This document shows positions 1 to 64,000 of a stretch of DNA of 64,000 nucleotides, in pieces (position 1 is the stretch's first letter; every line of letters begins with the position of its first letter). A program made the translations under genes and the position numbers. The notes under the pieces were generated by a model. That model had not been told where the DNA came from. It did no database searches and saw only the letters and a list, made by a program, of their open reading frames with translations. The DNA is from Paragorgia papillata (taxonomy: Eukaryota; Cnidaria; Anthozoa; Scleralcyonacea; Coralliidae): assembly GCA_035771165.1 (NCBI GenBank), contig JAWNZC010000112.1:837033-901032 (forward strand), read 5' to 3'.

Positions 1-165
1 TCTGTATTTTTTAATGAAAGATATGGTTCAGTAACTTCTGCTACAAGTAATTATGTTCTAAAAGGAAAAATATATGGGTTTAAAATTATTCAAGGACCAT
101 TACTTCCAACTGAGATTGTCAAAATTAATAAGGATATGATGAAAGAATATGGGGGTTTTATATAA
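1..165 (+). CDS. 3' end of lectin-like fibre protein, partial
   Basis: Frame 1 is open from the window edge to TAA at 163-165 and gives 54 residues. They are closely similar to the C-terminus of the next gene: both share KGKIYG, GPLLPT and INKDMMKEYG. This is therefore the end of a tandem paralogue, probably of similar size to its 256-residue neighbour. The gap to the next gene holds the sequence ATAAATAAAC ending at the next ATG. Confidence 0.85.
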   Translation, partial: SVFFNERYGSVTSATSNYVLKGKIYGFKIIQGPLLPTEIVKINKDMMKEYGGFI

Positions 166-171
166 ATAAAC

Positions 172-942
172 ATGAGTTTTGAAAAAAAGGTAAGAGACAT
201 TGAAAAGAAAATAGACCATTTAAATGATGGAGATTATAAAACTGTTTTTGATATTAACTTGACAACTGCTGTTAAAACCTTTGAGACTGTTAACTTCGAA
301 AAAAGGATAACCCAAGCACGGAATGGAAAATACTGTTTATGGCAAAATGATAAAACCCATGCCCCAACATTTGGTTCAGATGCTGTTGGCCCAAGCAAAA
401 ATTACATTGAAAACAAGGGAGGCAACTACATGTGTTTTGTTTGTCCTGAAATGCAGTATGGTAATATTTCTGTTTTTGTTGTTTGCACTGTGGTTGACAC
501 ATCTACTTCTGGTTATTGGTGCTATCTTATTGGAAATGATAATGGTGGTTATGATAAATATCTTTCCTTTGCATCCTACTCCTACTCCAAATTAAGAGTT
601 GGGGGTATTAAAGATGACAGTTATAAAAATATATCCTTTTCCGGACATAGTATTTTAAGTAAACATATTATATCATGCCATTGGTTAGGAACGGGAGGAA
701 TGATATATTTAAATGGTGTTTTATGTCCAGGATCAGAATTTCAAGTGGATATAACAGATATAGGTAACCCATTTGGATCTGTATTTTTAGATGAAAGATT
801 TGATGGTAGTATTTCCTCCGCAACCAATTACCAACTGAAAGGAAAAATATATGGGATTAAAATAGTGTATGGACCATTACTTCCAACAGATATTGTAAAA
901 ATTAACAAGGATATGATGAAAGAATATGGAAACTTCATATAA
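172..942 (+). CDS. Lectin-like (ConA/LamG-type) surface protein, tandem paralogue
   Basis: 256 residues. A short charged helix (about 1-25) is followed by a beta-rich body. The C-terminal half, with a Gly-Gly-Met-Ile-Tyr-Leu-Asn-Gly stretch and a final strand plus helix, has the look of a concanavalin-A-like/LamG jelly-roll, in which an 'xxYLNG' strand is common. No signal peptide or membrane segment is visible. It sits between a partial paralogue and the collagen-like gene, and all three share the same ATAAATAAAC-ATG start context. I infer a virion attachment or fibre-head role from fold and neighbours. The fold call rests on pattern only. Confidence 0.6.
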   Translation: MSFEKKVRDIEKKIDHLNDGDYKTVFDINLTTAVKTFETVNFEKRITQARNGKYCLWQNDKTHAPTFGSDAVGPSKNYIENKGGNYMCFVCPEMQYGNISVFVVCTVVDTSTSGYWCYLIGNDNGGYDKYLSFASYSYSKLRVGGIKDDSYKNISFSGHSILSKHIISCHWLGTGGMIYLNGVLCPGSEFQVDITDIGNPFGSVFLDERFDGSISSATNYQLKGKIYGIKIVYGPLLPTDIVKINKDMMKEYGNFI

Positions 943-948
943 ATAAAC

Positions 949-2142
949 ATGAGCTACTACTATGGATATGATGATCCAGATTTTTCAAGTTATGGAAAGG
1001 ATGGAGACACTGGGGAAACAGGCCCACAGGGACCCCAAGGAGACACTGGGGTAACAGGATCCAAAGGAGACAAAGGAGACAAAGGAGACACTGGGGCAAC
1101 AGGAGCAGCTGGTTTAGCAGGCACCAAAGGAGACACTGGTAACACAGGATCAGCTGGTTCCAAAGGAGACAAAGGAGATAATGGTATTAGAGGACCCCAA
1201 GGACTTAAAGGAGACAGAGGAGACAGGGGTTTAGCAGGTTCCACAGGATCTGGTGGCCCCAAAGGAGATAAAGGAGACCATGGAACCATGGGCACCAAAG
1301 GATCCAAAGGAGACAAAGGAGACAAAGGAGACAAAGGTATGGCAGGTGCAACAGCCCAAAAAGGAGACAAAGGAGACCATGGTGATGACGGAGCAAAAGG
1401 AAACAAAGGAGACACTGGAGCAACAGGTCCACAAGGATCCAAAGGAGACAAAGGAGACAAAGGAAACACTGGTAACACAGGTTCCCAAGGACCCCAAGGA
1501 ACCAAAGGAAACCCAGGATCCAAAGGAGACAAAGGAGACAAAGGAGACAAAGGAGACAAAGGTTTAACAGGTCCTCAAGGACTACCAGGACCAAAAGGAT
1601 CAACTGGACTAAGAGGACTTAGAGGTTTAAGGGGAATTACAGGAGCCACAGGACAAGCTGGAAATTTTACACGGGTATTAAAGTACAGAAAAGATGGTGG
1701 GAAAACAAACCATAAAGCTGGAGTTTGGGATAATTCATGGAACCAAAGCACAATACTAAATTTTACAGCAACAGAATCTGGAAAATATTTAATAAAATAC
1801 TGGTTCACACTACAACCAGATGGACATAAAATAGACCAAAATGCTAAAACATCTGGTTGGCATGATACTGGTACATATAATAAATACTTTAATTTGGTAA
1901 CATGCCTTTACCATGGAGATGTTGACACAAGATCAAACAAACTTGCAGATCTTGAAACCACAACCATGGGTATAACATATAACGAAACAAACCACCACAT
2001 TATATTTTGCGAAGGCATTGCATCCATAATAAAGGGAACCTCAGTATCTTTGCACAGTGTTTCTCCTTCATTTGGAGACTACTATACCTACTTGTTTTTT
2101 AATGTTTGGGATGTTGAAATTAACCTGCTTAAGATTAATTAA
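949..2142 (+). CDS. Collagen-like fibre protein with globular C-terminal head
   Basis: 397 residues. About residues 18-240 are an almost unbroken Gly-X-Y repeat rich in GDK, GDT, GPQ and GPK, which predicts a trimeric collagen-type rod. Residues about 241-397 are a non-repetitive, beta-rich domain resembling trimerising C1q/TNF-like or fibre-head modules, with aromatic residues and a GKYLIKYWF strand. The DNA is a 9-bp tandem repeat (aaaggagac), which explains spurious long ORFs on both strands. The stalk-plus-head layout and the lectin-like neighbours suggest a host-attachment spike. Collagen-like proteins are known in large DNA viruses but are not part of the usual Polinton core. Confidence 0.85.
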   Translation: MSYYYGYDDPDFSSYGKDGDTGETGPQGPQGDTGVTGSKGDKGDKGDTGATGAAGLAGTKGDTGNTGSAGSKGDKGDNGIRGPQGLKGDRGDRGLAGSTGSGGPKGDKGDHGTMGTKGSKGDKGDKGDKGMAGATAQKGDKGDHGDDGAKGNKGDTGATGPQGSKGDKGDKGNTGNTGSQGPQGTKGNPGSKGDKGDKGDKGDKGLTGPQGLPGPKGSTGLRGLRGLRGITGATGQAGNFTRVLKYRKDGGKTNHKAGVWDNSWNQSTILNFTATESGKYLIKYWFTLQPDGHKIDQNAKTSGWHDTGTYNKYFNLVTCLYHGDVDTRSNKLADLETTTMGITYNETNHHIIFCEGIASIIKGTSVSLHSVSPSFGDYYTYLFFNVWDVEINLLKIN

Positions 2143-2147
2143 AATAA

Positions 2148-2363
2148 ATGGACTCCAAAGAATTTTCAGAAGTTTTAACCAAAGTATGCAAATTTGGAAA
2201 CCAATGTGTTTTAACCAAGGCTGTTAGAAAAACAGCAACAGACAACTCCAAAGAAGAAATATATTACAACACAAACCATAAAAATATCTGTAATTATTTA
2301 CATCCCAATGAAGACTTAATAAAAATGCTAACACGGATAGGTATATATGATACTGTTTTTTAA
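2148..2363 (+). CDS. Small protein of unknown function
   Basis: 71 residues with three cysteines and a mixed charged sequence; no family recognised. The start is supported by AAAATAAATG, the element's usual start context, 5 bases after the collagen-like gene's stop. It has no membrane segment. Being sandwiched between fibre-like genes and a membrane protein, it could be a minor virion protein, but nothing in the sequence shows this. Confidence 0.6.
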   Translation: MDSKEFSEVLTKVCKFGNQCVLTKAVRKTATDNSKEEIYYNTNHKNICNYLHPNEDLIKMLTRIGIYDTVF

Positions 2364-2384
2364 ACTAGCTTGGCTTTGCGGATT

Positions 2385-2471
2385 AAACAAATTTAAACTA
2401 GTTGTTAAACTAGTTGTTGAACAAATTTAAACTAGTTGCTGAACAAATTTAAACAAATTTTAAACAAATAA
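2385..2471. repeat. Short AT-rich repeats (aacaaatttaaactagttg)
   Basis: Three to four imperfect copies of a unit of about 19-25 bases fill the space between two genes and run straight into AAATAAATG. They replace the hairpin seen after other genes and may act as a promoter or a gene-end signal. Confidence 0.7.
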
Positions 2472-2891
2472 ATGGAAGCAGAACAAAGTAAAGCAAAGTC
2501 GAACGAAGTGAAACCCTTAAACGAAGTGAAACCCTTGAACGAAGTGAAACAAAGTGAAGAAAAACAAACTATTACAAAAACCCCTCCACCTGTCCGCACC
2601 AAAAATCCAAAAAGAGTTGCCCAAGGAAAAAAACTGGCTGCAATAAGTAGGGCCGCAAAACTAAAGAAAAAACAACAGTTGGAAACAATCCCAGAAGAAG
2701 CCGAAAAAATGTCCCCAACATCTTTAATAACATTTACTGGAACAATACTTGGAACTTGTTGTACACTCCTACTAACCTATATTGCATACAGTAATTGGGG
2801 AAAAAAGGATCCAGACTGCAAGGACCCTGGACAGGACAAAATTCCTAGGGTAAAAACAGCTTACAAAGACCTTTCCCAATATGATCTTTAA
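2472..2891 (+). CDS. Basic single-pass membrane protein
   Basis: 139 residues. The N-terminus has three near-repeats of NEVKPL, encoded by a DNA motif (cgaagtgaaac) that recurs elsewhere in the element. Residues about 40-72 are strongly basic (NPKRVAQGKKLAA, then KLKKKQQ). One membrane segment lies at about 83-106, followed by a polar tail with two Cys. A proline-rich stretch precedes the basic patch. Basic plus transmembrane architecture fits a small virion protein that contacts DNA or membrane; such NPKRVxxGKK-type proteins are, from memory, frequent in Polintons. The function is inferred. Confidence 0.65.
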   Translation: MEAEQSKAKSNEVKPLNEVKPLNEVKQSEEKQTITKTPPPVRTKNPKRVAQGKKLAAISRAAKLKKKQQLETIPEEAEKMSPTSLITFTGTILGTCCTLLLTYIAYSNWGKKDPDCKDPGQDKIPRVKTAYKDLSQYDL

Positions 2892-2903
2892 AATAAACAA
2901 AAA

Positions 2904-3077
2904 ATGGGGTTAAAAAACTCAAAAGCTAAAAATTTAAAGCACAAAGTTATTATTATTCCAGTACAAAAAGAAGGAATGTTTTCTCCCCTTCCAATGACAA
3001 TACAAATCCCACCCCCAAGAACAAAAAGGGTCCATAAAAATTTTAAAAAACATTTTCAGTTAATAGAGTATGGGTGA
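2904..3077 (+). CDS. Small basic protein with N-myristoylation signal
   Basis: 57 residues, missed by usual length cut-offs. It starts MGLKNSK, matching the N-myristoylation pattern MGxxxS, and continues with a hydrophobic patch (VIIIPV), a proline stretch (IPPPRTKR) and a basic C-terminal half. The start follows AAATAAACAAAA. The stop is 8 bases before a perfect 8-bp hairpin. It could be a membrane-anchored tegument-like or matrix-like protein. A second MGxxxS protein is encoded at 12521-12775. Confidence 0.6.
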   Translation: MGLKNSKAKNLKHKVIIIPVQKEGMFSPLPMTIQIPPPRTKRVHKNFKKHFQLIEYG

Positions 3078-3085
3078 AAATGAAA

Positions 3086-3107
3086 TCCTATCCATAACAG
3101 GATAGGA
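3086..3107. terminator. Gene-end hairpin 1
   Basis: Perfect 8-bp stem (3086-3093 with 3100-3107) and 6-base loop, 8 bases after a stop codon. One of eight such hairpins at gene ends in this element. Confidence 0.65.
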
Positions 3108-3123
3108 ATTCAAATAAAAAAAT

Positions 3124-3348
3124 ATGATCGTAAACAGTTATGCAACCGAATGTGTTTTTAAAAGTGAAACCTGGTTTAATATAGGAAAGCTTATTTACCT
3201 TATCTCAAAAGGAAGTAATGAAGGATACAAACTTTGGTTACTGTATAGTCAATACGACCTTCAAAACTACAATGAAAACCATTGTTACCATCTTTGGTCA
3301 AATTTTGATTGTTTAATGCCAGAAGACTACTATGAAGAAGAAAACTAA
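3124..3348 (+). CDS. Stand-alone PriCT-2-like protein
   Basis: 74 residues. The pattern W-x2-IG-x-LIY, then EGYKLW, YSQYD, YNENHC and LWSNF matches the helical PriCT-2 module (W..vG..l, eG..lW..wS, y.e.eC...W) that normally links primase and helicase in D5-type replication proteins of large DNA viruses and plasmids. Here it stands alone, with an acidic tail (EDYYEEEN) and no primase or helicase domain. It precedes the capsid gene and starts after CAAATAAAAAAATATG. It may be a replication accessory factor or a relic of a larger protein; the family match is from pattern memory. Confidence 0.55.
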   Translation: MIVNSYATECVFKSETWFNIGKLIYLISKGSNEGYKLWLLYSQYDLQNYNENHCYHLWSNFDCLMPEDYYEEEN

Positions 3349-3369
3349 ACAAAATTTTTACTATAATAA

Positions 3370-4581
3370 ATGAATACCGAAAGAGAAGTTGAACTAATTC
3401 CTGGTTATAACCGTTTACACAAAAGTACAATAACCGGAGAACGAGCCCGAAATGTAATTACTTTCAACCCTAATTCGGCTAATGAAGGAGAAGTAATTTA
3501 CATTCACATTCCAAAACTTAAACCTGGAGCAACCTTAGTTCCTGACAAGATGTTTCTTCTGTTTGACTTTAAGAATAAAAATACTAAATCTTGGTTTAAC
3601 AACAACCTTGCAAAACAGCTACAAGAACGACTGGAAGTCAGGTTTGCAGGCGAAAAAGTTTACGACAACACAGGAGAAAGTCTTCTGGAAACATACAAGG
3701 ATTTGTGGATAGACAAACACGAAAGAGCCAATATGATCGAAGATGGTGTTGCCACAGAAAACCAAAGAAAACTTATTTCAAAATCTGATGATGCCTCTTC
3801 CGACTCATATGCAGCTGTTTATGGAACAAAACAACGAATTCAGTTGGGCAAAATTTTAAAGGACCACGGATTGTATGCTCCCCACAGCATGGCAAATGAC
3901 CTACAATATATTATTACATTGCCAAAAGCCACCAATATTATGAAAGCCCAAAGTAGACAATCTGTGGCTGGTTACTCTTTGGAGAACATCGAACTTGAGT
4001 ACGAAACCATTACAAACTTTTCCCTAGTTCAAGAAATAGAATCTTCCTACCAAGTGGGTCGAGCCCTTTCCTTCGAACATGTAACCCTGATGAAAACCTC
4101 ACCATGGGCTGCCGCAACAACTCTAATTAACGAAACCATTAATTTACCAAGAAAGAGCATGAAGGCTGTTGTAATGTTGTTTACAAAAGCTTCCAGAGAT
4201 GGATCAGAAGAGTTTGTTTACCCAAACATTGAGAATGTAAAAATTACTATTGAAGGAGTTCCAAACAGTATTTACTCCCAAGGAATTCCAAAACGGAGGT
4301 TGTTTGAAGAGGCTGAACGACTTTTCAGACAAACAAATTATCCCACCATCCAAGCTGAGGAGTTTTTCACAGATGACCAGTTTGCGCTTGTTGTAGATCT
4401 TCGTTCGATCAATGACAATGATGTGTATGGAGATGGTACCAGGCTTTTGACTACCCAATCCGGAATAATGTTAGAAATTAAGAAAAAGGCAACAACAACT
4501 GACCTTAAATGCCATGTTTTCATTCTTTCGGATGGACTCCTAAAAGTCCAAGGAGGAGCATTCCAGAGTGTAAATTACTAA
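3370..4581 (+). CDS. MCP: Major capsid protein, double jelly-roll
   Basis: 403 residues, typical for Polinton capsid proteins. It is recognised by the order of conserved blocks: N-terminal GYNRLH/ITFNPN, LKPGATLVPDKMFLLFDF, the middle LENIELEYETI-EIES block, and the C-terminal FFTDDQFALVVDLRS...GTRLLTTQSG strand set ending in QSVNY. Double jelly-roll proteins form trimeric capsomers of icosahedral capsids. It is followed after 7 bases by the packaging ATPase, the usual morphogenesis pairing. A decayed homologue with the same blocks lies at 58369-59619. The start is fixed by TATAATAAATG. Confidence 0.9.
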   Translation: MNTEREVELIPGYNRLHKSTITGERARNVITFNPNSANEGEVIYIHIPKLKPGATLVPDKMFLLFDFKNKNTKSWFNNNLAKQLQERLEVRFAGEKVYDNTGESLLETYKDLWIDKHERANMIEDGVATENQRKLISKSDDASSDSYAAVYGTKQRIQLGKILKDHGLYAPHSMANDLQYIITLPKATNIMKAQSRQSVAGYSLENIELEYETITNFSLVQEIESSYQVGRALSFEHVTLMKTSPWAAATTLINETINLPRKSMKAVVMLFTKASRDGSEEFVYPNIENVKITIEGVPNSIYSQGIPKRRLFEEAERLFRQTNYPTIQAEEFFTDDQFALVVDLRSINDNDVYGDGTRLLTTQSGIMLEIKKKATTTDLKCHVFILSDGLLKVQGGAFQSVNY

Positions 4582-4588
4582 AATAAAA

Positions 4589-5242
4589 ATGGAAACCCTT
4601 AAACGATGTGAAAACCTTAAAGAAAGTGAAGAAAGTGAAACCCAAGTCCAATATCTTCCCAAACCATTTAATATGATCATTGTTGGGATGACAAGTTGTG
4701 GGAAAACCCACTATTTGCTAAAAATGTTAGAAAAAATTCCCAAAAAATTTGAAAATATATTTTTAATTTGTCCTACTTTTGAATGGAACAAAACATATCT
4801 TGAATGGGAACACCTTAATGATCCAAGATTTTTTGTTATTCCTTGCGACCAAGACGAGTCCGAGGATTTTTTAAAATATGTAGTTGACTACTGTAAAGGC
4901 ACCCCAAGCCTAATTATTTTAGATGACTGTGCTTCAGGACAGACTGTTAAAAACAGGACAAGTGAACTGGTTAAACTTGGTTTTGGTGCCAGGCATATGG
5001 ATATTAGTACAATAGTTGTTACCCAACAACTGACCAGCATTGCGAAACCATATCGGGAAAATATTTCCAAACTGGTTACATTTTACAACCCAAACAGAAA
5101 AGACATGCAGGTTATCTTAGATGATTACCTAGACATACCAAAAGAAAAAGAAAAAAAAATTAAAGAATTATTAAAATCCCAAAAATATTCAAGACTAGAA
5201 ATTAACCTGATCCATCCATACCACCATACAATAGTAGTGTAA
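4589..5242 (+). CDS. Genome-packaging ATPase, FtsK/HerA-like
   Basis: 217 residues. Walker A is GMTSCGKT at about residues 33-40; Walker B is LIILDDC at about 108-114. TQQL after a strand (about 150) fits the sensor region, and ISKLVTFYNP follows as in Polinton/adintovirus ATPases. It would drive DNA translocation into the capsid. An N-terminal extension encodes copies of the element's cgaagtgaaac-like repeat. It is adjacent to the capsid and penton genes in a + strand block. The start context is AAAATAAAAATG. Confidence 0.9.
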   Translation: METLKRCENLKESEESETQVQYLPKPFNMIIVGMTSCGKTHYLLKMLEKIPKKFENIFLICPTFEWNKTYLEWEHLNDPRFFVIPCDQDESEDFLKYVVDYCKGTPSLIILDDCASGQTVKNRTSELVKLGFGARHMDISTIVVTQQLTSIAKPYRENISKLVTFYNPNRKDMQVILDDYLDIPKEKEKKIKELLKSQKYSRLEINLIHPYHHTIVV

Positions 5243-5257
5243 AATTTACAGTAATAA

Positions 5258-5911
5258 ATGAGGAACCTAAGAATCTTGCTTAAAAATGGAGAGACAACTG
5301 TTAAATTTGAAGATCCTTTAATCATTGAAGACACTAAAATGTTAGTAAAAAATGCAACAGTGTTTTGGAACTTTAACAACATAACAAGTCCAACATATAT
5401 TATGCATGGAACAAAAAAAGTTAGTTTCAACAATGGTTATTGGACTGTTGGCATGGTTATGGAAAGATTAAAGGAAAATGAAATAAAATCTGAGTTGTTA
5501 CCTTACAGCTGTAAAATTAAAATATTACCAACAGAAAATCTTTCATTGTTAAAACTTGGCCCTTTGCTAGGATTTCCAGAAACAACAATAATTAAAAAAG
5601 GAGCAAGCCAAGACAGTCCAGAAACAGTCAACATAAATCTTGGAATGAGATTTGTATGCATAACTTGCAACATGATTGATGGAACAAAAACTTCTTTTTC
5701 TGGAAAACGGGATAGAACAGCCGCAGTTCTCCCAATTACAACAAAACAAATATTGAAGGGGTCTGTTGAAAAGTTTGATAACATTAATTCTATAGCCATG
5801 TTGGACAATGGAATTTACAACGAACTTAAATTTAAAACTGATAATAATGTCGGCGACATTCTTCTTGAAATCTTTTTATGTCCAATTAATTTTGATCCTG
5901 AAAAAAATTAA
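5258..5911 (+). CDS. Minor capsid (penton-like) protein
   Basis: 217 residues, matching Polinton pentons in size and position, directly after the ATPase. Visible hallmarks are NGYWTVGMVMERLKE, LGPLLGFP and the INLGMRFVCITCNMID strand followed by a G-K/R-rich turn, then a C-terminal strand block. Pentons are single jelly-roll proteins that close the fivefold vertices. The start context is GTAATAAATG, 15 bases after the ATPase stop. I am confident of the family and less so of details of the fold. Confidence 0.8.
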   Translation: MRNLRILLKNGETTVKFEDPLIIEDTKMLVKNATVFWNFNNITSPTYIMHGTKKVSFNNGYWTVGMVMERLKENEIKSELLPYSCKIKILPTENLSLLKLGPLLGFPETTIIKKGASQDSPETVNINLGMRFVCITCNMIDGTKTSFSGKRDRTAAVLPITTKQILKGSVEKFDNINSIAMLDNGIYNELKFKTDNNVGDILLEIFLCPINFDPEKN

Positions 5912-5924
5912 ACTATAATAAAAC

Positions 5925-6101
5925 ATGATTGATCAAAATTTAGAAACCATTAAAGGGGTGTTAAATGACATGGTAAACTTAAAAGTAACTTTAAAAAAAA
6001 ATAAAAACCAAAATTTAACAAACTTAAAAGTGGTGTTAAATGACTTAATAGCAGCTTTAAAGAACTATGTGAAAGTAGTAGAAATTTTGAAAATCTTCTA
6101 A
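5925..6101 (+). CDS. Short coiled-coil protein with internal duplication
   Basis: 58 residues, below usual ORF cut-offs. Two related halves (around GVLNDMVNLKVTLKK and VVLNDLIAALKNYVK) with heptad-spaced Leu/Val/Ile predict an amphipathic helical hairpin or coiled coil. The start follows CTATAATAAAAC, the element's signature. A hairpin follows 23 bases after the stop. Function unknown. Confidence 0.5.
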   Translation: MIDQNLETIKGVLNDMVNLKVTLKKNKNQNLTNLKVVLNDLIAALKNYVKVVEILKIF

Positions 6102-6124
6102 AAACCATTGTACCCTCTAATAAC

Positions 6125-6153
6125 ATTTTGTAATTTTTTAAAAACTACAAAAT
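6125..6153. terminator. Gene-end hairpin 2
   Basis: 8-bp stem attttgta/tacaaaat with a 13-base loop, in the 75-base gap before the next gene. The stem sequence is nearly the same as that of the hairpin at 7351-7377. Confidence 0.5.
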
Positions 6154-6176
6154 ATTAAAATTTTTTACCTTAATAA

Positions 6177-6401
6177 ATGAATAAGAACGAAGTTTTAAAT
6201 GACTTGTATCAAGCAGCATTAATTACACTTGCAGCTGTTGGAACAAGCATGGTTTTCAAAAAGGTATTAGGACAATCTCTAGCGGCACCAGCCAGTCTTA
6301 AAGAAACAGCCAAACTTGGAGTAGCTGTCTCTGTTGGATTATTTTCAGTAAAAATGGCGCAAGAAAAAGGATACTTACCCAAAAATTTGGATCCAAAGTA
6401 A
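6177..6401 (+). CDS. Small hydrophobic membrane protein
   Basis: 74 residues with two hydrophobic Ala/Val/Gly-rich helices (about 13-30 and 45-62) separated by a short loop, and a charged C-terminus. Small proteins of this design (LNDLYQAAL start, K-rich end) recur in Polintons, so I regard it as an element gene rather than chance. It may be a membrane-active or inner virion component. Start context CCTTAATAAATG. Confidence 0.6.
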   Translation: MNKNEVLNDLYQAALITLAAVGTSMVFKKVLGQSLAAPASLKETAKLGVAVSVGLFSVKMAQEKGYLPKNLDPK

Positions 6402-6461
6402 GTTTTTTAACTTAAATTGAATTTTAATTTTTAAAATGATAATAATAAAATAGAGAAAAGT

Positions 6462-6890
6462 ATGAACGGATTATTTGAAAAATTGGAACAACCAATTACA
6501 TTAAAATTTAAACAAACCAAATGCTTTGGGTTAAAACCTAAAACATTTAAAGGAAAGAAAACAAACGGGTTTAGACTGACTATCCAACTAAACCAAGAAA
6601 ACTGTGAAAAGGTTCTAACAGCCTGGAGCCAACTCAAGCCAACCAAAGAAACACCACTTTTTGGTGATTTTGATAACATTCTTTGTTTAAACATCAAAGA
6701 AGATGATCTAAGCGTGGAAGAAAGGAAAGATCTCGAAAAACTGTGCCATGTTGACACGAAAGTGGAAATTGGCCAGGTGTTTGTAAACAAGAACAAGGAA
6801 AGGTTCCCAGTGTTCCAAATAAAATTCCTAAAAAAGGTTGAGGGACCACCACGGGAAAGACTCCAAACCACAGGTGAAATGAGCGACTAA
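6462..6890 (+). CDS. Unknown protein, possibly nucleic-acid binding
   Basis: 142 residues, soluble, Lys-rich at the N-terminus (KFKQTKCFGLKPKTFKGKK), with a C-terminal strand-rich part (TKVEIGQVFVNKNKERFPVFQIKFLKK) and an acidic tail. The alternating strands could be an OB-type fold, as in single-strand DNA-binding proteins, but no signature proves it. The ATG has the weakest version of the start motif: AATAATAAAA lies about 14 bases upstream. A hairpin follows 16 bases after the stop. Confidence 0.5.
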   Translation: MNGLFEKLEQPITLKFKQTKCFGLKPKTFKGKKTNGFRLTIQLNQENCEKVLTAWSQLKPTKETPLFGDFDNILCLNIKEDDLSVEERKDLEKLCHVDTKVEIGQVFVNKNKERFPVFQIKFLKKVEGPPRERLQTTGEMSD

Positions 6891-6906
6891 ATATAAAAAA
6901 ATGTAC

Positions 6907-6927
6907 CCATATCCAAAAAGGATATGG
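6907..6927. terminator. Gene-end hairpin 3
   Basis: Perfect 8-bp stem ccatatcc/ggatatgg with a 5-A loop, 16 bases after the stop of the preceding gene and 15 bases before the next start. Confidence 0.65.
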
Positions 6928-6942
6928 AAACATAATTAATAA

Positions 6943-7341
6943 ATGGCATCAATGGTAGCAGGAGGATTGTTTAACGCAATTGCCTTTGCAGGTGCTGGAT
7001 ATTTGTTCCAATCATTTAACAAAGATGGTTTTGCCAAAGAGGCAAAAAGACATAATTTAGCAACAGAGGAACTCCAAAAAGCTCATGAAAAGTTTTTTGA
7101 AAAAGAAATTAAAAGAAAGGACAGACAAAGAGAACTACAGGATGAAATAAGGACTGCGGGGTACAATATGCAAGATACATCAAAAGCATTCCAAGAACTT
7201 CATAAAATTTTACAGGACATTCCAACCGAACCAAAACTTGAGGATTTTTACCAACCAAGTGAAGAAATGGAAAAATACCAAATTATTGCTGTAACACTTT
7301 CTGGAACAGGTGCTGGATGGTTGTTGTCAAGATTTGTTTAA
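6943..7341 (+). CDS. Membrane-anchored coiled-coil protein conserved in Polintons
   Basis: 132 residues. Hydrophobic N-terminus (about 1-23, GGLFNAIAFAGAGYLF), then a long charged helix (about 30-90) with the pattern KRHNLATEELQKAHEKF, and a short C-terminal hydrophobic segment (about 112-131). The 'RHxLAxExLQxAxxxF' helix with flanking membrane segments is a design I recall from many Polintons, so a virion or membrane scaffold role is likely, but the exact function is unknown. Start context TTAATAAATG. It converges with the minus-strand gene at 7389. Confidence 0.65.
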   Translation: MASMVAGGLFNAIAFAGAGYLFQSFNKDGFAKEAKRHNLATEELQKAHEKFFEKEIKRKDRQRELQDEIRTAGYNMQDTSKAFQELHKILQDIPTEPKLEDFYQPSEEMEKYQIIAVTLSGTGAGWLLSRFV

Positions 7342-7350
7342 ACATTAAAA

Positions 7351-7377
7351 ATTTTGTAACTTTTTGGGTTACAAAAT
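7351..7377. terminator. Gene-end hairpin 4, shared by convergent genes
   Basis: Perfect 10-bp stem attttgtaac/gttacaaaat with a 7-base loop, in the 47-base gap between convergent genes. It could serve both. Confidence 0.7.
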
Positions 7378-7388
7378 ATTAAACCTAT

Positions 7389-8156
7389 TTATTCTTTTTG
7401 TTTTTGGATCTTTGATAACATATACTTAAAAATTTGAAAACCTGTTTTAGGGAATTCTTTAACACCTTCAAAATTTAAAATATACCCTATTACTCCAAAA
7501 GATTTTTCAGGATTTTTAAATGGTGGTATTGTTAAAGTTTTTAAAAGATCTCTTTGGCATATTGCAAGAATAACATACAATACATGTTTTTTCATGGGAT
7601 GTCTTGTAACCAAACCTTGTTCTTTAAGGGTTTCAAAAGATTCTTCAAAATATTCTATAAGTTTTAATACAAGAAATTTTGGTTCTTTTTGGGGTGGTAT
7701 TGGGTTTTGGGTTGGGCAAATACAGATACACATAGGTTTGTCGCATTTACACAAACATCTACGGTATACAAAATAGTGTTTTTCACATTCACACAGCCAT
7801 CTGCAAGCACAAGTCAAATATTTATTTTTCTTTGAGTAAGGGTTAAGGGAAGGTTTTGCTTCATGTTCTGGTAACATTTCTAGGTACATTTTCTTTAAAC
7901 TTCTAACGTTAAGGCTGTCCACCACCACCCCTTTAGGCACCCCTTTAGGAAGTTTCCATTCCCGGTTCCAATCCAAATAACCCTGTTTTAGCAATGCTGA
8001 TCCTTCCACTCCACATTCTGGGCAAAATTCATGTCCATCCATTTCTTCCAGTCTTTCCCCACAACAACGGCTGGCATTAGGGCCATTTTTATGTTTTTCC
8101 AAGAAAAGGTTTAAAGTTGGTAAAATTTTGATGTTAATATTTAACATTTGAGTCAT
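7389..8156 (-). CDS. Cys-rich zinc-binding protein, unknown
   Basis: 255 residues. An N-terminal treble or ribbon-like cluster (CC..., then CPECG, about 31-50) is followed by a dense central Cys cluster (about 116-147, CACRWLCECEK... CLCKCDKPMCICIC). Both suggest metal binding. The C-terminal third is helical. A TFIIB-like zinc ribbon at the N-terminus would fit a viral transcription factor, but no cyclin-like repeats are evident, so this is only a possibility. It lies 8 bases downstream of the 455-residue gene on the same strand; its start context is TTATAATAAAAGGAATG. Confidence 0.6.
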   Translation of the reverse strand: MTQMLNINIKILPTLNLFLEKHKNGPNASRCCGERLEEMDGHEFCPECGVEGSALLKQGYLDWNREWKLPKGVPKGVVVDSLNVRSLKKMYLEMLPEHEAKPSLNPYSKKNKYLTCACRWLCECEKHYFVYRRCLCKCDKPMCICICPTQNPIPPQKEPKFLVLKLIEYFEESFETLKEQGLVTRHPMKKHVLYVILAICQRDLLKTLTIPPFKNPEKSFGVIGYILNFEGVKEFPKTGFQIFKYMLSKIQKQKE

Positions 8157-8164
8157 TCCTTTTA

Positions 8165-9532
8165 TTATAATGATAAAACTTTAAAAATTAAAAAAACAAG
8201 TGTTATGGAAGCTCCAAAAACTTCTGGTAATCTGTTATCATTCCTTGTTATTTCTGAGGGTGTAAAAATTCCTTCTTTGTATGTTTTTTTCCAAGTTTGG
8301 GCCAAGGATTTTTCCGGGGTTGTTAAAAATGTTGGCAAATTTTTTGAAGATTTTTTCAAAGAAGATTTTTCTAAAGAAGGTTTAAAATTTAAATTTAAAT
8401 TTTGGTTAAATCCAAGCACCATTTTGTCAGTAGCCATGGTAAGAACATTGTTAAACCCAACCACAGGATTAATTAAAATTTTAAGATCGCTAGGAATTAA
8501 AATTAAACCAGGAGACACAGCAAAATTTAAGACAACAGTGGTAGACTTTATTGCCTGCCTCATATTACTAATGCTTACAGTAATATCATCCTGTGCTATG
8601 GTATCTTCCATTAACTTTTTAAATACCTCTTGTGTTTGTAAACTTTTAGCACCTTGTCCAACAATAACCCACCTTGTTTTTGCCTGGGCCCCCAACACAC
8701 AGTAAACAAAAGATTCTAAGGATTGTTGAAATAGCTTTTGACCCAATGGTGTAAGACCATTGCTGTTTTTTGGAACAAAGTGTTTGAAATCATTGGGATG
8801 TCTTTGGGAAGTGGATACCAACTCCTCGTATGTGTTTACCCTTCCAAAACTTTTTTGCTCCAACTTTACATACCTAACTTCATATCCAAGGTCCTTCATA
8901 TCTTGTGTAAAATCTTCCGGACTCTGTGTAGAATTACTTATTTTCTGGATCCAAACATCATTAGGGTTATGTTGTAAAATTTTTACAACATCACTTGTGA
9001 GATATCTTTTAAGTTTGTTGGGATGCTTTAAAAATCTTCTCACCTGGAAAACATAATGGTAATGGGCAATACTTGTTAAAAAAGGAGACCTAAATCTTTC
9101 AAAACCGTTCTTGAAATGATTATTAGAAATACCGCACAAATAGCTCGCGACATAACTTGCCGCAATGGCAGTAAAATATGGAATAGTAAGAAAGTCATTT
9201 AAGTCTGGGTTTCTTTGTTTAGTAGGTGGTTGAAATGATGAGTCTATTGGATCCAAGTCCAAAACAAAATTTTCCTTTTTGTTAACAAATAGTATAACTC
9301 TGTTTAGGTTTACTGAACATTCTGGTTGTTTTGAAAAACTCTGGACAGTTCCATGAATTCCCCAACCTTTTGGCCAGTATAAATATTGTGTGTAATTTTT
9401 GTTCCTTTTAAACTCATCACTTTCGGTGTCCAATAAAAATTCATTCTTTAAAAAAAATATCTTTTTTCCAAATTTAAATCTTGTCAGATCAGCATTTGGG
9501 TAAGTTTTTAAAAACTCTGTCTTAAGGTCCAT
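8165..9532 (-). CDS. Large protein of unknown function with C-terminal membrane segment
   Basis: 455 residues, the largest unassigned protein in the element. A soluble body contains an Ala-rich helical block (about 122-135, AIAASYVASYL), a Gly/Ala-rich region (about 286-300) and an FAVSPGLILIPSD block (about 352-365). The final 20 residues are a hydrophobic tail anchor. The FAVSPGLILIPSD block is reminiscent of a conserved Polinton protein I cannot name with certainty. It is first in a two-gene minus-strand unit and shares an 18-base divergent promoter with integrase. Confidence 0.6.
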   Translation of the reverse strand: MDLKTEFLKTYPNADLTRFKFGKKIFFLKNEFLLDTESDEFKRNKNYTQYLYWPKGWGIHGTVQSFSKQPECSVNLNRVILFVNKKENFVLDLDPIDSSFQPPTKQRNPDLNDFLTIPYFTAIAASYVASYLCGISNNHFKNGFERFRSPFLTSIAHYHYVFQVRRFLKHPNKLKRYLTSDVVKILQHNPNDVWIQKISNSTQSPEDFTQDMKDLGYEVRYVKLEQKSFGRVNTYEELVSTSQRHPNDFKHFVPKNSNGLTPLGQKLFQQSLESFVYCVLGAQAKTRWVIVGQGAKSLQTQEVFKKLMEDTIAQDDITVSISNMRQAIKSTTVVLNFAVSPGLILIPSDLKILINPVVGFNNVLTMATDKMVLGFNQNLNLNFKPSLEKSSLKKSSKNLPTFLTTPEKSLAQTWKKTYKEGIFTPSEITRNDNRLPEVFGASITLVFLIFKVLSL

Positions 9533-9550
9533 TTATTATTTAAATAAAAA
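9533..9550. promoter_or_regulatory. 18-bp divergent start region
   Basis: Two start codons face away from each other across 18 bases (tattatttaaataaaaaa). Each strand carries the AATAAA-type start motif: AAATAATAAATG leftward and AAATAAAAAATG rightward. All signals for two opposing genes must fit in or overlap this gap. Confidence 0.7.
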
Positions 9551-10532
9551 ATGGATGATAAACTTTTACTCATTGACCTTGAACTTCGGGATATATATTA
9601 CAATCCTGTAACAGGTTACCAATCCATGGAAAAACTTTACCAAACAGCATTAGATCAAAATGTTGAAGGTGTTTCAAGAAAGTTAGTCCGGGAGTGGTTA
9701 CATTACCAAAGGGTATTTACATTGCACAAACCTATTAGAAAACCAAGAAGATATCAAAAAACATTTGTTAAAAATCTTGCTGACCAACTTCAAATGGATC
9801 TTGTTGATATGGCTAAATTTGGTTCTGAAAATAATGATCAAAAGTGGATATTAACAGGAATAGAAATTTTAAGCAGATTTGGATTTTCAGTTCCAGTCCA
9901 CAGAAAAAAACACAGTAAGTATGGTTGCTGGTGTTTCAAAAATGTTGTCTGAATTTAAGGAAAGATTTGGCAAATATCCAGAAACAGTTCAGTTTGATGA
10001 AGGGAAGGAATTTTACAATGTGGGGGTAAAAACCCTTTTAAAATCTTTTGGCATCCACTATTTTTCCGCAAGATCAGAACGTAAAGCAGCTGTTGTAGAA
10101 AGATTTAACCGGACATTAAAAACCAGGATGTGGAAATATTTTACATTTACAGGAAACAAAAAGTGGTTAAATATTCTTGATAAGTTTACCGCAAGTTACA
10201 ACAACACAACACATAGCACAATTAAAATGAAGCCAAAAGATGTTAATGATGAAAACCAATCCAAAGTTTTTTTTACACTGTATGGAATTCCGCCCCTTGA
10301 AGGTAGTGTAAAACCTAAATTTAAAACTGGAGATCATGTAAGAATACAAAAATATAGAAAAAATTTTTCAAAAGGATATGATCCAAATTTTACGGATGAA
10401 ATTTTTACGGTGTCAGCTGTTTTTAGGGGAAATCCTGTTATGTATAAAATTCGGGACTCTGATGAGGATATTTTAGGAAAATTTTACAGTGAAGAACTTG
10501 TTAAAGTTATTGGTACCCAAATAAATGGCTGA
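9551..10532 (+). CDS. INT: Retroviral-type (rve) integrase, frameshifted
   Basis: The N-terminal half (9551-9952 frame) contains the helical N-terminal region and the first catalytic Asp in QMDLVDM. The rest, in the frame 1 base later, holds the second Asp (QFDEGKEF) and catalytic Glu (VERFNRTLK), then an SH3-like DNA-binding domain (about 10300-10500). The frame changes in the neighbourhood of a run of seven A at 9904-9910. No chromodomain follows, unlike the second element's integrase. The product would insert the element into host DNA. The frameshift may be a mutation, an assembly error or programmed. The last 8 bases overlap the next gene. Confidence 0.85.
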
Positions 10533-11775
10533 AGCATTTGAAATGAAGGATTTAAATCCAAATGAAACAGAAGAAGAAGAACAAGAGCGTTTGAATGAAG
10601 AAGAGGAGGCGGAAACCAATTTAGATGAAACCAATCTAAATGAAAGTGTTGTAGAAGATTTAGTTTTTGGCGAAGCTGAAAATGATGAATTAAACAAAAT
10701 GAGGACTGGAGGTAAAGACTTCATAAAAAATATGAGAAAGGAACTTGGTAACATAAGAAGAAGAGAAACTTTTAAAAGAAAAAAATTCTTTAGAAAAAAA
10801 CTGGGTCTTGTTGTGAAAATTGGTAAGGCTAAGGAAAGTGCAGGCAAAACCTTAATTAGAAAAAGTATAATATTTACTGACCAGAACGGAAAAGAAGGTG
10901 GAATTATTTTTGACAATGTAAAGGTTATCGTTAGAGATGGTGATAGCGACAGATTTATATTAAACCAAGATAAAAAATTTGAGGAAAAAGTTAGAGAATT
11001 TCATGAGTTATATTTAAAAGCAAAAGAAGAACATAAAAACTCAGCAGATGGGGTTATCGAAGATCTTTTAGGTCTTCCACCAGAAAACATTGAACCTGAA
11101 GTTATTATCAACATTCGTGAAAATGTTGCCGAACAGCTGGGTGATGAAGTAACAATAGGGATGGATAACATTGAAACAAATGATGATGGAGAAATTAATG
11201 AAGAAGCTGGTGATAGTGCTCTTCGAAGTCTTGGTGGAACCATTAATGCAAAAGATTTGGGTGCTGTTGATATTAACAGAAAGTGGTGGAAAGATATAGC
11301 AGACAAAGAAAAAGATCCAGTAAAAAGAAGAAAGTTTAAGGAGGTTGAGGTTGTGTGCGAACTGAGGGCTGAACAACTTAGACTGGAGGCAAACATGGCG
11401 CCAGAAACTGAATATGTTAAAAATTTGCTTAGAGATAATATCCTAACAAAATTTGAAAGGTTTAAAGTATGGGCAAAAGAAAACATGGGTGCAACAGCTG
11501 CAATAGCTATTAGTATTGCTGGAATTATAACAACAGTAGTATTGGCTGGAGGAAAAGGAGTAGCAGCAGCTGCAAAGGCAACAGGAGCATTAGGAAAGGC
11601 TTTAGCAAAACTTGCAAAAACTGCTTTGCCTATATTGGTTCCAATTTTAAACATACTTGCAACTGTATTATCTTGGGGAGCAAAGGGAATAGCATGGTTG
11701 GCAAAAAATTTGTGGGTTCTTGCAATAGGGCTTTCCTATATTGTTTACAAAGAATATAAAGAAAGATACAAATAA
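10525..11775 (+). CDS. Acidic/hydrophobic Polinton protein, membrane-active candidate
   Basis: 416 residues. An N-terminal Glu/Asp/Asn-rich segment (1-60), a basic patch (about 72-95, RRRETFKRKKFFRKK), a charged middle, then FKVWAKENMGATAAIAIS (about 312-330) and a long Ala/Gly/Leu hydrophobic C-terminus (about 320-408) with several possible membrane helices and a positive end. The KENMG-AIAISIA block is repeated in a decayed homologue at 59640-61007, directly after integrase in both elements, so the pair is conserved. It may be a membrane-penetrating or core protein. The start overlaps the integrase stop. Confidence 0.7.
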   Translation: MAEAFEMKDLNPNETEEEEQERLNEEEEAETNLDETNLNESVVEDLVFGEAENDELNKMRTGGKDFIKNMRKELGNIRRRETFKRKKFFRKKLGLVVKIGKAKESAGKTLIRKSIIFTDQNGKEGGIIFDNVKVIVRDGDSDRFILNQDKKFEEKVREFHELYLKAKEEHKNSADGVIEDLLGLPPENIEPEVIINIRENVAEQLGDEVTIGMDNIETNDDGEINEEAGDSALRSLGGTINAKDLGAVDINRKWWKDIADKEKDPVKRRKFKEVEVVCELRAEQLRLEANMAPETEYVKNLLRDNILTKFERFKVWAKENMGATAAIAISIAGIITTVVLAGGKGVAAAAKATGALGKALAKLAKTALPILVPILNILATVLSWGAKGIAWLAKNLWVLAIGLSYIVYKEYKERYK

Positions 11776-11777
11776 AT

Positions 11778-12257
11778 ATGGAATTTGAAAAAGAAGAAGA
11801 ACCTAAAACTTTTGTCCAAAACCTTAGAGAAGAGCTTATCCGGCTTTCTGCTGAAAAGAAGATCAAATATTCGGAAAAATATCTTAAAAAGGCATCTAAT
11901 TCCGCACTAGAAAAAATTAAGTTTAATTACGACATGAAACAACAGGACAAAGTTAACAAACTGTTAACAGAAACTCTTATAACAAAATTCTCAGCATTAA
12001 TGGAACAGTTAGACCTAATCAAAGATGATGAAAAACTGGATGAAGAGTTGTTAACAAACAAATTATTTTGCGATGATGTTAAGACCTTGGTAAACAAAAT
12101 TTCGCCATATATTCCAATGGTTGGTTTGCTAACAGGTGGTTTAACAGTAATTAAACATGTTTGGGAAAAACCATTAAATAAAAATGTGGTACAAAATAGT
12201 AAGAATTCTCCTGAAAATGTCAATAGTGGCAATGTTGCTGATTCCAATAACAGTTGA
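11778..12257 (+). CDS. Coiled-coil protein with C-terminal hydrophobic block
   Basis: 159 residues. A helical charged N-terminal half is followed by an SPYIPMVGLLTGGLTVIKHVW block (about 110-130) and a polar Asn/Ser tail. The second element has a matching protein (57215-57775) with a near-identical SPYIPxxGxxxG...KHV block, so this is a genuine, conserved Polinton gene. The role is unknown; amphipathic helix plus hydrophobic block suggests membrane association. The start is 2 bases after the previous stop, in AAATAAATATG. Confidence 0.7.
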   Translation: MEFEKEEEPKTFVQNLREELIRLSAEKKIKYSEKYLKKASNSALEKIKFNYDMKQQDKVNKLLTETLITKFSALMEQLDLIKDDEKLDEELLTNKLFCDDVKTLVNKISPYIPMVGLLTGGLTVIKHVWEKPLNKNVVQNSKNSPENVNSGNVADSNNS

Positions 12258-12280
12258 GTTGCTATTACTTAAATTTTTGT

Positions 12281-12308
12281 TTTCCTAATCTTTTGTTGGA
12301 TTAGGAAA
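12281..12308. terminator. Gene-end hairpin 5
   Basis: Perfect 10-bp stem tttcctaatc/gattaggaaa with an 8-base loop, 23 bases after a stop and 13 bases before the next start. Nearly the same stem recurs at 12492-12516. Confidence 0.7.
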
Positions 12309-12321
12309 CTCTTTATAATAA

Positions 12322-12474
12322 ATGTGGTGGAATATTTTTAGTTGGATTAGAAAAAAAAGGAAAGATAGAAGAAACAAAAACCTAAGAAAAAGTTGGACCC
12401 TAAGAGAAAAAAAACTTGATATTGATAAAAAATGGTTTATAAACAGCTACGAAATCCCTCTAAAAAGTTATTAA
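12322..12474 (+). CDS. Tiny basic protein (MWW...)
   Basis: 50 residues in the canonical start context TTATAATAAATG. A hydrophobic, tryptophan-rich N-terminus (MWWNIFSWI) leads into a strongly basic stretch (RKKRKDRRNKNLRK). It is bounded by hairpins on both sides, so it looks like its own transcription unit. A small core or membrane-tethered DNA-condensing peptide is possible; this is inference from charge and size only. Confidence 0.5.
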   Translation: MWWNIFSWIRKKRKDRRNKNLRKSWTLREKKLDIDKKWFINSYEIPLKSY

Positions 12475-12491
12475 AACTGAAAAGTTGTTAG

Positions 12492-12516
12492 TTTCCTAAT
12501 CTTGTTGGTTAGGAAA
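12492..12516. terminator. Gene-end hairpin 6
   Basis: 8-bp stem tttcctaa/ttaggaaa, 9-base loop, only 4 bases before the next ATG. The AAATAAAATG start motif overlaps its 3' arm. Confidence 0.65.
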
Positions 12517-12520
12517 TAAA

Positions 12521-12775
12521 ATGGGGAATTCTAAAAGCAGCATCGCTAAAGCTTCACGAAAACCAAAAGAAAAATTTAACAAAAACCATATTACAAAAAA
12601 GGGATTCCAATTTGGGATAAGTTTTGGGAAGGAAGATTTAACAATGGAGGGAAATATTCAAATAGGGTGGACAAACAAAATAGTAAAAAATTATTCTTGT
12701 GTTTCTTCTTCACCAAAAACTTCGCCAAAATCTTCACCAAAATTTTCGCCAAAAACTTCGCCAAAACCAATATAA
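12521..12775 (+). CDS. Myristoylation-signal protein with SPK repeats
   Basis: 84 residues. Starts MGNSKSS (MGxxxS, a good N-myristoylation signal), then a Lys-rich part, a Gly-Phe-Ile strand-like middle and five S-P-K type repeats at the C-terminus. SPK repeats occur in DNA-binding histone-like tails. It resembles a lipidated matrix-type protein. The repeat DNA also gives a false N-terminal extension of the next gene in another frame. Confidence 0.6.
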   Translation: MGNSKSSIAKASRKPKEKFNKNHITKKGFQFGISFGKEDLTMEGNIQIGWTNKIVKNYSCVSSSPKTSPKSSPKFSPKTSPKPI

Positions 12776-12782
12776 TAAAACA

Positions 12783-13202
12783 ATGGAAATGTTTAAAATA
12801 AGAATGGATGAAAGAAGAAAATTTGGTGAAAAATTAAAAAAAATTCGTGAGGAAAACCCTATTTGCAACCACCCCAAATCAGAGTTAAGAACCCTAGCTA
12901 AAAAAATTGGGGTGAAGGGGGCTGCCAAAATGAACCTTAAAACACTCTGTGAAAGCCTTAATATTCCATTGGTTAGGAATGAAATCTTTGACAGATGCAA
13001 CAGAGAGCAAATTAAAAATCCTGTTGGAATAACATTTACAGGTTTGGATGGGAAAAAAACAAAATTCCATAGTATTTACAGAGCAGCATCCTGCCTAAAT
13101 AAAAATCCTAGTTGTATTCCATATTACATAAGGAAAGGAACATTCATCATTTACAGGGGGAAGGTACAAACTGTTAGTCGGAGTTCTTCCGAAGTGGAGT
13201 GA
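12783..13202 (+). CDS. DNA-binding protein with SAP-like and NUMOD-like modules
   Basis: 139 residues from ATG 12783, chosen because AATATAATAAAACA lies directly upstream; an in-frame upstream start at 12699 would read through the previous gene's repeats. About residues 30-63 (KSELRTLAKKIGVKGAAKMNLKTLCESL) resemble a SAP-type helix pair. About 80-125 (GLDGKKTKFHSIYRAASCLNKNPSCIPYYIRKG) resemble the NUMOD helix-turn-helix module of homing endonucleases. No nuclease domain is present, so a transcription or replication DNA-binding role is likely. The 3' end is made from the element's cgaagtgaaac repeat. Confidence 0.6.
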   Translation: MEMFKIRMDERRKFGEKLKKIREENPICNHPKSELRTLAKKIGVKGAAKMNLKTLCESLNIPLVRNEIFDRCNREQIKNPVGITFTGLDGKKTKFHSIYRAASCLNKNPSCIPYYIRKGTFIIYRGKVQTVSRSSSEVE

Positions 13203-13237
13203 AACCCTCGAACGAAGTGAGAACCTTCATTCTTCAA

Positions 13238-13265
13238 ATTTCCTATATAAATTTATATAGGAAAT
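13238..13265. terminator. Perfect 28-bp palindrome, gene-end hairpin 7
   Basis: 14-bp arms, no loop (atttcctatataaa and its complement), 35 bases after the stop at 13202. Confidence 0.65.
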
Positions 13266-13335
13266 GCAGCGAGAAAGGGACCGAAAAAGGAATAAACACT
13301 AAAATCCGAAAGGCTTAACTTCAACAGGATATTTG
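13264..13335 (+). pseudogene. Duplicated fragment of the polymerase 5' end
   Basis: The sequence gcagcgagaaagggaccgaaaaa followed by ccgaaaggct...aacttcaacagga repeats, with small deletions, 13551-13618 inside the polymerase gene. It stops after about 12 codons and is not a gene. It lies in the 290-base stretch before polB, of which the last 60 bases are almost pure A/T. Confidence 0.75.
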
Positions 13336-13491
13336 AAAACATAGGTAAAACTACAGTACCAAAAACAAGTTAGTTTAAAAAGGAAGTATAATGTTGTTTG
13401 GATCCTTTATTAGTATATACTTTTTTAAATAATTTTTTTAAATCGATTTTTACCTTTAAGTATTTTAATAATTTTTTTAACACTATAATAA

Positions 13492-16400
13492 ATGGAAACT
13501 GACACTAAACTTTTGGAAAAACGGGAAAATGCCCGTTTAAGAAAACAACGGCAGCGAGAAAGGGACCGAAAAATGAAGCCGTTTAAACCTGAAAGGCTCG
13601 CTAAACTTCAACAGGAAAAGGAGTTTAGAGCAGCCAAAAAAGAAGCCAAAAAGCAGGAACAGACTGCCAGGAAAGAAGCAAGGAAACAGGAACAGGTGGC
13701 CAGGAAAGAGGCAAGAAAAGCAGAACAGATTGTCAGGAAGGAAGCAAAAAAAGAAGAGAAGAAACAAGAAATTTTAAGGTGGAATAAAAAATGGAAAGGA
13801 ACTGCTAAAACCGCTAAGACCAGACAAGTCCTTGGAAACAAGCTTGGAAAAATTTTTAACAGAAAAACAAGGGAATTCAAAAAACTAAGAAAAACAGAGC
13901 CAAAACTCATTAGAGATTTCGCTAATGGGAAAGCAGCTTTGTATGAAATTTCAGGACAGGGATTTAAAGATCCTGCGGTATTTTTAGAGGTAACAACACC
14001 AACTGTTAAGAACCTAATTAACAGTGTTGAAAACTCAAAGAAAGTAAAAACAACACTAATATGTAAACTTGTAAAGTATGATTATGAAGCTGGATGGGAA
14101 GATGTTGAAGAGTTTTACTTTACCTCCCATATGAAAGCAATGACGACAGAGGAAGATGTTAGAGAACATTATGAAATGATGAAAAAAGAGATGCTTGAAA
14201 ATTTGGCTGCCCACCAAAAAAAGGGATCTGGATGGGCAATAAGATCTGTGGAAAGTTTACACATCTCTATGACAAAATATAGACCTTTAAACGGTAAGGG
14301 TTTCAAACCCCTTCCAAAAGTCATTCAGGACAAAAAGGCTATCATTAATCCAAAAAACAAGGATAACAACTGTTTCCTATATGCTGTTGCAATAGCCGAT
14401 ATGTTGAAAGAAAATTCAGGGCTACAGCATTTAGAAAGATGTGGAGATAACGTAAAAGCTCAGATTGAAAAGTACAACATTAAAGGACTGGAATTTCCTC
14501 TTAAAATTAAGAATATCCCTAAGTTTGAAAAGATGAATGAGAGAAATGTTAATGTCTTTAGTTTTGATTTTGAGATACAAAAGGTTTTCCCAATGCAAAT
14601 AAGTAGGGCTAACCATTCAAATGTTGTAAACCTATTCTTGAATAAAAACCATTACAGTGCCATAAAGAACAAAGGCAAACTATTTACAAGCCAAGAAAAC
14701 AGCCATAAAGGTAAAAAGTTTTACTGCGACTTTTGTATAAACCCATTCACCACAGAAGTCAAAATGCTTCAACATAGGGAAATCTGTAAAATCCATGATG
14801 CCCAGGTCCAAATATTTCCTACAGAGGGTAAGAATGACATCATGGGGTGGGGTGAGAAGGATTATAAGAAAACACAAGATGTTCCCTTCATCATTGTGTT
14901 TGATTTTGAGTGTTTCTTAGAACCATTGGATACGGTGGAACAAAGTGAAGACAAGAGTTTTACTAAGAAATACCAAAGACATAATCCTAGTGGTTACTGT
15001 TACCAGGTTATATGCTCGGATCCAAACATCTACCCAGGAAAAGTTGTAAGCTACACCAAGAAACACGAGCATGAGGATATTGGAAAAATGTTTGTTGAAG
15101 CTTTACAAACTGAGGCTAAGGAAATCTGGGAAGACTACTTAAAAACACCGAAACCAATTATTATAAGTGAGGCTCAAGAAAAAGAATTCAAGTCAGCTGT
15201 AAACTGTTATGTTTGCGGGGGAGAGTTAGGGAAAGATAGGGTAAGAGACCATAACCATCTTAATGGAGAATACAGAGGACCTGCCCATAACATCTGTAAC
15301 TACTCAATGAGTAATGCCAAACATATTCCTGTGCTGGCCCATAATAGTATGAATTATGATATGCATCATATCATTAAAAGTTTGGGTGAAACAGAAGGTA
15401 CAATTACTTGTATACCAAAGACAGACGAAGAGTATATCAGCGTTAGTAAAAAGATATGGATGAAAAATGGTTGGAAAAGATTAGCTGATGGAAGTCAAAA
15501 AGTAAAGTGGTTTCCTTTAGAACTAAGATTTCTGGATTCATTAAAATTCATGGCAAGTTCATTAAGTTCTCTTGTTAATAACCTGGATTCAACAGCTTTC
15601 GTGTATACAGAAAAAGTGTTTAAAGACTATCCAAAAGAGCATGTAGACCTGCTAAAGAAAAAGGGAATATTTCCCTATGATTTTATGATAGATCAAAAAA
15701 AGCTGGATTATCCACAACTTCCAGCCAAAAAGGAGTTCTACTCAAAACTGAATGGAACTGGTATTTCAGATGAGGATTATGCCCATGCTCAGAATGTTTG
15801 GAAAACCTTTGAATGCAAGACAATGGGAGACTACCAGGGTTTGTACAACAAACTGGATACTGTTCTTCTGGGAGATGTAATTCAAAATTTCAGAAAGACA
15901 AGCAAAAAAACTTATGGGATTGACCCAATGTGGGCCTACACAAGTCCTGGTTTGGCTTGGAATTCCCTACAAAAGATGGGTCAAAAGTTGGAACTATTAA
16001 CAGAGCCTGACATGTACCTATTCTTCGAAAACAGTATTCGTGGTGGGATCTCGACAATTACTCACCGAGAAGGTAACGCAAACAACAAGTATATGAAAGA
16101 ATACGATCCAGAGCAGGAAAGTTCCTTCATCCCATATTTAGATGCTAACAACCTATATGGAAATGCAATGTCAAAACCTCTTCCAATAGGGGGATTTAAG
16201 TGGATGTCAGAAGAAGAGTTGGAGAACTGGGAAAAGTATCTTGTGGAAACCAAAGATGGGGAAGAGGGAGAAGGATGCATGCTGAAAGTGGACTTGGAGT
16301 ATCCAAAAGATCTACATGATCTCCACAATGATCTTCCCTTCACAGCTGAAAGAGTTGAGATTAATAAGGTAGAAAAACTGGTGCCAAATCTTAACGGTAA

Positions 16401-17385
16401 AAAAAACTATACTCTCCACTACCGCGCATTAAAGCAGTGTTTGAAATACAAGTTAAAACTTTTGAAAATCCACAGAGGAATTAAGTTTGTGGAGAAGGCT
16501 TGGATGAAACCCTTTATCGACCTTAACACAAGGTTGAGGACAGAAGCCTCTAACGACTTCGAGAAGGATTTCTACAAGTTAATGAACAACTCAGTCTTCG
16601 GTAAGACTATGGAGAATGTTCGTAACAGAGTAGATATCCGGCTTGTCTCCTGGGCTGACCAGCTTGAAAAGCTTGCAAGAAGGCCAAATTACAAGTCCAT
16701 TAGCATATTTAATGAAAATTTGGGAGCTGTCCATATGAAGAAAACTTATGTTAATCTTAACAAGCCAATCTTTACAGGAGCTGCCATCCTGGATTTAAGC
16801 AAGATTACCATGTATGATTTCCACTATGGCTACATCAAACCAAAGTATGGTCCTAAGGCACAGCTGTTGTTTACGGATACGGACAGCCTTTGTTACGAGA
16901 TCAAAACAGAAGATTTCTTTAAGGACATTTCTGGAGATGTTAAAACCCACTTTGACACCAGTAACTTTGGTAAGTCTCACCCAAGTGGTATAGAGTGTGG
17001 GGTAAATAAGAAAGTTCCTGGAATGATGAAGTCAGAGACTGGAGCAAAACAGATTAAAGGGTTTGTTGGGTTAAGAGCGAAGTTGTATGCTATTAAGATG
17101 GCAGAGGAGAAAAACCCCAAAACTGGACTGATGGAATGTAAAGAGGAGAAGAGATGTAAGGGAATTAAGAAAAGTACTATTAAGGATATCAAGTTTGAGG
17201 ATTACAAGAAATGCTTACACTCAGGGAAAAACCTAATGAAGGGAATGAATACCTTTAGAAGCTACCAACACAAAGTTTATACCATCCATATGAACAAGAT
17301 TGCTCTTAACTCGGATGATGATAAGAGAGTTATTGGAGAGGATGGAATTTCAACCTTGGCAATTGGGCATTATAGAACTAAGTAA
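13492..17385 (+). CDS. polB: DNA polymerase B, protein-primed type
   Basis: 1297 residues. A basic, repetitive N-terminal coil (about 1-100, copies of RKEARKQEQ) is followed by a Polinton-type N-terminal region (NCFLYAVAIAD at about 293; a C2H2-like motif at about 410-432). The 3'-5' exonuclease motif FDFE lies near 468, a Cys/His module CYVCGG...VRDHNHLNGEYRG near 573-600, and palm motifs follow: A DANNLYG (about 884), B KLMNNSVFGKTMENV (about 1029) and C DTDSLCYE (about 1129). The TPR-type insertions of protein-primed enzymes fit the spacing. It would replicate the element; intact throughout. Start context CACTATAATAAATG. Confidence 0.95.
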   Translation: METDTKLLEKRENARLRKQRQRERDRKMKPFKPERLAKLQQEKEFRAAKKEAKKQEQTARKEARKQEQVARKEARKAEQIVRKEAKKEEKKQEILRWNKKWKGTAKTAKTRQVLGNKLGKIFNRKTREFKKLRKTEPKLIRDFANGKAALYEISGQGFKDPAVFLEVTTPTVKNLINSVENSKKVKTTLICKLVKYDYEAGWEDVEEFYFTSHMKAMTTEEDVREHYEMMKKEMLENLAAHQKKGSGWAIRSVESLHISMTKYRPLNGKGFKPLPKVIQDKKAIINPKNKDNNCFLYAVAIADMLKENSGLQHLERCGDNVKAQIEKYNIKGLEFPLKIKNIPKFEKMNERNVNVFSFDFEIQKVFPMQISRANHSNVVNLFLNKNHYSAIKNKGKLFTSQENSHKGKKFYCDFCINPFTTEVKMLQHREICKIHDAQVQIFPTEGKNDIMGWGEKDYKKTQDVPFIIVFDFECFLEPLDTVEQSEDKSFTKKYQRHNPSGYCYQVICSDPNIYPGKVVSYTKKHEHEDIGKMFVEALQTEAKEIWEDYLKTPKPIIISEAQEKEFKSAVNCYVCGGELGKDRVRDHNHLNGEYRGPAHNICNYSMSNAKHIPVLAHNSMNYDMHHIIKSLGETEGTITCIPKTDEEYISVSKKIWMKNGWKRLADGSQKVKWFPLELRFLDSLKFMASSLSSLVNNLDSTAFVYTEKVFKDYPKEHVDLLKKKGIFPYDFMIDQKKLDYPQLPAKKEFYSKLNGTGISDEDYAHAQNVWKTFECKTMGDYQGLYNKLDTVLLGDVIQNFRKTSKKTYGIDPMWAYTSPGLAWNSLQKMGQKLELLTEPDMYLFFENSIRGGISTITHREGNANNKYMKEYDPEQESSFIPYLDANNLYGNAMSKPLPIGGFKWMSEEELENWEKYLVETKDGEEGEGCMLKVDLEYPKDLHDLHNDLPFTAERVEINKVEKLVPNLNGKKNYTLHYRALKQCLKYKLKLLKIHRGIKFVEKAWMKPFIDLNTRLRTEASNDFEKDFYKLMNNSVFGKTMENVRNRVDIRLVSWADQLEKLARRPNYKSISIFNENLGAVHMKKTYVNLNKPIFTGAAILDLSKITMYDFHYGYIKPKYGPKAQLLFTDTDSLCYEIKTEDFFKDISGDVKTHFDTSNFGKSHPSGIECGVNKKVPGMMKSETGAKQIKGFVGLRAKLYAIKMAEEKNPKTGLMECKEEKRCKGIKKSTIKDIKFEDYKKCLHSGKNLMKGMNTFRSYQHKVYTIHMNKIALNSDDDKRVIGEDGISTLAIGHYRTK

Positions 17386-17399
17386 AAATTAAGTTTAAG

Positions 17400-17424
17400 A
17401 TTTGTATTCAAAAAGAATACAAAT
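17400..17424. terminator. Gene-end hairpin 8, shared by convergent genes
   Basis: 10-bp stem atttgtattc/gaatacaaat with a 5-A loop, midway between the polB stop and the stop of the convergent zinc-finger gene. Confidence 0.7.
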
Positions 17425-17432
17425 TTTTAATT

Positions 17433-17681
17433 TTAGCATGTCCTGTTACCTTTTGTTCTTTTTATATGGGATTTTAAATGAGTATTTAGTTCCTTTTTTG
17501 TTTTAAAGGTTTTTGAGCATTCAACACATTCCTCTATTAAGTTTAGTTTTTCTTTATGAACAACTTTTACATGTAGTCTTAGTGCTGTTTTTGTTCCCAC
17601 TTCAAATTTACAGTCTTTACAAAAAAACCGAGACTTATTGTAGTAGGGATGAAATACAGGATTAATTTTTCTTTTAACCAT
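17433..17681 (-). CDS. Small protein with two C2H2 zinc fingers
   Basis: 82 residues. Finger 1 is CKDC...H...VVH (about 21-42) and finger 2 is CVEC...HLKSH (about 52-72), flanked by basic ends. Start context GAATAAAATAAAAGAGAATG fits the element's pattern on the minus strand. It is the rightmost gene and reads toward polB. Likely a DNA-binding regulator; C2H2 genes are cargo in some Polintons rather than core. No introns. Confidence 0.7.
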   Translation of the reverse strand: MVKRKINPVFHPYYNKSRFFCKDCKFEVGTKTALRLHVKVVHKEKLNLIEECVECSKTFKTKKELNTHLKSHIKRTKGNRTC

Positions 17682-17735
17682 TCTCTTTTATTTTATTCTC
17701 TCTTTGGTCTTTAAAACAAAAATTACAATTTACCA

Positions 17736-17876
17736 AAACCCCTCCCCAAAAAACCCTCCCCCAAAACCTCCCCTCCCCCCAAAACCTCCCCTCCCCCCAA
17801 AAACCCCCTTCGCCAAAAACCCCCTCCCCAAAAAAACCCCTCCCCCAAATCCCCCCCCCCCCCTCCCGGAAAAATG
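17736..17876. repeat. C-rich tract with G-quadruplex potential on minus strand
   Basis: About 140 bases of C3-C10 runs separated by A3-A6. The complementary strand has many runs of three or more G and could form G-quadruplexes. It lies just outside the last gene at the right end of the element. Confidence 0.8.
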
Positions 17877-18165
17877 TTCGGAAAAATGTTCGGAAAGTTT
17901 TCGGAAAAAATGTTCGGGAAGTCTTCGGAAAAATCTTCGGAAAATCTGAGCCGAACAAAGTGAGGCGAAAAACCCCCCTCCTGAAAAATGTTGGTAAACC
18001 TCCTCCTGAAAAATGTTGGTAAACCCCCTCCTGAAAAATGTTCAACAAATCTGAGCGAAGCGAAGGGATCCTAAAAACAAGATGGCGGCCAAGGCGAGCC
18101 GAGCAAAGCGAACAAAGTGAGCGGAGCGAGGGCGAGCCTAGCCCCTCCCCTCCTGAAAAATGTTG
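17873..18165. repeat. Right-end repeat block of the Polinton
   Basis: Two repeat types: cggaaaaatgtt-like units (17873-17945) and cctcctgaaaaatgttgg(ta) units (four copies, about 17977-18165). Mixed in are gagc(g/a)aagcga words related to those elsewhere in the element. Probably end or TIR-adjacent sequence; no TIR partner is in the window. Confidence 0.65.
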
Positions 18166-18209
18166 GCGCCACCAAGTCTAGGCCAGCTGTCCCAGGACCC
18201 GCCTTTATA

Positions 18210-20244
18210 CCCTACTCATGTCTGTCATATTTGGGGGCAAGTAAAGAAAGAAGGGACTGTGAATACTGTGGTACACCATTCAACCACGACGAGAGTATGA
18301 AGAATGGCACTTTTTTCCTCCATATCCCGCTAGAGGAACAACTTAAACAGCTCCTGACTGATGCAAAACTTTACAGTTGTTTTACCAACAGAGATGTAGA
18401 AAATCTTGCCCAGTCCAATGTTATTTCTGATGTAACAACAGCTGAACTTTATCAAAATCTGATAAATAATCATGGCATGTCTGGTAATGATCTCTCTTTG
18501 ATATGGAATGCAGATGGAATACCTGTTTTCAAGTCATCCAAATACTCAATATGGCCGATCCAGTGCATAATAAATGAGTTACCTCCTCACCTCCGATCAA
18601 GCAATATTTTGCTAACAGGCTTATGGTTTGGCCGCATTAAGCCAAAGATGAATACATTCTTGGTATCATTTGTCAATGAATGCAAAACGTTGCAGAAGAA
18701 AGGTTTTCTCTTAAGTGGTGAATCTATCCAGCGTAAAGTGTATGCCCTGATATGCTCCAGTGACAGCCCCACCCGGGCAATGATAAGGAACTGGAAGCAG
18801 TTCAATGGAAAGAATGGCTGTGACTGATGTGAACATGAAGGTGTCACAATCAACCAACATGGAGGTCCACCAACCAGATATTATCCGCAACGTGGTAATC
18901 CGTGTCTGAGGACATCCCAAGGTCAAGCTGAATATGGCATTACTGCAGAAATTTCACAAGAGCCTGTGAAAGGAGTTAAAGGAATCTCAGTGACTGATGT
19001 TCTTCCCACTTTTGACACAGTGAATGGCTTTACCCCTGAATATATGCATTCAGTATGCCAAGGTGTCATCTGACAAGTGTGTAACCTTTGGCTTGATTCA
19101 GCGAACCATGAGGAAGAATTCTACTTGGGTAGAAAAGTGAAGAAGTTGGATGAGCGATTGGTAGCCATAAGTCCACCTTCTGAAATTACAAGAGCTCCAA
19201 GATCTATCAGAGAAAGCAAATTTTGGAAAGCATCAGAGTGGAGAGCATTCTTGCTCTATAGCTTGGTTATTCTACATGGCCTGCTTCCACATGTCTATTT
19301 GAAGCACTTCTTCTTGTTTGTGCATGGAGTATACACTCTCCTTGGTGACAACATCACAAATGGCATGCTCTCACATGCAAAGGTTTGCCTAGTGAAGTTT
19401 GTCACTGATATGGAGAACCTATATGGCTTGTCTTCATGTACATTCAATGTCCACCTGATGACACATCTGGCAGATGGAGTAAAGAACTGTGGGCCACTAT
19501 GGGCAACTTCTGCATATACTTTCGAGGCAAACAACCACATGTTGCTTAAGATGTTTTGTGGAACCCAGTATGTCCCCCAGCAGATATGTGATACTTTCAT
19601 TCTAGCCAAGAAATTACCCGCTATTGGTAGAGAATGCATCAGAGAGGACACATGTCCTAAAGTGGTGAATTTGTTTAGGAAATTATCAAAGGACAATTTA
19701 CCGATACAAAGTCAGCGCATTTTGCAGAGGAATGTCTCAGGATTAGGGAAAGGAACGCCTGCATACCTTACAGCATCGCAAAGTGTTTCTTTGGCATTGC
19801 TAATTGGCAGGGACATTGTCAATCGTTCAGTCACAATATATAACAGATTTATTGTCAACCATATCTTGTACACTGCCCAGAACTATGCAAGATCAAGCAG
19901 GTACCATGATTTTCTGTTTGAACTTTAACCATGGAGCAGCTAAGTATGGAATCATTCTTGGCCTGTATACAGTGAAGCCAGATTGTCAATGCAATGAGGC
20001 TGATATGCAGGTATGCCAGTGCACCATTTACAATGTGGTACTCTTAAGGGCACTTCAGTGTGAAACTGAATCACTTTTTTCGAGTACACAATGTGGGGTG
20101 ACTTCGCATTTTTTAAAGGAATACAACGAGAGCCCTGGAACTGTAGCCATCCATCCAGAAAGTTTGCAGAACAAGTGCATCAATTTAAAAGTTAGAAACC
20201 ATCAACTCCTTTGTGAAATTCCCTGTCGGTTTTATGGAGATTGA
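18210..20244 (+). pseudogene. CACTA/EnSpm-type transposase, decayed
   Basis: Recognised by the tnp2-like order: CEYCGTPFNHD, then LIWNADGIPVFKSSKYSIWPIQ, INELPPHLR, LTGLWFG, IRNWKQFNGKNGCD, and DVLPTFDTVNGFTPEYMHSV. These match the DDE transposase of CACTA elements in animals. One frame runs from 18210 to 19928 but is cut by TGA at 18825 and at 19071, both where the family has Trp. A frameshift at about 19905-19930 moves the last 100 codons to another frame ending at 20244. No CACTA ends were found; the left end abuts Polinton repeats. Confidence 0.8.
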
Positions 20245-20542
20245 TAATCTAATATAAATATTATATACATTGTGTATACCGGATAATGTAGTGGAAGTAT
20301 ATTCACTATAAAACAAAACAAACTCCGAAAAGTAGCATCTTGTAAAAACTCAAGATTTGAGAAAATAAACAAAACGAGACAGTAATTGAGGTGATATTTC
20401 GAATCTATTAGAGAACCATTGTCAAACCTATCCAGCCCGGATATCCAACCGGATACTAAATACAGTGCAGTACTCCTACTGTAGTTTGTATACTGTAGTT
20501 TTTTGTACTCCTACTGTACTTCCAGATTAACAGTGATGTGTA
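20245..20542. other. No recognisable feature
   Basis: AT-rich host sequence with no open frame or repeat that I can support. Confidence 0.5.
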
Positions 20543-22289
20543 GTTCCAGGAAATATCCATAACCCCAACCTCGTACCCAGGGTCTTATCTCCGCTCCCCC
20601 GCCCACCGCTGCGAAAAGACCCTGGTACAGGCTGGTCACGTGTCGTCTATCAAAATTTTCGACTGTGGGAGGGTCCCCTGCGTATCAATGCTTGACCTCG
20701 CTGGAGTCGTCGAAGAAATGCATGTTAGATTTTGAAATGAATGGTTAAACCGGTGATACGATTTTAAAATTGAAAAAAGTTGTTTTGACACCTATTGTTT
20801 TTAGTTTATAATAAATCGCTGTGTTTATTTACATTATTTAAGTTTACAATGAAGAAAGTTTTAGACGTTCCCATTCGTTTTATAATCGTCAACCTGGGTG
20901 CTTAAATTATGCAATATGTAGTCGATTAATCGATATCTTATTATCATTTTTCTATTTATATAAACTCCAGTTACTCCGCAAATTTGATCTTTCGTCGCTT
21001 TATCATGAAATATGAATACGCCACTACGAAAACTGTTGCCGCTCCTCCATTCGGCAAAGTATATTAAAATATCGAACAATAGCTAGTATTAATCAACGAC
21101 AAATAAACAAAAATAAACAGTACTAAAATAGTAAAATACTTGAAACCATTCTATAATGCTATAGCAAGACACTAGACACATTTAATAAGGCAAAGGTGAA
21201 ATGTTGAACCTTTGTTGTCATCTGTCTGCATTTCTGAATGCGCTGTGTTGTTTACTTAAATAAATAGTATCTTCAGTAGACTTCAAGAAAGCGGGGAGTC
21301 TTATCGATTTTTCTGCTTCTTTGCTGTCACAACCTTCTTGTCCGATAAAGAAACCCCCGTTCAAGTTAACTTGTTACGTAACTTTTAGTTTTGATCGTTT
21401 TAAACGCAGCAACCTAATACCCGCCGCTTTTCGGACTATTAATAATAACACGTCATATTAAATTATAGTCCCTCGCCAATTGTTTAAAATATAATAGGTA
21501 CTTTGGCATTATAATTGGCATTTTATATCAAATATATTTATCACTTATCATGTTCGTGGATGACTGACGATAATTTTGTCCGCATGAGAACTGGTCAAAA
21601 CAACGCAGCACAGTAAAGCTCACAGTGGATAATGAAATGGAAGACTGTTTCAAACTCTCAATATAAACAATAAAATACGTATGTGTTTCACCTGTACGTT
21701 GTTGAATACCACACGTGAAAGCTGCCGTTATATTTAAGTGAATACGTCCAGTTAAAAGCCTCGCGATTCGAATGCTTAAGACGAATATTCTCCCATCAAT
21801 AACACATGTCGCCAGCGCTACAAAGCCAGCAAAATATTGATCTTTGAGACTTTGGCATTCTTATTAAATTATATCTCGTTTCGGCTTGTTTCTCCAAGCC
21901 GTTGTGCACCTTTCGTGAGTCGTGACATTTCATCTGGCCAGATGTTTTGCGTTTTGTATAAACACTACTCCGGTCGGTGAGTCGAGAAAGTTTTTTGTAC
22001 CACCCTACCCACACTAAATTTATTTTGTACTGCCCATATTTTGGGCAGCACGTGACCAGCCTGGACCAGGGTCTTTTCACAGCGGTGGGCGGGGGAGCGG
22101 AGATAAGACCCTGGGTACGAGGTTGCCATAACCCCCGATGGAAGGCAATTGGAAATTCCAAGGGAAATGGGGGCGTTTCAGAGGGTGCATATGGGTCAAT
22201 GTTTGCTATCTGTTTGGGAAATTCCAGGAGGTAGGGGGGTAACAGACAAATTGCCTTCCATGGGAGGGGTATGGATATTTTCTGGAACC
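20543..22289. mobile_element. Outer inverted-repeat element, interrupted
   Basis: Left arm gttccaggaaatatccataacccc (20543-20566) and, after the inner insertion, ccgatggaaggcaattggaaattcc are mirrored by ccttccatgggaggggtatggatattttctggaacc ending at 22289. This is a short element with ends starting GTTCCAG, split by a 1.56-kb insertion. Confidence 0.65.
20566..22125. mobile_element. Non-autonomous TIR element, 9-bp TSD (MULE-like)
   Basis: 1,560 bp. Terminal inverted repeats of about 75-80 bp start CAACCTCGTACCCAGGGTC and are nearly identical (20566-20645 and 22048-22125). The 9-bp duplication ccataaccc flanks it exactly (20557-20565, 22126-22134). No transposase ORF inside. Long TIRs with 9-bp TSDs fit Mutator-like elements. 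Confidence 0.85.
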
Positions 22290-22484
22290 AAATAAGTTGT
22301 AAATACCAGTATAAATAGAAATATATGGTAAGGATTTACTTCATAGTTACATGTAGTTCTCATAATTAAATTTTATATTCTGTAAATATGGATAGAAACA
22401 AAAGTAAAGAACTTCAAAATGAACAAATGAACAAATCTGCTTCTATATACAGCAAGTATTTTCACTCTAATTCTAGAATAAAAA

Positions 22485-24125
22485 AAATCATCATCATCAT
22501 ATCATCATCATAATCTTTATTTAATAAACATGGTATCGCTTCATTTTACATAAATGGTCTTCCAGAGAGCCGTGTTGCAAAATTAAAATAAAAAATATAT
22601 ATATAAATATATATATAAAGTATATAAAAACTTAACTAAACTATTATTAACTAACAATAAATTTAAAATGAAGAATATTTTACAGATTATTTTCAATTTT
22701 TGTCAAACCCAGTTTAAATGAGCGTAGGTTTGTTTGATCTCTAACCTCAACAGGGATTTTATTCCAAAGGACAGAGCCCCTATATTGAAGGCTACATTTT
22801 CCTTTTTCGGATTTATATCTAGGAATGTGTAGATTTTTTTCAGAATTTCTCACATTGTAAGAATGTACATTTGACGTTTTTGCAAAAATCTTCCTCAAGT
22901 ACAATGGAGAAAGGTTGTTGTAGATTTTGTACATGAGCACAGCAAGTTGCATACTTCATCTGTGTTCTAGTTTTTCCCAACCCAGATCATCCAGTATTTC
23001 ATTAGAGTGACTATTTATCTCATAACTTGAAAGTGTCACTATCCTTGCAGCCCTATTTTGCAATTTTTGGAGTCTTTCAGATAGACCATTCCCGATGTTG
23101 CCCCATAAAGGGCTGCAATAATCAAAATATGGCAAGATCAGTGCCTTGTACATATTTAATCTTGCCTCAAATGGTATCGTTGGGCTTACACGTTTCAAAA
23201 CTGCAAGACCTGCAGAAATTTTCTTGGAAACTATGTCGATATGTGTTTTCCAAGTTAGACTTTCATCTATATGGATCCCAAGAGATTTATACTTTGTTTC
23301 TCGTATAAGGGATACATTGTTAATCTGTATCTTAAAATCTTTTGGTATTTGAGATAGCATAAACTGACTCCCTATTATCATGTACTTTGTTTTCCCAACA
23401 TTTAAGGTTAATTTGTTTGCTTTTAACCATTCTTGAATCACATTGATATCATGAGTCATTTGAGCATTAAGGATATTTGCATCCGCATTTGCTGAAGTCA
23501 TGGTGGTATCATCTGCATACATTCTAGGTTTTGAAAACAATTTACATGAAGGGAGATCATTTATATATAGAATAAATCGTAGTGGTCCTAGAATGGACCC
23601 TTGTGGTATTCCACAATTTAATGAACAAACATCAGACAGCACTCCATTAACCAAGGTTTGCTGTCTTCTTTCAGTTAGGTAAGATTTAAACCAATCAAGA
23701 GATTCAAACCTTACTGCATAAAGTTCTAGCTCGAAAGCTTTTTTTAGATCCAGAAATATCACACCATTTAAAAGGTTGTCATCAATATTATTGTACCATT
23801 CATTGGTACTTTCAAGTAATGTTGTTTCAGTGGAAAACATAGGCCTGAAACCTGATTGAGATTCAGTTAAAAGATTATTTTTATTTAAATAAGCATAAAG
23901 CTGATTAAATAAAATCCTTTCAATCAGTTTACTTATAATAGGTAGGACAGAGATTGGTCTATAGTTATTGGGATCAGCCCGGTTATCTTCTTTGAAAATT
24001 GGCAAGACCTTTGCGAGCTTCCATTCATTGGGGAAAATTCCAGTGGCGATTGATAGATTAATTATATATGTTAAGGATTGTATAACTACAGGAGCTGAAG
24101 GAAATATTCTATGATTTCGCAGCAA
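22485..24125 (-). pseudogene. Non-LTR retrotransposon, 5'-truncated, RT domain
   Basis: Minus-strand reverse transcriptase fragment: YRPISVLP, GFRP, FLDLKKAF, GIPQGSILGPLRF and the catalytic MYADDT are present in order, followed by the C-terminal helical region typical of CR1/Jockey-like ORF2. After FLDLKKAF about 11 residues are missing compared with relatives. A TGA (22956-22958) interrupts the frame before the last 90 codons. The 3' end has AATAAA and a TGATGA microsatellite tail (22485-22520). No endonuclease domain, so 5'-truncated and dead. Confidence 0.85.
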
Positions 24126-24464
24126 ATTTTTGTCATGTTATTTCATTGTCAAGTCAAACAAAAGATGAATTTCCTGTTCCATATGGCAGTGTTGCAAAGT
24201 TCTTTAACACAGGAAATTAATCCTACACATCTAGTTCACAGGAAATTTTATTTTTGGATTTTACTGCCAGGTAGAAAAAAAAATGTCTCTGTGTTTTTCT
24301 CTGTGAGACAACATGCAGTAATATATTTTAGACCAATGATCAAAATTTTGCTTAAAAAATGTGTTTTACCAATAAGATTTTTCCCTATAGGAATTCCTAT
24401 AGGAAGCATATTTTCCTATAGGACCCTATAGGATCCTATTTTATTTTTTCGTAAGGGGTGGCAT
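24126..24464. other. No recognisable gene
   Basis: AT-rich. Contains a small palindromic cluster of ggaatcctatagg-like words (24387-24440) and nothing coding. Confidence 0.4.
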
Positions 24465-25135
24465 GGCAGAATAATGGTAATCAGGAACCAAAGTAAGTTA
24501 AAAATTATCTTTGCACAGCATAATAATGGTAATCAGGAACCAAAGTCAGTTAACAATTATCTTGTCACAGCCGAATAGCAATAAAAGTCAGTTAAAAATT
24601 ATTTCCAGATGGCACAGCAGACTAATTGTAATCAGGAACCAAAGTCAGTTTAAAATTATCTTGGCACAGCAGAATAACGGCAACCAGGAATCAAAGTCAG
24701 TTAAAAATTATCTCCAGTGGCATGGCATAATAATGGTCATCAGGAAACAAAGTCAGTTAAAAATTATTTTCTCACAGCAGAATCGTGGTAATCAGGAACC
24801 AAAGTCAGTTTTAAATTATCTTGGCACAGCAGAATAATGGCAACCAGGAACCAAAGTCAGTTAAAAATTATCTCTTGTGGCACAGCAGAATACTGTTATG
24901 GTAATCAGGAACCAAAGTAAGTTAAAAATTATCATTGCACAGCAGACTAGTTGTCATCAGGAACCAAAGTCAGTTTAAAATTAGTTTGGCACAGCATTAT
25001 AATGGCAACCAGGAACCAAAGTCAGTTAAAAATTATCTCCAGTGGCATGGCAGAATAATGGTAATCAGGAACTAAAGTCAGTTAAAAATTATCTTGGCAC
25101 AGCAGAATAATGGTAATCAGGAAACAAAGTCATTG
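24465..25135. repeat. Minisatellite, about 13 copies of a 52-57-bp unit
   Basis: Unit approximates aatggtaatcaggaaccaaag followed by tcagttaaaaattatcttgg and cacagcagaat. Copies diverge by a few substitutions and small indels, with a variant containing ctccagtggcatggc. Confidence 0.9.
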
Positions 25136-25747
25136 GTAGGCAAGCACTTTTTCTCGTTTATCTAAAAGATAAACAAAAGATCAGTAAATCGACACATTAA
25201 CTGAACTATAGCAATGCTAAAACCTTGGACAAAGCATGATAGGTCTCTGCAGCAGATCAGTGGTAATCCTATGGGCTGGCTGGCATAAGCTGCCATTGTT
25301 ATAAATAGTCGAGAGCGACTCTAGATTTTTAAGTGTTCTCCCAACTTCTCAAGCGCGTCCATAGTAGATGGAGGACGCCAAACCATGACCCATTTCTTTC
25401 ATAACAGAGAAAATATTGATTAACGCGGCTTGAAACTGCCAACAAATAATGATAAACACAGCTTGAAATGAACGTATGTCACAAGAAGTGCTTCGGTTGG
25501 TTTACTGTTTCTTGTTTCGGAACCGCTTTACATTCTTTTTAAATATTCCAAGGCCCCAAACTAACTTTTAAAAGTTTACCACAAACCAGAAAAAATTCAC
25601 TAAACTCCACAAACTATTTTTGAAGAAAACATGTGGTGGTTAAGAAGTCATCTAAACTTGGTACCTGATGCTCGGCAAGCCATGTCGTCCTAGTAGCAAT
25701 GGCCCGGGCGATATTTTAACGTGGCAGCATTTGGCACAGCTAGCTAT
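25136..25747. repeat. Copy of the host repeat block, left of the MULE
   Basis: 25590-25747 (cactaaactccacaaact, then ggtacctgatg, ggcaagccatgtcgtcctag) matches 33605-33770 and 44635-44735. It continues on the other side of the MULE at 32284, so the MULE split one repeat copy. 25136-25590 has no recognised content. Confidence 0.75.
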
Positions 25748-25860
25748 ACCGGCGCCGCAATTTTCCGTTTCGTAAACGGTCGTTGCCAACCCAATGTCCC
25801 TATGTGTACCCAAAGGTTTGTGTACCCCTATGTGTACCATTGCCATGCGCTCCCTACAAA

Positions 25861-28841
25861 ATGGCGGATAAATATTTTGATTTCGAAGCACTAATCGATT
25901 CGGCTTTACACAACGTACAAGCATGTTATCAATCTGATAATGTTGAGGGAAAAGAAAGTCTAGAAGCGATTGTAATTGACAAGCTTCCTGAAGATGCTAA
26001 CTACAAGGTTGAAAGCTTGGTTGGTTCAGAGGAAAAGTTTAAATTCAGAGCTACCAGCTCACATATTACAACTGAAAACCTAAACGGATGGTTGATGGAA
26101 TTCCAGACCATTAATGATGTATCAGTAAAGATCAAGGTGGCAAAGAAACCAACCAAGGGGTTTCTAATTCAAAACTATTACCGATGTCACCACAATACCA
26201 GGAATTGGAGCCCTTCTAAAGATCCCCAAAGAAAGTTGAAAACCAACCCCACAGCAAGGGTAAAGAACACTAATTGTCCTTTTCTTTTTCCTTGTCAGCT
26301 TTGCACTATTGACATTGATTGGAAGCACAACCATGCAATGTGTGCACTGGAAACTTCCAACTTCAAGGCTTTGTCTCCTGAATGCATCGAAAAAATCCAG
26401 AAATTATATAAAGCTGGGCATACAGCATCCAGTGCACGTCATCAGTTCATGAAAGAGCTTAAGGCATCTTGCAATGATGAAATGACTTAACACATGAAGA
26501 AGGCAGATCGCTCATCAACACCAAGAAGACGTGACTTCAGTCATTTATACAGCAAGTTCACTAAAGAACAGTTCAGAGGTCAACAGGAGGGAATGTTTGA
26601 AAGGCTTGTTGAAAAACTATGTGCATACAAGCAAGCCAACCCAGAAGCCATGATTGACTACCAATTGTATGCTGGTGACAACACACCACTAATTGTATGT
26701 CTGGTCACCCCACTTATGAAACAAGTCCACAAAGATATTGAGCAGTCTGGTGAACTTGTATTTGTTGACTCAACTTCAAACACAGAAGAACACAATTTGA
26801 AAATTTGCTTGTTGTGTACCCACTGTGTTGCAGGGGCATTGCCTTGTGGCCTACTAATTACTAGTGACGAGAAAGAGAGTACCCTAAAACAAGGGTTTAC
26901 CATGTTGAAAAACTGTCTCCCAGATCATGCATTTCATTGCAATGGCCCATCCCTAGGGCCAAAAGTAATTTTAACTGACAACTGCCAAGAAGAAAGAAAT
27001 GCACTTAAATTTGTGTGGCCATCTGTGAATTTGTTGCTCTGCATTTTCGATATCCTTCAGCAATCATGGAGGTGGTTAATGGACAAGAACCATCAAGTAA
27101 ATCAAGATGACAGACCTCACATTCTAAGTCTTTTCAAGAAAGCCTTGTATGCCACCTCAGAAGAAATGTTTGAAGATTATTATGATGAACTTCTTAGTAA
27201 TGAGATGGTAGAAACATGTCCAAATGCCATTCAGTATTTTGAAGGTTTGTACGAAGAGAGGAAGTCATTCGTACTTTGTTTTCGAACTTCTTTACTGGTA
27301 AGAGGAAACCAAACAAACAATTTTGTAGAGTCACAGTTCCTAGTTCTAAAAGATGTAATCCTTGGGAGAGTGAAAGAATACAACTTGGTTGCACTTTTAG
27401 ATCGACTTACTGATGATCTTGAAAACCATTTAAAAGATAAGTTGCTCTCAGTGGCAGATGGAAGCTTTGATGGCAACTACAGAAGACGCTTCTTGGGAAA
27501 AAAGAAGCAGAAGGGTGATGGTGGGCAAGGTTTCAATGTGCCTTCTGAAGATATTCAGAAGAAATTCCTGGAGACTGTTCAGGAATACCCAAATGGTATC
27601 TTCCAAGTGAGCAGTGTAACCCAAGATAAAAAATGGTATGTGTATTAATTTAATGTTTAAGTTAATGATCAATTGGAAGACTTTAAAATAATTTGCAAAT
27701 GCCTTTTTTTAACCCTTTCACATTCGACTTTCCGGGAGCTCTCTCATTGTTGAGTAGAATTGGCTGGCGTTAGACAGAGTAAAATAATAAAGAATGGAAA
27801 ATTCCGTATTTGGGAAGGGTTAAGGTGGAAAACGTGATTTTTCATGAAAAAAGAAATCTTCAGCATTTGACACAATTTTTAAAAGTCATCCTCGGTACCA
27901 GGGTCTTCTCTCCGCTATCTAGGGCTGGTAGCAGAAAGACTTTACAGTAGGTGTCACTAGTCACCACTAAACCTGAAATAAATAATTATGTTTAAAATTG
28001 AGCTGCACCTCCAAAAATGGGTGTATGAGCTGCAGCCCCACTTGCTTGGATGTGTTTTCTTTATATGAAATTTGTTAAATTGTTTTTAGCTATACTGTGG
28101 ATATGACCATTGGTACTTGCAGTTGTGAGGTTGGAAAGGATGGGTCTCCATGCAAACACCAATACATGTTATGGGCTGCAGAAAGAGCAAATTGTATAAA
28201 TTTTGTCCCAATCGCCAGTCCTAAAGATAGGCAAAACCTTGCCCAGATTGCAATTGGAGAAGCACTGCCGTTGTCATTCTACACAAGTTTACGTGATACC
28301 AATCCACCAGAGATAGATACCACAGCTCCACCAAACCAACTGATCAATGTAGGTAGAGAAGATTATGAGATATCTGACACCCAGGGCAATTTCTGTGAAA
28401 ATGTTAAAGCATTGTCAGATACATACAGCAGAAGAGACTGTACTAGCAGCAGAAGCTGTGACAGCAGCATGTAATTTGATGTGTGCCAAGTTAAAAAGTT
28501 GCCAAGATAAAAATTTGGCTAAAGGCATGTTTCAATTTGCACAGAGAGTGAATAGGCTTGCCTCTTCAATGCATGGTAATTTGACTTCTACCCTTTTTGA
28601 TTTTGGTGCAAACGAGTTACAGAAGGGAAAGAATGGGAAAAAAATCAAAGTCCAGCCCAATAGAAAGAGAAAATCGAGAAATGGGAGCCGCCAAGCTGTT
28701 GGAAAAGGTAGGCCAGTAGCCTTGGATATACCCCATAAAAAGCCAAAGCGAGATCACAGGTTTGCAATGTCAGTGAAACAAAATGTAAATGTGGCCAAAA
28801 AATCTGGATCACATGTCATGAAATCCAAGACAAAACATTAA
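25861..28841 (+). pseudogene. MULE transposase with SWIM zinc finger
   Basis: First exon from MADKYFDFEAL. The N-terminal Cys/His region (YRCHH...CPF) is followed by the DDE core: FVDSTSNTEEHNLKI (first Asp), GALPCGLLITSDE, ILTDNCQEERNAL (second Asp), LLCIFDILQQSWRW, and NNFVESQF. A GT-AG intron at about 27636-28089 restores the frame into a SWIM finger (CSCEVGKDGSPCKH). A TAA at 26488 and a frameshift near 28420 break it, so it is recently dead. The C-terminus is basic. SWIM after the catalytic domain is usual in MuDR-like proteins. Confidence 0.8.
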
Positions 28842-30078
28842 ATTAATCATAAAATTGATAGTTACACTGTAAAATAATTTACCAGTAGTTTGCTTCATTT
28901 GCTTATAGGCTTTGATTACAATGACAATATTTTTGCAGATGTATACTATTACATTGGGAATGCAAATTATGTATGTATGTACTGTAATTATTCTAAAATT
29001 TAGTCATGCATCTTCTGTATTTCCATACTGGCACATGTACCAGGACCTTCAAAGGATACTGTGTTTAATTGTTCATTGTAATGAACCTGACCTGTAATAC
29101 CTAAGTATATTTTTTTTAAATAGCAAAAGTAACTTCAACATTGCAGTCTTGTGTTATCATTGAACTACATTTTATCCTGATCTTTTTATCCTGATCTCAT
29201 ATGGGCAACAAAGATTACAATTACATTGTACAAACTTGGTTATTGATTGATACAAAACTATTAAATGTACTGTAGCTAGCCTTGTAAATATGTGAGTAAA
29301 TATACCCTAAACTTCTAATGATGTATCAGGGCTTCTTTTAGGGGGGCATGCCCCCCTCCTTTGAAAAATATCCCCCCCTTCTAAATTTGAAACCCTGATG
29401 TTAAAGACGTATTATAGATATTATAGAGACGTATTGTATATAGTGTGATTAGTATTTAATGTACAATCTCAATCTGAATATAATTATAGTAATTTTTGTA
29501 ACATAAAACTTATAAAACATATCCCCATGAGTCCACAACAATGACAACATGTCCTCCTACATGATATATACTTGTGTGGTGTGGTGTATTCATATATTCA
29601 AGTATTTTGCTTGGTATTTTAATTTTATATCCTTCAAAACTCTTTCAAATCCCCCCCCCCCCCCTCAAAATGCAGGAAATGCAAATTTTAGACTCTAAAA
29701 TTCAAATTTTTCCTCCTGCCCCCCCTCCCCCCATGTGGTAAGTATTGCCTCACCCCCCCCCCCCCAAACACACTGTGATATATTCTGAAAAAACAACAAC
29801 ACTGGATGTAATATATACACGAGGAGGAGTGTTTCATCAGGATATGCAAACACTGAGACGTTATAGGTATTAGAGAGGTATATATGTATAATATATGCAA
29901 ACTTCCTCCAGTTTATACAAATACAGTATAAAGCCCTGCACAGACAACCAAGTTTTCCTTTTATATTTTGTTAGGCATTACTGTAATTGATAAATCATTA
30001 CAAATAGCAACATCTAGCACTCTACTAGCTGCTATAACAAATAGTATTAGGCTTTATAGAAAACAGTCATTTGCTCGG
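28842..30078. other. Non-coding interior of the MULE
   Basis: AT-rich with poly-C/poly-G stretches (29335-29375, 29650-29665, 29753-29765) and a ggggggcatgcccccctcc palindrome at 29340. No gene seen. Confidence 0.5.
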
Positions 30079-30484
30079 CTAGTTAACCACTAAAACATTT
30101 ATTTTTGCCAGTATTAATGTTGCTTTTTCATGTCTTCGCATGCTAGCTTTTGTGCTGAATTCAGAATGGCAGGCTTGACATTTTATGCCTGTGTGCACAT
30201 CTTCATGTCTCTTCAAATTACGTTTGTTAGCGAAAACCTTGTCACAAATTTTGCAATGAAATTCTTTTGTATGGACCAAAGCAATATGTGTTGTTAATGC
30301 ACGCTGATCAGCAAAATATTGGCCACAGTCTGTGCAACTCTGAGGATGGCAGCCCTTCTTGTGATAACGGTAATCCTTCTCACGAGCAAACATCTTGTTG
30401 CAACATGAACACTTCTGTTTTTCTTCCAGCATGCCTGTGTCCAAATCTTCTCGCTTTCGTTGTGCTTCATGTTTGCATTCCTAT
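30079..30484 (-). CDS. C2H2 zinc-finger exon inside the MULE
   Basis: A TTTTATAG acceptor at about 30485 opens a frame that encodes a Glu/Arg-rich leader and four C2H2-like fingers (CSCC...KKGCH, CTDC...HIALVH, CKIC...HEDVH, CQAC...RRHE; the last lacks its second His). It runs antisense to the transposase. Either an accessory MULE protein or a captured host gene fragment; no upstream exon was identified. Ends at TAA 30079. Confidence 0.6.
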
Positions 30485-32274
30485 AAAATAACATAAAGGT
30501 CACATTATTTAACCTCATTATTTAACTAAACAGCCATTCCATAGTGGACAATGCCTGTGGGTAATTGCGGTGATTTTTTTCACATTCCAGAAGGCCAAGG
30601 TATTGTAGCACCCAAAAATGGTATTGTACAGTAGGTGTTATGTTAATTTATTTTTTTTCAACAATGTGTCATTTCTGTGGAATGGCTGTAAATATTGTTC
30701 ATTGATTCCATTAATGAAAAAAACAAACATAAATGAAATGATTTACCCTTCTTCTTTCTCCCCCTATCTGTCTCCACATACTTGCTGCCACAGAACAAGC
30801 CTTCCCAATGTTGGCATCATTATCTAGTTTGTTCATTATAGCTGGCTGTGTAAAACAATGTAAATTTTTAAATCAAATAATAGCCCATAAAGGAGTGTTC
30901 ATAATTTACCCATGGGGGGGGGGGGGGGTATGGCAATTTTGAGGGGGGACATGATTTTTCAACAATAAGTTTGTTTTTCAATAGTTAATAGCACTTTACA
31001 ATTTGTTACAATCTACTCAATAAAAATGAAGCAGCCAGTACAATAAATTAGTGGCCACAAACTGCACAGAGTTGCCTGCGGAGTACACTAAAGGTTTTCA
31101 TCTCAATAACGAGGCAGCACTTCACTTGCAATAGTAACTTCTAGTATATTCAAGACCACAATCTATAACCCTTAACAATAAAATCTTACAGACAACAGAC
31201 ACTTTATTTTACTTTGTAATGGAAATTTATCCATGATTTCTGGTAGCAAAAACTCTGATATAATAATCACAAATGCATTAATATAATTGAAAAGACAATC
31301 AGCCAATTACAATAGTTCATTCAATCACCTGATTGAAGTTGGATACTCCAGTGAAAGAGAAACCCAAGATATTAGATGAAAACCGGTGTTCATCTAATTC
31401 TTAAGATCTCAATTATATCTATGCAAAATAAACAAGTTGCTGTATGAATAAATTTTACACACATCATGAATAAAATCTCATGAGGGTTTATTTTAATTGC
31501 ATTTTTCAATTGAAATCACTCGATTGAGATGCCATAAGATTTTTCTCTGCCACTTTTAATTTAGTGGGTCCAAAGCAAGCTTGCTTTAGATAAGGAAGCC
31601 CTGGGGAGATATTTAAAGTAATATAATTTTATAATTCCTAATAATTATATTTTAAGCCTCCGATTGTTTTCTCGTGTTTGGATCCCCTGACGAAACACTC
31701 AAACTCGTTGATATAATACATCGTGGTTTCATATTGTCTTATCCTCTTATCGATCATTAAATACAGCAAAGCGCACAGCTGCTATTCATAAACCTAAAAT
31801 GCGGACAAACAAACCGAAATCGACTCTCAAGGGATTCAAAATGAACGTTTTTCTATTGATGGCAACTCAGAATTAATGGGAAATGCGGACAAACATGCTC
31901 AAATTGATGACATTGACGTCATCTGTGCGGAGCGCTATTTTAATATTGTTTATGTAAATTGACTTCTTCCAGTGCCTATTTCATTCAAAAATATGTTATG
32001 AATTATTTATGTTTTGGCAAAAGCACGTTTGTGACTTCCCGCAACCCCTTGATAGAAGATGTTCCATCCACTTGGCTTTTTTATCGAGGATTTCTTTGGA
32101 TTGTTTGGTGCTTGATTTTCTTCGTTTTCCTCCGCCATTCCCGATAAAATTCACGTCAAATACAAACACACCACAAACAACAGGGGACCGAGGGTTACAC
32201 ATAGGAACTACAGGACATTGGGTTGGCATCGGCCGTTCGGGTTGGCAACGACCGTTTACGAAACGGAAAATTGC
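30485..32274. other. MULE 3' region without recognised gene
   Basis: Contains a poly-G run (30916-30928) and the right TIR from about 32190. No coding frame that I can support. Confidence 0.5.
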
Positions 32275-32283
32275 ACCGGCGCC

Positions 32284-34480
32284 ATTAACGTAGAAACAGC
32301 TTCTCGATCAGGTTTTACTTCTAATTTTTAGTATTCATTTACATACCACCAGATTTATTGGTAGTCAGCATAGGCGGTATAGCCCTAACTGCTTGGCATG
32401 ATTTATATTTTACTATATTATTATTTAATTACATCTTGTTACTAACCTGCCACATTGGCCAATCTCTTCAACTTTGGTCATTTAGGCTAATATGAAAGTG
32501 AAATATTTTTTATTGAAACTTTCTTTCAAACTATTGGTACTAGCAAATCAAATATTTAGGAATTAATAGCAACATCTGTTTACGTGGGTGTCAGTCACTG
32601 TGGTTCAAGGTACAGTAGCATATGGTATCATGTTCATGCGACCAGTATTCAGAACCATCCAGAAATCCGATAAACCAGAAAATTGTAGTATAACGTTAAA
32701 TTCTAAATTGTTGTTACATTTCTTTTACTAACTTGTTATTGATTCTCTCACATAACAGGACACAAAATATGACATGAGACAACATAAGATAACACAGAAA
32801 TTGGCTGCCTATAGCCGTTGATTAAAGCAGTTGCCGCTTTTTTTTCCCATTCTTGTTGATATGGACTTGTCAGTATAACTGCGCAAAACGTTTTTTCTTT
32901 ATTGTTCAATACCAATGGCTGTCTCTGAACTCTTCGGGGATCATAATTATTAGTTTTATTCATTGAAAGGGCTTTGCTTGATTTGTAAATTCTGTACAGT
33001 TCGTTAAAACGTAAGTCTAATTTATATTAGATTATTGTATATTATATATACAATATAGTATATAGCCGTATGTTGACGTCATATGGTTATCTTCTTATAA
33101 AATAAATAAAACCTGAGCAAAAAGCACAAACAAAATTAACTCATAAAAAGGTAGTGCAGTGCGTAAGGAGTGTAAAAACTAACCTGTCACATCATTTCCA
33201 CCATCGTGCTTTAGACGTTTTTCTAATAAAATAAAAACAACGGTCTATTTAGCACTTAGGAATAAAACATAACCGAGATTAAAATACGTGGCTAAAACGC
33301 GGGAGAAAAAGACCAGGAATCAATGTATTTTTAGACCTTGAAATCGTTTGAAGACTGCAACACACCAATGAATTTTAATTAAAAGGTATGTGACTTTGAT
33401 CCCAAGGGTATAGTCCATCATTGTGTCCATAAGTATTTATCATTGTGCTTGCCCTACTTGTAAAATGGCGGCCGCTATTGTAAAACCTTCTATTGTAACT
33501 GACCAACCATAACGTGATTGTGGGCTCAGGCAATAAAACTGCATGTGTGGAGATATCTTTGTTTCGAAAGTGATATCAGTACGTTCAGAATGTAGTTTAC
33601 AATGTTTCACTAAATTCTACAAACTGTTTTGGAAGAGAGCATGTGGTGGCTGAGGGGTCATATAATCCTGGTACCTGATGCCCAGCAAGCCATGTCGTCC
33701 TAGTTGATGTTCGGGCGATATTATACCGAGGCAGCAGTTGCTCAGCTATACATATACCGGCACCACTAATGTAGAAGCAGTCTCTCGATCAGGTTTTACT
33801 TCTAATTTTTAGTATTCATTTAAATACCACTCGGTTGATTGGCAATCAGCATAGCTCTAACTGCTTGGCATAATCTATTTTTCTGTATTATTAATTAATT
33901 ACGTCTAGTTACTAACCTGCCACATTGCCAGATCTGTTCAACTTTGATCGTTCAGCTAATATGAAAAAGCAAAATATTTTTCATTAAATCTGTCTTTGAA
34001 ACTATTGATACCAGAAAATCAAATGTTTAGGAATTGATAGCAACATCTCTTTATTTGGAGTCGTTGTGATTCAGTGTACAGTAGCATAACGTATAACGTT
34101 TATAACAGTATAACGTTAAATTCTAAATCGTTGTTACATTTCTGTTACTAACTTGTTATTGTTTTGTATCACATAACAAGACACAACATGACATGAGACA
34201 ACATAACATAACACATAAATTGGCTGCCAATAGCTGTGTTATAGAGAATGACTGCCATTTAGGCCGTCCAAACGTCAGTCACCACTACCACCACCACCAG
34301 TTCTTGTTAAAACTACACTAACCTAAACGAGAAAATTCCACAAACATGTAGATATATACTTTAATACAATTTTAAATTTAGAATATGGAAATTGTAGAAT
34401 AAAATTTAAGATTTTACTAACTTGATACGTCGAGCAAGCACGTTTTGGGCATTCTTGCTTGTTCATCTAATAGGTCAAGA
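32284..34480 (-). repeat. Duplicated host block with micro-exon-like cassettes (proximal)
   Basis: 32284-32760 resembles 33770-34230, and 32800-33240 resembles 44100-44520, so the region is built of diverged tandem/dispersed duplicates. Minus-strand exon-like cassettes bounded by AG and GT lie at 32447-32486 (40 nt, off frame), 33184-33222 (39), 33917-33955 (39) and 34422-34466 (45). The intact ones are multiples of three and open in phase 1. Confidence 0.6.
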
Positions 34481-34768
34481 AAATATCTGTCAATAACTGA
34501 ATACTTTTGTCACATCCTTATAATATGAAATAAAATTTGAACACCTATCCGATTGGGATCGCCTACTCCTATCTACCTAGCTAGCATGCTGATGCGTGCA
34601 CACAGCTTTGGCGAATACAGTAATTGGTGATTGCTGATTTTTAACCTACATTTCCCCTTGTGAATAGGCAGCTGGAATTACTGCGTTGTTTTTTTTATCT
34701 ATACAAATGAATATGGAGTGGTAATGTTTGGAACAGTATGCAACTATTAAGACAAAACTACAATTTAC

Positions 34769-34915
34769 CTGTAGCTTGGCATGTTGATCAGATCACTTTT
34801 TGCCCATACCCTTCTTTTCCCTGTGGAATCCCACATAACAGGTGGACAAACCGGAGACATTTCACGCATTTGTGACCGCCGCCTGACTTTCCAAAACATA
34901 CGTGGCATAGATGAT
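34769..34915 (-). pseudogene. Zinc-finger exon candidate (CxxC...CGIPQGKEGYGQKV)
   Basis: 147 nt between TTTAACAG and GTAAAT on the minus strand, phase 1 at both ends like neighbouring cassettes. In that phase it encodes CHVCFGKSGGGHKCVKCLRF followed by VHLLCGIPQGKEGYGQKV, a Cys/His module like those at the ends of KRBA2/GIN-type integrase proteins. A TGA interrupts it at the position where relatives have a Cys; a final CxxA follows. Likely a broken exon; alternative frames are also open. Confidence 0.5.
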
Positions 34916-34919
34916 CTGT

Positions 34920-37428
34920 TAAAGATAAAACAAGCACTAAATTGTAAACTAAGCCTACCCTTGTGCTCCAGCAAAAGAAGAGCATTTCTTTATTAGTTAC
35001 TTGATTCATAGATATTCGTTTTACGTAGCTAACCTGTGGACTAACCGATGCATTAATTGTACTTAACTGGCTACAGCCTATAGTATTGATAGCTTATTTG
35101 TCTACTACAAAGAACTTATTTAGTCACCAAACAGGTTATCCGGGCTTCATATAACTGGTGTTAGATGACTGTTATCACTGAATGTCTGAATATTAAAATT
35201 CTTTCCAATAATTTGTCATACAAATTTCAAATAAACGAAAGAACTCCGATCGAAAAAATAAATGTAAGGGAGATCAGGAATAGTAGAAAGAACGTGGAAC
35301 AGCTGTAATAAAAAGATTTACAAGAATAAACCTATGCATGCGCAGCTCATGATACTGGCCCTTTAAAGATTTATTTTTGCTAAGTGTTTGCTCCCTTAGC
35401 CCGGGACGTCTTTAATAATTTTTTCAAATTTACTTTTAATTTTCAAGCTATGCCGATGTATTTTTAACACTGTATATTTTTTTCTTTTTCAATGTATTGG
35501 GTAATAATATCCAGTATACGTTATCCAAAAGGAATTTACTTTTATGGCAACATTTCGGAAAGAATTTAGTTCTTTTATATTTAACAGTTTTAATTTGTTT
35601 CCTTTCTTAATCATCAGCTTTTCTCTTTTCCAAAAGCCGCAGCTTTTTGATCCGGCATTCCTGTACGCGTCGGCGTGCATCGTATAGACAATTTCAACAT
35701 GAAATCGCGGTTATTTTCTTTAACATGTACACATACTTAGAAATGTCGGCACCCTTGAAGAATTTTTCGTCACGAAAAGCTAAAATTGGTTTAAACTTGT
35801 TTGCAGTCATTGTTATTGTTTTGTTATTAAGTCATCCGTTGTTGTGATTTCGGCTTACATTCTACAGAAGATATTCTTTGAAAAAATCGAGCGAGATGAA
35901 GAAGCTTGCGTGATGCGCCGACAATACATATGATCAGCGCAACATCCTGGTTTGGCGAACGCCAGGCGGCCAAGGTATTAGAATCGTAAAACTAATACCT
36001 TGTAGGATTGCGTTGTTAGATATACAAATATTCGCATCGTTCTTACCTTTGAAGGAGGACTTATGCCTTTTTGTTTGTTAAATATGGATTCAAGAAGGTT
36101 TTCCTTTCGTCAGATAAGTTCTAGTCACCATATCAAAGCTTCAAAATTTTTATAAATAATTGCTCTTTGTTTCCATATTATTGAAGTATTGAACTCTAGT
36201 GTTGGAAGCTTTTCCTTGTGAAATAGGCGATACAGCCGATACTACATGGATGATTTATATATTGAGATGTTATATATTGTTAATGTAATGAAGTGAAAAG
36301 AATTGCAGACTTCTCGCTGCGAAATAAAAGCCGTTTTAGATCGAAATAGTAAAAGCGCCTGACTTTAAAATATAAATATTGTACCACCTGTGGTGGAATA
36401 TAACACCGAAAATCCGCGTTTCTTGTCAAGCCAAGGTATTAGTTTCGAGATTCTAATACCTTGACGTCTAAGCCTTTCAAACACTTGTCGCTAAAGTCGC
36501 TAAAGTCGCTAAGGTTGTTGCGTGCATCAGCGAGGACGGTACGGTACTGCGGAATTGAAATCAAACAATCAATAACAAAGATGTTGTTTTTCTTCCATTC
36601 CGTCTCTGTTCTTGGAATAATTATATTATTTTACAATTCATTTCAATCTGGAGAAAAAAGGTATTAGACTAATACCTTTAATACCTTAGCGCGCCGCCCC
36701 TGGATAGAGCAAAATACAAAGTATGAAGTATAGTTTATATAAGTGGGTTATGGTTCACGAAATGTTAGAGAGTGCTCAATACCATATATAGATAGAGCAA
36801 AATACAAAGTATGAAGTATAGTTTACCTTAAAGTCTTCGCTACCAGAGGTTTCGCCCTAAACGGGATCATCAGGCGATCCTGATGTATATATATATACAT
36901 TTTATTCTAAACCTATGATTATGGTTGGTCAAAAAATTTATGAGAAATCTCGATATTTGCACTTTTTGTGTAATTAGCAGATGGGATTGTCGAGACTTGA
37001 GCCCATGATGCTATTATTTGTAGGCATTATCTTTAGTAATTAACAATTATTGGACGAGGTTGAACAAAATGTCTGCCACAGATTTTTGAGAAACAAAAAA
37101 TCCACCACTGAAGCAAAATATTTTTTTGAAGTTAAAATATATACATATATATATATATACATGTATATCTATTTATTTATTTTGAGTGCTAAATTATTAT
37201 TAGTGCATGGTTGTATCTCTTTTTTTTTAACTGAAGAAAGAAGGAATGATGGCGGTTGTACACATAACCACAATGTATTTTGCAGCCCTAACCGCTCAAA
37301 CGTGGCTAAGCGTTATGAATCGTAAAGCAAATGAAACATCGTCTTACTTATAATTCTACAGGCAGCAATAAAGTGTGGTCACATGTTAGAAGCGCCATCT
37401 TTCTCATTGCTCTAAATTTGTACTGGCC
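34920..37428. other. Host sequence with small palindromes, no clear gene
   Basis: Holds three aaggtattag/ctaatacctt palindromes (35971-36002, 36432-36463, 36658-36678), a direct repeat of tagagcaaaatacaaagtat (36705 and 36773), a gatcatcagg-cgatcctgatg palindrome near 36866 and a TA-rich stretch at 37137-37160. Short ORFs here have no family features. The last 50 bases are 3' DIRS sequence. Confidence 0.5.
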
Positions 37429-37434
37429 ATAGAG

Positions 37435-39434
37435 CAGGGGCGGATCTAGGGTACGTCAAACACGTCAAGCGACTAACGTAAAAAAAATTGACTAATTAAT
37501 TCAATTTTAAAAAGCTGACTAATTAATTCAATAAAAAATGGCTAAATATTTATTACTTTCCAAATTTTTAAAATTTTATTTTAAAACCGATTTCGAGGAG
37601 TGAATGCGAGCGCAATAACGCAATAAATCTCTCTACGTCCGGTCTTGTTCATTCCCCCGTGTTGATTGCACGTGAGCTAACTATGCACCAGACCACTAGA
37701 GCAGTCTTATACGCTCGGCCTAGGGATAGAGGTGTAAATCTTTACAAATGGGTACAATTTTATACGTCGAACTGGCCGAAATACGTCGAAATAACGAGCG
37801 CTGATTGGTCGAAAACAATGCAAATACGTCGGAAGTGCATGCAATTACGTCGGAAGTAAAATTTCTTGACGCACTTGGGTTTTGATTGGCTGATACAGCA
37901 CGGTTTGACTAACTTTGCCGCATTTGCAGCATCATGAACAGTATTGCTCTGACTCGACTTCAAGCTTATGTTTGAGACGGAGTTCGTATCATGGCTTCTA
38001 CGAATGTCATGGAACGTGTACAAAACGCTCTTAAAGCTAAAGATGATGAATTTCTGCGACAGATCTATCGCGATTTGTCATCGAAAATCAAGTCTTGTGC
38101 CACCCTTTCTAATCGAGAGATTCTGGCGCAGATTGGAAAGACCTTGCACAGGGATTTCGGTGCAGAGTCATACATTCCTCTGTATGTTAATACAGCTGGA
38201 AAGTCAAAGAAGTCTTGTGTTGCTCTAAGGTGAGTGAATAATCTATCGTTTTAGCGTTCTCATTCAATTATTACTTTTAATGATCGTCTTTGTACCGTGA
38301 ATGATTTAAATTGAACGGGAGGTCAACTTATTTATCATAAATTATTTGAATTGGTAGCTGCGTATGAATAATTCATAACAAGACGCCTGCTCAGGCGTTC
38401 ACTCGGGATACTGATTTCTGAAAGCTTCGCGTAGCCTGTGCGTACTCTAGCAAGACTACATGACAATGGCAATGCATAATTGCATAGATTTTCACAAATA
38501 GAATCTATGGTCTTATATGAACTGCTGCGGTCGAGGCTGCGGTGCAGGAAGCGCCGAAGGTTTGCTTTATTGTATAAATGTAAACAAGGCCGTTTTTCTG
38601 AAAATTAAACAACGGATCTGATATATTTAGTAGACAAAACCTATAGTGTCGGATTCGGCAAAATCAAGCGATCATTTTGATATAGAATTTATTTAAATTC
38701 GGACAAATAGAAAATATTTAAACATGTTTTAAAACACACGTTTCCAAATGTAATACGACACGCGAGATCTAGACATGCACTGAACATGTTCAACATATTG
38801 ATATCTTATTATCTTACCGGTATTTGCTCTATTCGGTGCTTATTATTATGCTTGCATTTTGTAGTTGTCGGACTATAAAGTAGCAAGGCCAGGACCAACC
38901 TGTTTTGAAATAGCTCGTCATCTTTTACGTACTAGGTCTACCGCGATCGCATGCGTGTGCAGTTGTAAACATTGTAAAGCTTTAGATGAATTGAAGCCAA
39001 TTGTCAGCCGCATTACTGATAAACTATAACTCGGTCACTTGCAAAGCTATTCAAACAAGTAAACAACTGAGAAACAGTGAAATGTCTTGTGAATATTAAA
39101 AAACATCGATAAAATGGCAATAAAAGCTTCGTGTTTCCTAGGCATGCTGATGAGCTCTAACATAGAGCGAAACAGCCAACTTTCTTCATAAAATACGACT
39201 ACATTATCAAAGATCGAATTGGACGGGAAAACATTCTGAAAAATAATAAAATGTTTCCTAAAAACTTGATTGAAAACGTTAAATAAAATGCTCAAAAGTG
39301 CTGTCAGATCGCGGGAAATGCCATTTCAGAGACCCAAATTTCAAAAAATTTCCGGGGGGCATATCCCCGGACCCCCTAGATGTGTGTACCCCGCCATTTT
39401 GACTAACGTATAAAAAATCCTAGATCCGCCCCTG
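37435..39434. mobile_element. 2,000-bp TIR element inserted in the DIRS recombinase
   Basis: 16-bp perfect TIRs CAGGGGCGGATCTAGG / CCTAGATCCGCCCCTG at the two ends, with related subterminal acgttagtc words. Flanked by 6-bp repeats atagag (37429-37434 and 39435-39440). CAGGGGCGGAT-type ends are common in hAT elements, but those make 8-bp TSDs, so the family is left open. No transposase inside. Confidence 0.8.
37991..38232 (+). CDS. Exon-like ORF inside the 2-kb element
   Basis: MASTNVMERVQNALKAKDDE onward, 80 codons ending at a good splice donor (AAG/GTGAGTG). Helical, charged, no family recognised. It could be a captured first exon of a host gene or the remains of an autonomous relative's ORF. 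No downstream exon found before the element's right end. Confidence 0.4.
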
Positions 39435-40383
39435 ATAGAGGCTGGTACAGACTTAATTAGGCTAGATGGAGTGTTAATGTATCTACCGTAACAGTCTGAG
39501 GACCATCGTCCTAAAACTTTAATAAGCCAGGCGGACATTCCTGCAGCCGCAGCTGTCGTAGCTGCGCCAATACGGAAGCTGTGTGTGGCGTAGACGTTAT
39601 GATTCAGGCCAGCTGTTGCCAAGAGGCAATTGAGTTCTCTGGACATCAAGTAACGACTCAGAGGTCGACCATTAGTGTAACAGAATAGCGGACAATTACA
39701 GGCGATAGGGTGACAATTGTAGGATATAGTTTCTCATAGCTTTTACTGCGCAAATTGGAGAGTTAGACTCGGCAATTGTCAAGGTGCAACCTTGGCGAAA
39801 TGGGTCAGTTTTTGATTTCTTTATATGTACTGTGAAATGGTGTGCTGTTACAATATCTGGGTGAAATTGGATATCCGATATAGTGAGGTGACTGTCAGGA
39901 TCAAAGTTGGAGTTACACGTAAACTCGCTGCACCGAAGAAAACCAAAAAAGGCTAGTGTAAACGCAGCCCAGAGCATAACGGAGTCTAACTGCCCAGTGT
40001 GATCAGGTCTTAAGCTAGCATAAAAAGCTGACAGGATATCAACGGTGATAGGACGTCGTTCCCGAACGCCACTGCCCTGAACACGTTTAATACCTCTTAA
40101 CACTTGGGTGAGTAGTGGCATCCCTTGAGGTGCGTAGGGGATGTTAAACCTGAGATGAAGGTGGCCCATACCCCAGCAAGATATGTCTTAATTGTTTTTA
40201 GAGAGACATGACCACTGGGAGAAAGGGAGAACCAGACGTGACAATATCCCGTTGCAGACAGAACTTAATAAACTGGTTAATACCCACTTGGTAAGTCTTG
40301 AGGGTCGTCGGAGCCCACGAGCTTGTAAACAAAAAAATGACCCTGGAACTTAGAGCCTCATCATGTATTCGGTTATGATGCAA
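39435..40383 (-). pseudogene. DIRS tyrosine recombinase
   Basis: N-terminal core-binding part (WAPTTLKTYQVGINQFIKFC), then FGFLRCSEF with the first catalytic Arg, and HSFRIGAAT with the His-x-x-Arg box, followed by LGRWSSDCYGRYI containing the nucleophilic Tyr. All catalytic residues are visible, but stops near 40195, 39694 and 39650 break the frame. The C-terminus was cut by the 2-kb TIR insertion at 39434. Confidence 0.85.
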
Positions 40384-41964
40384 GGTACTAGACTGGTGGT
40401 TGGCGCCAACTGATGGAAACGATCCATCTGGAAACGAGAAAGAGCATCGGCAATGCCATTGTCAATGCCCGGAATGTGTTCAGCGGTAAAAGTGAAATTA
40501 TATGTTAAGGTTAGGAGTGTCAGAGGGCGAACTAAGTCCATAATTCGCGTGGACTTTGAAGATTTTTTGTTAAGAATGGTAACTACAGCCTCATTATCGC
40601 AGGCGAAAAATTAGCCGTTAGACCATAAGTGTGCCCAAATTTCGCAAGCGGTGACTATAGGAAAAAGTTCTTGCCAAGCAATCGATATATCGCAGGTCTT
40701 GCTTATTAGCTGGTGGGGTTGCCATTTGCCTTGGAACCAAGCGCAGTTCAAGAAACCACCGTAGCCAATTGAACCGGAAGCATCGGTAAATAGCTGAATG
40801 GTGTCGGAAAAAAGGGTGTTTTGATCGAGGAATATGTTCACTCCATTCCACGATTGCAGAAACAACTTCCACATTTCTAGATCCTTGTGGAACTCGGTAT
40901 TTAGACGGATGTGGTGGTATGACTGTTTAACACCGAGTTAGTTGAATCATACCCTGTAGAAAGGCGCGTCCTGGCGCAACAACGCGACACGCAAACTGTA
41001 ATGTGCCAATAAGTGACTGAAGCTCAGAAAGCTTACATTTCTTTCGCTTGCCCCAATCCGATAAGGCCTGACGAGCGCGAAGCAGCTTATCAACGGGCAA
41101 TTTTGCTTTCATTTCAGAGGAATCCAGAGTTATCCCGAGGAACTCGAGTGAGGTGGAGGGTTTGAAGGTTTTGTTAGGTGCTAAAAGAACGTCTAGCTCA
41201 GTGAAAGACAGAGTAGTTTACACAAAGATGTTGAGCATGTAGAGGACAGAGGGGTCAGCCAAAAAGAAGTCGTCTAAAATATGTAGGACCCTGTGGATAT
41301 CAAAATGGGTTTTTAGAATCCACTCTAAAGCATCCGAAAGAAGATTAAACAAAAAAGGAGCACTGCGTAGACCAAAAGGGAGGACCATGTCAAAGAAAAA
41401 CATATTCTTCCATTTCATTCCCAGTAGTTCCCAATCGTCGGGGTGCACCCGGATGTTGCGAAAGGCAGATTTTATGTCTGTTTTGGCCATAAAGCAACTG
41501 GGGCCGAGCTCTTGAATAAGTTTTATCGCGTCATCTAAGCGGATGTATTGTAAAGAGTAAATTTCCTGTGAGATATGATCGTTAACGCTTTGGCCGTAGC
41601 CTTTGGGGTACGAGAGATGAAAAATTGTGCGCCATTTGTTTGTGTGTTTCTTTGGAACAAGTCCCACAGGGTAAATTTGGAAATTGTCGAAAGGGGGGTT
41701 GTTGAAACGCCCCGCGGTACGCCCTTGGGTTACCTCGTCTAATAAATTGGACTCGATTATATCCGGATATTTCTTGGCGCTTATAAGGTTTGAACTAAAA
41801 AATGGGTGTCGAGGTCCCTCATAACCAATTTTAAAACCATACCAAAGGCCATTACAGAGAAAAGTAACAAAGGAGCGGTCGGGGTGAGTAAGAAGATAAG
41901 ATTCTAAGAGATCAACATTAATTGGGGTTTTTGGTGACAGAGAAGCTAAGTGACTATTTGTCAC
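40384..41964 (-). pseudogene. DIRS reverse transcriptase and RNase H
   Basis: RT: PVGLVPKKHTNKWRTIFHLSYPKG, MAKTDIKSAFRNIRVHPDDW (first Asp), LPFGLRSAPFLFN, and the LHILDDFF catalytic pair. RNase H: LFTDASGSIGYGG, ELFPIV, a CDNEAV stretch, and ADALSR. Stops at 41218, 40927 and 40611 interrupt it. The arrangement and sequence class are DIRS1/Pao-unlike and typical of DIRS. Confidence 0.85.
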
Positions 41965-41996
41965 GGTGTCGACGGGAACGAGTGGACTCTGAAGAG

Positions 41997-43215
41997 CTAG
42001 ACTGGTGGTCGTGGTTGCAGTTGGCGTGGAATTCTCCGCAGTTTTTCGCGGTTACAGCGGTGGAGGAAAGGGCATGGAACATGGGAACACTGGACACCTT
42101 TGTTGAAATTTTGGCAGAACTGCTGGCGAGACCTATTAGACAGGACAAAAAGAGGGCATTCCTCAGCGAGATGGTCAGCCGAACCGCAACTGAAACATGA
42201 GCCTTGAGCTAGGCCAGTGAATTTGTCGAGATACAATTGCATGTCGCGCTGTCCCCAGTTGACGCCTAGGTTTTTTGCTGCGCGTTTTCGAAACTCAATG
42301 TCGTACGCACACCAAGCCAGGCCACGAAACTTGACAGCCGCGGTACTAATAATTTGCATGTAATTGAACAAAGCTAAAGCGCGGTTAGGGAATTTCGCAA
42401 CCACTACAGAGGCATAAACAGTAAAGGCAAATAACCATTTGTCGATCGTATTTATGCGTTTTATTACGTGTATTGGCTGAGTGAGGGAGGGGAATTGTCA
42501 CGCTCTGGTTATTTAAAGAGACCGTAAATTGGTCTTCGCCTAAACCGTTATCCGTATTCACGGGCAGTAAAGAAGCAAAATCGACGTACTCACCGTTGGT
42601 AATGGCTTGCTCGGTTTTCTTTGAAATGTGGGCAGCTTCCGGATTTTCCTGGTCTTGACTGAGAAGTTGTTGAACGGAGGCAGGGTCTTCTAGGTTGAGG
42701 GTAACACCATCAGGGCGCACGGTCGGCATCTGGGTAAGGTGGACTTGGTCGTTAGGGTATCGTGTTGTTAGGATGGCAGAGGAGACGTCGTTAGTAGTGG
42801 TGGAAGAGAACTGCTGCGCGGAGGTTAGCGACACTTGAGAAGGCGAGGTGGTTTGGGTAGCGTTTGGGTTCAAACGCGCTTTCGATGAGGGAACCAAGCG
42901 AGAGGCGAGCTGGTCGAGGGTGTCTGAGTTCGGGAGTGAGATCGGTGGTGTTTGGATGGCGGTTTCGGCACCTTGATATGGTCCTTGCTGAGCGGTCAAC
43001 TGTGGAGAAGGATTTTGTGGCGGAGTTTCAGTAGCGGAATTAATGACGGAACTTTGGTGGTGTTGCCGTCTCAACCTTGCAAGGAGAGTTGAACACGAAC
43101 CAGTGAGCGCAAGGTGTCGCTCTTGAAGGAGAAGTTGCAAAACTTCTGTAGGCGTCTCGTTATCGAACGCCAAGTTGGTGGTGGAAGAAAGGCCCGATGT
43201 GGTTGGGCCATTCAT
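41997..43215 (-). pseudogene. DIRS Gag-like protein with zinc knuckle
   Basis: Two overlapping frames. The first (42385-43215) has a SAP-like N-terminus (EVLQLLLQERHLALTGSCST) and a Ser/Thr/Pro/Gln-rich middle. The second (41997-42404) has a helical region and a CxxC-x4-H-x4-C knuckle (CFSCGSADHLAEEC) plus a further Cys/His cluster. Probably one Gag protein broken by a frameshift near 42390. Confidence 0.7.
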
Positions 43216-43384
43216 GTGAGGCGACCTACGGCTGTAGGGCGTAGCAGTTGTACGTGTCCTTGTAGAAGCGGCTTCTTGGTGAACGAGTTTGCCTTGGCAT
43301 AATGCGGAACGAAATGATGATATTTTACTGACTGACTAGCAAAGGTTGATTGGAATTGAACTACTAAGGTGGGGTTAAAGCTTT

Positions 43385-43560
43385 TTATAGTTGCAAAATG
43401 GCCTTTCCCTCCCCCCTCCCCCAAAAGGGGGGAGAGGAGAGGGAGAGGGAGAGAGAGCGTATAGCTTGATAAACAAAATTATATATATATATATATATAT
43501 ATAATTAATATATATATAAATTTGTTTATCAAGCTATACGAAACGAGGGCCATTTTCTAT
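43385..43560. repeat. Purine-rich tract and TA microsatellite
   Basis: A ggggagaggagagggagaggg tract (43418-43458) is followed by inverted tagcttgataaacaaa arms around (TA)n at 43481-43520. Confidence 0.8.
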
Positions 43561-43569
43561 TTCTACAAT

Positions 43570-45300
43570 ATTACAACAATGATTAGTGTGGTTACTGTTT
43601 TCATATGTCTGTTGTTCATGTTGTTCTATTGATTGGCCGCCTGCAAAACCGTACAGAACTTCTTTCTTGAAGTGATATACTAGTCCTGTTAGAATCCTAC
43701 CGGGATTATCATTTTTATGTTATATGGATTTGTTTGATATTGTACTAAAGAGTTATTCAGTTTTAAGTGCACGTTTTATGAAAGCCGATGTACACAATCA
43801 TAGCCAATAATTGCTTCATTTTTTTATAAAAGAACTGACACAGCTCTATTAAAAATATAACTAACCTGCCACATCATCATAAGAATGGTATTCATTGGTT
43901 TGTTCATCTAATAAAGGAACAAAGTAATTCGTGTCATTGCTATATTCAATTCTTAATGTTTTTTGTTTTTTTTGCGTCAGAATGAGAATATAAAAATTTA
44001 AAAAAGGTTAAACAGCTTAACTTTAAAACCCTGTTAAACGTTAAATTTCACCATTGCACCACTTCACCACAATCAATATTGCAGTGTCCTATTTTACATC
44101 CATTTGCAATTCTTTTCATTTTAGTTGATATAGACTTGCCAGTATAGCCGCCCAAAACGTTATTTCTTTATAGTTCAATGCCAGTAGCAAGTCTCTGAAC
44201 TCCTCGGCGGTCGTCATGCTTAATGCTATATCGTTGAAGGGCTTTACTTGATTTGTAAATACTGTACAGTTCGGTAATACGCAAGTCTAATTTATATTAG
44301 ATTATTGTATGCTATAAATATTTTCTACCTAATGACATAGTATGTTTACGTCATATTCTTATCTTATAAAATAAATAAAACTTGAGGAAAAAGCACAAAC
44401 AAAAGTAACTCATAAAAAGGTGGTGTACTGCGTAAAGAGTGTAAAAACTAACCTGTCACAATCATTTGCACCATCGTGGCTGATCGTGCTCTAGTAGTTC
44501 ATCTACTAAAATAAAAACGATGGGCCTTAAAAATCGTTTGAAAAACTACAACAGAAGTATTGTAACTGACCAACCATTATAACATGATTGTTAGCTCAGG
44601 CAATGAAACTACGTTCCGAATGTAGTTTACGATGTTTCACTAAACTATACAAATTATTTTAGAAGAGAGCATACCTGATGCCCGGCAAGCCATATGTCGT
44701 CCTAGTAGCAGATGCCCGGGCGGTATTCTAACGGCACCTCTAATGTAGAAGCAGTCTCTCAGATTTTACTCTAATTTTTAGTATCTATTTAAATACGAAA
44801 GAAACATGAAGTCTTGTTTCCCTTAAATTGCCACAAACAGCATCAGCACTCCTTTAAAGTGGAGAAAGTTAACCATCAGCACTCCTTTAAAGCGGAAAAA
44901 ATTAAGAATGTAATGCAGTGGTAAGCCTGCTCTGTAAAAGCTCTCTGCTAGCACCTACAAATGAATTAGCCTGTTAAATGTATACTATTATTTAATTTAT
45001 AGTGTATTTTAAAATTTGCACTGCCAGGAACTATTTGCAACACTATGACAACTTACAAGGCAAGAAAGTGTGAAGCAAAATATAAATAGAAGGAACTTAC
45101 TTTCTCCATTAAAATCCAATGGATTTGAAAAACCTAAATAACAAAAGAATTTAAGGGACTGTTAAGAGCCATTTTTATAAATATATAGCAAAGTTAGAAT
45201 TATTCTAAATATAGTTTTGTGTACTGTAGTAAAGTGAAATGAACTTGAATGATTTTCCTAGTTAAACCTATACACGTCGGACTTACGCCCACTAAGGTTA
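43570..45300 (-). repeat. Duplicated host block with micro-exon-like cassettes (middle)
   Basis: 43610-43960 is about 90 percent like 47380-47720 and also resembles 50100-50410. 44100-44800 resembles 32800-33830. Minus-strand cassettes: 43866-43907 (42 nt, DEQTNEYHSYDDVA), 44453-44502/44505 (off frame) and 45101-45133 (33 nt, FSNPLDFNGE). All but the broken one are open in phase 1. Confidence 0.65.
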
Positions 45301-45411
45301 GGGCCTGTACCTCAGTTTTTACTTTTTACAGTTTTTTGATATTATATTATACCTTTTGGTATAATATAATATCAAAAAAACTGTAAAAAGTAAAAACTGA
45401 GGTACAGGCCC
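45301..45411. repeat. Foldback element, about 52-bp arms
   Basis: gggcctgtacctcagttttt and onward is mirrored almost perfectly up to aaaaactgaggtacaggccc, with a loop of a few bases (ttttgg). Confidence 0.9.
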
Positions 45412-46061
45412 GTTGTTAGGTTCAGCGACCTCACTGATAACAGCAACTATATGATGCTGACGAGATTACGCTGTTAAAATATTATTAATTAAATTCAAAT
45501 TCAAATTCAAACGATGTCCGTACTTGTGTAGTTTCGTTAAAGAGTATAAACGTAGCTAATATGTCAAACAAATTTGTCGTGAATAAAGTTCTTATGAAGT
45601 AACTCAAACTTGTGTTTTGATGTTATGTCGCTCTGCTTCGGCATTAAGCACTCTACCCGTATAATTTTGTACTCGATACTTCTTATCAACACATTTATCT
45701 ATATATACTGTGTATATATATACTGTGTATATATATATATATATATATATATCGACGATCGCGTGTATATAGACGATCGCATGTGTATAAGTAATTGAAT
45801 GAAATTCATTCAGATTGTTCCAAGCTACACTGATGAGCTGTTGTACAGCGAAACACCGTGTCTGTAGATTGAACTATGTACGCTCCTTCACTTCGGTGTT
45901 GTTGAGCACTCTGCGAAGTTGCCGTGGGTACCTATTAGCGATAATGCAACGCTCACTACCCTTGTGGAAGTTTGAGCACTCTGGGCCCATGCGCACTTCA
46001 CGCTATCTGAATGTATTTCACCGATGCTGTCCCACATGCGGAACGGTGAACCCGGGTGGAG

Positions 46062-46212
46062 AATAATGATAATAATAAGGTGTTACTCCGAGTGACGAAC
46101 CATACCGGACAAGTAGAGAAAACTCTACTTGGTCCGGCTGGGATTCGAACCCACGACCTTTGGTTACTAGTCCAACGCTCTACCGACTAAGCTACAGGTC
46201 AGCACCCAAATT
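46062..46212 (-). mobile_element. tRNA-derived SINE
   Basis: Minus strand begins with a tRNA-like head (A-box-like TAGCTTAGTCGGTAGAGCG, B-box GGGTTCGAATCCC at 46141-46153, anticodon-arm-like TTGGACTAGTAACCAA). The acceptor stem does not pair properly, so it is not a functional tRNA. A body with agtagag/ctctact hairpin and a TTATTATTATCATTATT tail follow. Confidence 0.75.
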
Positions 46213-46215
46213 GAC

Positions 46216-46217
<2 letters not shown>

Positions 46218-46262
<45 letters not shown>
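46218..46262. repeat. (AT)n microsatellite
   Basis: About 22 AT units. Similar tracts lie at 45725-45752, 46946-46998, 47109-47127 and 51199-51221. Confidence 0.95.
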
Positions 46263-46264
<2 letters not shown>

Positions 46265-46943
46265 TATGATAAAATATCAAAGCCTAGCATAATATTTTGA
46301 CATAAACCAATGTTAAAATATTATGCTATAAATACTATGCTATATACTATGCTGATATTTATCATAAGATTACGATTCCCGCCTGGTCAATCGATAGCTG
46401 ATATAGCTGATATATATATATATATATATTATATATAGTTCAATCTACAGACACGGTGTCTCGCTGTACAACAGCTCATCAGTGTAGCTTGGAACAATCT
46501 GAATGAATTTCATCAATTACTTATACACATGCGATCGTCGGTGACAACCGCATGTGGGACAGCATCGGTGAAATACATTCAGATAGCGTGAAGTGCGCAT
46601 GGGCCCAGAGTGCTCAAACTTCCACAAGGGTAGTGAGCGTTGCATTATCGCTAATAGGTACCCACGGTAACTTCGCAGAGTGCTCAACAACACCGAAGTG
46701 AAGGAGCGTACATAGTTCAATCTACAGACACGGTGTTTCGCTGTACAACAGCTCATCAGTGTAGCTTGGAACAATCTGAATGAATTTCATCAATTACTTA
46801 TACACATGCGATCGTCGGTGACAACCGCATGTGGGACAGCATCGGTGAAATACATTCAGATAGCGTGAAGTGCGCATGGGCCCAGAGTGCTCAAACTTCC
46901 ACAAGGGTAGTGAGCGTTGCATTATCGCTAATAGGTACCCACG

Positions 46944-46945
<2 letters not shown>

Positions 46946-46989
<44 letters not shown>

Positions 46990-47340
46990 ATATATATAGG
47001 CTATTACTATATAGGCTATTTTGTGAAGTAATTTTATTTATACAGGACACATGTTGACAACAGTAATTTATTACTGAAATGTATATCCTGTCAAAATATT
47101 CGAAAATAAATATATATATATATATATCATTAAACACAGTTTATCAACGTCACTTCCAGTTGTCCATATAATAAATACAACGTCACTTCCAGTTGTCCAT
47201 ATAATAAATAGAACATTACACGGTTGCTCAAAGATATGGATTTTATGTTCTTGTGGTAAGAACAATATCTCACTCGTTCGCTACGCTCACCGGTGACATG
47301 TCCTTGTCACTCGAACATAAAATCCATATCTTCTCGCCAC
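46946..47340. other. TA tracts and inverted ggattttatgttc arms
   Basis: After the TA tract, cgtcacttccagttgtccatataataaata occurs twice (47148 and 47180), and agatatggattttatgttc at 47230 is mirrored by gaacataaaatccatatct at 47313. No gene. Confidence 0.6.
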
Positions 47341-48060
47341 CGTGTAATATCCCCTTTATATGTTCATCTGTTGATTATGTTGTTCTATTGATTGGCCTGC
47401 CTGCAAAACCGTACAGAACTTCTTTCTTGAAGTGTTATAATAGTCCTTTTAGAATTCTAACAGGATTTTTATGTTATATAGGATTTGTTTGATTTTGTAC
47501 TAAAGAGTCATTCAGTTTTAGGTACATGTTTTATGAAAGCCGATGTATGCAATCATAGCCAATAATTGCTTCATCTTTTTATAAAAGAAGTCAGTGACAC
47601 AGCTCTATTAAAAATATAACACTAACCTGGCACATCATCATAAGAATGGTATTCATTGGTTTGTTCATCTAATAAAGGAACAAAATAATTCGTGTCATTG
47701 CTATATTAAATTTCTTAATGTTTTTTTTTCGCTTCAGAATGAAAATATAAGAGATTAAAAAAGGCGTTAAACAGTTTAACTTAAATTTTACCACTTGCAC
47801 TGCCAGTAACTTTTCCCAACACCATGGCAACTTACAAGGTAAGAAGTGTGAAGCAAAAATAAATAGAAGTAATTTACCTGCTTCATCTAAATCAAATGGA
47901 TTTGAAAAATCTAATAAACAGAAGAATTTATAAATTAAGGGATTGGTAAGACATATTTTTATACATATATAGCAAAGTTAGAATAAACTTGAAATTATTC
48001 TAAATATAGTTTTGTGTACTGTAGTAAAATGAAATTCCAAGCTAAAGCTGCACATCGGAC
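47341..48060 (-). repeat. Duplicated host block with micro-exon-like cassettes
   Basis: Copy of 43570-43980 and of the 45000-45250 segment. Minus-strand cassettes 47627-47668 (42 nt, DEQTNEYHSYDDVP) and 47878-47910 (33 nt, DFSNPFDLDEA), both phase 1-1 with AG and GTTAGT/GTAAAT borders. Confidence 0.65.
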
Positions 48061-49260
48061 TTAACAATTACTACGTTTAGCGCGTATAAAAGGTATATTC
48101 CCCTCGCTTACGGCGCGAAACGGATATGGGATAATTGCACGATCCATACGTTTAAACTAGTCCGAAAAAAATTACACCCACGTACAAAACCGGTACCCAG
48201 GCCGTGCAAGACGATTCAATCTTGCCCGATGTGTATATGCATATATAACGTGTACTCATTGATTCCATTTCCCTACGCCATCTGATTCATTGCTGCTTTG
48301 TTTTAAAAATAGACTAGCGTGTGAAACAATGGTTGGAAAACAGAAAACCTTTTGTTAATGTACCTTTTACTGGAGTTGTTTTAACTTAAAACGCTAAAGT
48401 TCAAACAGCTTTCTAAGGGGGTGATTACATGGACCGCATTTTAAATTAGACTAAGACGCGAGATAGAGCACCAAAACCTTTTATTGACATCATTTGTTTC
48501 ATAACTCCTGGGAAAACAGTAGCTTTTCATCACAATATTTGCAAGTAAATGCGTAGACAAAAATAATACCTTGCAATTTTGGTAAAAGCGAAATAACAAC
48601 GTACGCCAAAATTATGATCGCCGACGATCGTTCGTGATCGCTCACGATGCTGGGATAGAACATCTCCGCGATCGTGAGCGATCACGATCGCCGGCTAACG
48701 GTCGCCGGATCGCTGGAAAGTGTTTCCATAGGACCGTCGTCGATCGCTCAGAATCGCTGTGGATCGCTGGCGATTATATGGAAACTAGGCTTTAACACAT
48801 CTGCTTGTTGCAGGTTGCAGCAACATGTTGCGAAAAGTAGACGCTACTTCTACTTTTTCGCACCATGTTGCTTGTTGTACGAATGGGTATACCTTGAGAA
48901 AAGTAGCCAAAATCACCGTTGATAGCATTTTTTGTTACAAGCAGGCAACCACGTTAAATCTCATAGGATAGTGTTTACTTTGAAGGTGAGTGGTGTTGAC
49001 AGCCGTAATTTTGAACTTATATTCTAAAAATTGATGATTTTTAAAAGCACATTCGGATGAGTCGGATTTCTGTGGTGGGCAGTCTTCTATGTTAGTCAGT
49101 TTTATTTTAATTGTCTGATTATGACTCGCTATAAACTCGCTATTGGGAATCAATATAAACGAGATTTATTTAAAAGTTTTTTAAAAATGGCTTAAATGTT
49201 ATAACAAAAGCTAATACTGCAAAAACAATTTTTACTTCAAATTTTCTGTTTTAAATACAT
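48061..49260. other. Host sequence; CGATCG-rich patch, no gene
   Basis: 48615-48775 is packed with gatcgc/cgatcg words in both orientations and can form several hairpins. The rest is AT-rich with no supported gene. Confidence 0.5.
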
Positions 49261-49281
49261 TTAATGATTTAAGTAACTTAC

Positions 49282-49314
49282 CTTCCTTCATCTGAATCAG
49301 ATGGATTCATTCAT
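49282..49314 (-). pseudogene. Degenerate 33-nt cassette
   Basis: Same AG/GTAAGT borders and length as the DFSNP-type cassettes, but all phases contain TGA, so it is a decayed copy. Confidence 0.4.
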
Positions 49315-49440
49315 CTAAATAACAAAATAATTTAAGGTTAAGATACATTTCTATAAAGATATAGCGAAGTTAGAATAAAAATGGATTTTTCTAAATATAG
49401 TTTTGTGCAATACACGACAATAGTGACTCCGAATACTGAC

Positions 49441-49537
49441 ATCATTTTAATTGCGATTCTACGTTTCGACTAGGTTTTAGTCATCAGGAGTCTATGATTA
49501 AAACCTAGTTGTAGCGTAGAATCGCAATTGAAATGAT
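49441..49537. repeat. Foldback element with aattgcgattctacg arms
   Basis: About 40-bp imperfect arms around gtcatcaggagtctatgat. Confidence 0.8.
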
Positions 49538-49689
49538 TTCAGCATTGGGAGTTTCGCTATTGTTATATTTTATTAAAACACTCAGTGGTTGCCGTAATTT
49601 TTAGTTTTGTGTACTGTAGTAAAAATAACATTTTAAAAATCACTATATTTTGGGGCACAGTCGCATTCTTCAGGTCAACAATGCCTTAA

Positions 49690-50095
49690 AGAGGAGGTTG
49701 TACCCTTCTTATCTATATAAAGCTGTGTAAACGCGGGTGGCCATTTTCCATCTTCAATATTACAGCATCGATTTTTGGTGCAGTGTACTGTTTTGTATAT
49801 TCATCTGTACGTTGATTAAGCTACTAGAACTCCTGTGACAGAGCAAAGTTATACCATAGGTAACCTTCCGAGTACTAGTCTGACGGTCTAACCATTGAAC
49901 TACTAGGACTCAGGCAGCAGAGCAAGGTTATACCGTAAGTATCCGGTCAGGCAATCAGTCAGGCAATCAATCAATCAACCAGTCAGTCAGTCAGTCAGTC
50001 GTATTAATTCCTTTAGACAGTGCATGTCAGTTAGGTTTTCATTTGCAGACAGGCATGCAGTCAGTCATGTTCAAACATTAGCACCGTAGGATATT
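49690..50095. other. Host sequence with (cagt)n repeat
   Basis: Simple cagtcagtcagt repeat at 49978-50002. No gene seen. Confidence 0.5.
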
Positions 50096-50099
50096 GCAG

Positions 50100-51620
50100 G
50101 ATTTGCAATTGTTTGAACTCTTCCAGATTCATCATTTTTATGTTGCATAAGATTTGTTTCATTTTTTACTAAAGATTTATTCAGTTTTAAATGTATGTTT
50201 AATAACAGGATGTATGAAATCATAGCCAATAATTGCCTCATCTTTTTTATAAAAGAAGTAGCACAGCTCTATTAAAAATATAACGCTAACCTCCCACATC
50301 GCCATTGGAATGGGATTCCGGATTCGTTTGTTCTTCTAATAGTGAAAGAAAAGAAGTCGTCCCATTAATATATTCGATTTCTTAATATTTTTGCGCGTCA
50401 GAATGAGAACATAAGAGATTAGAAGCAGTTAAAAAAGTTTAACTTTAAAACCCAGTTAAACATTAAATATCACTGCTTTTAATCATCACTGTTTACATAT
50501 ATAATATAAAAACAAACTACTACGTTCCATCTGGAAGAACGTAATCAGTTGCAAGGATTTTACTATAAATTTTCTGTAAACTATTTAAAAAAAAATTCAA
50601 ATTCAACAGACATTTCCAGTCTATTTCATAGTACAGTCACCCTAAAAAAGTACGAATTCTTCAACTAGTCTTGCTTAGCAAACTTAATTTTGATCGAAGT
50701 TCCAGGTTCAAATGATCAATTAATTTTTTATAGAAACCATGTCATGCGACTGTCAGCCAGCTGGGATCCAGAAGATATTGTGTAGCGTGTATTTTCATTC
50801 CAAAGAATGACCATGTAAACATTCTAAAGGGAACTTCGGATTCTATGAAAAAAAATAATCTCTCGTATACCCAATTTAATTAAGGCGAATAGGCTTCACC
50901 TCAGCTCGTGTCTCTACTCAACTTGTTTCGTGTTCAAATGACATCAAATCTACACCCGTAAGAATGTCACATGCAGCTTGTCAACAAGATGTATTCACAT
51001 CAGCCTTGTTATTTTTACAAGTCTTTGAAAATGTTTTAGCAATTGCATTATCTTATCAAGCTGCTACAAACTTGAAACACTGGTCGCATTATGTCCAGTT
51101 TCCACGAATTCAAATTAATCGCTGACTGTGCAAAACACTGCTTGATTCCGATTGCTAAACTGATTTTTCTTTCAAAATCGTTTACGCGCCAGTATAATAT
51201 GTATATATATATATATATATAATTTGTACAATAATTGTTTCTAACAGCATCAGCACTAGTGGAGAATGTTAAGAATGTAATGCAGTGGTAAACTTGCTCT
51301 GTATACATAAACACTCTCTGCTAGCATCTATAGCTGCGAATGAATTATCCTATTAAGTGTATACTATTGTTTAATTTATGGTGTATTTAAAAATTTGCAC
51401 TGCCAGCAACTATTTTCCACATTATGGCAACTAAATGGCAACTTACAAGTAAAGACAAAAAGTGTGAAGGAGAAATAGATAAACGGAACTTACCTTCTTC
51501 ATCTTCATCCAATGGATTTGAAAAATCTAAATTACAAAAGAATTTAAATACGAGACGGAGGATTTTACCGGGATTTCGAGTGCCTTTTGAACTGACTTTT
51601 CAAACATAGTAATTTACATA
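50100..51620 (-). repeat. Duplicated host block with micro-exon-like cassettes (distal)
   Basis: 50100-50410 and 51240-51540 correspond to 43690-43960 and 45000-45150. Minus-strand cassettes 50291-50335 (45 nt, EEQTNPESHSNGDVG) and 51494-51526 (33 nt, DFSNPLDEDEE), both phase 1-1. 50500-51200 between them has no recognised feature. Confidence 0.65.
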
Positions 51621-53170
51621 TTTTCAAAGTCCAAGGACTCGAAATATTTATTTAAAGTCCTAGTACTTTTGAAAAATTTCAAAACGTCGTCACGTGCGTT
51701 GGGAGATGTTCCTCCAGTTTCAAAACACTAATTAAACATTAATTTATTTTGTTTTTGGTTCATGAATTATTAATGAGTTTGAGAATAATATATAGCGTTA
51801 GAATAAACTTAGAATTAGCTAAGGCCAAAAAAAAATTATTCTGTTTCTGGTCATAATTATGATACGTATAAAAGTCTTACCATTTATGGAAATGCCCCGC
51901 AGACTTTTCCCCCGCAAATCGGTTTGCTTCGCCATTGTCTATGGCCATTAACAGATTTCCCTCAACTGCCATCTCCAGTGTGTGTTCTTGCAACCTGTAA
52001 AAATCTTTGTGTACATCTATGTCGTGTCCCAAATGTTTTGCCAACCAACCCAGCTCATTGTGGTTCTTGTCAACCAGCTGCAAAACTGTTGCAACATATT
52101 TTCAACTTGGTTGACGTTATGAGCTAGGGTTGGCTAAGCTCGGCCATCTCACAAACCTTTGAGAGAACAGCGTTGCCTCTAAGAGCATGTTTAGAGTTTC
52201 CGTTGTTGACGGCGAAAACGTACGGATTTTCCCGGGCCACATTTCCTTTTTCTTTCGTTTGGTTTAGCAGCACGATTGCCTTTTTTACATCTGGGGTTAA
52301 AATGACCGTAAGTTTTCTTTTCCTTTTATCAACAATCTCCACCATGTCGAATCTATAGAAAGTGCACATATGCAAAAGTTTTAGATTTCTATGAAGACGA
52401 AACCCGACGGTCAACTATCGTTTACGTGGAGATTTTATTCACAAAATGTTGATATTTAAAACAAATCAGTAAAAATATCCGTTCGTTTGTTTAATACTGG
52501 CCTTTTTAAAGCGTTCTGGGTGATTTAAAACTAAATCACTTCATTGTAGCACCATACAATACAACACATCTTATTTGCATTATAGGGTCCGTGGCCATCT
52601 AGACAGCAATTGATCAACGTCTATAAGAATTTTTCTTAAGTTTTTTACAAATATCACAACTTAGAGAGAAAACGAACAAAAAATCCTAGAAATTTGGAAA
52701 AGCTATACTAATAAGTAGATCAGTTTTCTTTAAAGATTTATGATAATAATAAACAACAATTGGAAAAGATTTTTTGGTATCAAGAATTATCGCGGTCCAA
52801 GAATTATCGTGTCATCTGCGAGAAATAGAGATCTTGATAATTCTTGATATAAAAAAGGTCAAATTGAAAAAATTGTTTTGTTATACATTTTGAGCTGAAA
52901 ATACAGAAAGAATTTCTCCCGCTGCAAAAAAGGAAAATTCATAGACACTAAAATAATCTAAAAAGGGCAAGACGTCTGTTATGAGATGCATCAGCGGTCA
53001 TCCTAAGAAAAATTGAAAACTGATCATTTTCAAATGTTTTGTGGGTTGGCATATCTAAGGGATCTGGGGCATGCCCCCTAAAATTTAGGTCTCTAGAATA
53101 GCATTTTCCGCGTTCTGGCAACACTTTTGAGCAATCAATTTTAAATTTAACAAATAGATTCCATTTTGCC

Positions 53171-53315
53171 GTTGTCTGTTCAATTATAGATGCACATATG
53201 ACGTCACAACGTGGTAAGAACAAAAAGTGGCCCACAAGCTGCCGGGGTGAGTGGGTCACTGATGTTTCTTTCCACGTTGTGACGTCTTCTGTGCATCTAT
53301 AACTGAACAGACAAC
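53171..53315. repeat. MITE-like inverted repeat, 44-bp arms
   Basis: gttgtctgttcaattatagatgcac (53171 on) is mirrored by gtgcatctataactgaacagacaac ending at 53315, including tgacgtcacaacgtgg near the centre. Confidence 0.85.
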
Positions 53316-53862
53316 AAATAATAGAGTTGTCGGATTAATATTAGCTTATTCTTAGTACAGTCACAAATTACTCACATTAACTCTTAGTAAAAATTGATAT
53401 AAATTAACTCTCAAACAATGTACGTGATTCAACAATCGGCAAGATCTCTCCAATTCTCCGGCGAATCTATGACAGTGAGTCGCCAATTAACACTCTTCCA
53501 GCTTCTCAGTTTGGAATTTCCTCAATTTCTTCAAGTCACTGGTGATGGGCAGCCATTCTGGTTTATTGTGTTTTCGGAATGATAAAGTATTTAGCGCATG
53601 GCTGGATACTTTGTCAGTCCAGTACATTTCGTGAAAGTTCTAAATAATCATCAACATCTTTTTTTTCCATCGTAGTCTCTCCCCATTCAAACGCCTCTCC
53701 ACGAATGACAAAAGCTGCCTTGTTAAGAGAAGAGACGTATATGGAATTCAGATATGCATAAGAATTACGCTGTTTGGAATATCTGCTATTTTTAACAGTA
53801 AAACGTACTAGCGGCTTGGATGCCAAGTGCTAGCAAAATAGCAAAGACTGTATTTTAAAAAT

Positions 53863-53937
53863 TGCTGCATTTTTACAGTAAAATGTACTGGTAGCATCAC
53901 ATTACCAGTACGTACATTTTACTGTAAAAATGCAGCA
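53863..53937. repeat. Foldback, tgctgcatttttacagtaaa arms
   Basis: About 31-bp arms around a 9-base loop. Confidence 0.85.
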
Positions 53938-54061
53938 CTTTTCATAACACAATTACTGTTAATTTACATGTTTTCAATAACAGATTTACATGTTTTCAAT
54001 AACATGTTTTCAATAACAGATATCTTCTTCGGGCTATTTTACTCAGAAAAATTTCTAAGTT

Positions 54062-54150
54062 ACCATGTAAGCGGGACTCGAACCCACAACCTTCTGCATG
54101 ATCACCAGTGAGGCGTTTTAAGCATGCATCGATCTAATGGGGCTCAGATA
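54062..54150 (-). mobile_element. tRNA-like SINE head
   Basis: Minus strand has a B-box GGGTTCGAGTCCC (54073-54085) and an anticodon-arm-like region, but no well-paired acceptor stem. Probably a SINE or tRNA pseudogene. Confidence 0.5.
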
Positions 54151-55663
54151 GTTTGAGCGTAAACGAGTTCGAAGTATGACATTATATATACCAGGACAGC
54201 AGAACAGTATATGAAGTGAGGGGGGCAGCTAACAATGGGGGTGGAGTATACTCCTTCAAGTAATTTTTCAAAATCAATACCTCTGAGATGGCTAAAAACG
54301 CTTCTAAATTTCATTAATCACTCAGAAAACAAGAACTCTGATTATGTTAGCATCAATTCTTTTTGTTTTAAAATTTGTGTAATTATTAAATATTAAACCT
54401 TATTACAACAGTAAATGCCTAAGAGCGTCCAAATTATGTTGTTCATCACTGAAAGTCATCAATAGTAAATGTACCGAAATTCCTTTGACGATTTTCGTTT
54501 AGAGATACAAACGAATTAGTAACAGAAACTAAACCTATTACTTTAGCATTCTATTTTCATTATGATATTATATTCAAATTTTTTTTAAACTACGCCGTAG
54601 GCCTGTACACAATAACCTCAATAAATTAAAGTTATTCCAGAGAAAAAGTGGGGGGAGTCTCCCAGTCCCGCCGTGCCTGTTATACTGCTAAGTAAAAGTG
54701 TCTGATATACATATAAAGCTAAAAAAACTACCTTTTTCATTGCGTATCCAATTCTCATAGCTGTCGAAGGCTTGTCATAGCCACTTTTCTTGTACCCACA
54801 AAGTGAGCGAAAACCGACGATACAACCAAATCAAAATAGTTTGGGGCCAGCAGATCCTTGATTGATATGGTCGGATTCTTAGCTTCTTTCCTTGCTTGAA
54901 TGAGCAATCTCGCCAACTCCCTCATCTTTTGGGAAACGTAAAGGCTTTTTTCACGCCAACCTTTTCTAAGACGTGCGACCCGAAGATCAAATAATAGGGT
55001 CACGTCTTGCGACTAACGTGATGTCGTCTTGGGACATCATAGAAATTACTCCTTCTGAAAGTTCCTTACTGCTCCAGCGCGGAATTGATTGGCAGCAAGA
55101 AGTAATCTTCCCTTATATTGCAACTTTTTGTTGCGTTTCTGCTCAACTTCTGTCCGTCGAAAACTGGCAGGTTTTTACATGCCTCCACAGCTCTGACTTC
55201 TGGACGAATCCATGGCAATGATAACATGGCAAATAGTCCATTGGATCAACTTTTTGATCCTTTGTTGGCCGTCTTACACCTTAAAAAGCGAAAATGTTCA
55301 CAATTATACTCTGATACTGCACGAGAAGAAAAAATTACGATTGTATTACATTCTAATCATTGTATTACATTGTGTTTTTAAGGATACTACCTTAAGCTCG
55401 CCTTCATTTTTTTCTAACACTTTCAGGTTGTGGGCAAAGTTGCCCATCAAACGTAACTTTTTCTAACATCTTGTTCTTCTTTTTCTTATCTTTTTTAAAA
55501 GCCAAGGCTTCGACGACTTCTCTCTCTCTCGTTCTTGTGCACTCCCAGCAAATGACGGGTCATTTTGGGACTGGCCTTTTCACAATAGTAACATATATTT
55601 CTTCTGTCATACAGTCGTTTTCCTCCGCATTTACGGTCGACGCCACGATGTGAACTGAAAGAA

Positions 55664-57050
55664 GAGAAAAACATGTTAATTTAATATTGCATAAACAATA
55701 CTAGTAAAATTAATCTTTGCTTTTTTTTCTGAGGTTCCTATATTTAATTAGTTGATCATAGAATTCTTTATACCAACACCTTATATTATTTTATTATATG
55801 GCACAGGTTACTTCCGGCCAAATCACGCGCTGTGATTGGTTGCTGACGAGGCAAGATTTCTCCGCAATGCCCGCGGGCATTACGAAAATGCCCTACTAGC
55901 GAAAAAACCGAAAATTCTTTAAAAAACAGCTTGAATAACTTTTATTACTTTAAAACGATGAAAATAACTTAAACAAATGACGAGTAGCATGCTGAAGGTA
56001 AATTTTAGTATGACAAGAAAAAAAACGGCAAAAGGGTTTAGTTTGAAATTTTGACGAAGTTAAAAGAAGCAATAAAAAGTGCGATACAATAAACTACTTA
56101 ATAATCTCAACTATTCGGTCTTTACGGTAAAATATTAAACCTTGGCGTTGCTGTATTGACCTCGCTATCACTCGGTCAATAACAGCAAAGCCACAGTTTG
56201 ATATTTTACCGTAAAGACTTCACTATCGGTTAGTAAGTAGTTGAAAATAACGATTTCACGTTTTACTTACTTTTCCCATTAAAGAATCTAACTGGACCTT
56301 GCTGTTCTTCCTCGTCAAACTGTATTCGTGAGCATCGCTCACCTCCTTTATAAAAGAATCGAAGAAAATAATTAATAAGGTTTCAAAATTATCTTAAGGT
56401 GGCTCAAAAGAAAGCATATTTATATCATCCCGCGATGTTTTTCAAACATTATAGTTTGGATCAAAGTAATATATTTGTTTAAAGGTCAACTATACTATTG
56501 GAGGTTATTCTATTTTTCGTTAGATTTCGAAAGCTTCAATTCAAAAACGAAGAAATGATTTAAATGATTGAACAACGACCGCGTCGAAAGAAAGCCTGGT
56601 ACTACCGGTAAGTGTGATGTCATACCGGTATGAAACGGCGTGAGAATAATGTATATTTTGTTTTTGTTTTTGTAGAGTTCCGAATCCTGTTTACTCTTGC
56701 GTGATTGACCGGAGACTAACCACATCTCAAGCACTAAAATATATATTTGGCAAATTAGACAATAAATCTATTACCGATATGACGTCTACCGGTAATAGTG
56801 CCATTCTTCTCATAACGTGATCGTGCATCAAGAGATCCGAAGACACGCTCCTCAATAAATCCTGCGCTATACCTTGAAATTCATTTTTTTCCTAACTTTT
56901 AGTAACTATGACACTTGGTATATAACAAAATCGAATATACAACTGGACTGCGGCATAGTTAATGAGAAAACCTTTGTTATATGTCGTTGTTCACTTCTCA
57001 GGTTGGACCGGTCATAACCATGCACACGTTCAGACCTGGGCCTGGGCCCG
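55664..57050. other. Host sequence; one 72-nt cassette and one foldback
   Basis: A minus-strand cassette at 56271-56342 (72 nt, phase 1-1, GTAAGT donor) matches the array's style. A foldback gtctttacggtaaaatatt/aatattttaccgtaaagac type lies at 56120-56221. Nothing else supported. Confidence 0.5.
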
Positions 57051-57192
57051 AGTAGTATAGAGAATGGGGGTACCAGCACACCTCGGCTGTATCACTTTTT
57101 ATAAATATCGTCGGAAAGTCATTCCTCCTTTCCAACGATATTTATAAAAAGTAATACAGGCAAGATGTGCCCACACACCCCATTCTTACACT
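57051..57192. repeat. Foldback at the edge of the second Polinton
   Basis: gtagtatagagaatggggg ... ttataaatatcgtcggaaag is mirrored by cctttccaacgatatttataa ... ccccattcttacactac; arms about 65 bp, loop about 8. Confidence 0.8.
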
Positions 57193-57214
57193 ACTAAGGG
57201 TGGCCTATATGGCG

Positions 57215-57775
57215 TTAAGCTGTTTGATGGCCTTCATTTATTTTTTGGGGTGGCCTTATTCTATGTTTTTTATGGCCTTCATTATCATTTATTTTTTGAG
57301 GTGGTTTATTCTTATGTTGATAGACATGTTTTCCAGTAGTTGCAACGCCAGATATAATTCCAATAATGGGAATATATGGACTAATTAGGGAAACCATATT
57401 CTCTATATCTTTTTTCAGAAGTATGTTTGTTTTCAACTCATCTGCTAGACTTTCTGGACTTTCAATAACGTTCAACCCTCCTAACGCGCCGGCGAACTGA
57501 CTTATGATCAGATCAGTAAGAAGCGCATCAGCATCCTTTTTTCTTTTAGCTAAATATTTCTCATGGAGTTTTCTCAATACTTTTTTCAGTGGCTTTTTTC
57601 AACACGCTTACCTTTTTTGTTATATAGCCGTCCTCACTAGCCTTAATCAACTCTTCTCTTTTATCACTTTTTATGGGTTCTTCTGGTGGGTCTATTTAAA
57701 CTGTTGCATTTACTAATTCCTCCAGTTTTTCATCTAGTTCTGGAATAGTGGATAACTTCTTAGGCATATACTTAG
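57215..57775 (-). pseudogene. SPYIP coiled-coil protein remnant
   Basis: Homologue of the 159-residue protein at 11778: charged helices then LISPYIPIIGIISGVATTGKHVY and a polar tail. Starts near 57775 (MPKKLSTIPELDEKLEELV), interrupted by a stop near 57700 and a frameshift near 57575. Follows the ATPase remnant directly. Confidence 0.75.
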
Positions 57776-57782
57776 TCAGATT

Positions 57783-58365
57783 TTATTTTACTTCATAAGT
57801 CGCTTCATCACCATTTAATTTTATATCAATATATTTTCCCTCACTCAAATTCCTCATTAACACCTCACCATTTTCACTGCGGCTGAAGAATTCCTCATCA
57901 AGAACTTTTTTACTGCGCTTGTTATGGGTTTTGAAAAACAGTACTCTAGTCACGTTTTCTCGGGCGCCAGTGGAAATACTATTTAACTTTTGGCTGAGTA
58001 TATATAGGGAGAAGTTATGATGTCACCCGCTATAGGCTAAATAGGTCATGTTGGTATTAATATGCTGTTCTTTGCGGTTACTCATGTCATCTACGACTAT
58101 TGCTGTTTTGCTTCCTGTAAATGTTTTTATAATAAACTTTAACACATCGTCAACTCGCTCATAAGGGCAGTCGAGGCCAATTACATCAGGATCACTCTAG
58201 GTATTTCCAGTCTAAGTAGGTTTGGTTAATCCATATTGTTGGGCAAAGGATTATGATGTAGTCGTAGTGGTGCATAAACTCCTCTGTGAGTATCTCAAGT
58301 AATTTATAGGTCTTTCCACAGCCGGATGGTCCAACTATTAGTGTGGTGTTGGGTAGGTTGTTCAT
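57783..58365 (-). pseudogene. Packaging ATPase remnant
   Basis: Starts MNNLPNTTLIVGPSGCGKT (Walker A) 3 bases after the capsid stop. Walker B-like AIVVDDMS and the SQKLNSIS sensor-like stretch are still readable. Frameshifts and stops near 58195 and 58030 disable it. Confidence 0.85.
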
Positions 58366-58368
58366 AAA

Positions 58369-59619
58369 TTAGTATTGAATTGATTGTAGCATCCCGTTGT
58401 TAATATTCAGCAGCCCGACGCTTACTACATACATATAACATGTGCAGACGCTAGAGGATGGAGATGACTTAGTTATTTCAAATAAGACCCCATTTTGGCT
58501 GTCAGTAAGTTTTGCTCCCTGCCCCTGAATTTGTTTTAGTTTAGTAGATGAGAAGTCGATAACAAGTGCAAATTTGTCCGTGAAGAAACTTGTCTGTGTA
58601 ATATTTCTATCGAGGGTATTATTGCTTGGGAAAAAAAACCTACTAGCCTCCTCAAAAAAGTCAAACTTCTTCAGTGACTGGCTATACAAATAATTAGGCT
58701 GTCCCTGGAAACTTATTTTAACACTTTCAATGTTGGGTAGTAGTAGCTTTCGCTCCCATCCGTAGATTTCTTAAACAGAAGGATAATACTCCTCATACTT
58801 TTCCTAGGTAAGTTGATATTCTCATTGATTTTTGTAGTTGCAGTACCAACGGGAAAAGTTTTCACTAATGTCACATGGGAGTAGTAGCTGGATTTCCACT
58901 GTTGTAATTTGATTCAATATCCTGGGCTAGGTGCTCATTCTCAATTGTCTCATATCTCATTTTCATATTTTCCAGTTTAAAACTTGCTGGTACATTTTTT
59001 CCACTTCCACCAGTTAGGGTTAGGGTTAGGGTAGTAGTACTTTTGCTGGGGTGTTGATTTTAAGAATAGTCTCATGTATATTTGCTAAGGCATGTGGGTA
59101 GACAGCCCCATTCTTGCTTAGAAAGTCATCATCAATGGGGACCTTAAATCTAGTACCATAAACACCGTTAAGAAGTGTATCATCAGTGTTAGATCCACTA
59201 GCCGAAGCATCTTTACTCCTTAGCTTGGCTAGATTTGCTGAGCCGCCAAGACCTTGATCTACTTTACCCAGTCTATCACTTTTAGACCATAGATCCTCAT
59301 AGCACTTGAGTATGTGAGCCTCATTAAGATCTCTGTAAATCTCCCCGTTAAACTTATGGGTAATCTGCTTAAACAGGGTGCTCTTCAGATTAGGTTGATA
59401 GTAGGATTCTGTATTCCCGTTTTTAAAAATCGAAGGTTAAAAATCTACTACCAGGAATTAATACGTGATTAAGTGGAAGAGTTGCTAGTTTAACATAAAT
59501 GTCCTGGCCCGAATTGGATTTCTGTTGGGTTTGAAAGTGACGTCTACAACACGTCGTTGCCCCCTTTTTCCGCTGTCAACTGTTTTTGATTTGAAAGTCG
59601 CTTTTATCCTATCCTGCAT
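58369..59619 (-). pseudogene. Major capsid protein remnant
   Basis: C-terminal 106 codons (58369-58689) are intact and align with the first element's capsid protein (FFTDKFALVIDFS..., ending QSIQY). Further blocks upstream are readable in different frames, including VTFKPN, IPGSRFLTFDF and FKLENMKMRYETI. Stops and frameshifts lie between them. A (TTAGGG)3 stretch at 59014-59031 lies within the gene. Length about 1.25 kb, like intact homologues. Confidence 0.85.
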
Positions 59620-59639
59620 ACATATATAAATATTTTATT

Positions 59640-61007
59640 TACTGTATCAACCATGCTAGCGTAAGTATCCACAGATTTTGGGCATCTTATTTGGCTTTAC
59701 TCCTATCATAGACAAACCATGCTAGTGCTATTGCCAGTATCCCACAGGTTTTAAGCCAACCATGCTAACCCCTTTGCCCCATATTTTAACACAGTAGCTA
59801 AAATAGTTCCAATAGCAGAAAACACCGGGCCTAAGATGGGACCTAATTTCTTTGCTAGATTTTCAAAGGTTTTATAAACATCTTTAGCGAATTTACTCAT
59901 TGCTTGTGCTCCTTTTACTACAGCAACTTCTTGCGCTTACTATTATGGTGGTGAATTATCCTGGCTATTGAGATTGCTATAGCTGCTAGTCCAGCCATAT
60001 TCTCCTTAGCCCACTCTTTAAAAACCGGATTAGTCTGCTTATGTCCCTCTTCTTGCTGGGTTCTAATCTCTTCAGTCCCTAGTTGTTCTAGTAGTTCTGT
60101 CTCTAGCCTCTTCAAGACCAATCACGCGTTCGTTAATCTCAAAATCTACTTCAGAGGTGTTTATCGTTTTCCATTATTTTTCTAGTCTCGTTAATAGTTT
60201 CCTGATAGTGGTCAGCTTGCGCTTTTAGAAAGAGTGGCCTACTGGTTTCGTCAATTGTCTTACTTGGGGTCAGGACACCCCTTAGCTCTCTATTTTTCTC
60301 TAACGTTAAACCAGTGATGTTCATAAGGCTCCTCAGGGGTTGTATCAATGAGGGGGTATTTTTGTTTTTCTTCTTCAATAATCCCTATGCTTCTTCAATC
60401 GCTTTCTGTAAAACATTTTTAAACTCTCCCAGGATACCCTGACTTCTTACATTAACTGTTTTTCTATATGTTGTTCCATCATTAGACAAGTAGAACTCTT
60501 ATTCCTTTATAGGCAAGACCATGGACTTTTTCCCCTTTCCAACCAAAAATTACTGTGCTGTTTGCTACTAGTTCTTTGGAGCTTTCAACCATCTCCCATT
60601 CTGAATTGATAGTCCAGTCCAAGCACACGGCTTATACCAGCTTTTTTGTCAAAGGTTATACTTCCTTATAGTTTGATACTGTTTTTAGCTGATGGGGCTT
60701 CTATAGGATCTAATCCCCCAATAGTCACTGTTATTTCTATCATTTGGATTATCTATAAAGCAGGTAGTATGCTCATCATGGTGCCTGTCTCTTTCCTCCT
60801 CAATTACGTCAAGTGCAGTACTGAATTCTTTATATCTCACTTTGACGCCTTCAGGGTTCCGTCATTATCACCATATTTTTTGTATAGTCTATTTTTATCC
60901 TCCAAAATATTATTATAATCGCTATTAAGTTCAGCATCATCATAGTCCCCAATTTTGTCGGCATCAAAGTCCTCCATTTCATAATCATCAAAACCGCCTT
61001 CAGCCAT
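59640..61007 (-). pseudogene. Acidic/hydrophobic protein remnant
   Basis: Starts MAEGGFDDYEMEDFDADKIG, acidic as in the homologue at 10525. The middle is in pieces (60151-60378). FKEWAKENMAGLAAIAISIA (59918-60121) matches the KENMG-AIAIS block, and AWLKTCGILAIALAWFV-like sequence ends it near 59650. Begins 4 bases after the integrase stop, the same adjacency as in element 1. Confidence 0.8.
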
Positions 61008-61010
61008 ACA

Positions 61011-62110
61011 TTAAGTTATATTTTGTATACTACTCTCAGCTATCCAACTGTTGTGCTTACTGTCATAGCCAAGCCATTTGACAAGCGCCATCTTCTCGCC
61101 TTTCACCTTTTTCCTCTTCAGTACTTTCTCAACTTTATACACATCATCTTTCTTATCAAGCGCGCTTAACTCCTTTTCATAAAACTTTCCAATAATTGGC
61201 TCTCCCTCTATGTCCTCTATCTCATAAACATTAGGATTACCGCGAATAACCTTACGTACCTTGAACAGTTCGCTCCGTGTGAAGATTAGCCTCAATAACC
61301 CATTAGTAAATGTGCTTTTTTATACTTCGATATTCTAACGGTGTCACCAACTTTTAAACTTAGGCAGTGTGAAGGCTTCCATAATGATGTCCGAATAGAC
61401 CTTGTCCAGTACTTCCATCCCTCATTCTTCCTGTTTACGTTGCTGGCTTCATTAATATAGCATGGTGCTTTAGTGTTTGTTGTACATTGTTTTCACATAC
61501 AGCTGATACCAATACGTCTGGTCCCACTTATACGTTTCTTTACTGTAGAAATATTTCCACATTGGCGCTTTTCAAGGTTCTGTTTGAATCTTTCCCACAA
61601 ATAATGCGCCTTTTTTATCTGAGTTAGTGCTGAAGTAATTGCCCCCGCCAATAGCGATTTCACCCCAACGTTATAGAATTCTTTACCATACGTCGAACTG
61701 CGCTAAGTTTTTGGGTAATCACCAAAATGTTCTTTGAATTACACTTCAGAAGTTCCCTCTACAATGCTTTAAAGTCCCATATTCTTAGTGTCTTTCCTAT
61801 AGACTGCCAACAGCAAAGGCATATCTACTCAGTATCTCAACAGACTGTCCAGTATCACAGTAACACCCATTGTTTTGGTTCTTGTTTTTACCCATATCGA
61901 CAAGATCCATTTGTAGCTGCTCACCAAAGTAGTCCGAACCATGCGTTTTTCTGAATTTATGCTTCTTAATAGCTGGCTTATACCTAGTGTACGTGTCCGA
62001 ATATTTCAGCCAATCCCCAACCATAGTTTTCTACTCACCTTAAGACCGTGTATATTCTTCGTCTGCCAATGCCCTTTTATTTTTTATGAAAAGAAATAGC
62101 CTCTCAGATG
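61011..62110 (-). pseudogene. rve integrase with chromodomain, remnant
   Basis: The N-terminal part (61797-62024 and a little upstream) has TYTRYKPAIKKHKFRKTHGS and QMDLVDM with the first catalytic Asp. The last 94 codons (61011-61295) carry the SH3-like end and a chromodomain (YKVEKVLKRKKVKGEKMALV then KWLGYDSKHNSWI). The catalytic core between them is broken by several frameshifts. Confidence 0.8.
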
Positions 62111-64000
62111 ATTGATAGCTAGTTGCTCGTTAGTAGTATAATATGTACTCTTAAACACCCTGCTCTAATTCCTATGTCACTTATCTATAACATTACTTCC
62201 TTATGATATGTACAGTAGATTGGGAATGCTATTCTATGTCATTAATCCATAACATATACTTCCTATGATATGTTTACCCATTTCCAGTAGGATGCTCCCA
62301 TAATTTATCCAGTGGTTTCCCGTCCTGGTCTGTCACCAATGAAACTCTATAACGCGTTAACGCCCGCCTTTCATCCACGCTTACCCTTGATTTCCAATGT
62401 CCACTGAAAACTCTGAGTTGAGCCGAATAAGTGCCTGTCTACTTGTTACAGGGTAGAATTTACTAGAAACTATCACTCCTGTTTTCCCGTTTTCCGCATA
62501 TAAGTGACTGATCTATAATATTCGCATGTGACCCTCAGGATACTTTAAAACCTACGCTGTTCACATTAATGATGTTTAGCACCTTTTAGTACTACTACCT
62601 AGGTAGAAATATACGGGTGGTTCCTTTCCTAGTAAAGTAGCTAGAACTGGTTATGTAATACTAGTGTTGTGCTAGAAGTTCCGTTGTCATTGTACATTAT
62701 AGCTTCAGGTTTATGCAAATCAGTTTAATAACCATTGTTCGCCCTCCAGTACTCCTCTTAAAGTTCCTGAAGGTGTAGTAGCCATCACTAAGGAATTTGT
62801 TAAACTTTTTGTTGAGAACATTCAGTTAGTTGCCTTTGTGCCACTGGTCACATTATACAGTTTCCCACAATGATGTAGAGCCTTTCTTCAGTAGGATATG
62901 GGGATCTCTTCCCGTAGACTGGTATACTTTCTTGAAACTCCTACTATATGGAATGGAGCCCATCTAATAATACACTTAACTTCCTCATTATAATGTACCT
63001 TATGTTATAATTATTGGAAGATGATCTATACCGGTCAATACTATGGTAGTAACTATAAGCGAAAGCAATGGCTAACTAACATGCCTAAGGGTAACCTCCG
63101 AGAAGAAAAAGTGGGCTGCTGTAAAAAAAAGGGTACCCTCGTGTACAGACCCTAAAGCGAATTCAACATCTACAACAAGCAGTCAATCAAGGATGGGTCA
63201 ACTTGGAACTCCACTGATGTATGGGTTTACAATACAGAGACAACAATGAGTACACAACATAGATAGCAGATACTATATTCCGTAAATGATAAGTCAATGT
63301 GGAAATTGGCTACACAACTATACAGGCGCCAACCAGTTAAGGCGAACCAACCAATAGCAACTTCCCACAAATATGGAATATCAATATCAGGGGAGCACAG
63401 TAATGTACGCTACCATCAGGGGAAAAAAGCAAAGCACACATCACCATATGGCAGCTACTACGATAGATTCCCAGTTGAGTAATGTTCTGCCGTAGCCAAT
63501 AAACAACATTTTATGATTTATGTCTAACAGTAAGAACTATTTTAACAGTCGCTTTCCCCCTTTGAAAATAACAACAGTGGAGAGCACCCTAATGGAATAC
63601 AGAATTGTCGTACTACAGAAGACTAATAGGCACTTGGTTGGCAACTTATGCAATGTGGGATATCTCGTCAGCACCTAACTTTCAATGATAGCACACCCAA
63701 GCAGATAAACAATCTTAATGAGATTCCATGTGTACTTCACTGTTATCAGAAGAATAAGGAAGATGAAAAAGGCTGACCTCACCGAAGAAATGTCCCAAAT
63801 TCCCAGATCATTAGGATTAAAGGACATACACCAAAATGGACATGGCAGGAAGTAAAGCATACTGATAATGGGACCACAGTTCTACTAACTAAATGGACCC
63901 GTTCGTTTATAATACAGGATCTAAAAAACGACTACAAAAAGTTTGTCCCAAGAACATCAAAGGTCCTATTAAGAAATGGTAGTGAATTAATCAACAATTC
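62111..64000. other. Unresolved remainder of the second Polinton
   Basis: Long fragments look formerly coding on either strand (for example 63297-63482 on + and 62300-62960 on -), but stops are frequent and I recognise no domain. Other capsid or replication genes probably lie here or beyond the window. Confidence 0.4.

Follow-up and report, generated by a model that had tools for sequence, protein, structure and literature searches.

How does a Polinton-like element that lies in an animal genome mark the 3' ends of its messages? The question is raised by a stretch of 64,000 nucleotides from Paragorgia papillata (hereafter the window), in which eight hairpins stand shortly past stop codons. 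We favor, with moderate confidence, the reading that these hairpins are cis-acting RNA signals marking the 3' ends of the element's mRNAs. It is based on their position, their enrichment over shuffled sequence, their presence at both convergent junctions and the existence of similar junctions in some relatives.

Positions 1 to about 17,700 of the window belong to a Polinton/adintovirus-like element that extends beyond the window on its left. On the other side the sequence is host-like and includes a reverse transcriptase ORF (22956-24125), and a tRNA match is found in this host part at 46130-46201 on the minus strand (Rfam, gathering threshold). The genes of the element that concern us here are the following.

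949-2142: collagen-like gene
3370-4581, plus strand: probable major capsid protein, 403 aa, a candidate by its place and spread
4589-5242, plus strand: A32-type packaging ATPase (Pox_A32, E 1.6e-17)
7389-8156, minus strand: zinc-ribbon-like protein, convergent with ORF 6943-7341 (plus)
9551-10532, plus strand: putative retroviral-type integrase in two overlapping frames (9551-9952 and 9879-10532), from rve_3 and its relatives
13492-17385, plus strand: DNA polymerase B (polB), 1297 aa in an uninterrupted frame, from homology
17433-17681, minus strand: zinc-finger ORF, convergent with polB

Related loci were collected by scanning IMG/VR with polB alignments, which gave L001, L017 and L018 (the last on the same contig as L001), and from 15 contigs filed under prokaryote MAGs, which are taken as misbinned eukaryotic or viral DNA. 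The ORFs of all these relatives were called mechanically and are unchecked. The packaging ATPase is of the type expected of Polintons and adintoviruses. The integrase gene is frame-split and matches rve_3 at E 0.0082, weaker than the cut-off; both of its ORFs align with adjacent stretches of L006, and the second also aligns with the rve ORF of L001 (tblastn). The window polB itself has no PolB Pfam match, and among the best 60 of 96 matches of a profile of nine polB homologues to solved structures, nearly all of them zinc fingers, there is no polymerase. Its relative L013 (27% identity over residues 273-1295) matches DNA_pol_B_2 at E 1.1e-12. For residues 700-1297 the best 120 protein relatives stand at 53-61%, and an F54H12.3-like transposon protein from Stylophora is among the named relatives of polB. 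Judged from its homology to L013 and the named relatives, the window polB qualifies as a putative polymerase of the protein-primed type found in Polintons and adintoviruses. The capsid candidate has relatives in the octocoral Paramuricea clavata at 51-63% identity (among the best 120 of 239 matches). It has no Pfam match, a profile search of solved structures gave no useful match, and IMG/VR scans with the single sequence and with an alignment returned no relatives. A repeat with a period of 18 nt (GAAACCCTTAAACGAAGTGAA-like) is also dispersed over three sites, 2492-2566, 4574-4630 and 13183-13239.

The eight hairpins are listed here, with folding z-scores relative to shuffled sequence.

3086-3107, plus strand: perfect stem 8 bp, loop 6 nt, 8 nt past the stop of ORF 2904-3077; -15.8 kcal/mol, z -4.38
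6125-6153, plus strand: weak hairpin, perfect stem 8 bp, loop 13 nt, 23 nt past the stop of ORF 5925-6101; z -1.49
6907-6927, plus strand: stem 8 bp, loop 5 nt, 16 nt past the stop of ORF 6462-6890; z -5.24
7351-7377, no strand assigned: stem 10 bp, loop 7 nt, in the convergent 47-nt gap between 6943-7341 (plus) and 7389-8156 (minus), 9 bases from the stop; z -2.63 (plus) and -2.13 (minus), inverted-repeat test p=0.045
12281-12308, plus strand: stem 10 bp, loop 8 nt, 23 nt past the stop of ORF 11778-12257; z -3.96
12492-12516, plus strand: perfect stem 8 bp, loop 9 nt, 11 pairs counting G-U, 17 nt past the stop of ORF 12322-12474, similar to 12281-12308; z -4.59
13238-13265, plus strand: stem 12 bp, loop 4 nt, 35 nt past the stop of ORF 12783-13202, with the polB start 226 nt further on; z -4.25 for 13210-13275, which includes a second small hairpin upstream
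17400-17424, no strand assigned: stem 10 bp, loop 5 nt, 13 pairs counting G-U, in the gap of 47 nt that separates polB (plus) from the zinc-finger ORF (minus), 14 bases from the stop; z -5.27 (plus) and -5.05 (minus), inverted-repeat test p=0.025

An earlier, sequence-only reading had described eight hairpins at these places, 8-35 bases past a stop and two of them between convergent genes, and all eight are present with a perfect stem at such distances. It had given the stems as 8-14 bp; the lower bound stands, and the longest perfect stem is 12 bp, not 14, with 17400-17424 reaching 13 pairs when G-U is counted. The folding scan against shuffles that it had proposed came out in its favor, in that seven of the eight fold clearly better than shuffles (z -2.6 to -5.3), the exception being the weak 6125-6153. 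By folding energy alone the hairpins do not stand out: named hairpins make up six of the eleven 34-nt windows with the greatest stability, and the other five fall inside genes, two of these in collagen repeats. At the gathering threshold Rfam has no RNA family at the hairpins; at E<=5 over positions 1-18000 it gives three matches far under their gathering scores, and the hairpins again have no RNA family. The hairpins do not have the form of a bacterial-type intrinsic terminator, a GC-rich stem followed directly by a T run: the G+C of the perfect stems is half at most, and only one hairpin (17400) has at least 4 T directly 3' of the stem on the plus strand.

The enrichment was measured over the element part 1-17,681, where 25 mapped ORFs leave 954 nt of gaps and 16,727 nt of coding sequence. 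Perfect stems of at least 8 bp with a loop of 3-12 nt were counted and compared with dinucleotide shuffles (500 for the gaps, 20 for the coding sequence). The gaps hold 8 such stems against a shuffle mean of 0.89, and 4 stems of at least 10 bp against 0.12. They are seven of the named hairpins and a repeat at 2396-2415; 6125-6153 falls outside the scan because its loop is 13 nt. The coding sequence has 8 stems against 5.35 in shuffles, so that the density is 8.4 per kb in gaps and 0.48 per kb in coding sequence. Equal frequency inside genes had been named beforehand as the outcome that would speak against the idea, and this is not what we see. Palindromes in the window are thus concentrated after stops, as in the hairpin rule of giant viruses. 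Short stems do arise by chance pairing in AT-rich gaps, and 6125-6153 barely beats its shuffles, 18 of 200 of which fold equally well. As an account of the whole set, such pairing is extremely improbable, since none of the 500 shuffles of the gaps reaches the count of 8.

The arrangement of the gaps points the same way. Among window gaps of 20-300 nt, 8 of 11 fold better than shuffles (p<=0.05); the 60-nt gap 6402-6461 has no hairpin (z +1.26). Gap lengths are bimodal, with 12 gaps of at most 21 nt, none of which has a hairpin, and 10 gaps of at least 46 nt, 8 of which have a named one. Since there are two length groups and the hairpins occur in the long group only, the gaps appear to be enlarged for the structure. 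Counting each convergent pair as two, named hairpins serve 10 of 23 gene ends, and 11 of the other 13 have a gap of at most 21 nt or an overlap. Both convergent gaps contain a hairpin though neither has a gene start. This last point bears on the suggestion that each palindrome is a binding site in the DNA, an operator or part of a promoter, for the gene downstream. A hairpin does lie upstream of the next start in six tandem gaps, as that suggestion would have it. However, the two between convergent genes have no downstream start, one other has its next start 226 nt away, and 17 of the 23 starts have no palindrome upstream in their own gap. Moreover, 12492-12516 keeps its pairing by way of G-U, a better fit to RNA than to a palindrome acting as DNA. 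We therefore regard DNA sites as very unlikely.

The starts themselves have a different signal. ATAAA or AATAA is found within 16 nt before the ATG at 22 of 23 starts, compared with 4.1% of 611 other ATGs, and exact AATAAA precedes 12 of the 23. This start motif is AT-rich, lies at or just before the ATG and has a consensus of about ATAATAAATG; examples are at 9533-9550 and just upstream of 13492. It is similar to the poxvirus late initiator TAAATG. One feature from the table of starts and the motif counts is informative here.

9533-9550, no strand assigned: divergent gap with the start motif on both sides

Because both sides of this gap have the motif, the AATAAA-like sequence goes with starts and, in this gap, is not an upstream gene's poly(A) signal. 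The point matters for the view that transcripts end at ordinary poly(A) signals and that the hairpins stabilize or regulate host-made mRNA 3' ends as 3'-UTR stem-loops. The element adjoins host-like sequence, polymerase II could make its RNA, and ATTAAA or AATAAA is found at 3 of the 4 convergent gene ends. Against this, AATAAA-like motifs are tied to starts, including those of a divergent gap where no gene ends, and the gap after polB has a hairpin but neither AATAAA nor ATTAAA on the plus strand. On balance we think that host-made 3' ends are an unlikely explanation.

A further question is whether the hairpins are related to each other. It had been proposed that the stem sequences differ and that only structure is kept, and this is partly right. 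In pairwise tests with 300 shuffles each, 7 of 28 hairpin pairs are alike at p<=0.05, the strongest being 6125/7351 and 12281/12492 (p 0.003) and 7351/17400 (p 0.007), and the 13238 hairpin has no partner at this level. Scoring half-hairpins avoids double counting of the arms, and on this measure p<=0.05 is reached in 6 of 56 comparisons, the lowest value being 0.0055, followed by two of 0.0165. Since so few half-hairpins are alike, common descent of the hairpins is only suggestive. Should the 7351 and 17400 hairpins be copies, the two arms of the stem would have changed in concert. Dispersed palindromic repeats in gene gaps, REP-like or miniature mobile units that do not end transcripts, would explain the likeness of the 7 pairs, and duplicated palindromes could account for part of the pattern. 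Repeated units are also seen at some gene ends of L017, where one arm of a 24-bp inverted repeat described below recurs twice past polB (13279-13374). Yet the likeness between half-hairpins is marginal, the 13238 hairpin stands alone, the distance past stops is narrow and both convergent gaps are occupied. We consider repeats of this kind an improbable source of the hairpins as a set.

If the hairpins mark 3' ends, relatives of the element could be expected to have them too, and here the picture is mixed. The polB of L002, L009 and L003 is 44%, 52% and 40% identical to that of the window (the first two values in the order L002, L009). L002 and L009 each have one 12-bp perfect stem that extends across the entire interval separating two convergent stop codons, but they are hardly independent, because they are two contigs of the same MAG with polB 87% identical over the compared part. 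In L003 a stop is straddled by a stem of 16 bp. A scan of all 17 loci for stems of at least 12 bp found five, namely these three and two in L017 away from stops, where 40 shuffles predict 0-0.05 per locus. Convergent and divergent junctions were then taken from a list of our own making (13 and 12 junctions), from which those of L003, with its doubtful minus-strand ORF, and some others were omitted. A significant inverted repeat is found at 5 of the 13 convergent junctions: two in the window and one each in L002, L009 and L017 (p 0.005-0.015 for these three). The L017 junction (4759-4860) has a 24-bp inverted repeat with a 54-nt loop. The remaining 8 are not significant (the second of L002, p 0.308; two each of L001 and L013; and those of L011, L012 and L016). 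Since 3 of the 12 divergent gaps are also significant at p<=0.05, the inverted-repeat test alone is not specific to gene ends; the signal in divergent gaps is perhaps due to the start motif facing itself, which is near-palindromic.

All elements with a positive convergent junction have the start motif. It occurs at 5 of 5 starts in L002 (12% at other ATGs), at 3 of 3 in L009 (16%) and at 8 of 8 in L017 (10%), the starts of the latter two being hand-picked. The counts are 3 of 6 in L006 (11%), 4 of 14 in L001 (9%) and 0 of 12 in L013 (3%). At polB 3' ends, a hairpin at p<=0.05 is found in 4 of 14 (window, L005, L006 and L016), the sample being the window and 13 loci with a polB end, two of which, L007 and L010, are almost identical in this region. 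In 13 of the 17 loci (all except L008, L010, L014 and L015), 7 of 41 non-divergent gaps are significant at p<=0.05, compared with 8 of 11 in the window, and so gene-end hairpins are not a general Polinton rule. The comparison with related elements thus supports the sequence-only reading at the 12-bp convergent stems of L002 and L009 and does not extend it to most gaps. The trait is strong in the window, is found at some junctions of its nearest relatives, and is not general. L002 also has small G-rich hairpins by gene ends at about 3797-3820, 4380-4400 and 6302-6320, the first two of which are alike.

L002 and L009 have a zinc-ribbon-like protein adjoining polB (L002:3363-3833, L009:1580-1969) that is weakly like the poxvirus late transcription factor VLTF3. 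The L009 gene matches Pox_VLTF3 at E 0.014, under the cut-off, and its L002 counterpart has no match. When the L002 protein is modeled, at low confidence (pLDDT 64), VLTF3-like entries rank 3 and 5 and a TFIIB/Brf1-like entry ranks 8 among 105 viral fold matches; against the PDB, RNA polymerase II initiation complexes are among 37 matches, none of which is at E<=0.001. An IMG/VR scan with this protein returned nothing. The window protein 7389-8156 has no family and no protein match, its model is unusable (pLDDT 35), and its resemblance to the L002 protein covers 20 columns. A VLTF3-like factor was dropped as evidence because the matches are weak, the window protein is without a family and the likeness is limited to those columns.

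Hairpins at gene ends are known from several systems. In mimivirus, a viral RNase III-like enzyme cuts transcripts at hairpins and polyadenylation follows, as described in the available text of PMC4402537. The palindromes there stand right past stops and have no single common sequence, and the window resembles them in position, enrichment and convergent junctions. The window differs in that its stems are short (8-12 bp) and some of its hairpins are alike, and in that an RNase III-like enzyme and a poly(A) polymerase were not found in the visible part of the element. The mimivirus parallel drawn earlier therefore holds for the arrangement, and is weakened by the mixed support from relatives and the likeness of some hairpins. 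Marseilleviridae (Noumeavirus, Melbournevirus) have palindromes far more often between ORFs than in coding sequence, and in Noumeavirus, where palindromes lie mostly between ORFs, one 3' end is validated (available part of PMC5413956). Unlike the small Polinton-like element in the window, which has no match to either, Marseilleviridae encode RNase III and a capping enzyme. In the yeast cytoplasmic linear elements pGKL1/2, stem-loops near stops that have no common sequence motif direct 3' ends, as mutation and rescue demonstrate; the medians are 26 nt and -7.5 kcal/mol (PMC6211774, in the sections available). These stem-loops sit in adjacent ORFs or terminal repeats, whereas those of the window sit in gaps, and pGKL brings an RNA polymerase and a capping enzyme of its own, neither of which was found in the window element. 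At their 5' ends, pGKL messages carry untemplated A leaders (PMC6211774). Virophages (Sputnik, Mavirus) and transpovirons share hairpin signals and promoter signals with their helper, according to the available portions of PMC6723459 and PMC7031253, and transpovirons have a terminator hairpin and a late promoter (PMC7031253). While these have a known helper, the start motif of the window was matched to no helper virus. For Polintons, no report of gene-end hairpins is among the titles and abstract beginnings listed for the adintovirus, Maverick and virophage literature, where subscription journals are sparsely covered, and in the available text of a 2024 survey of Polinton-type viruses 'hairpin' occurs solely within a reference title (PMC11071308).

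We propose that the hairpins act as 3'-end signals in the following way. Each stem, transcribed into RNA, would fold in vivo right past the stop codon, and termination or cleavage would take place there, so that transcripts would end at the hairpins. At convergent junctions, a single palindrome would work for both strands. The result would be a compact punctuation of start motif, gene and hairpin. Pfam searches of the 24 complete ORFs in the visible element part gave no match to RNA polymerase, RNase III or poly(A) polymerase, and the RNase III-like nuclease and viral poly(A) polymerase that belong to the giant-virus hairpin rule are thus not among them. A trans-acting reader or the host must therefore be assumed. 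The reader would most likely be supplied in trans and be of the kind known from giant viruses or pGKL, either an RNA polymerase or a processing enzyme; alternatively, the host's own machinery may do the reading. A virophage-like element need not encode an RNase III-like nuclease or a poly(A) polymerase. A bolder possibility, which we regard as doubtful, is that this is an animal-resident Polinton with complete foreign punctuation (an initiator-like motif and 3' hairpins) read by a transcription machine of giant-virus type, i.e., a virophage-like satellite of a giant virus that infects a marine animal.

Together, the hairpin signals and the start motif can be tested on existing animal RNA data. 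If our reading is true, some Polintons would be transcribed by a system distinct from ordinary expression by the host, and this would bear on how Polintons are related to virophages, poxvirus-like plasmids and giant viruses.
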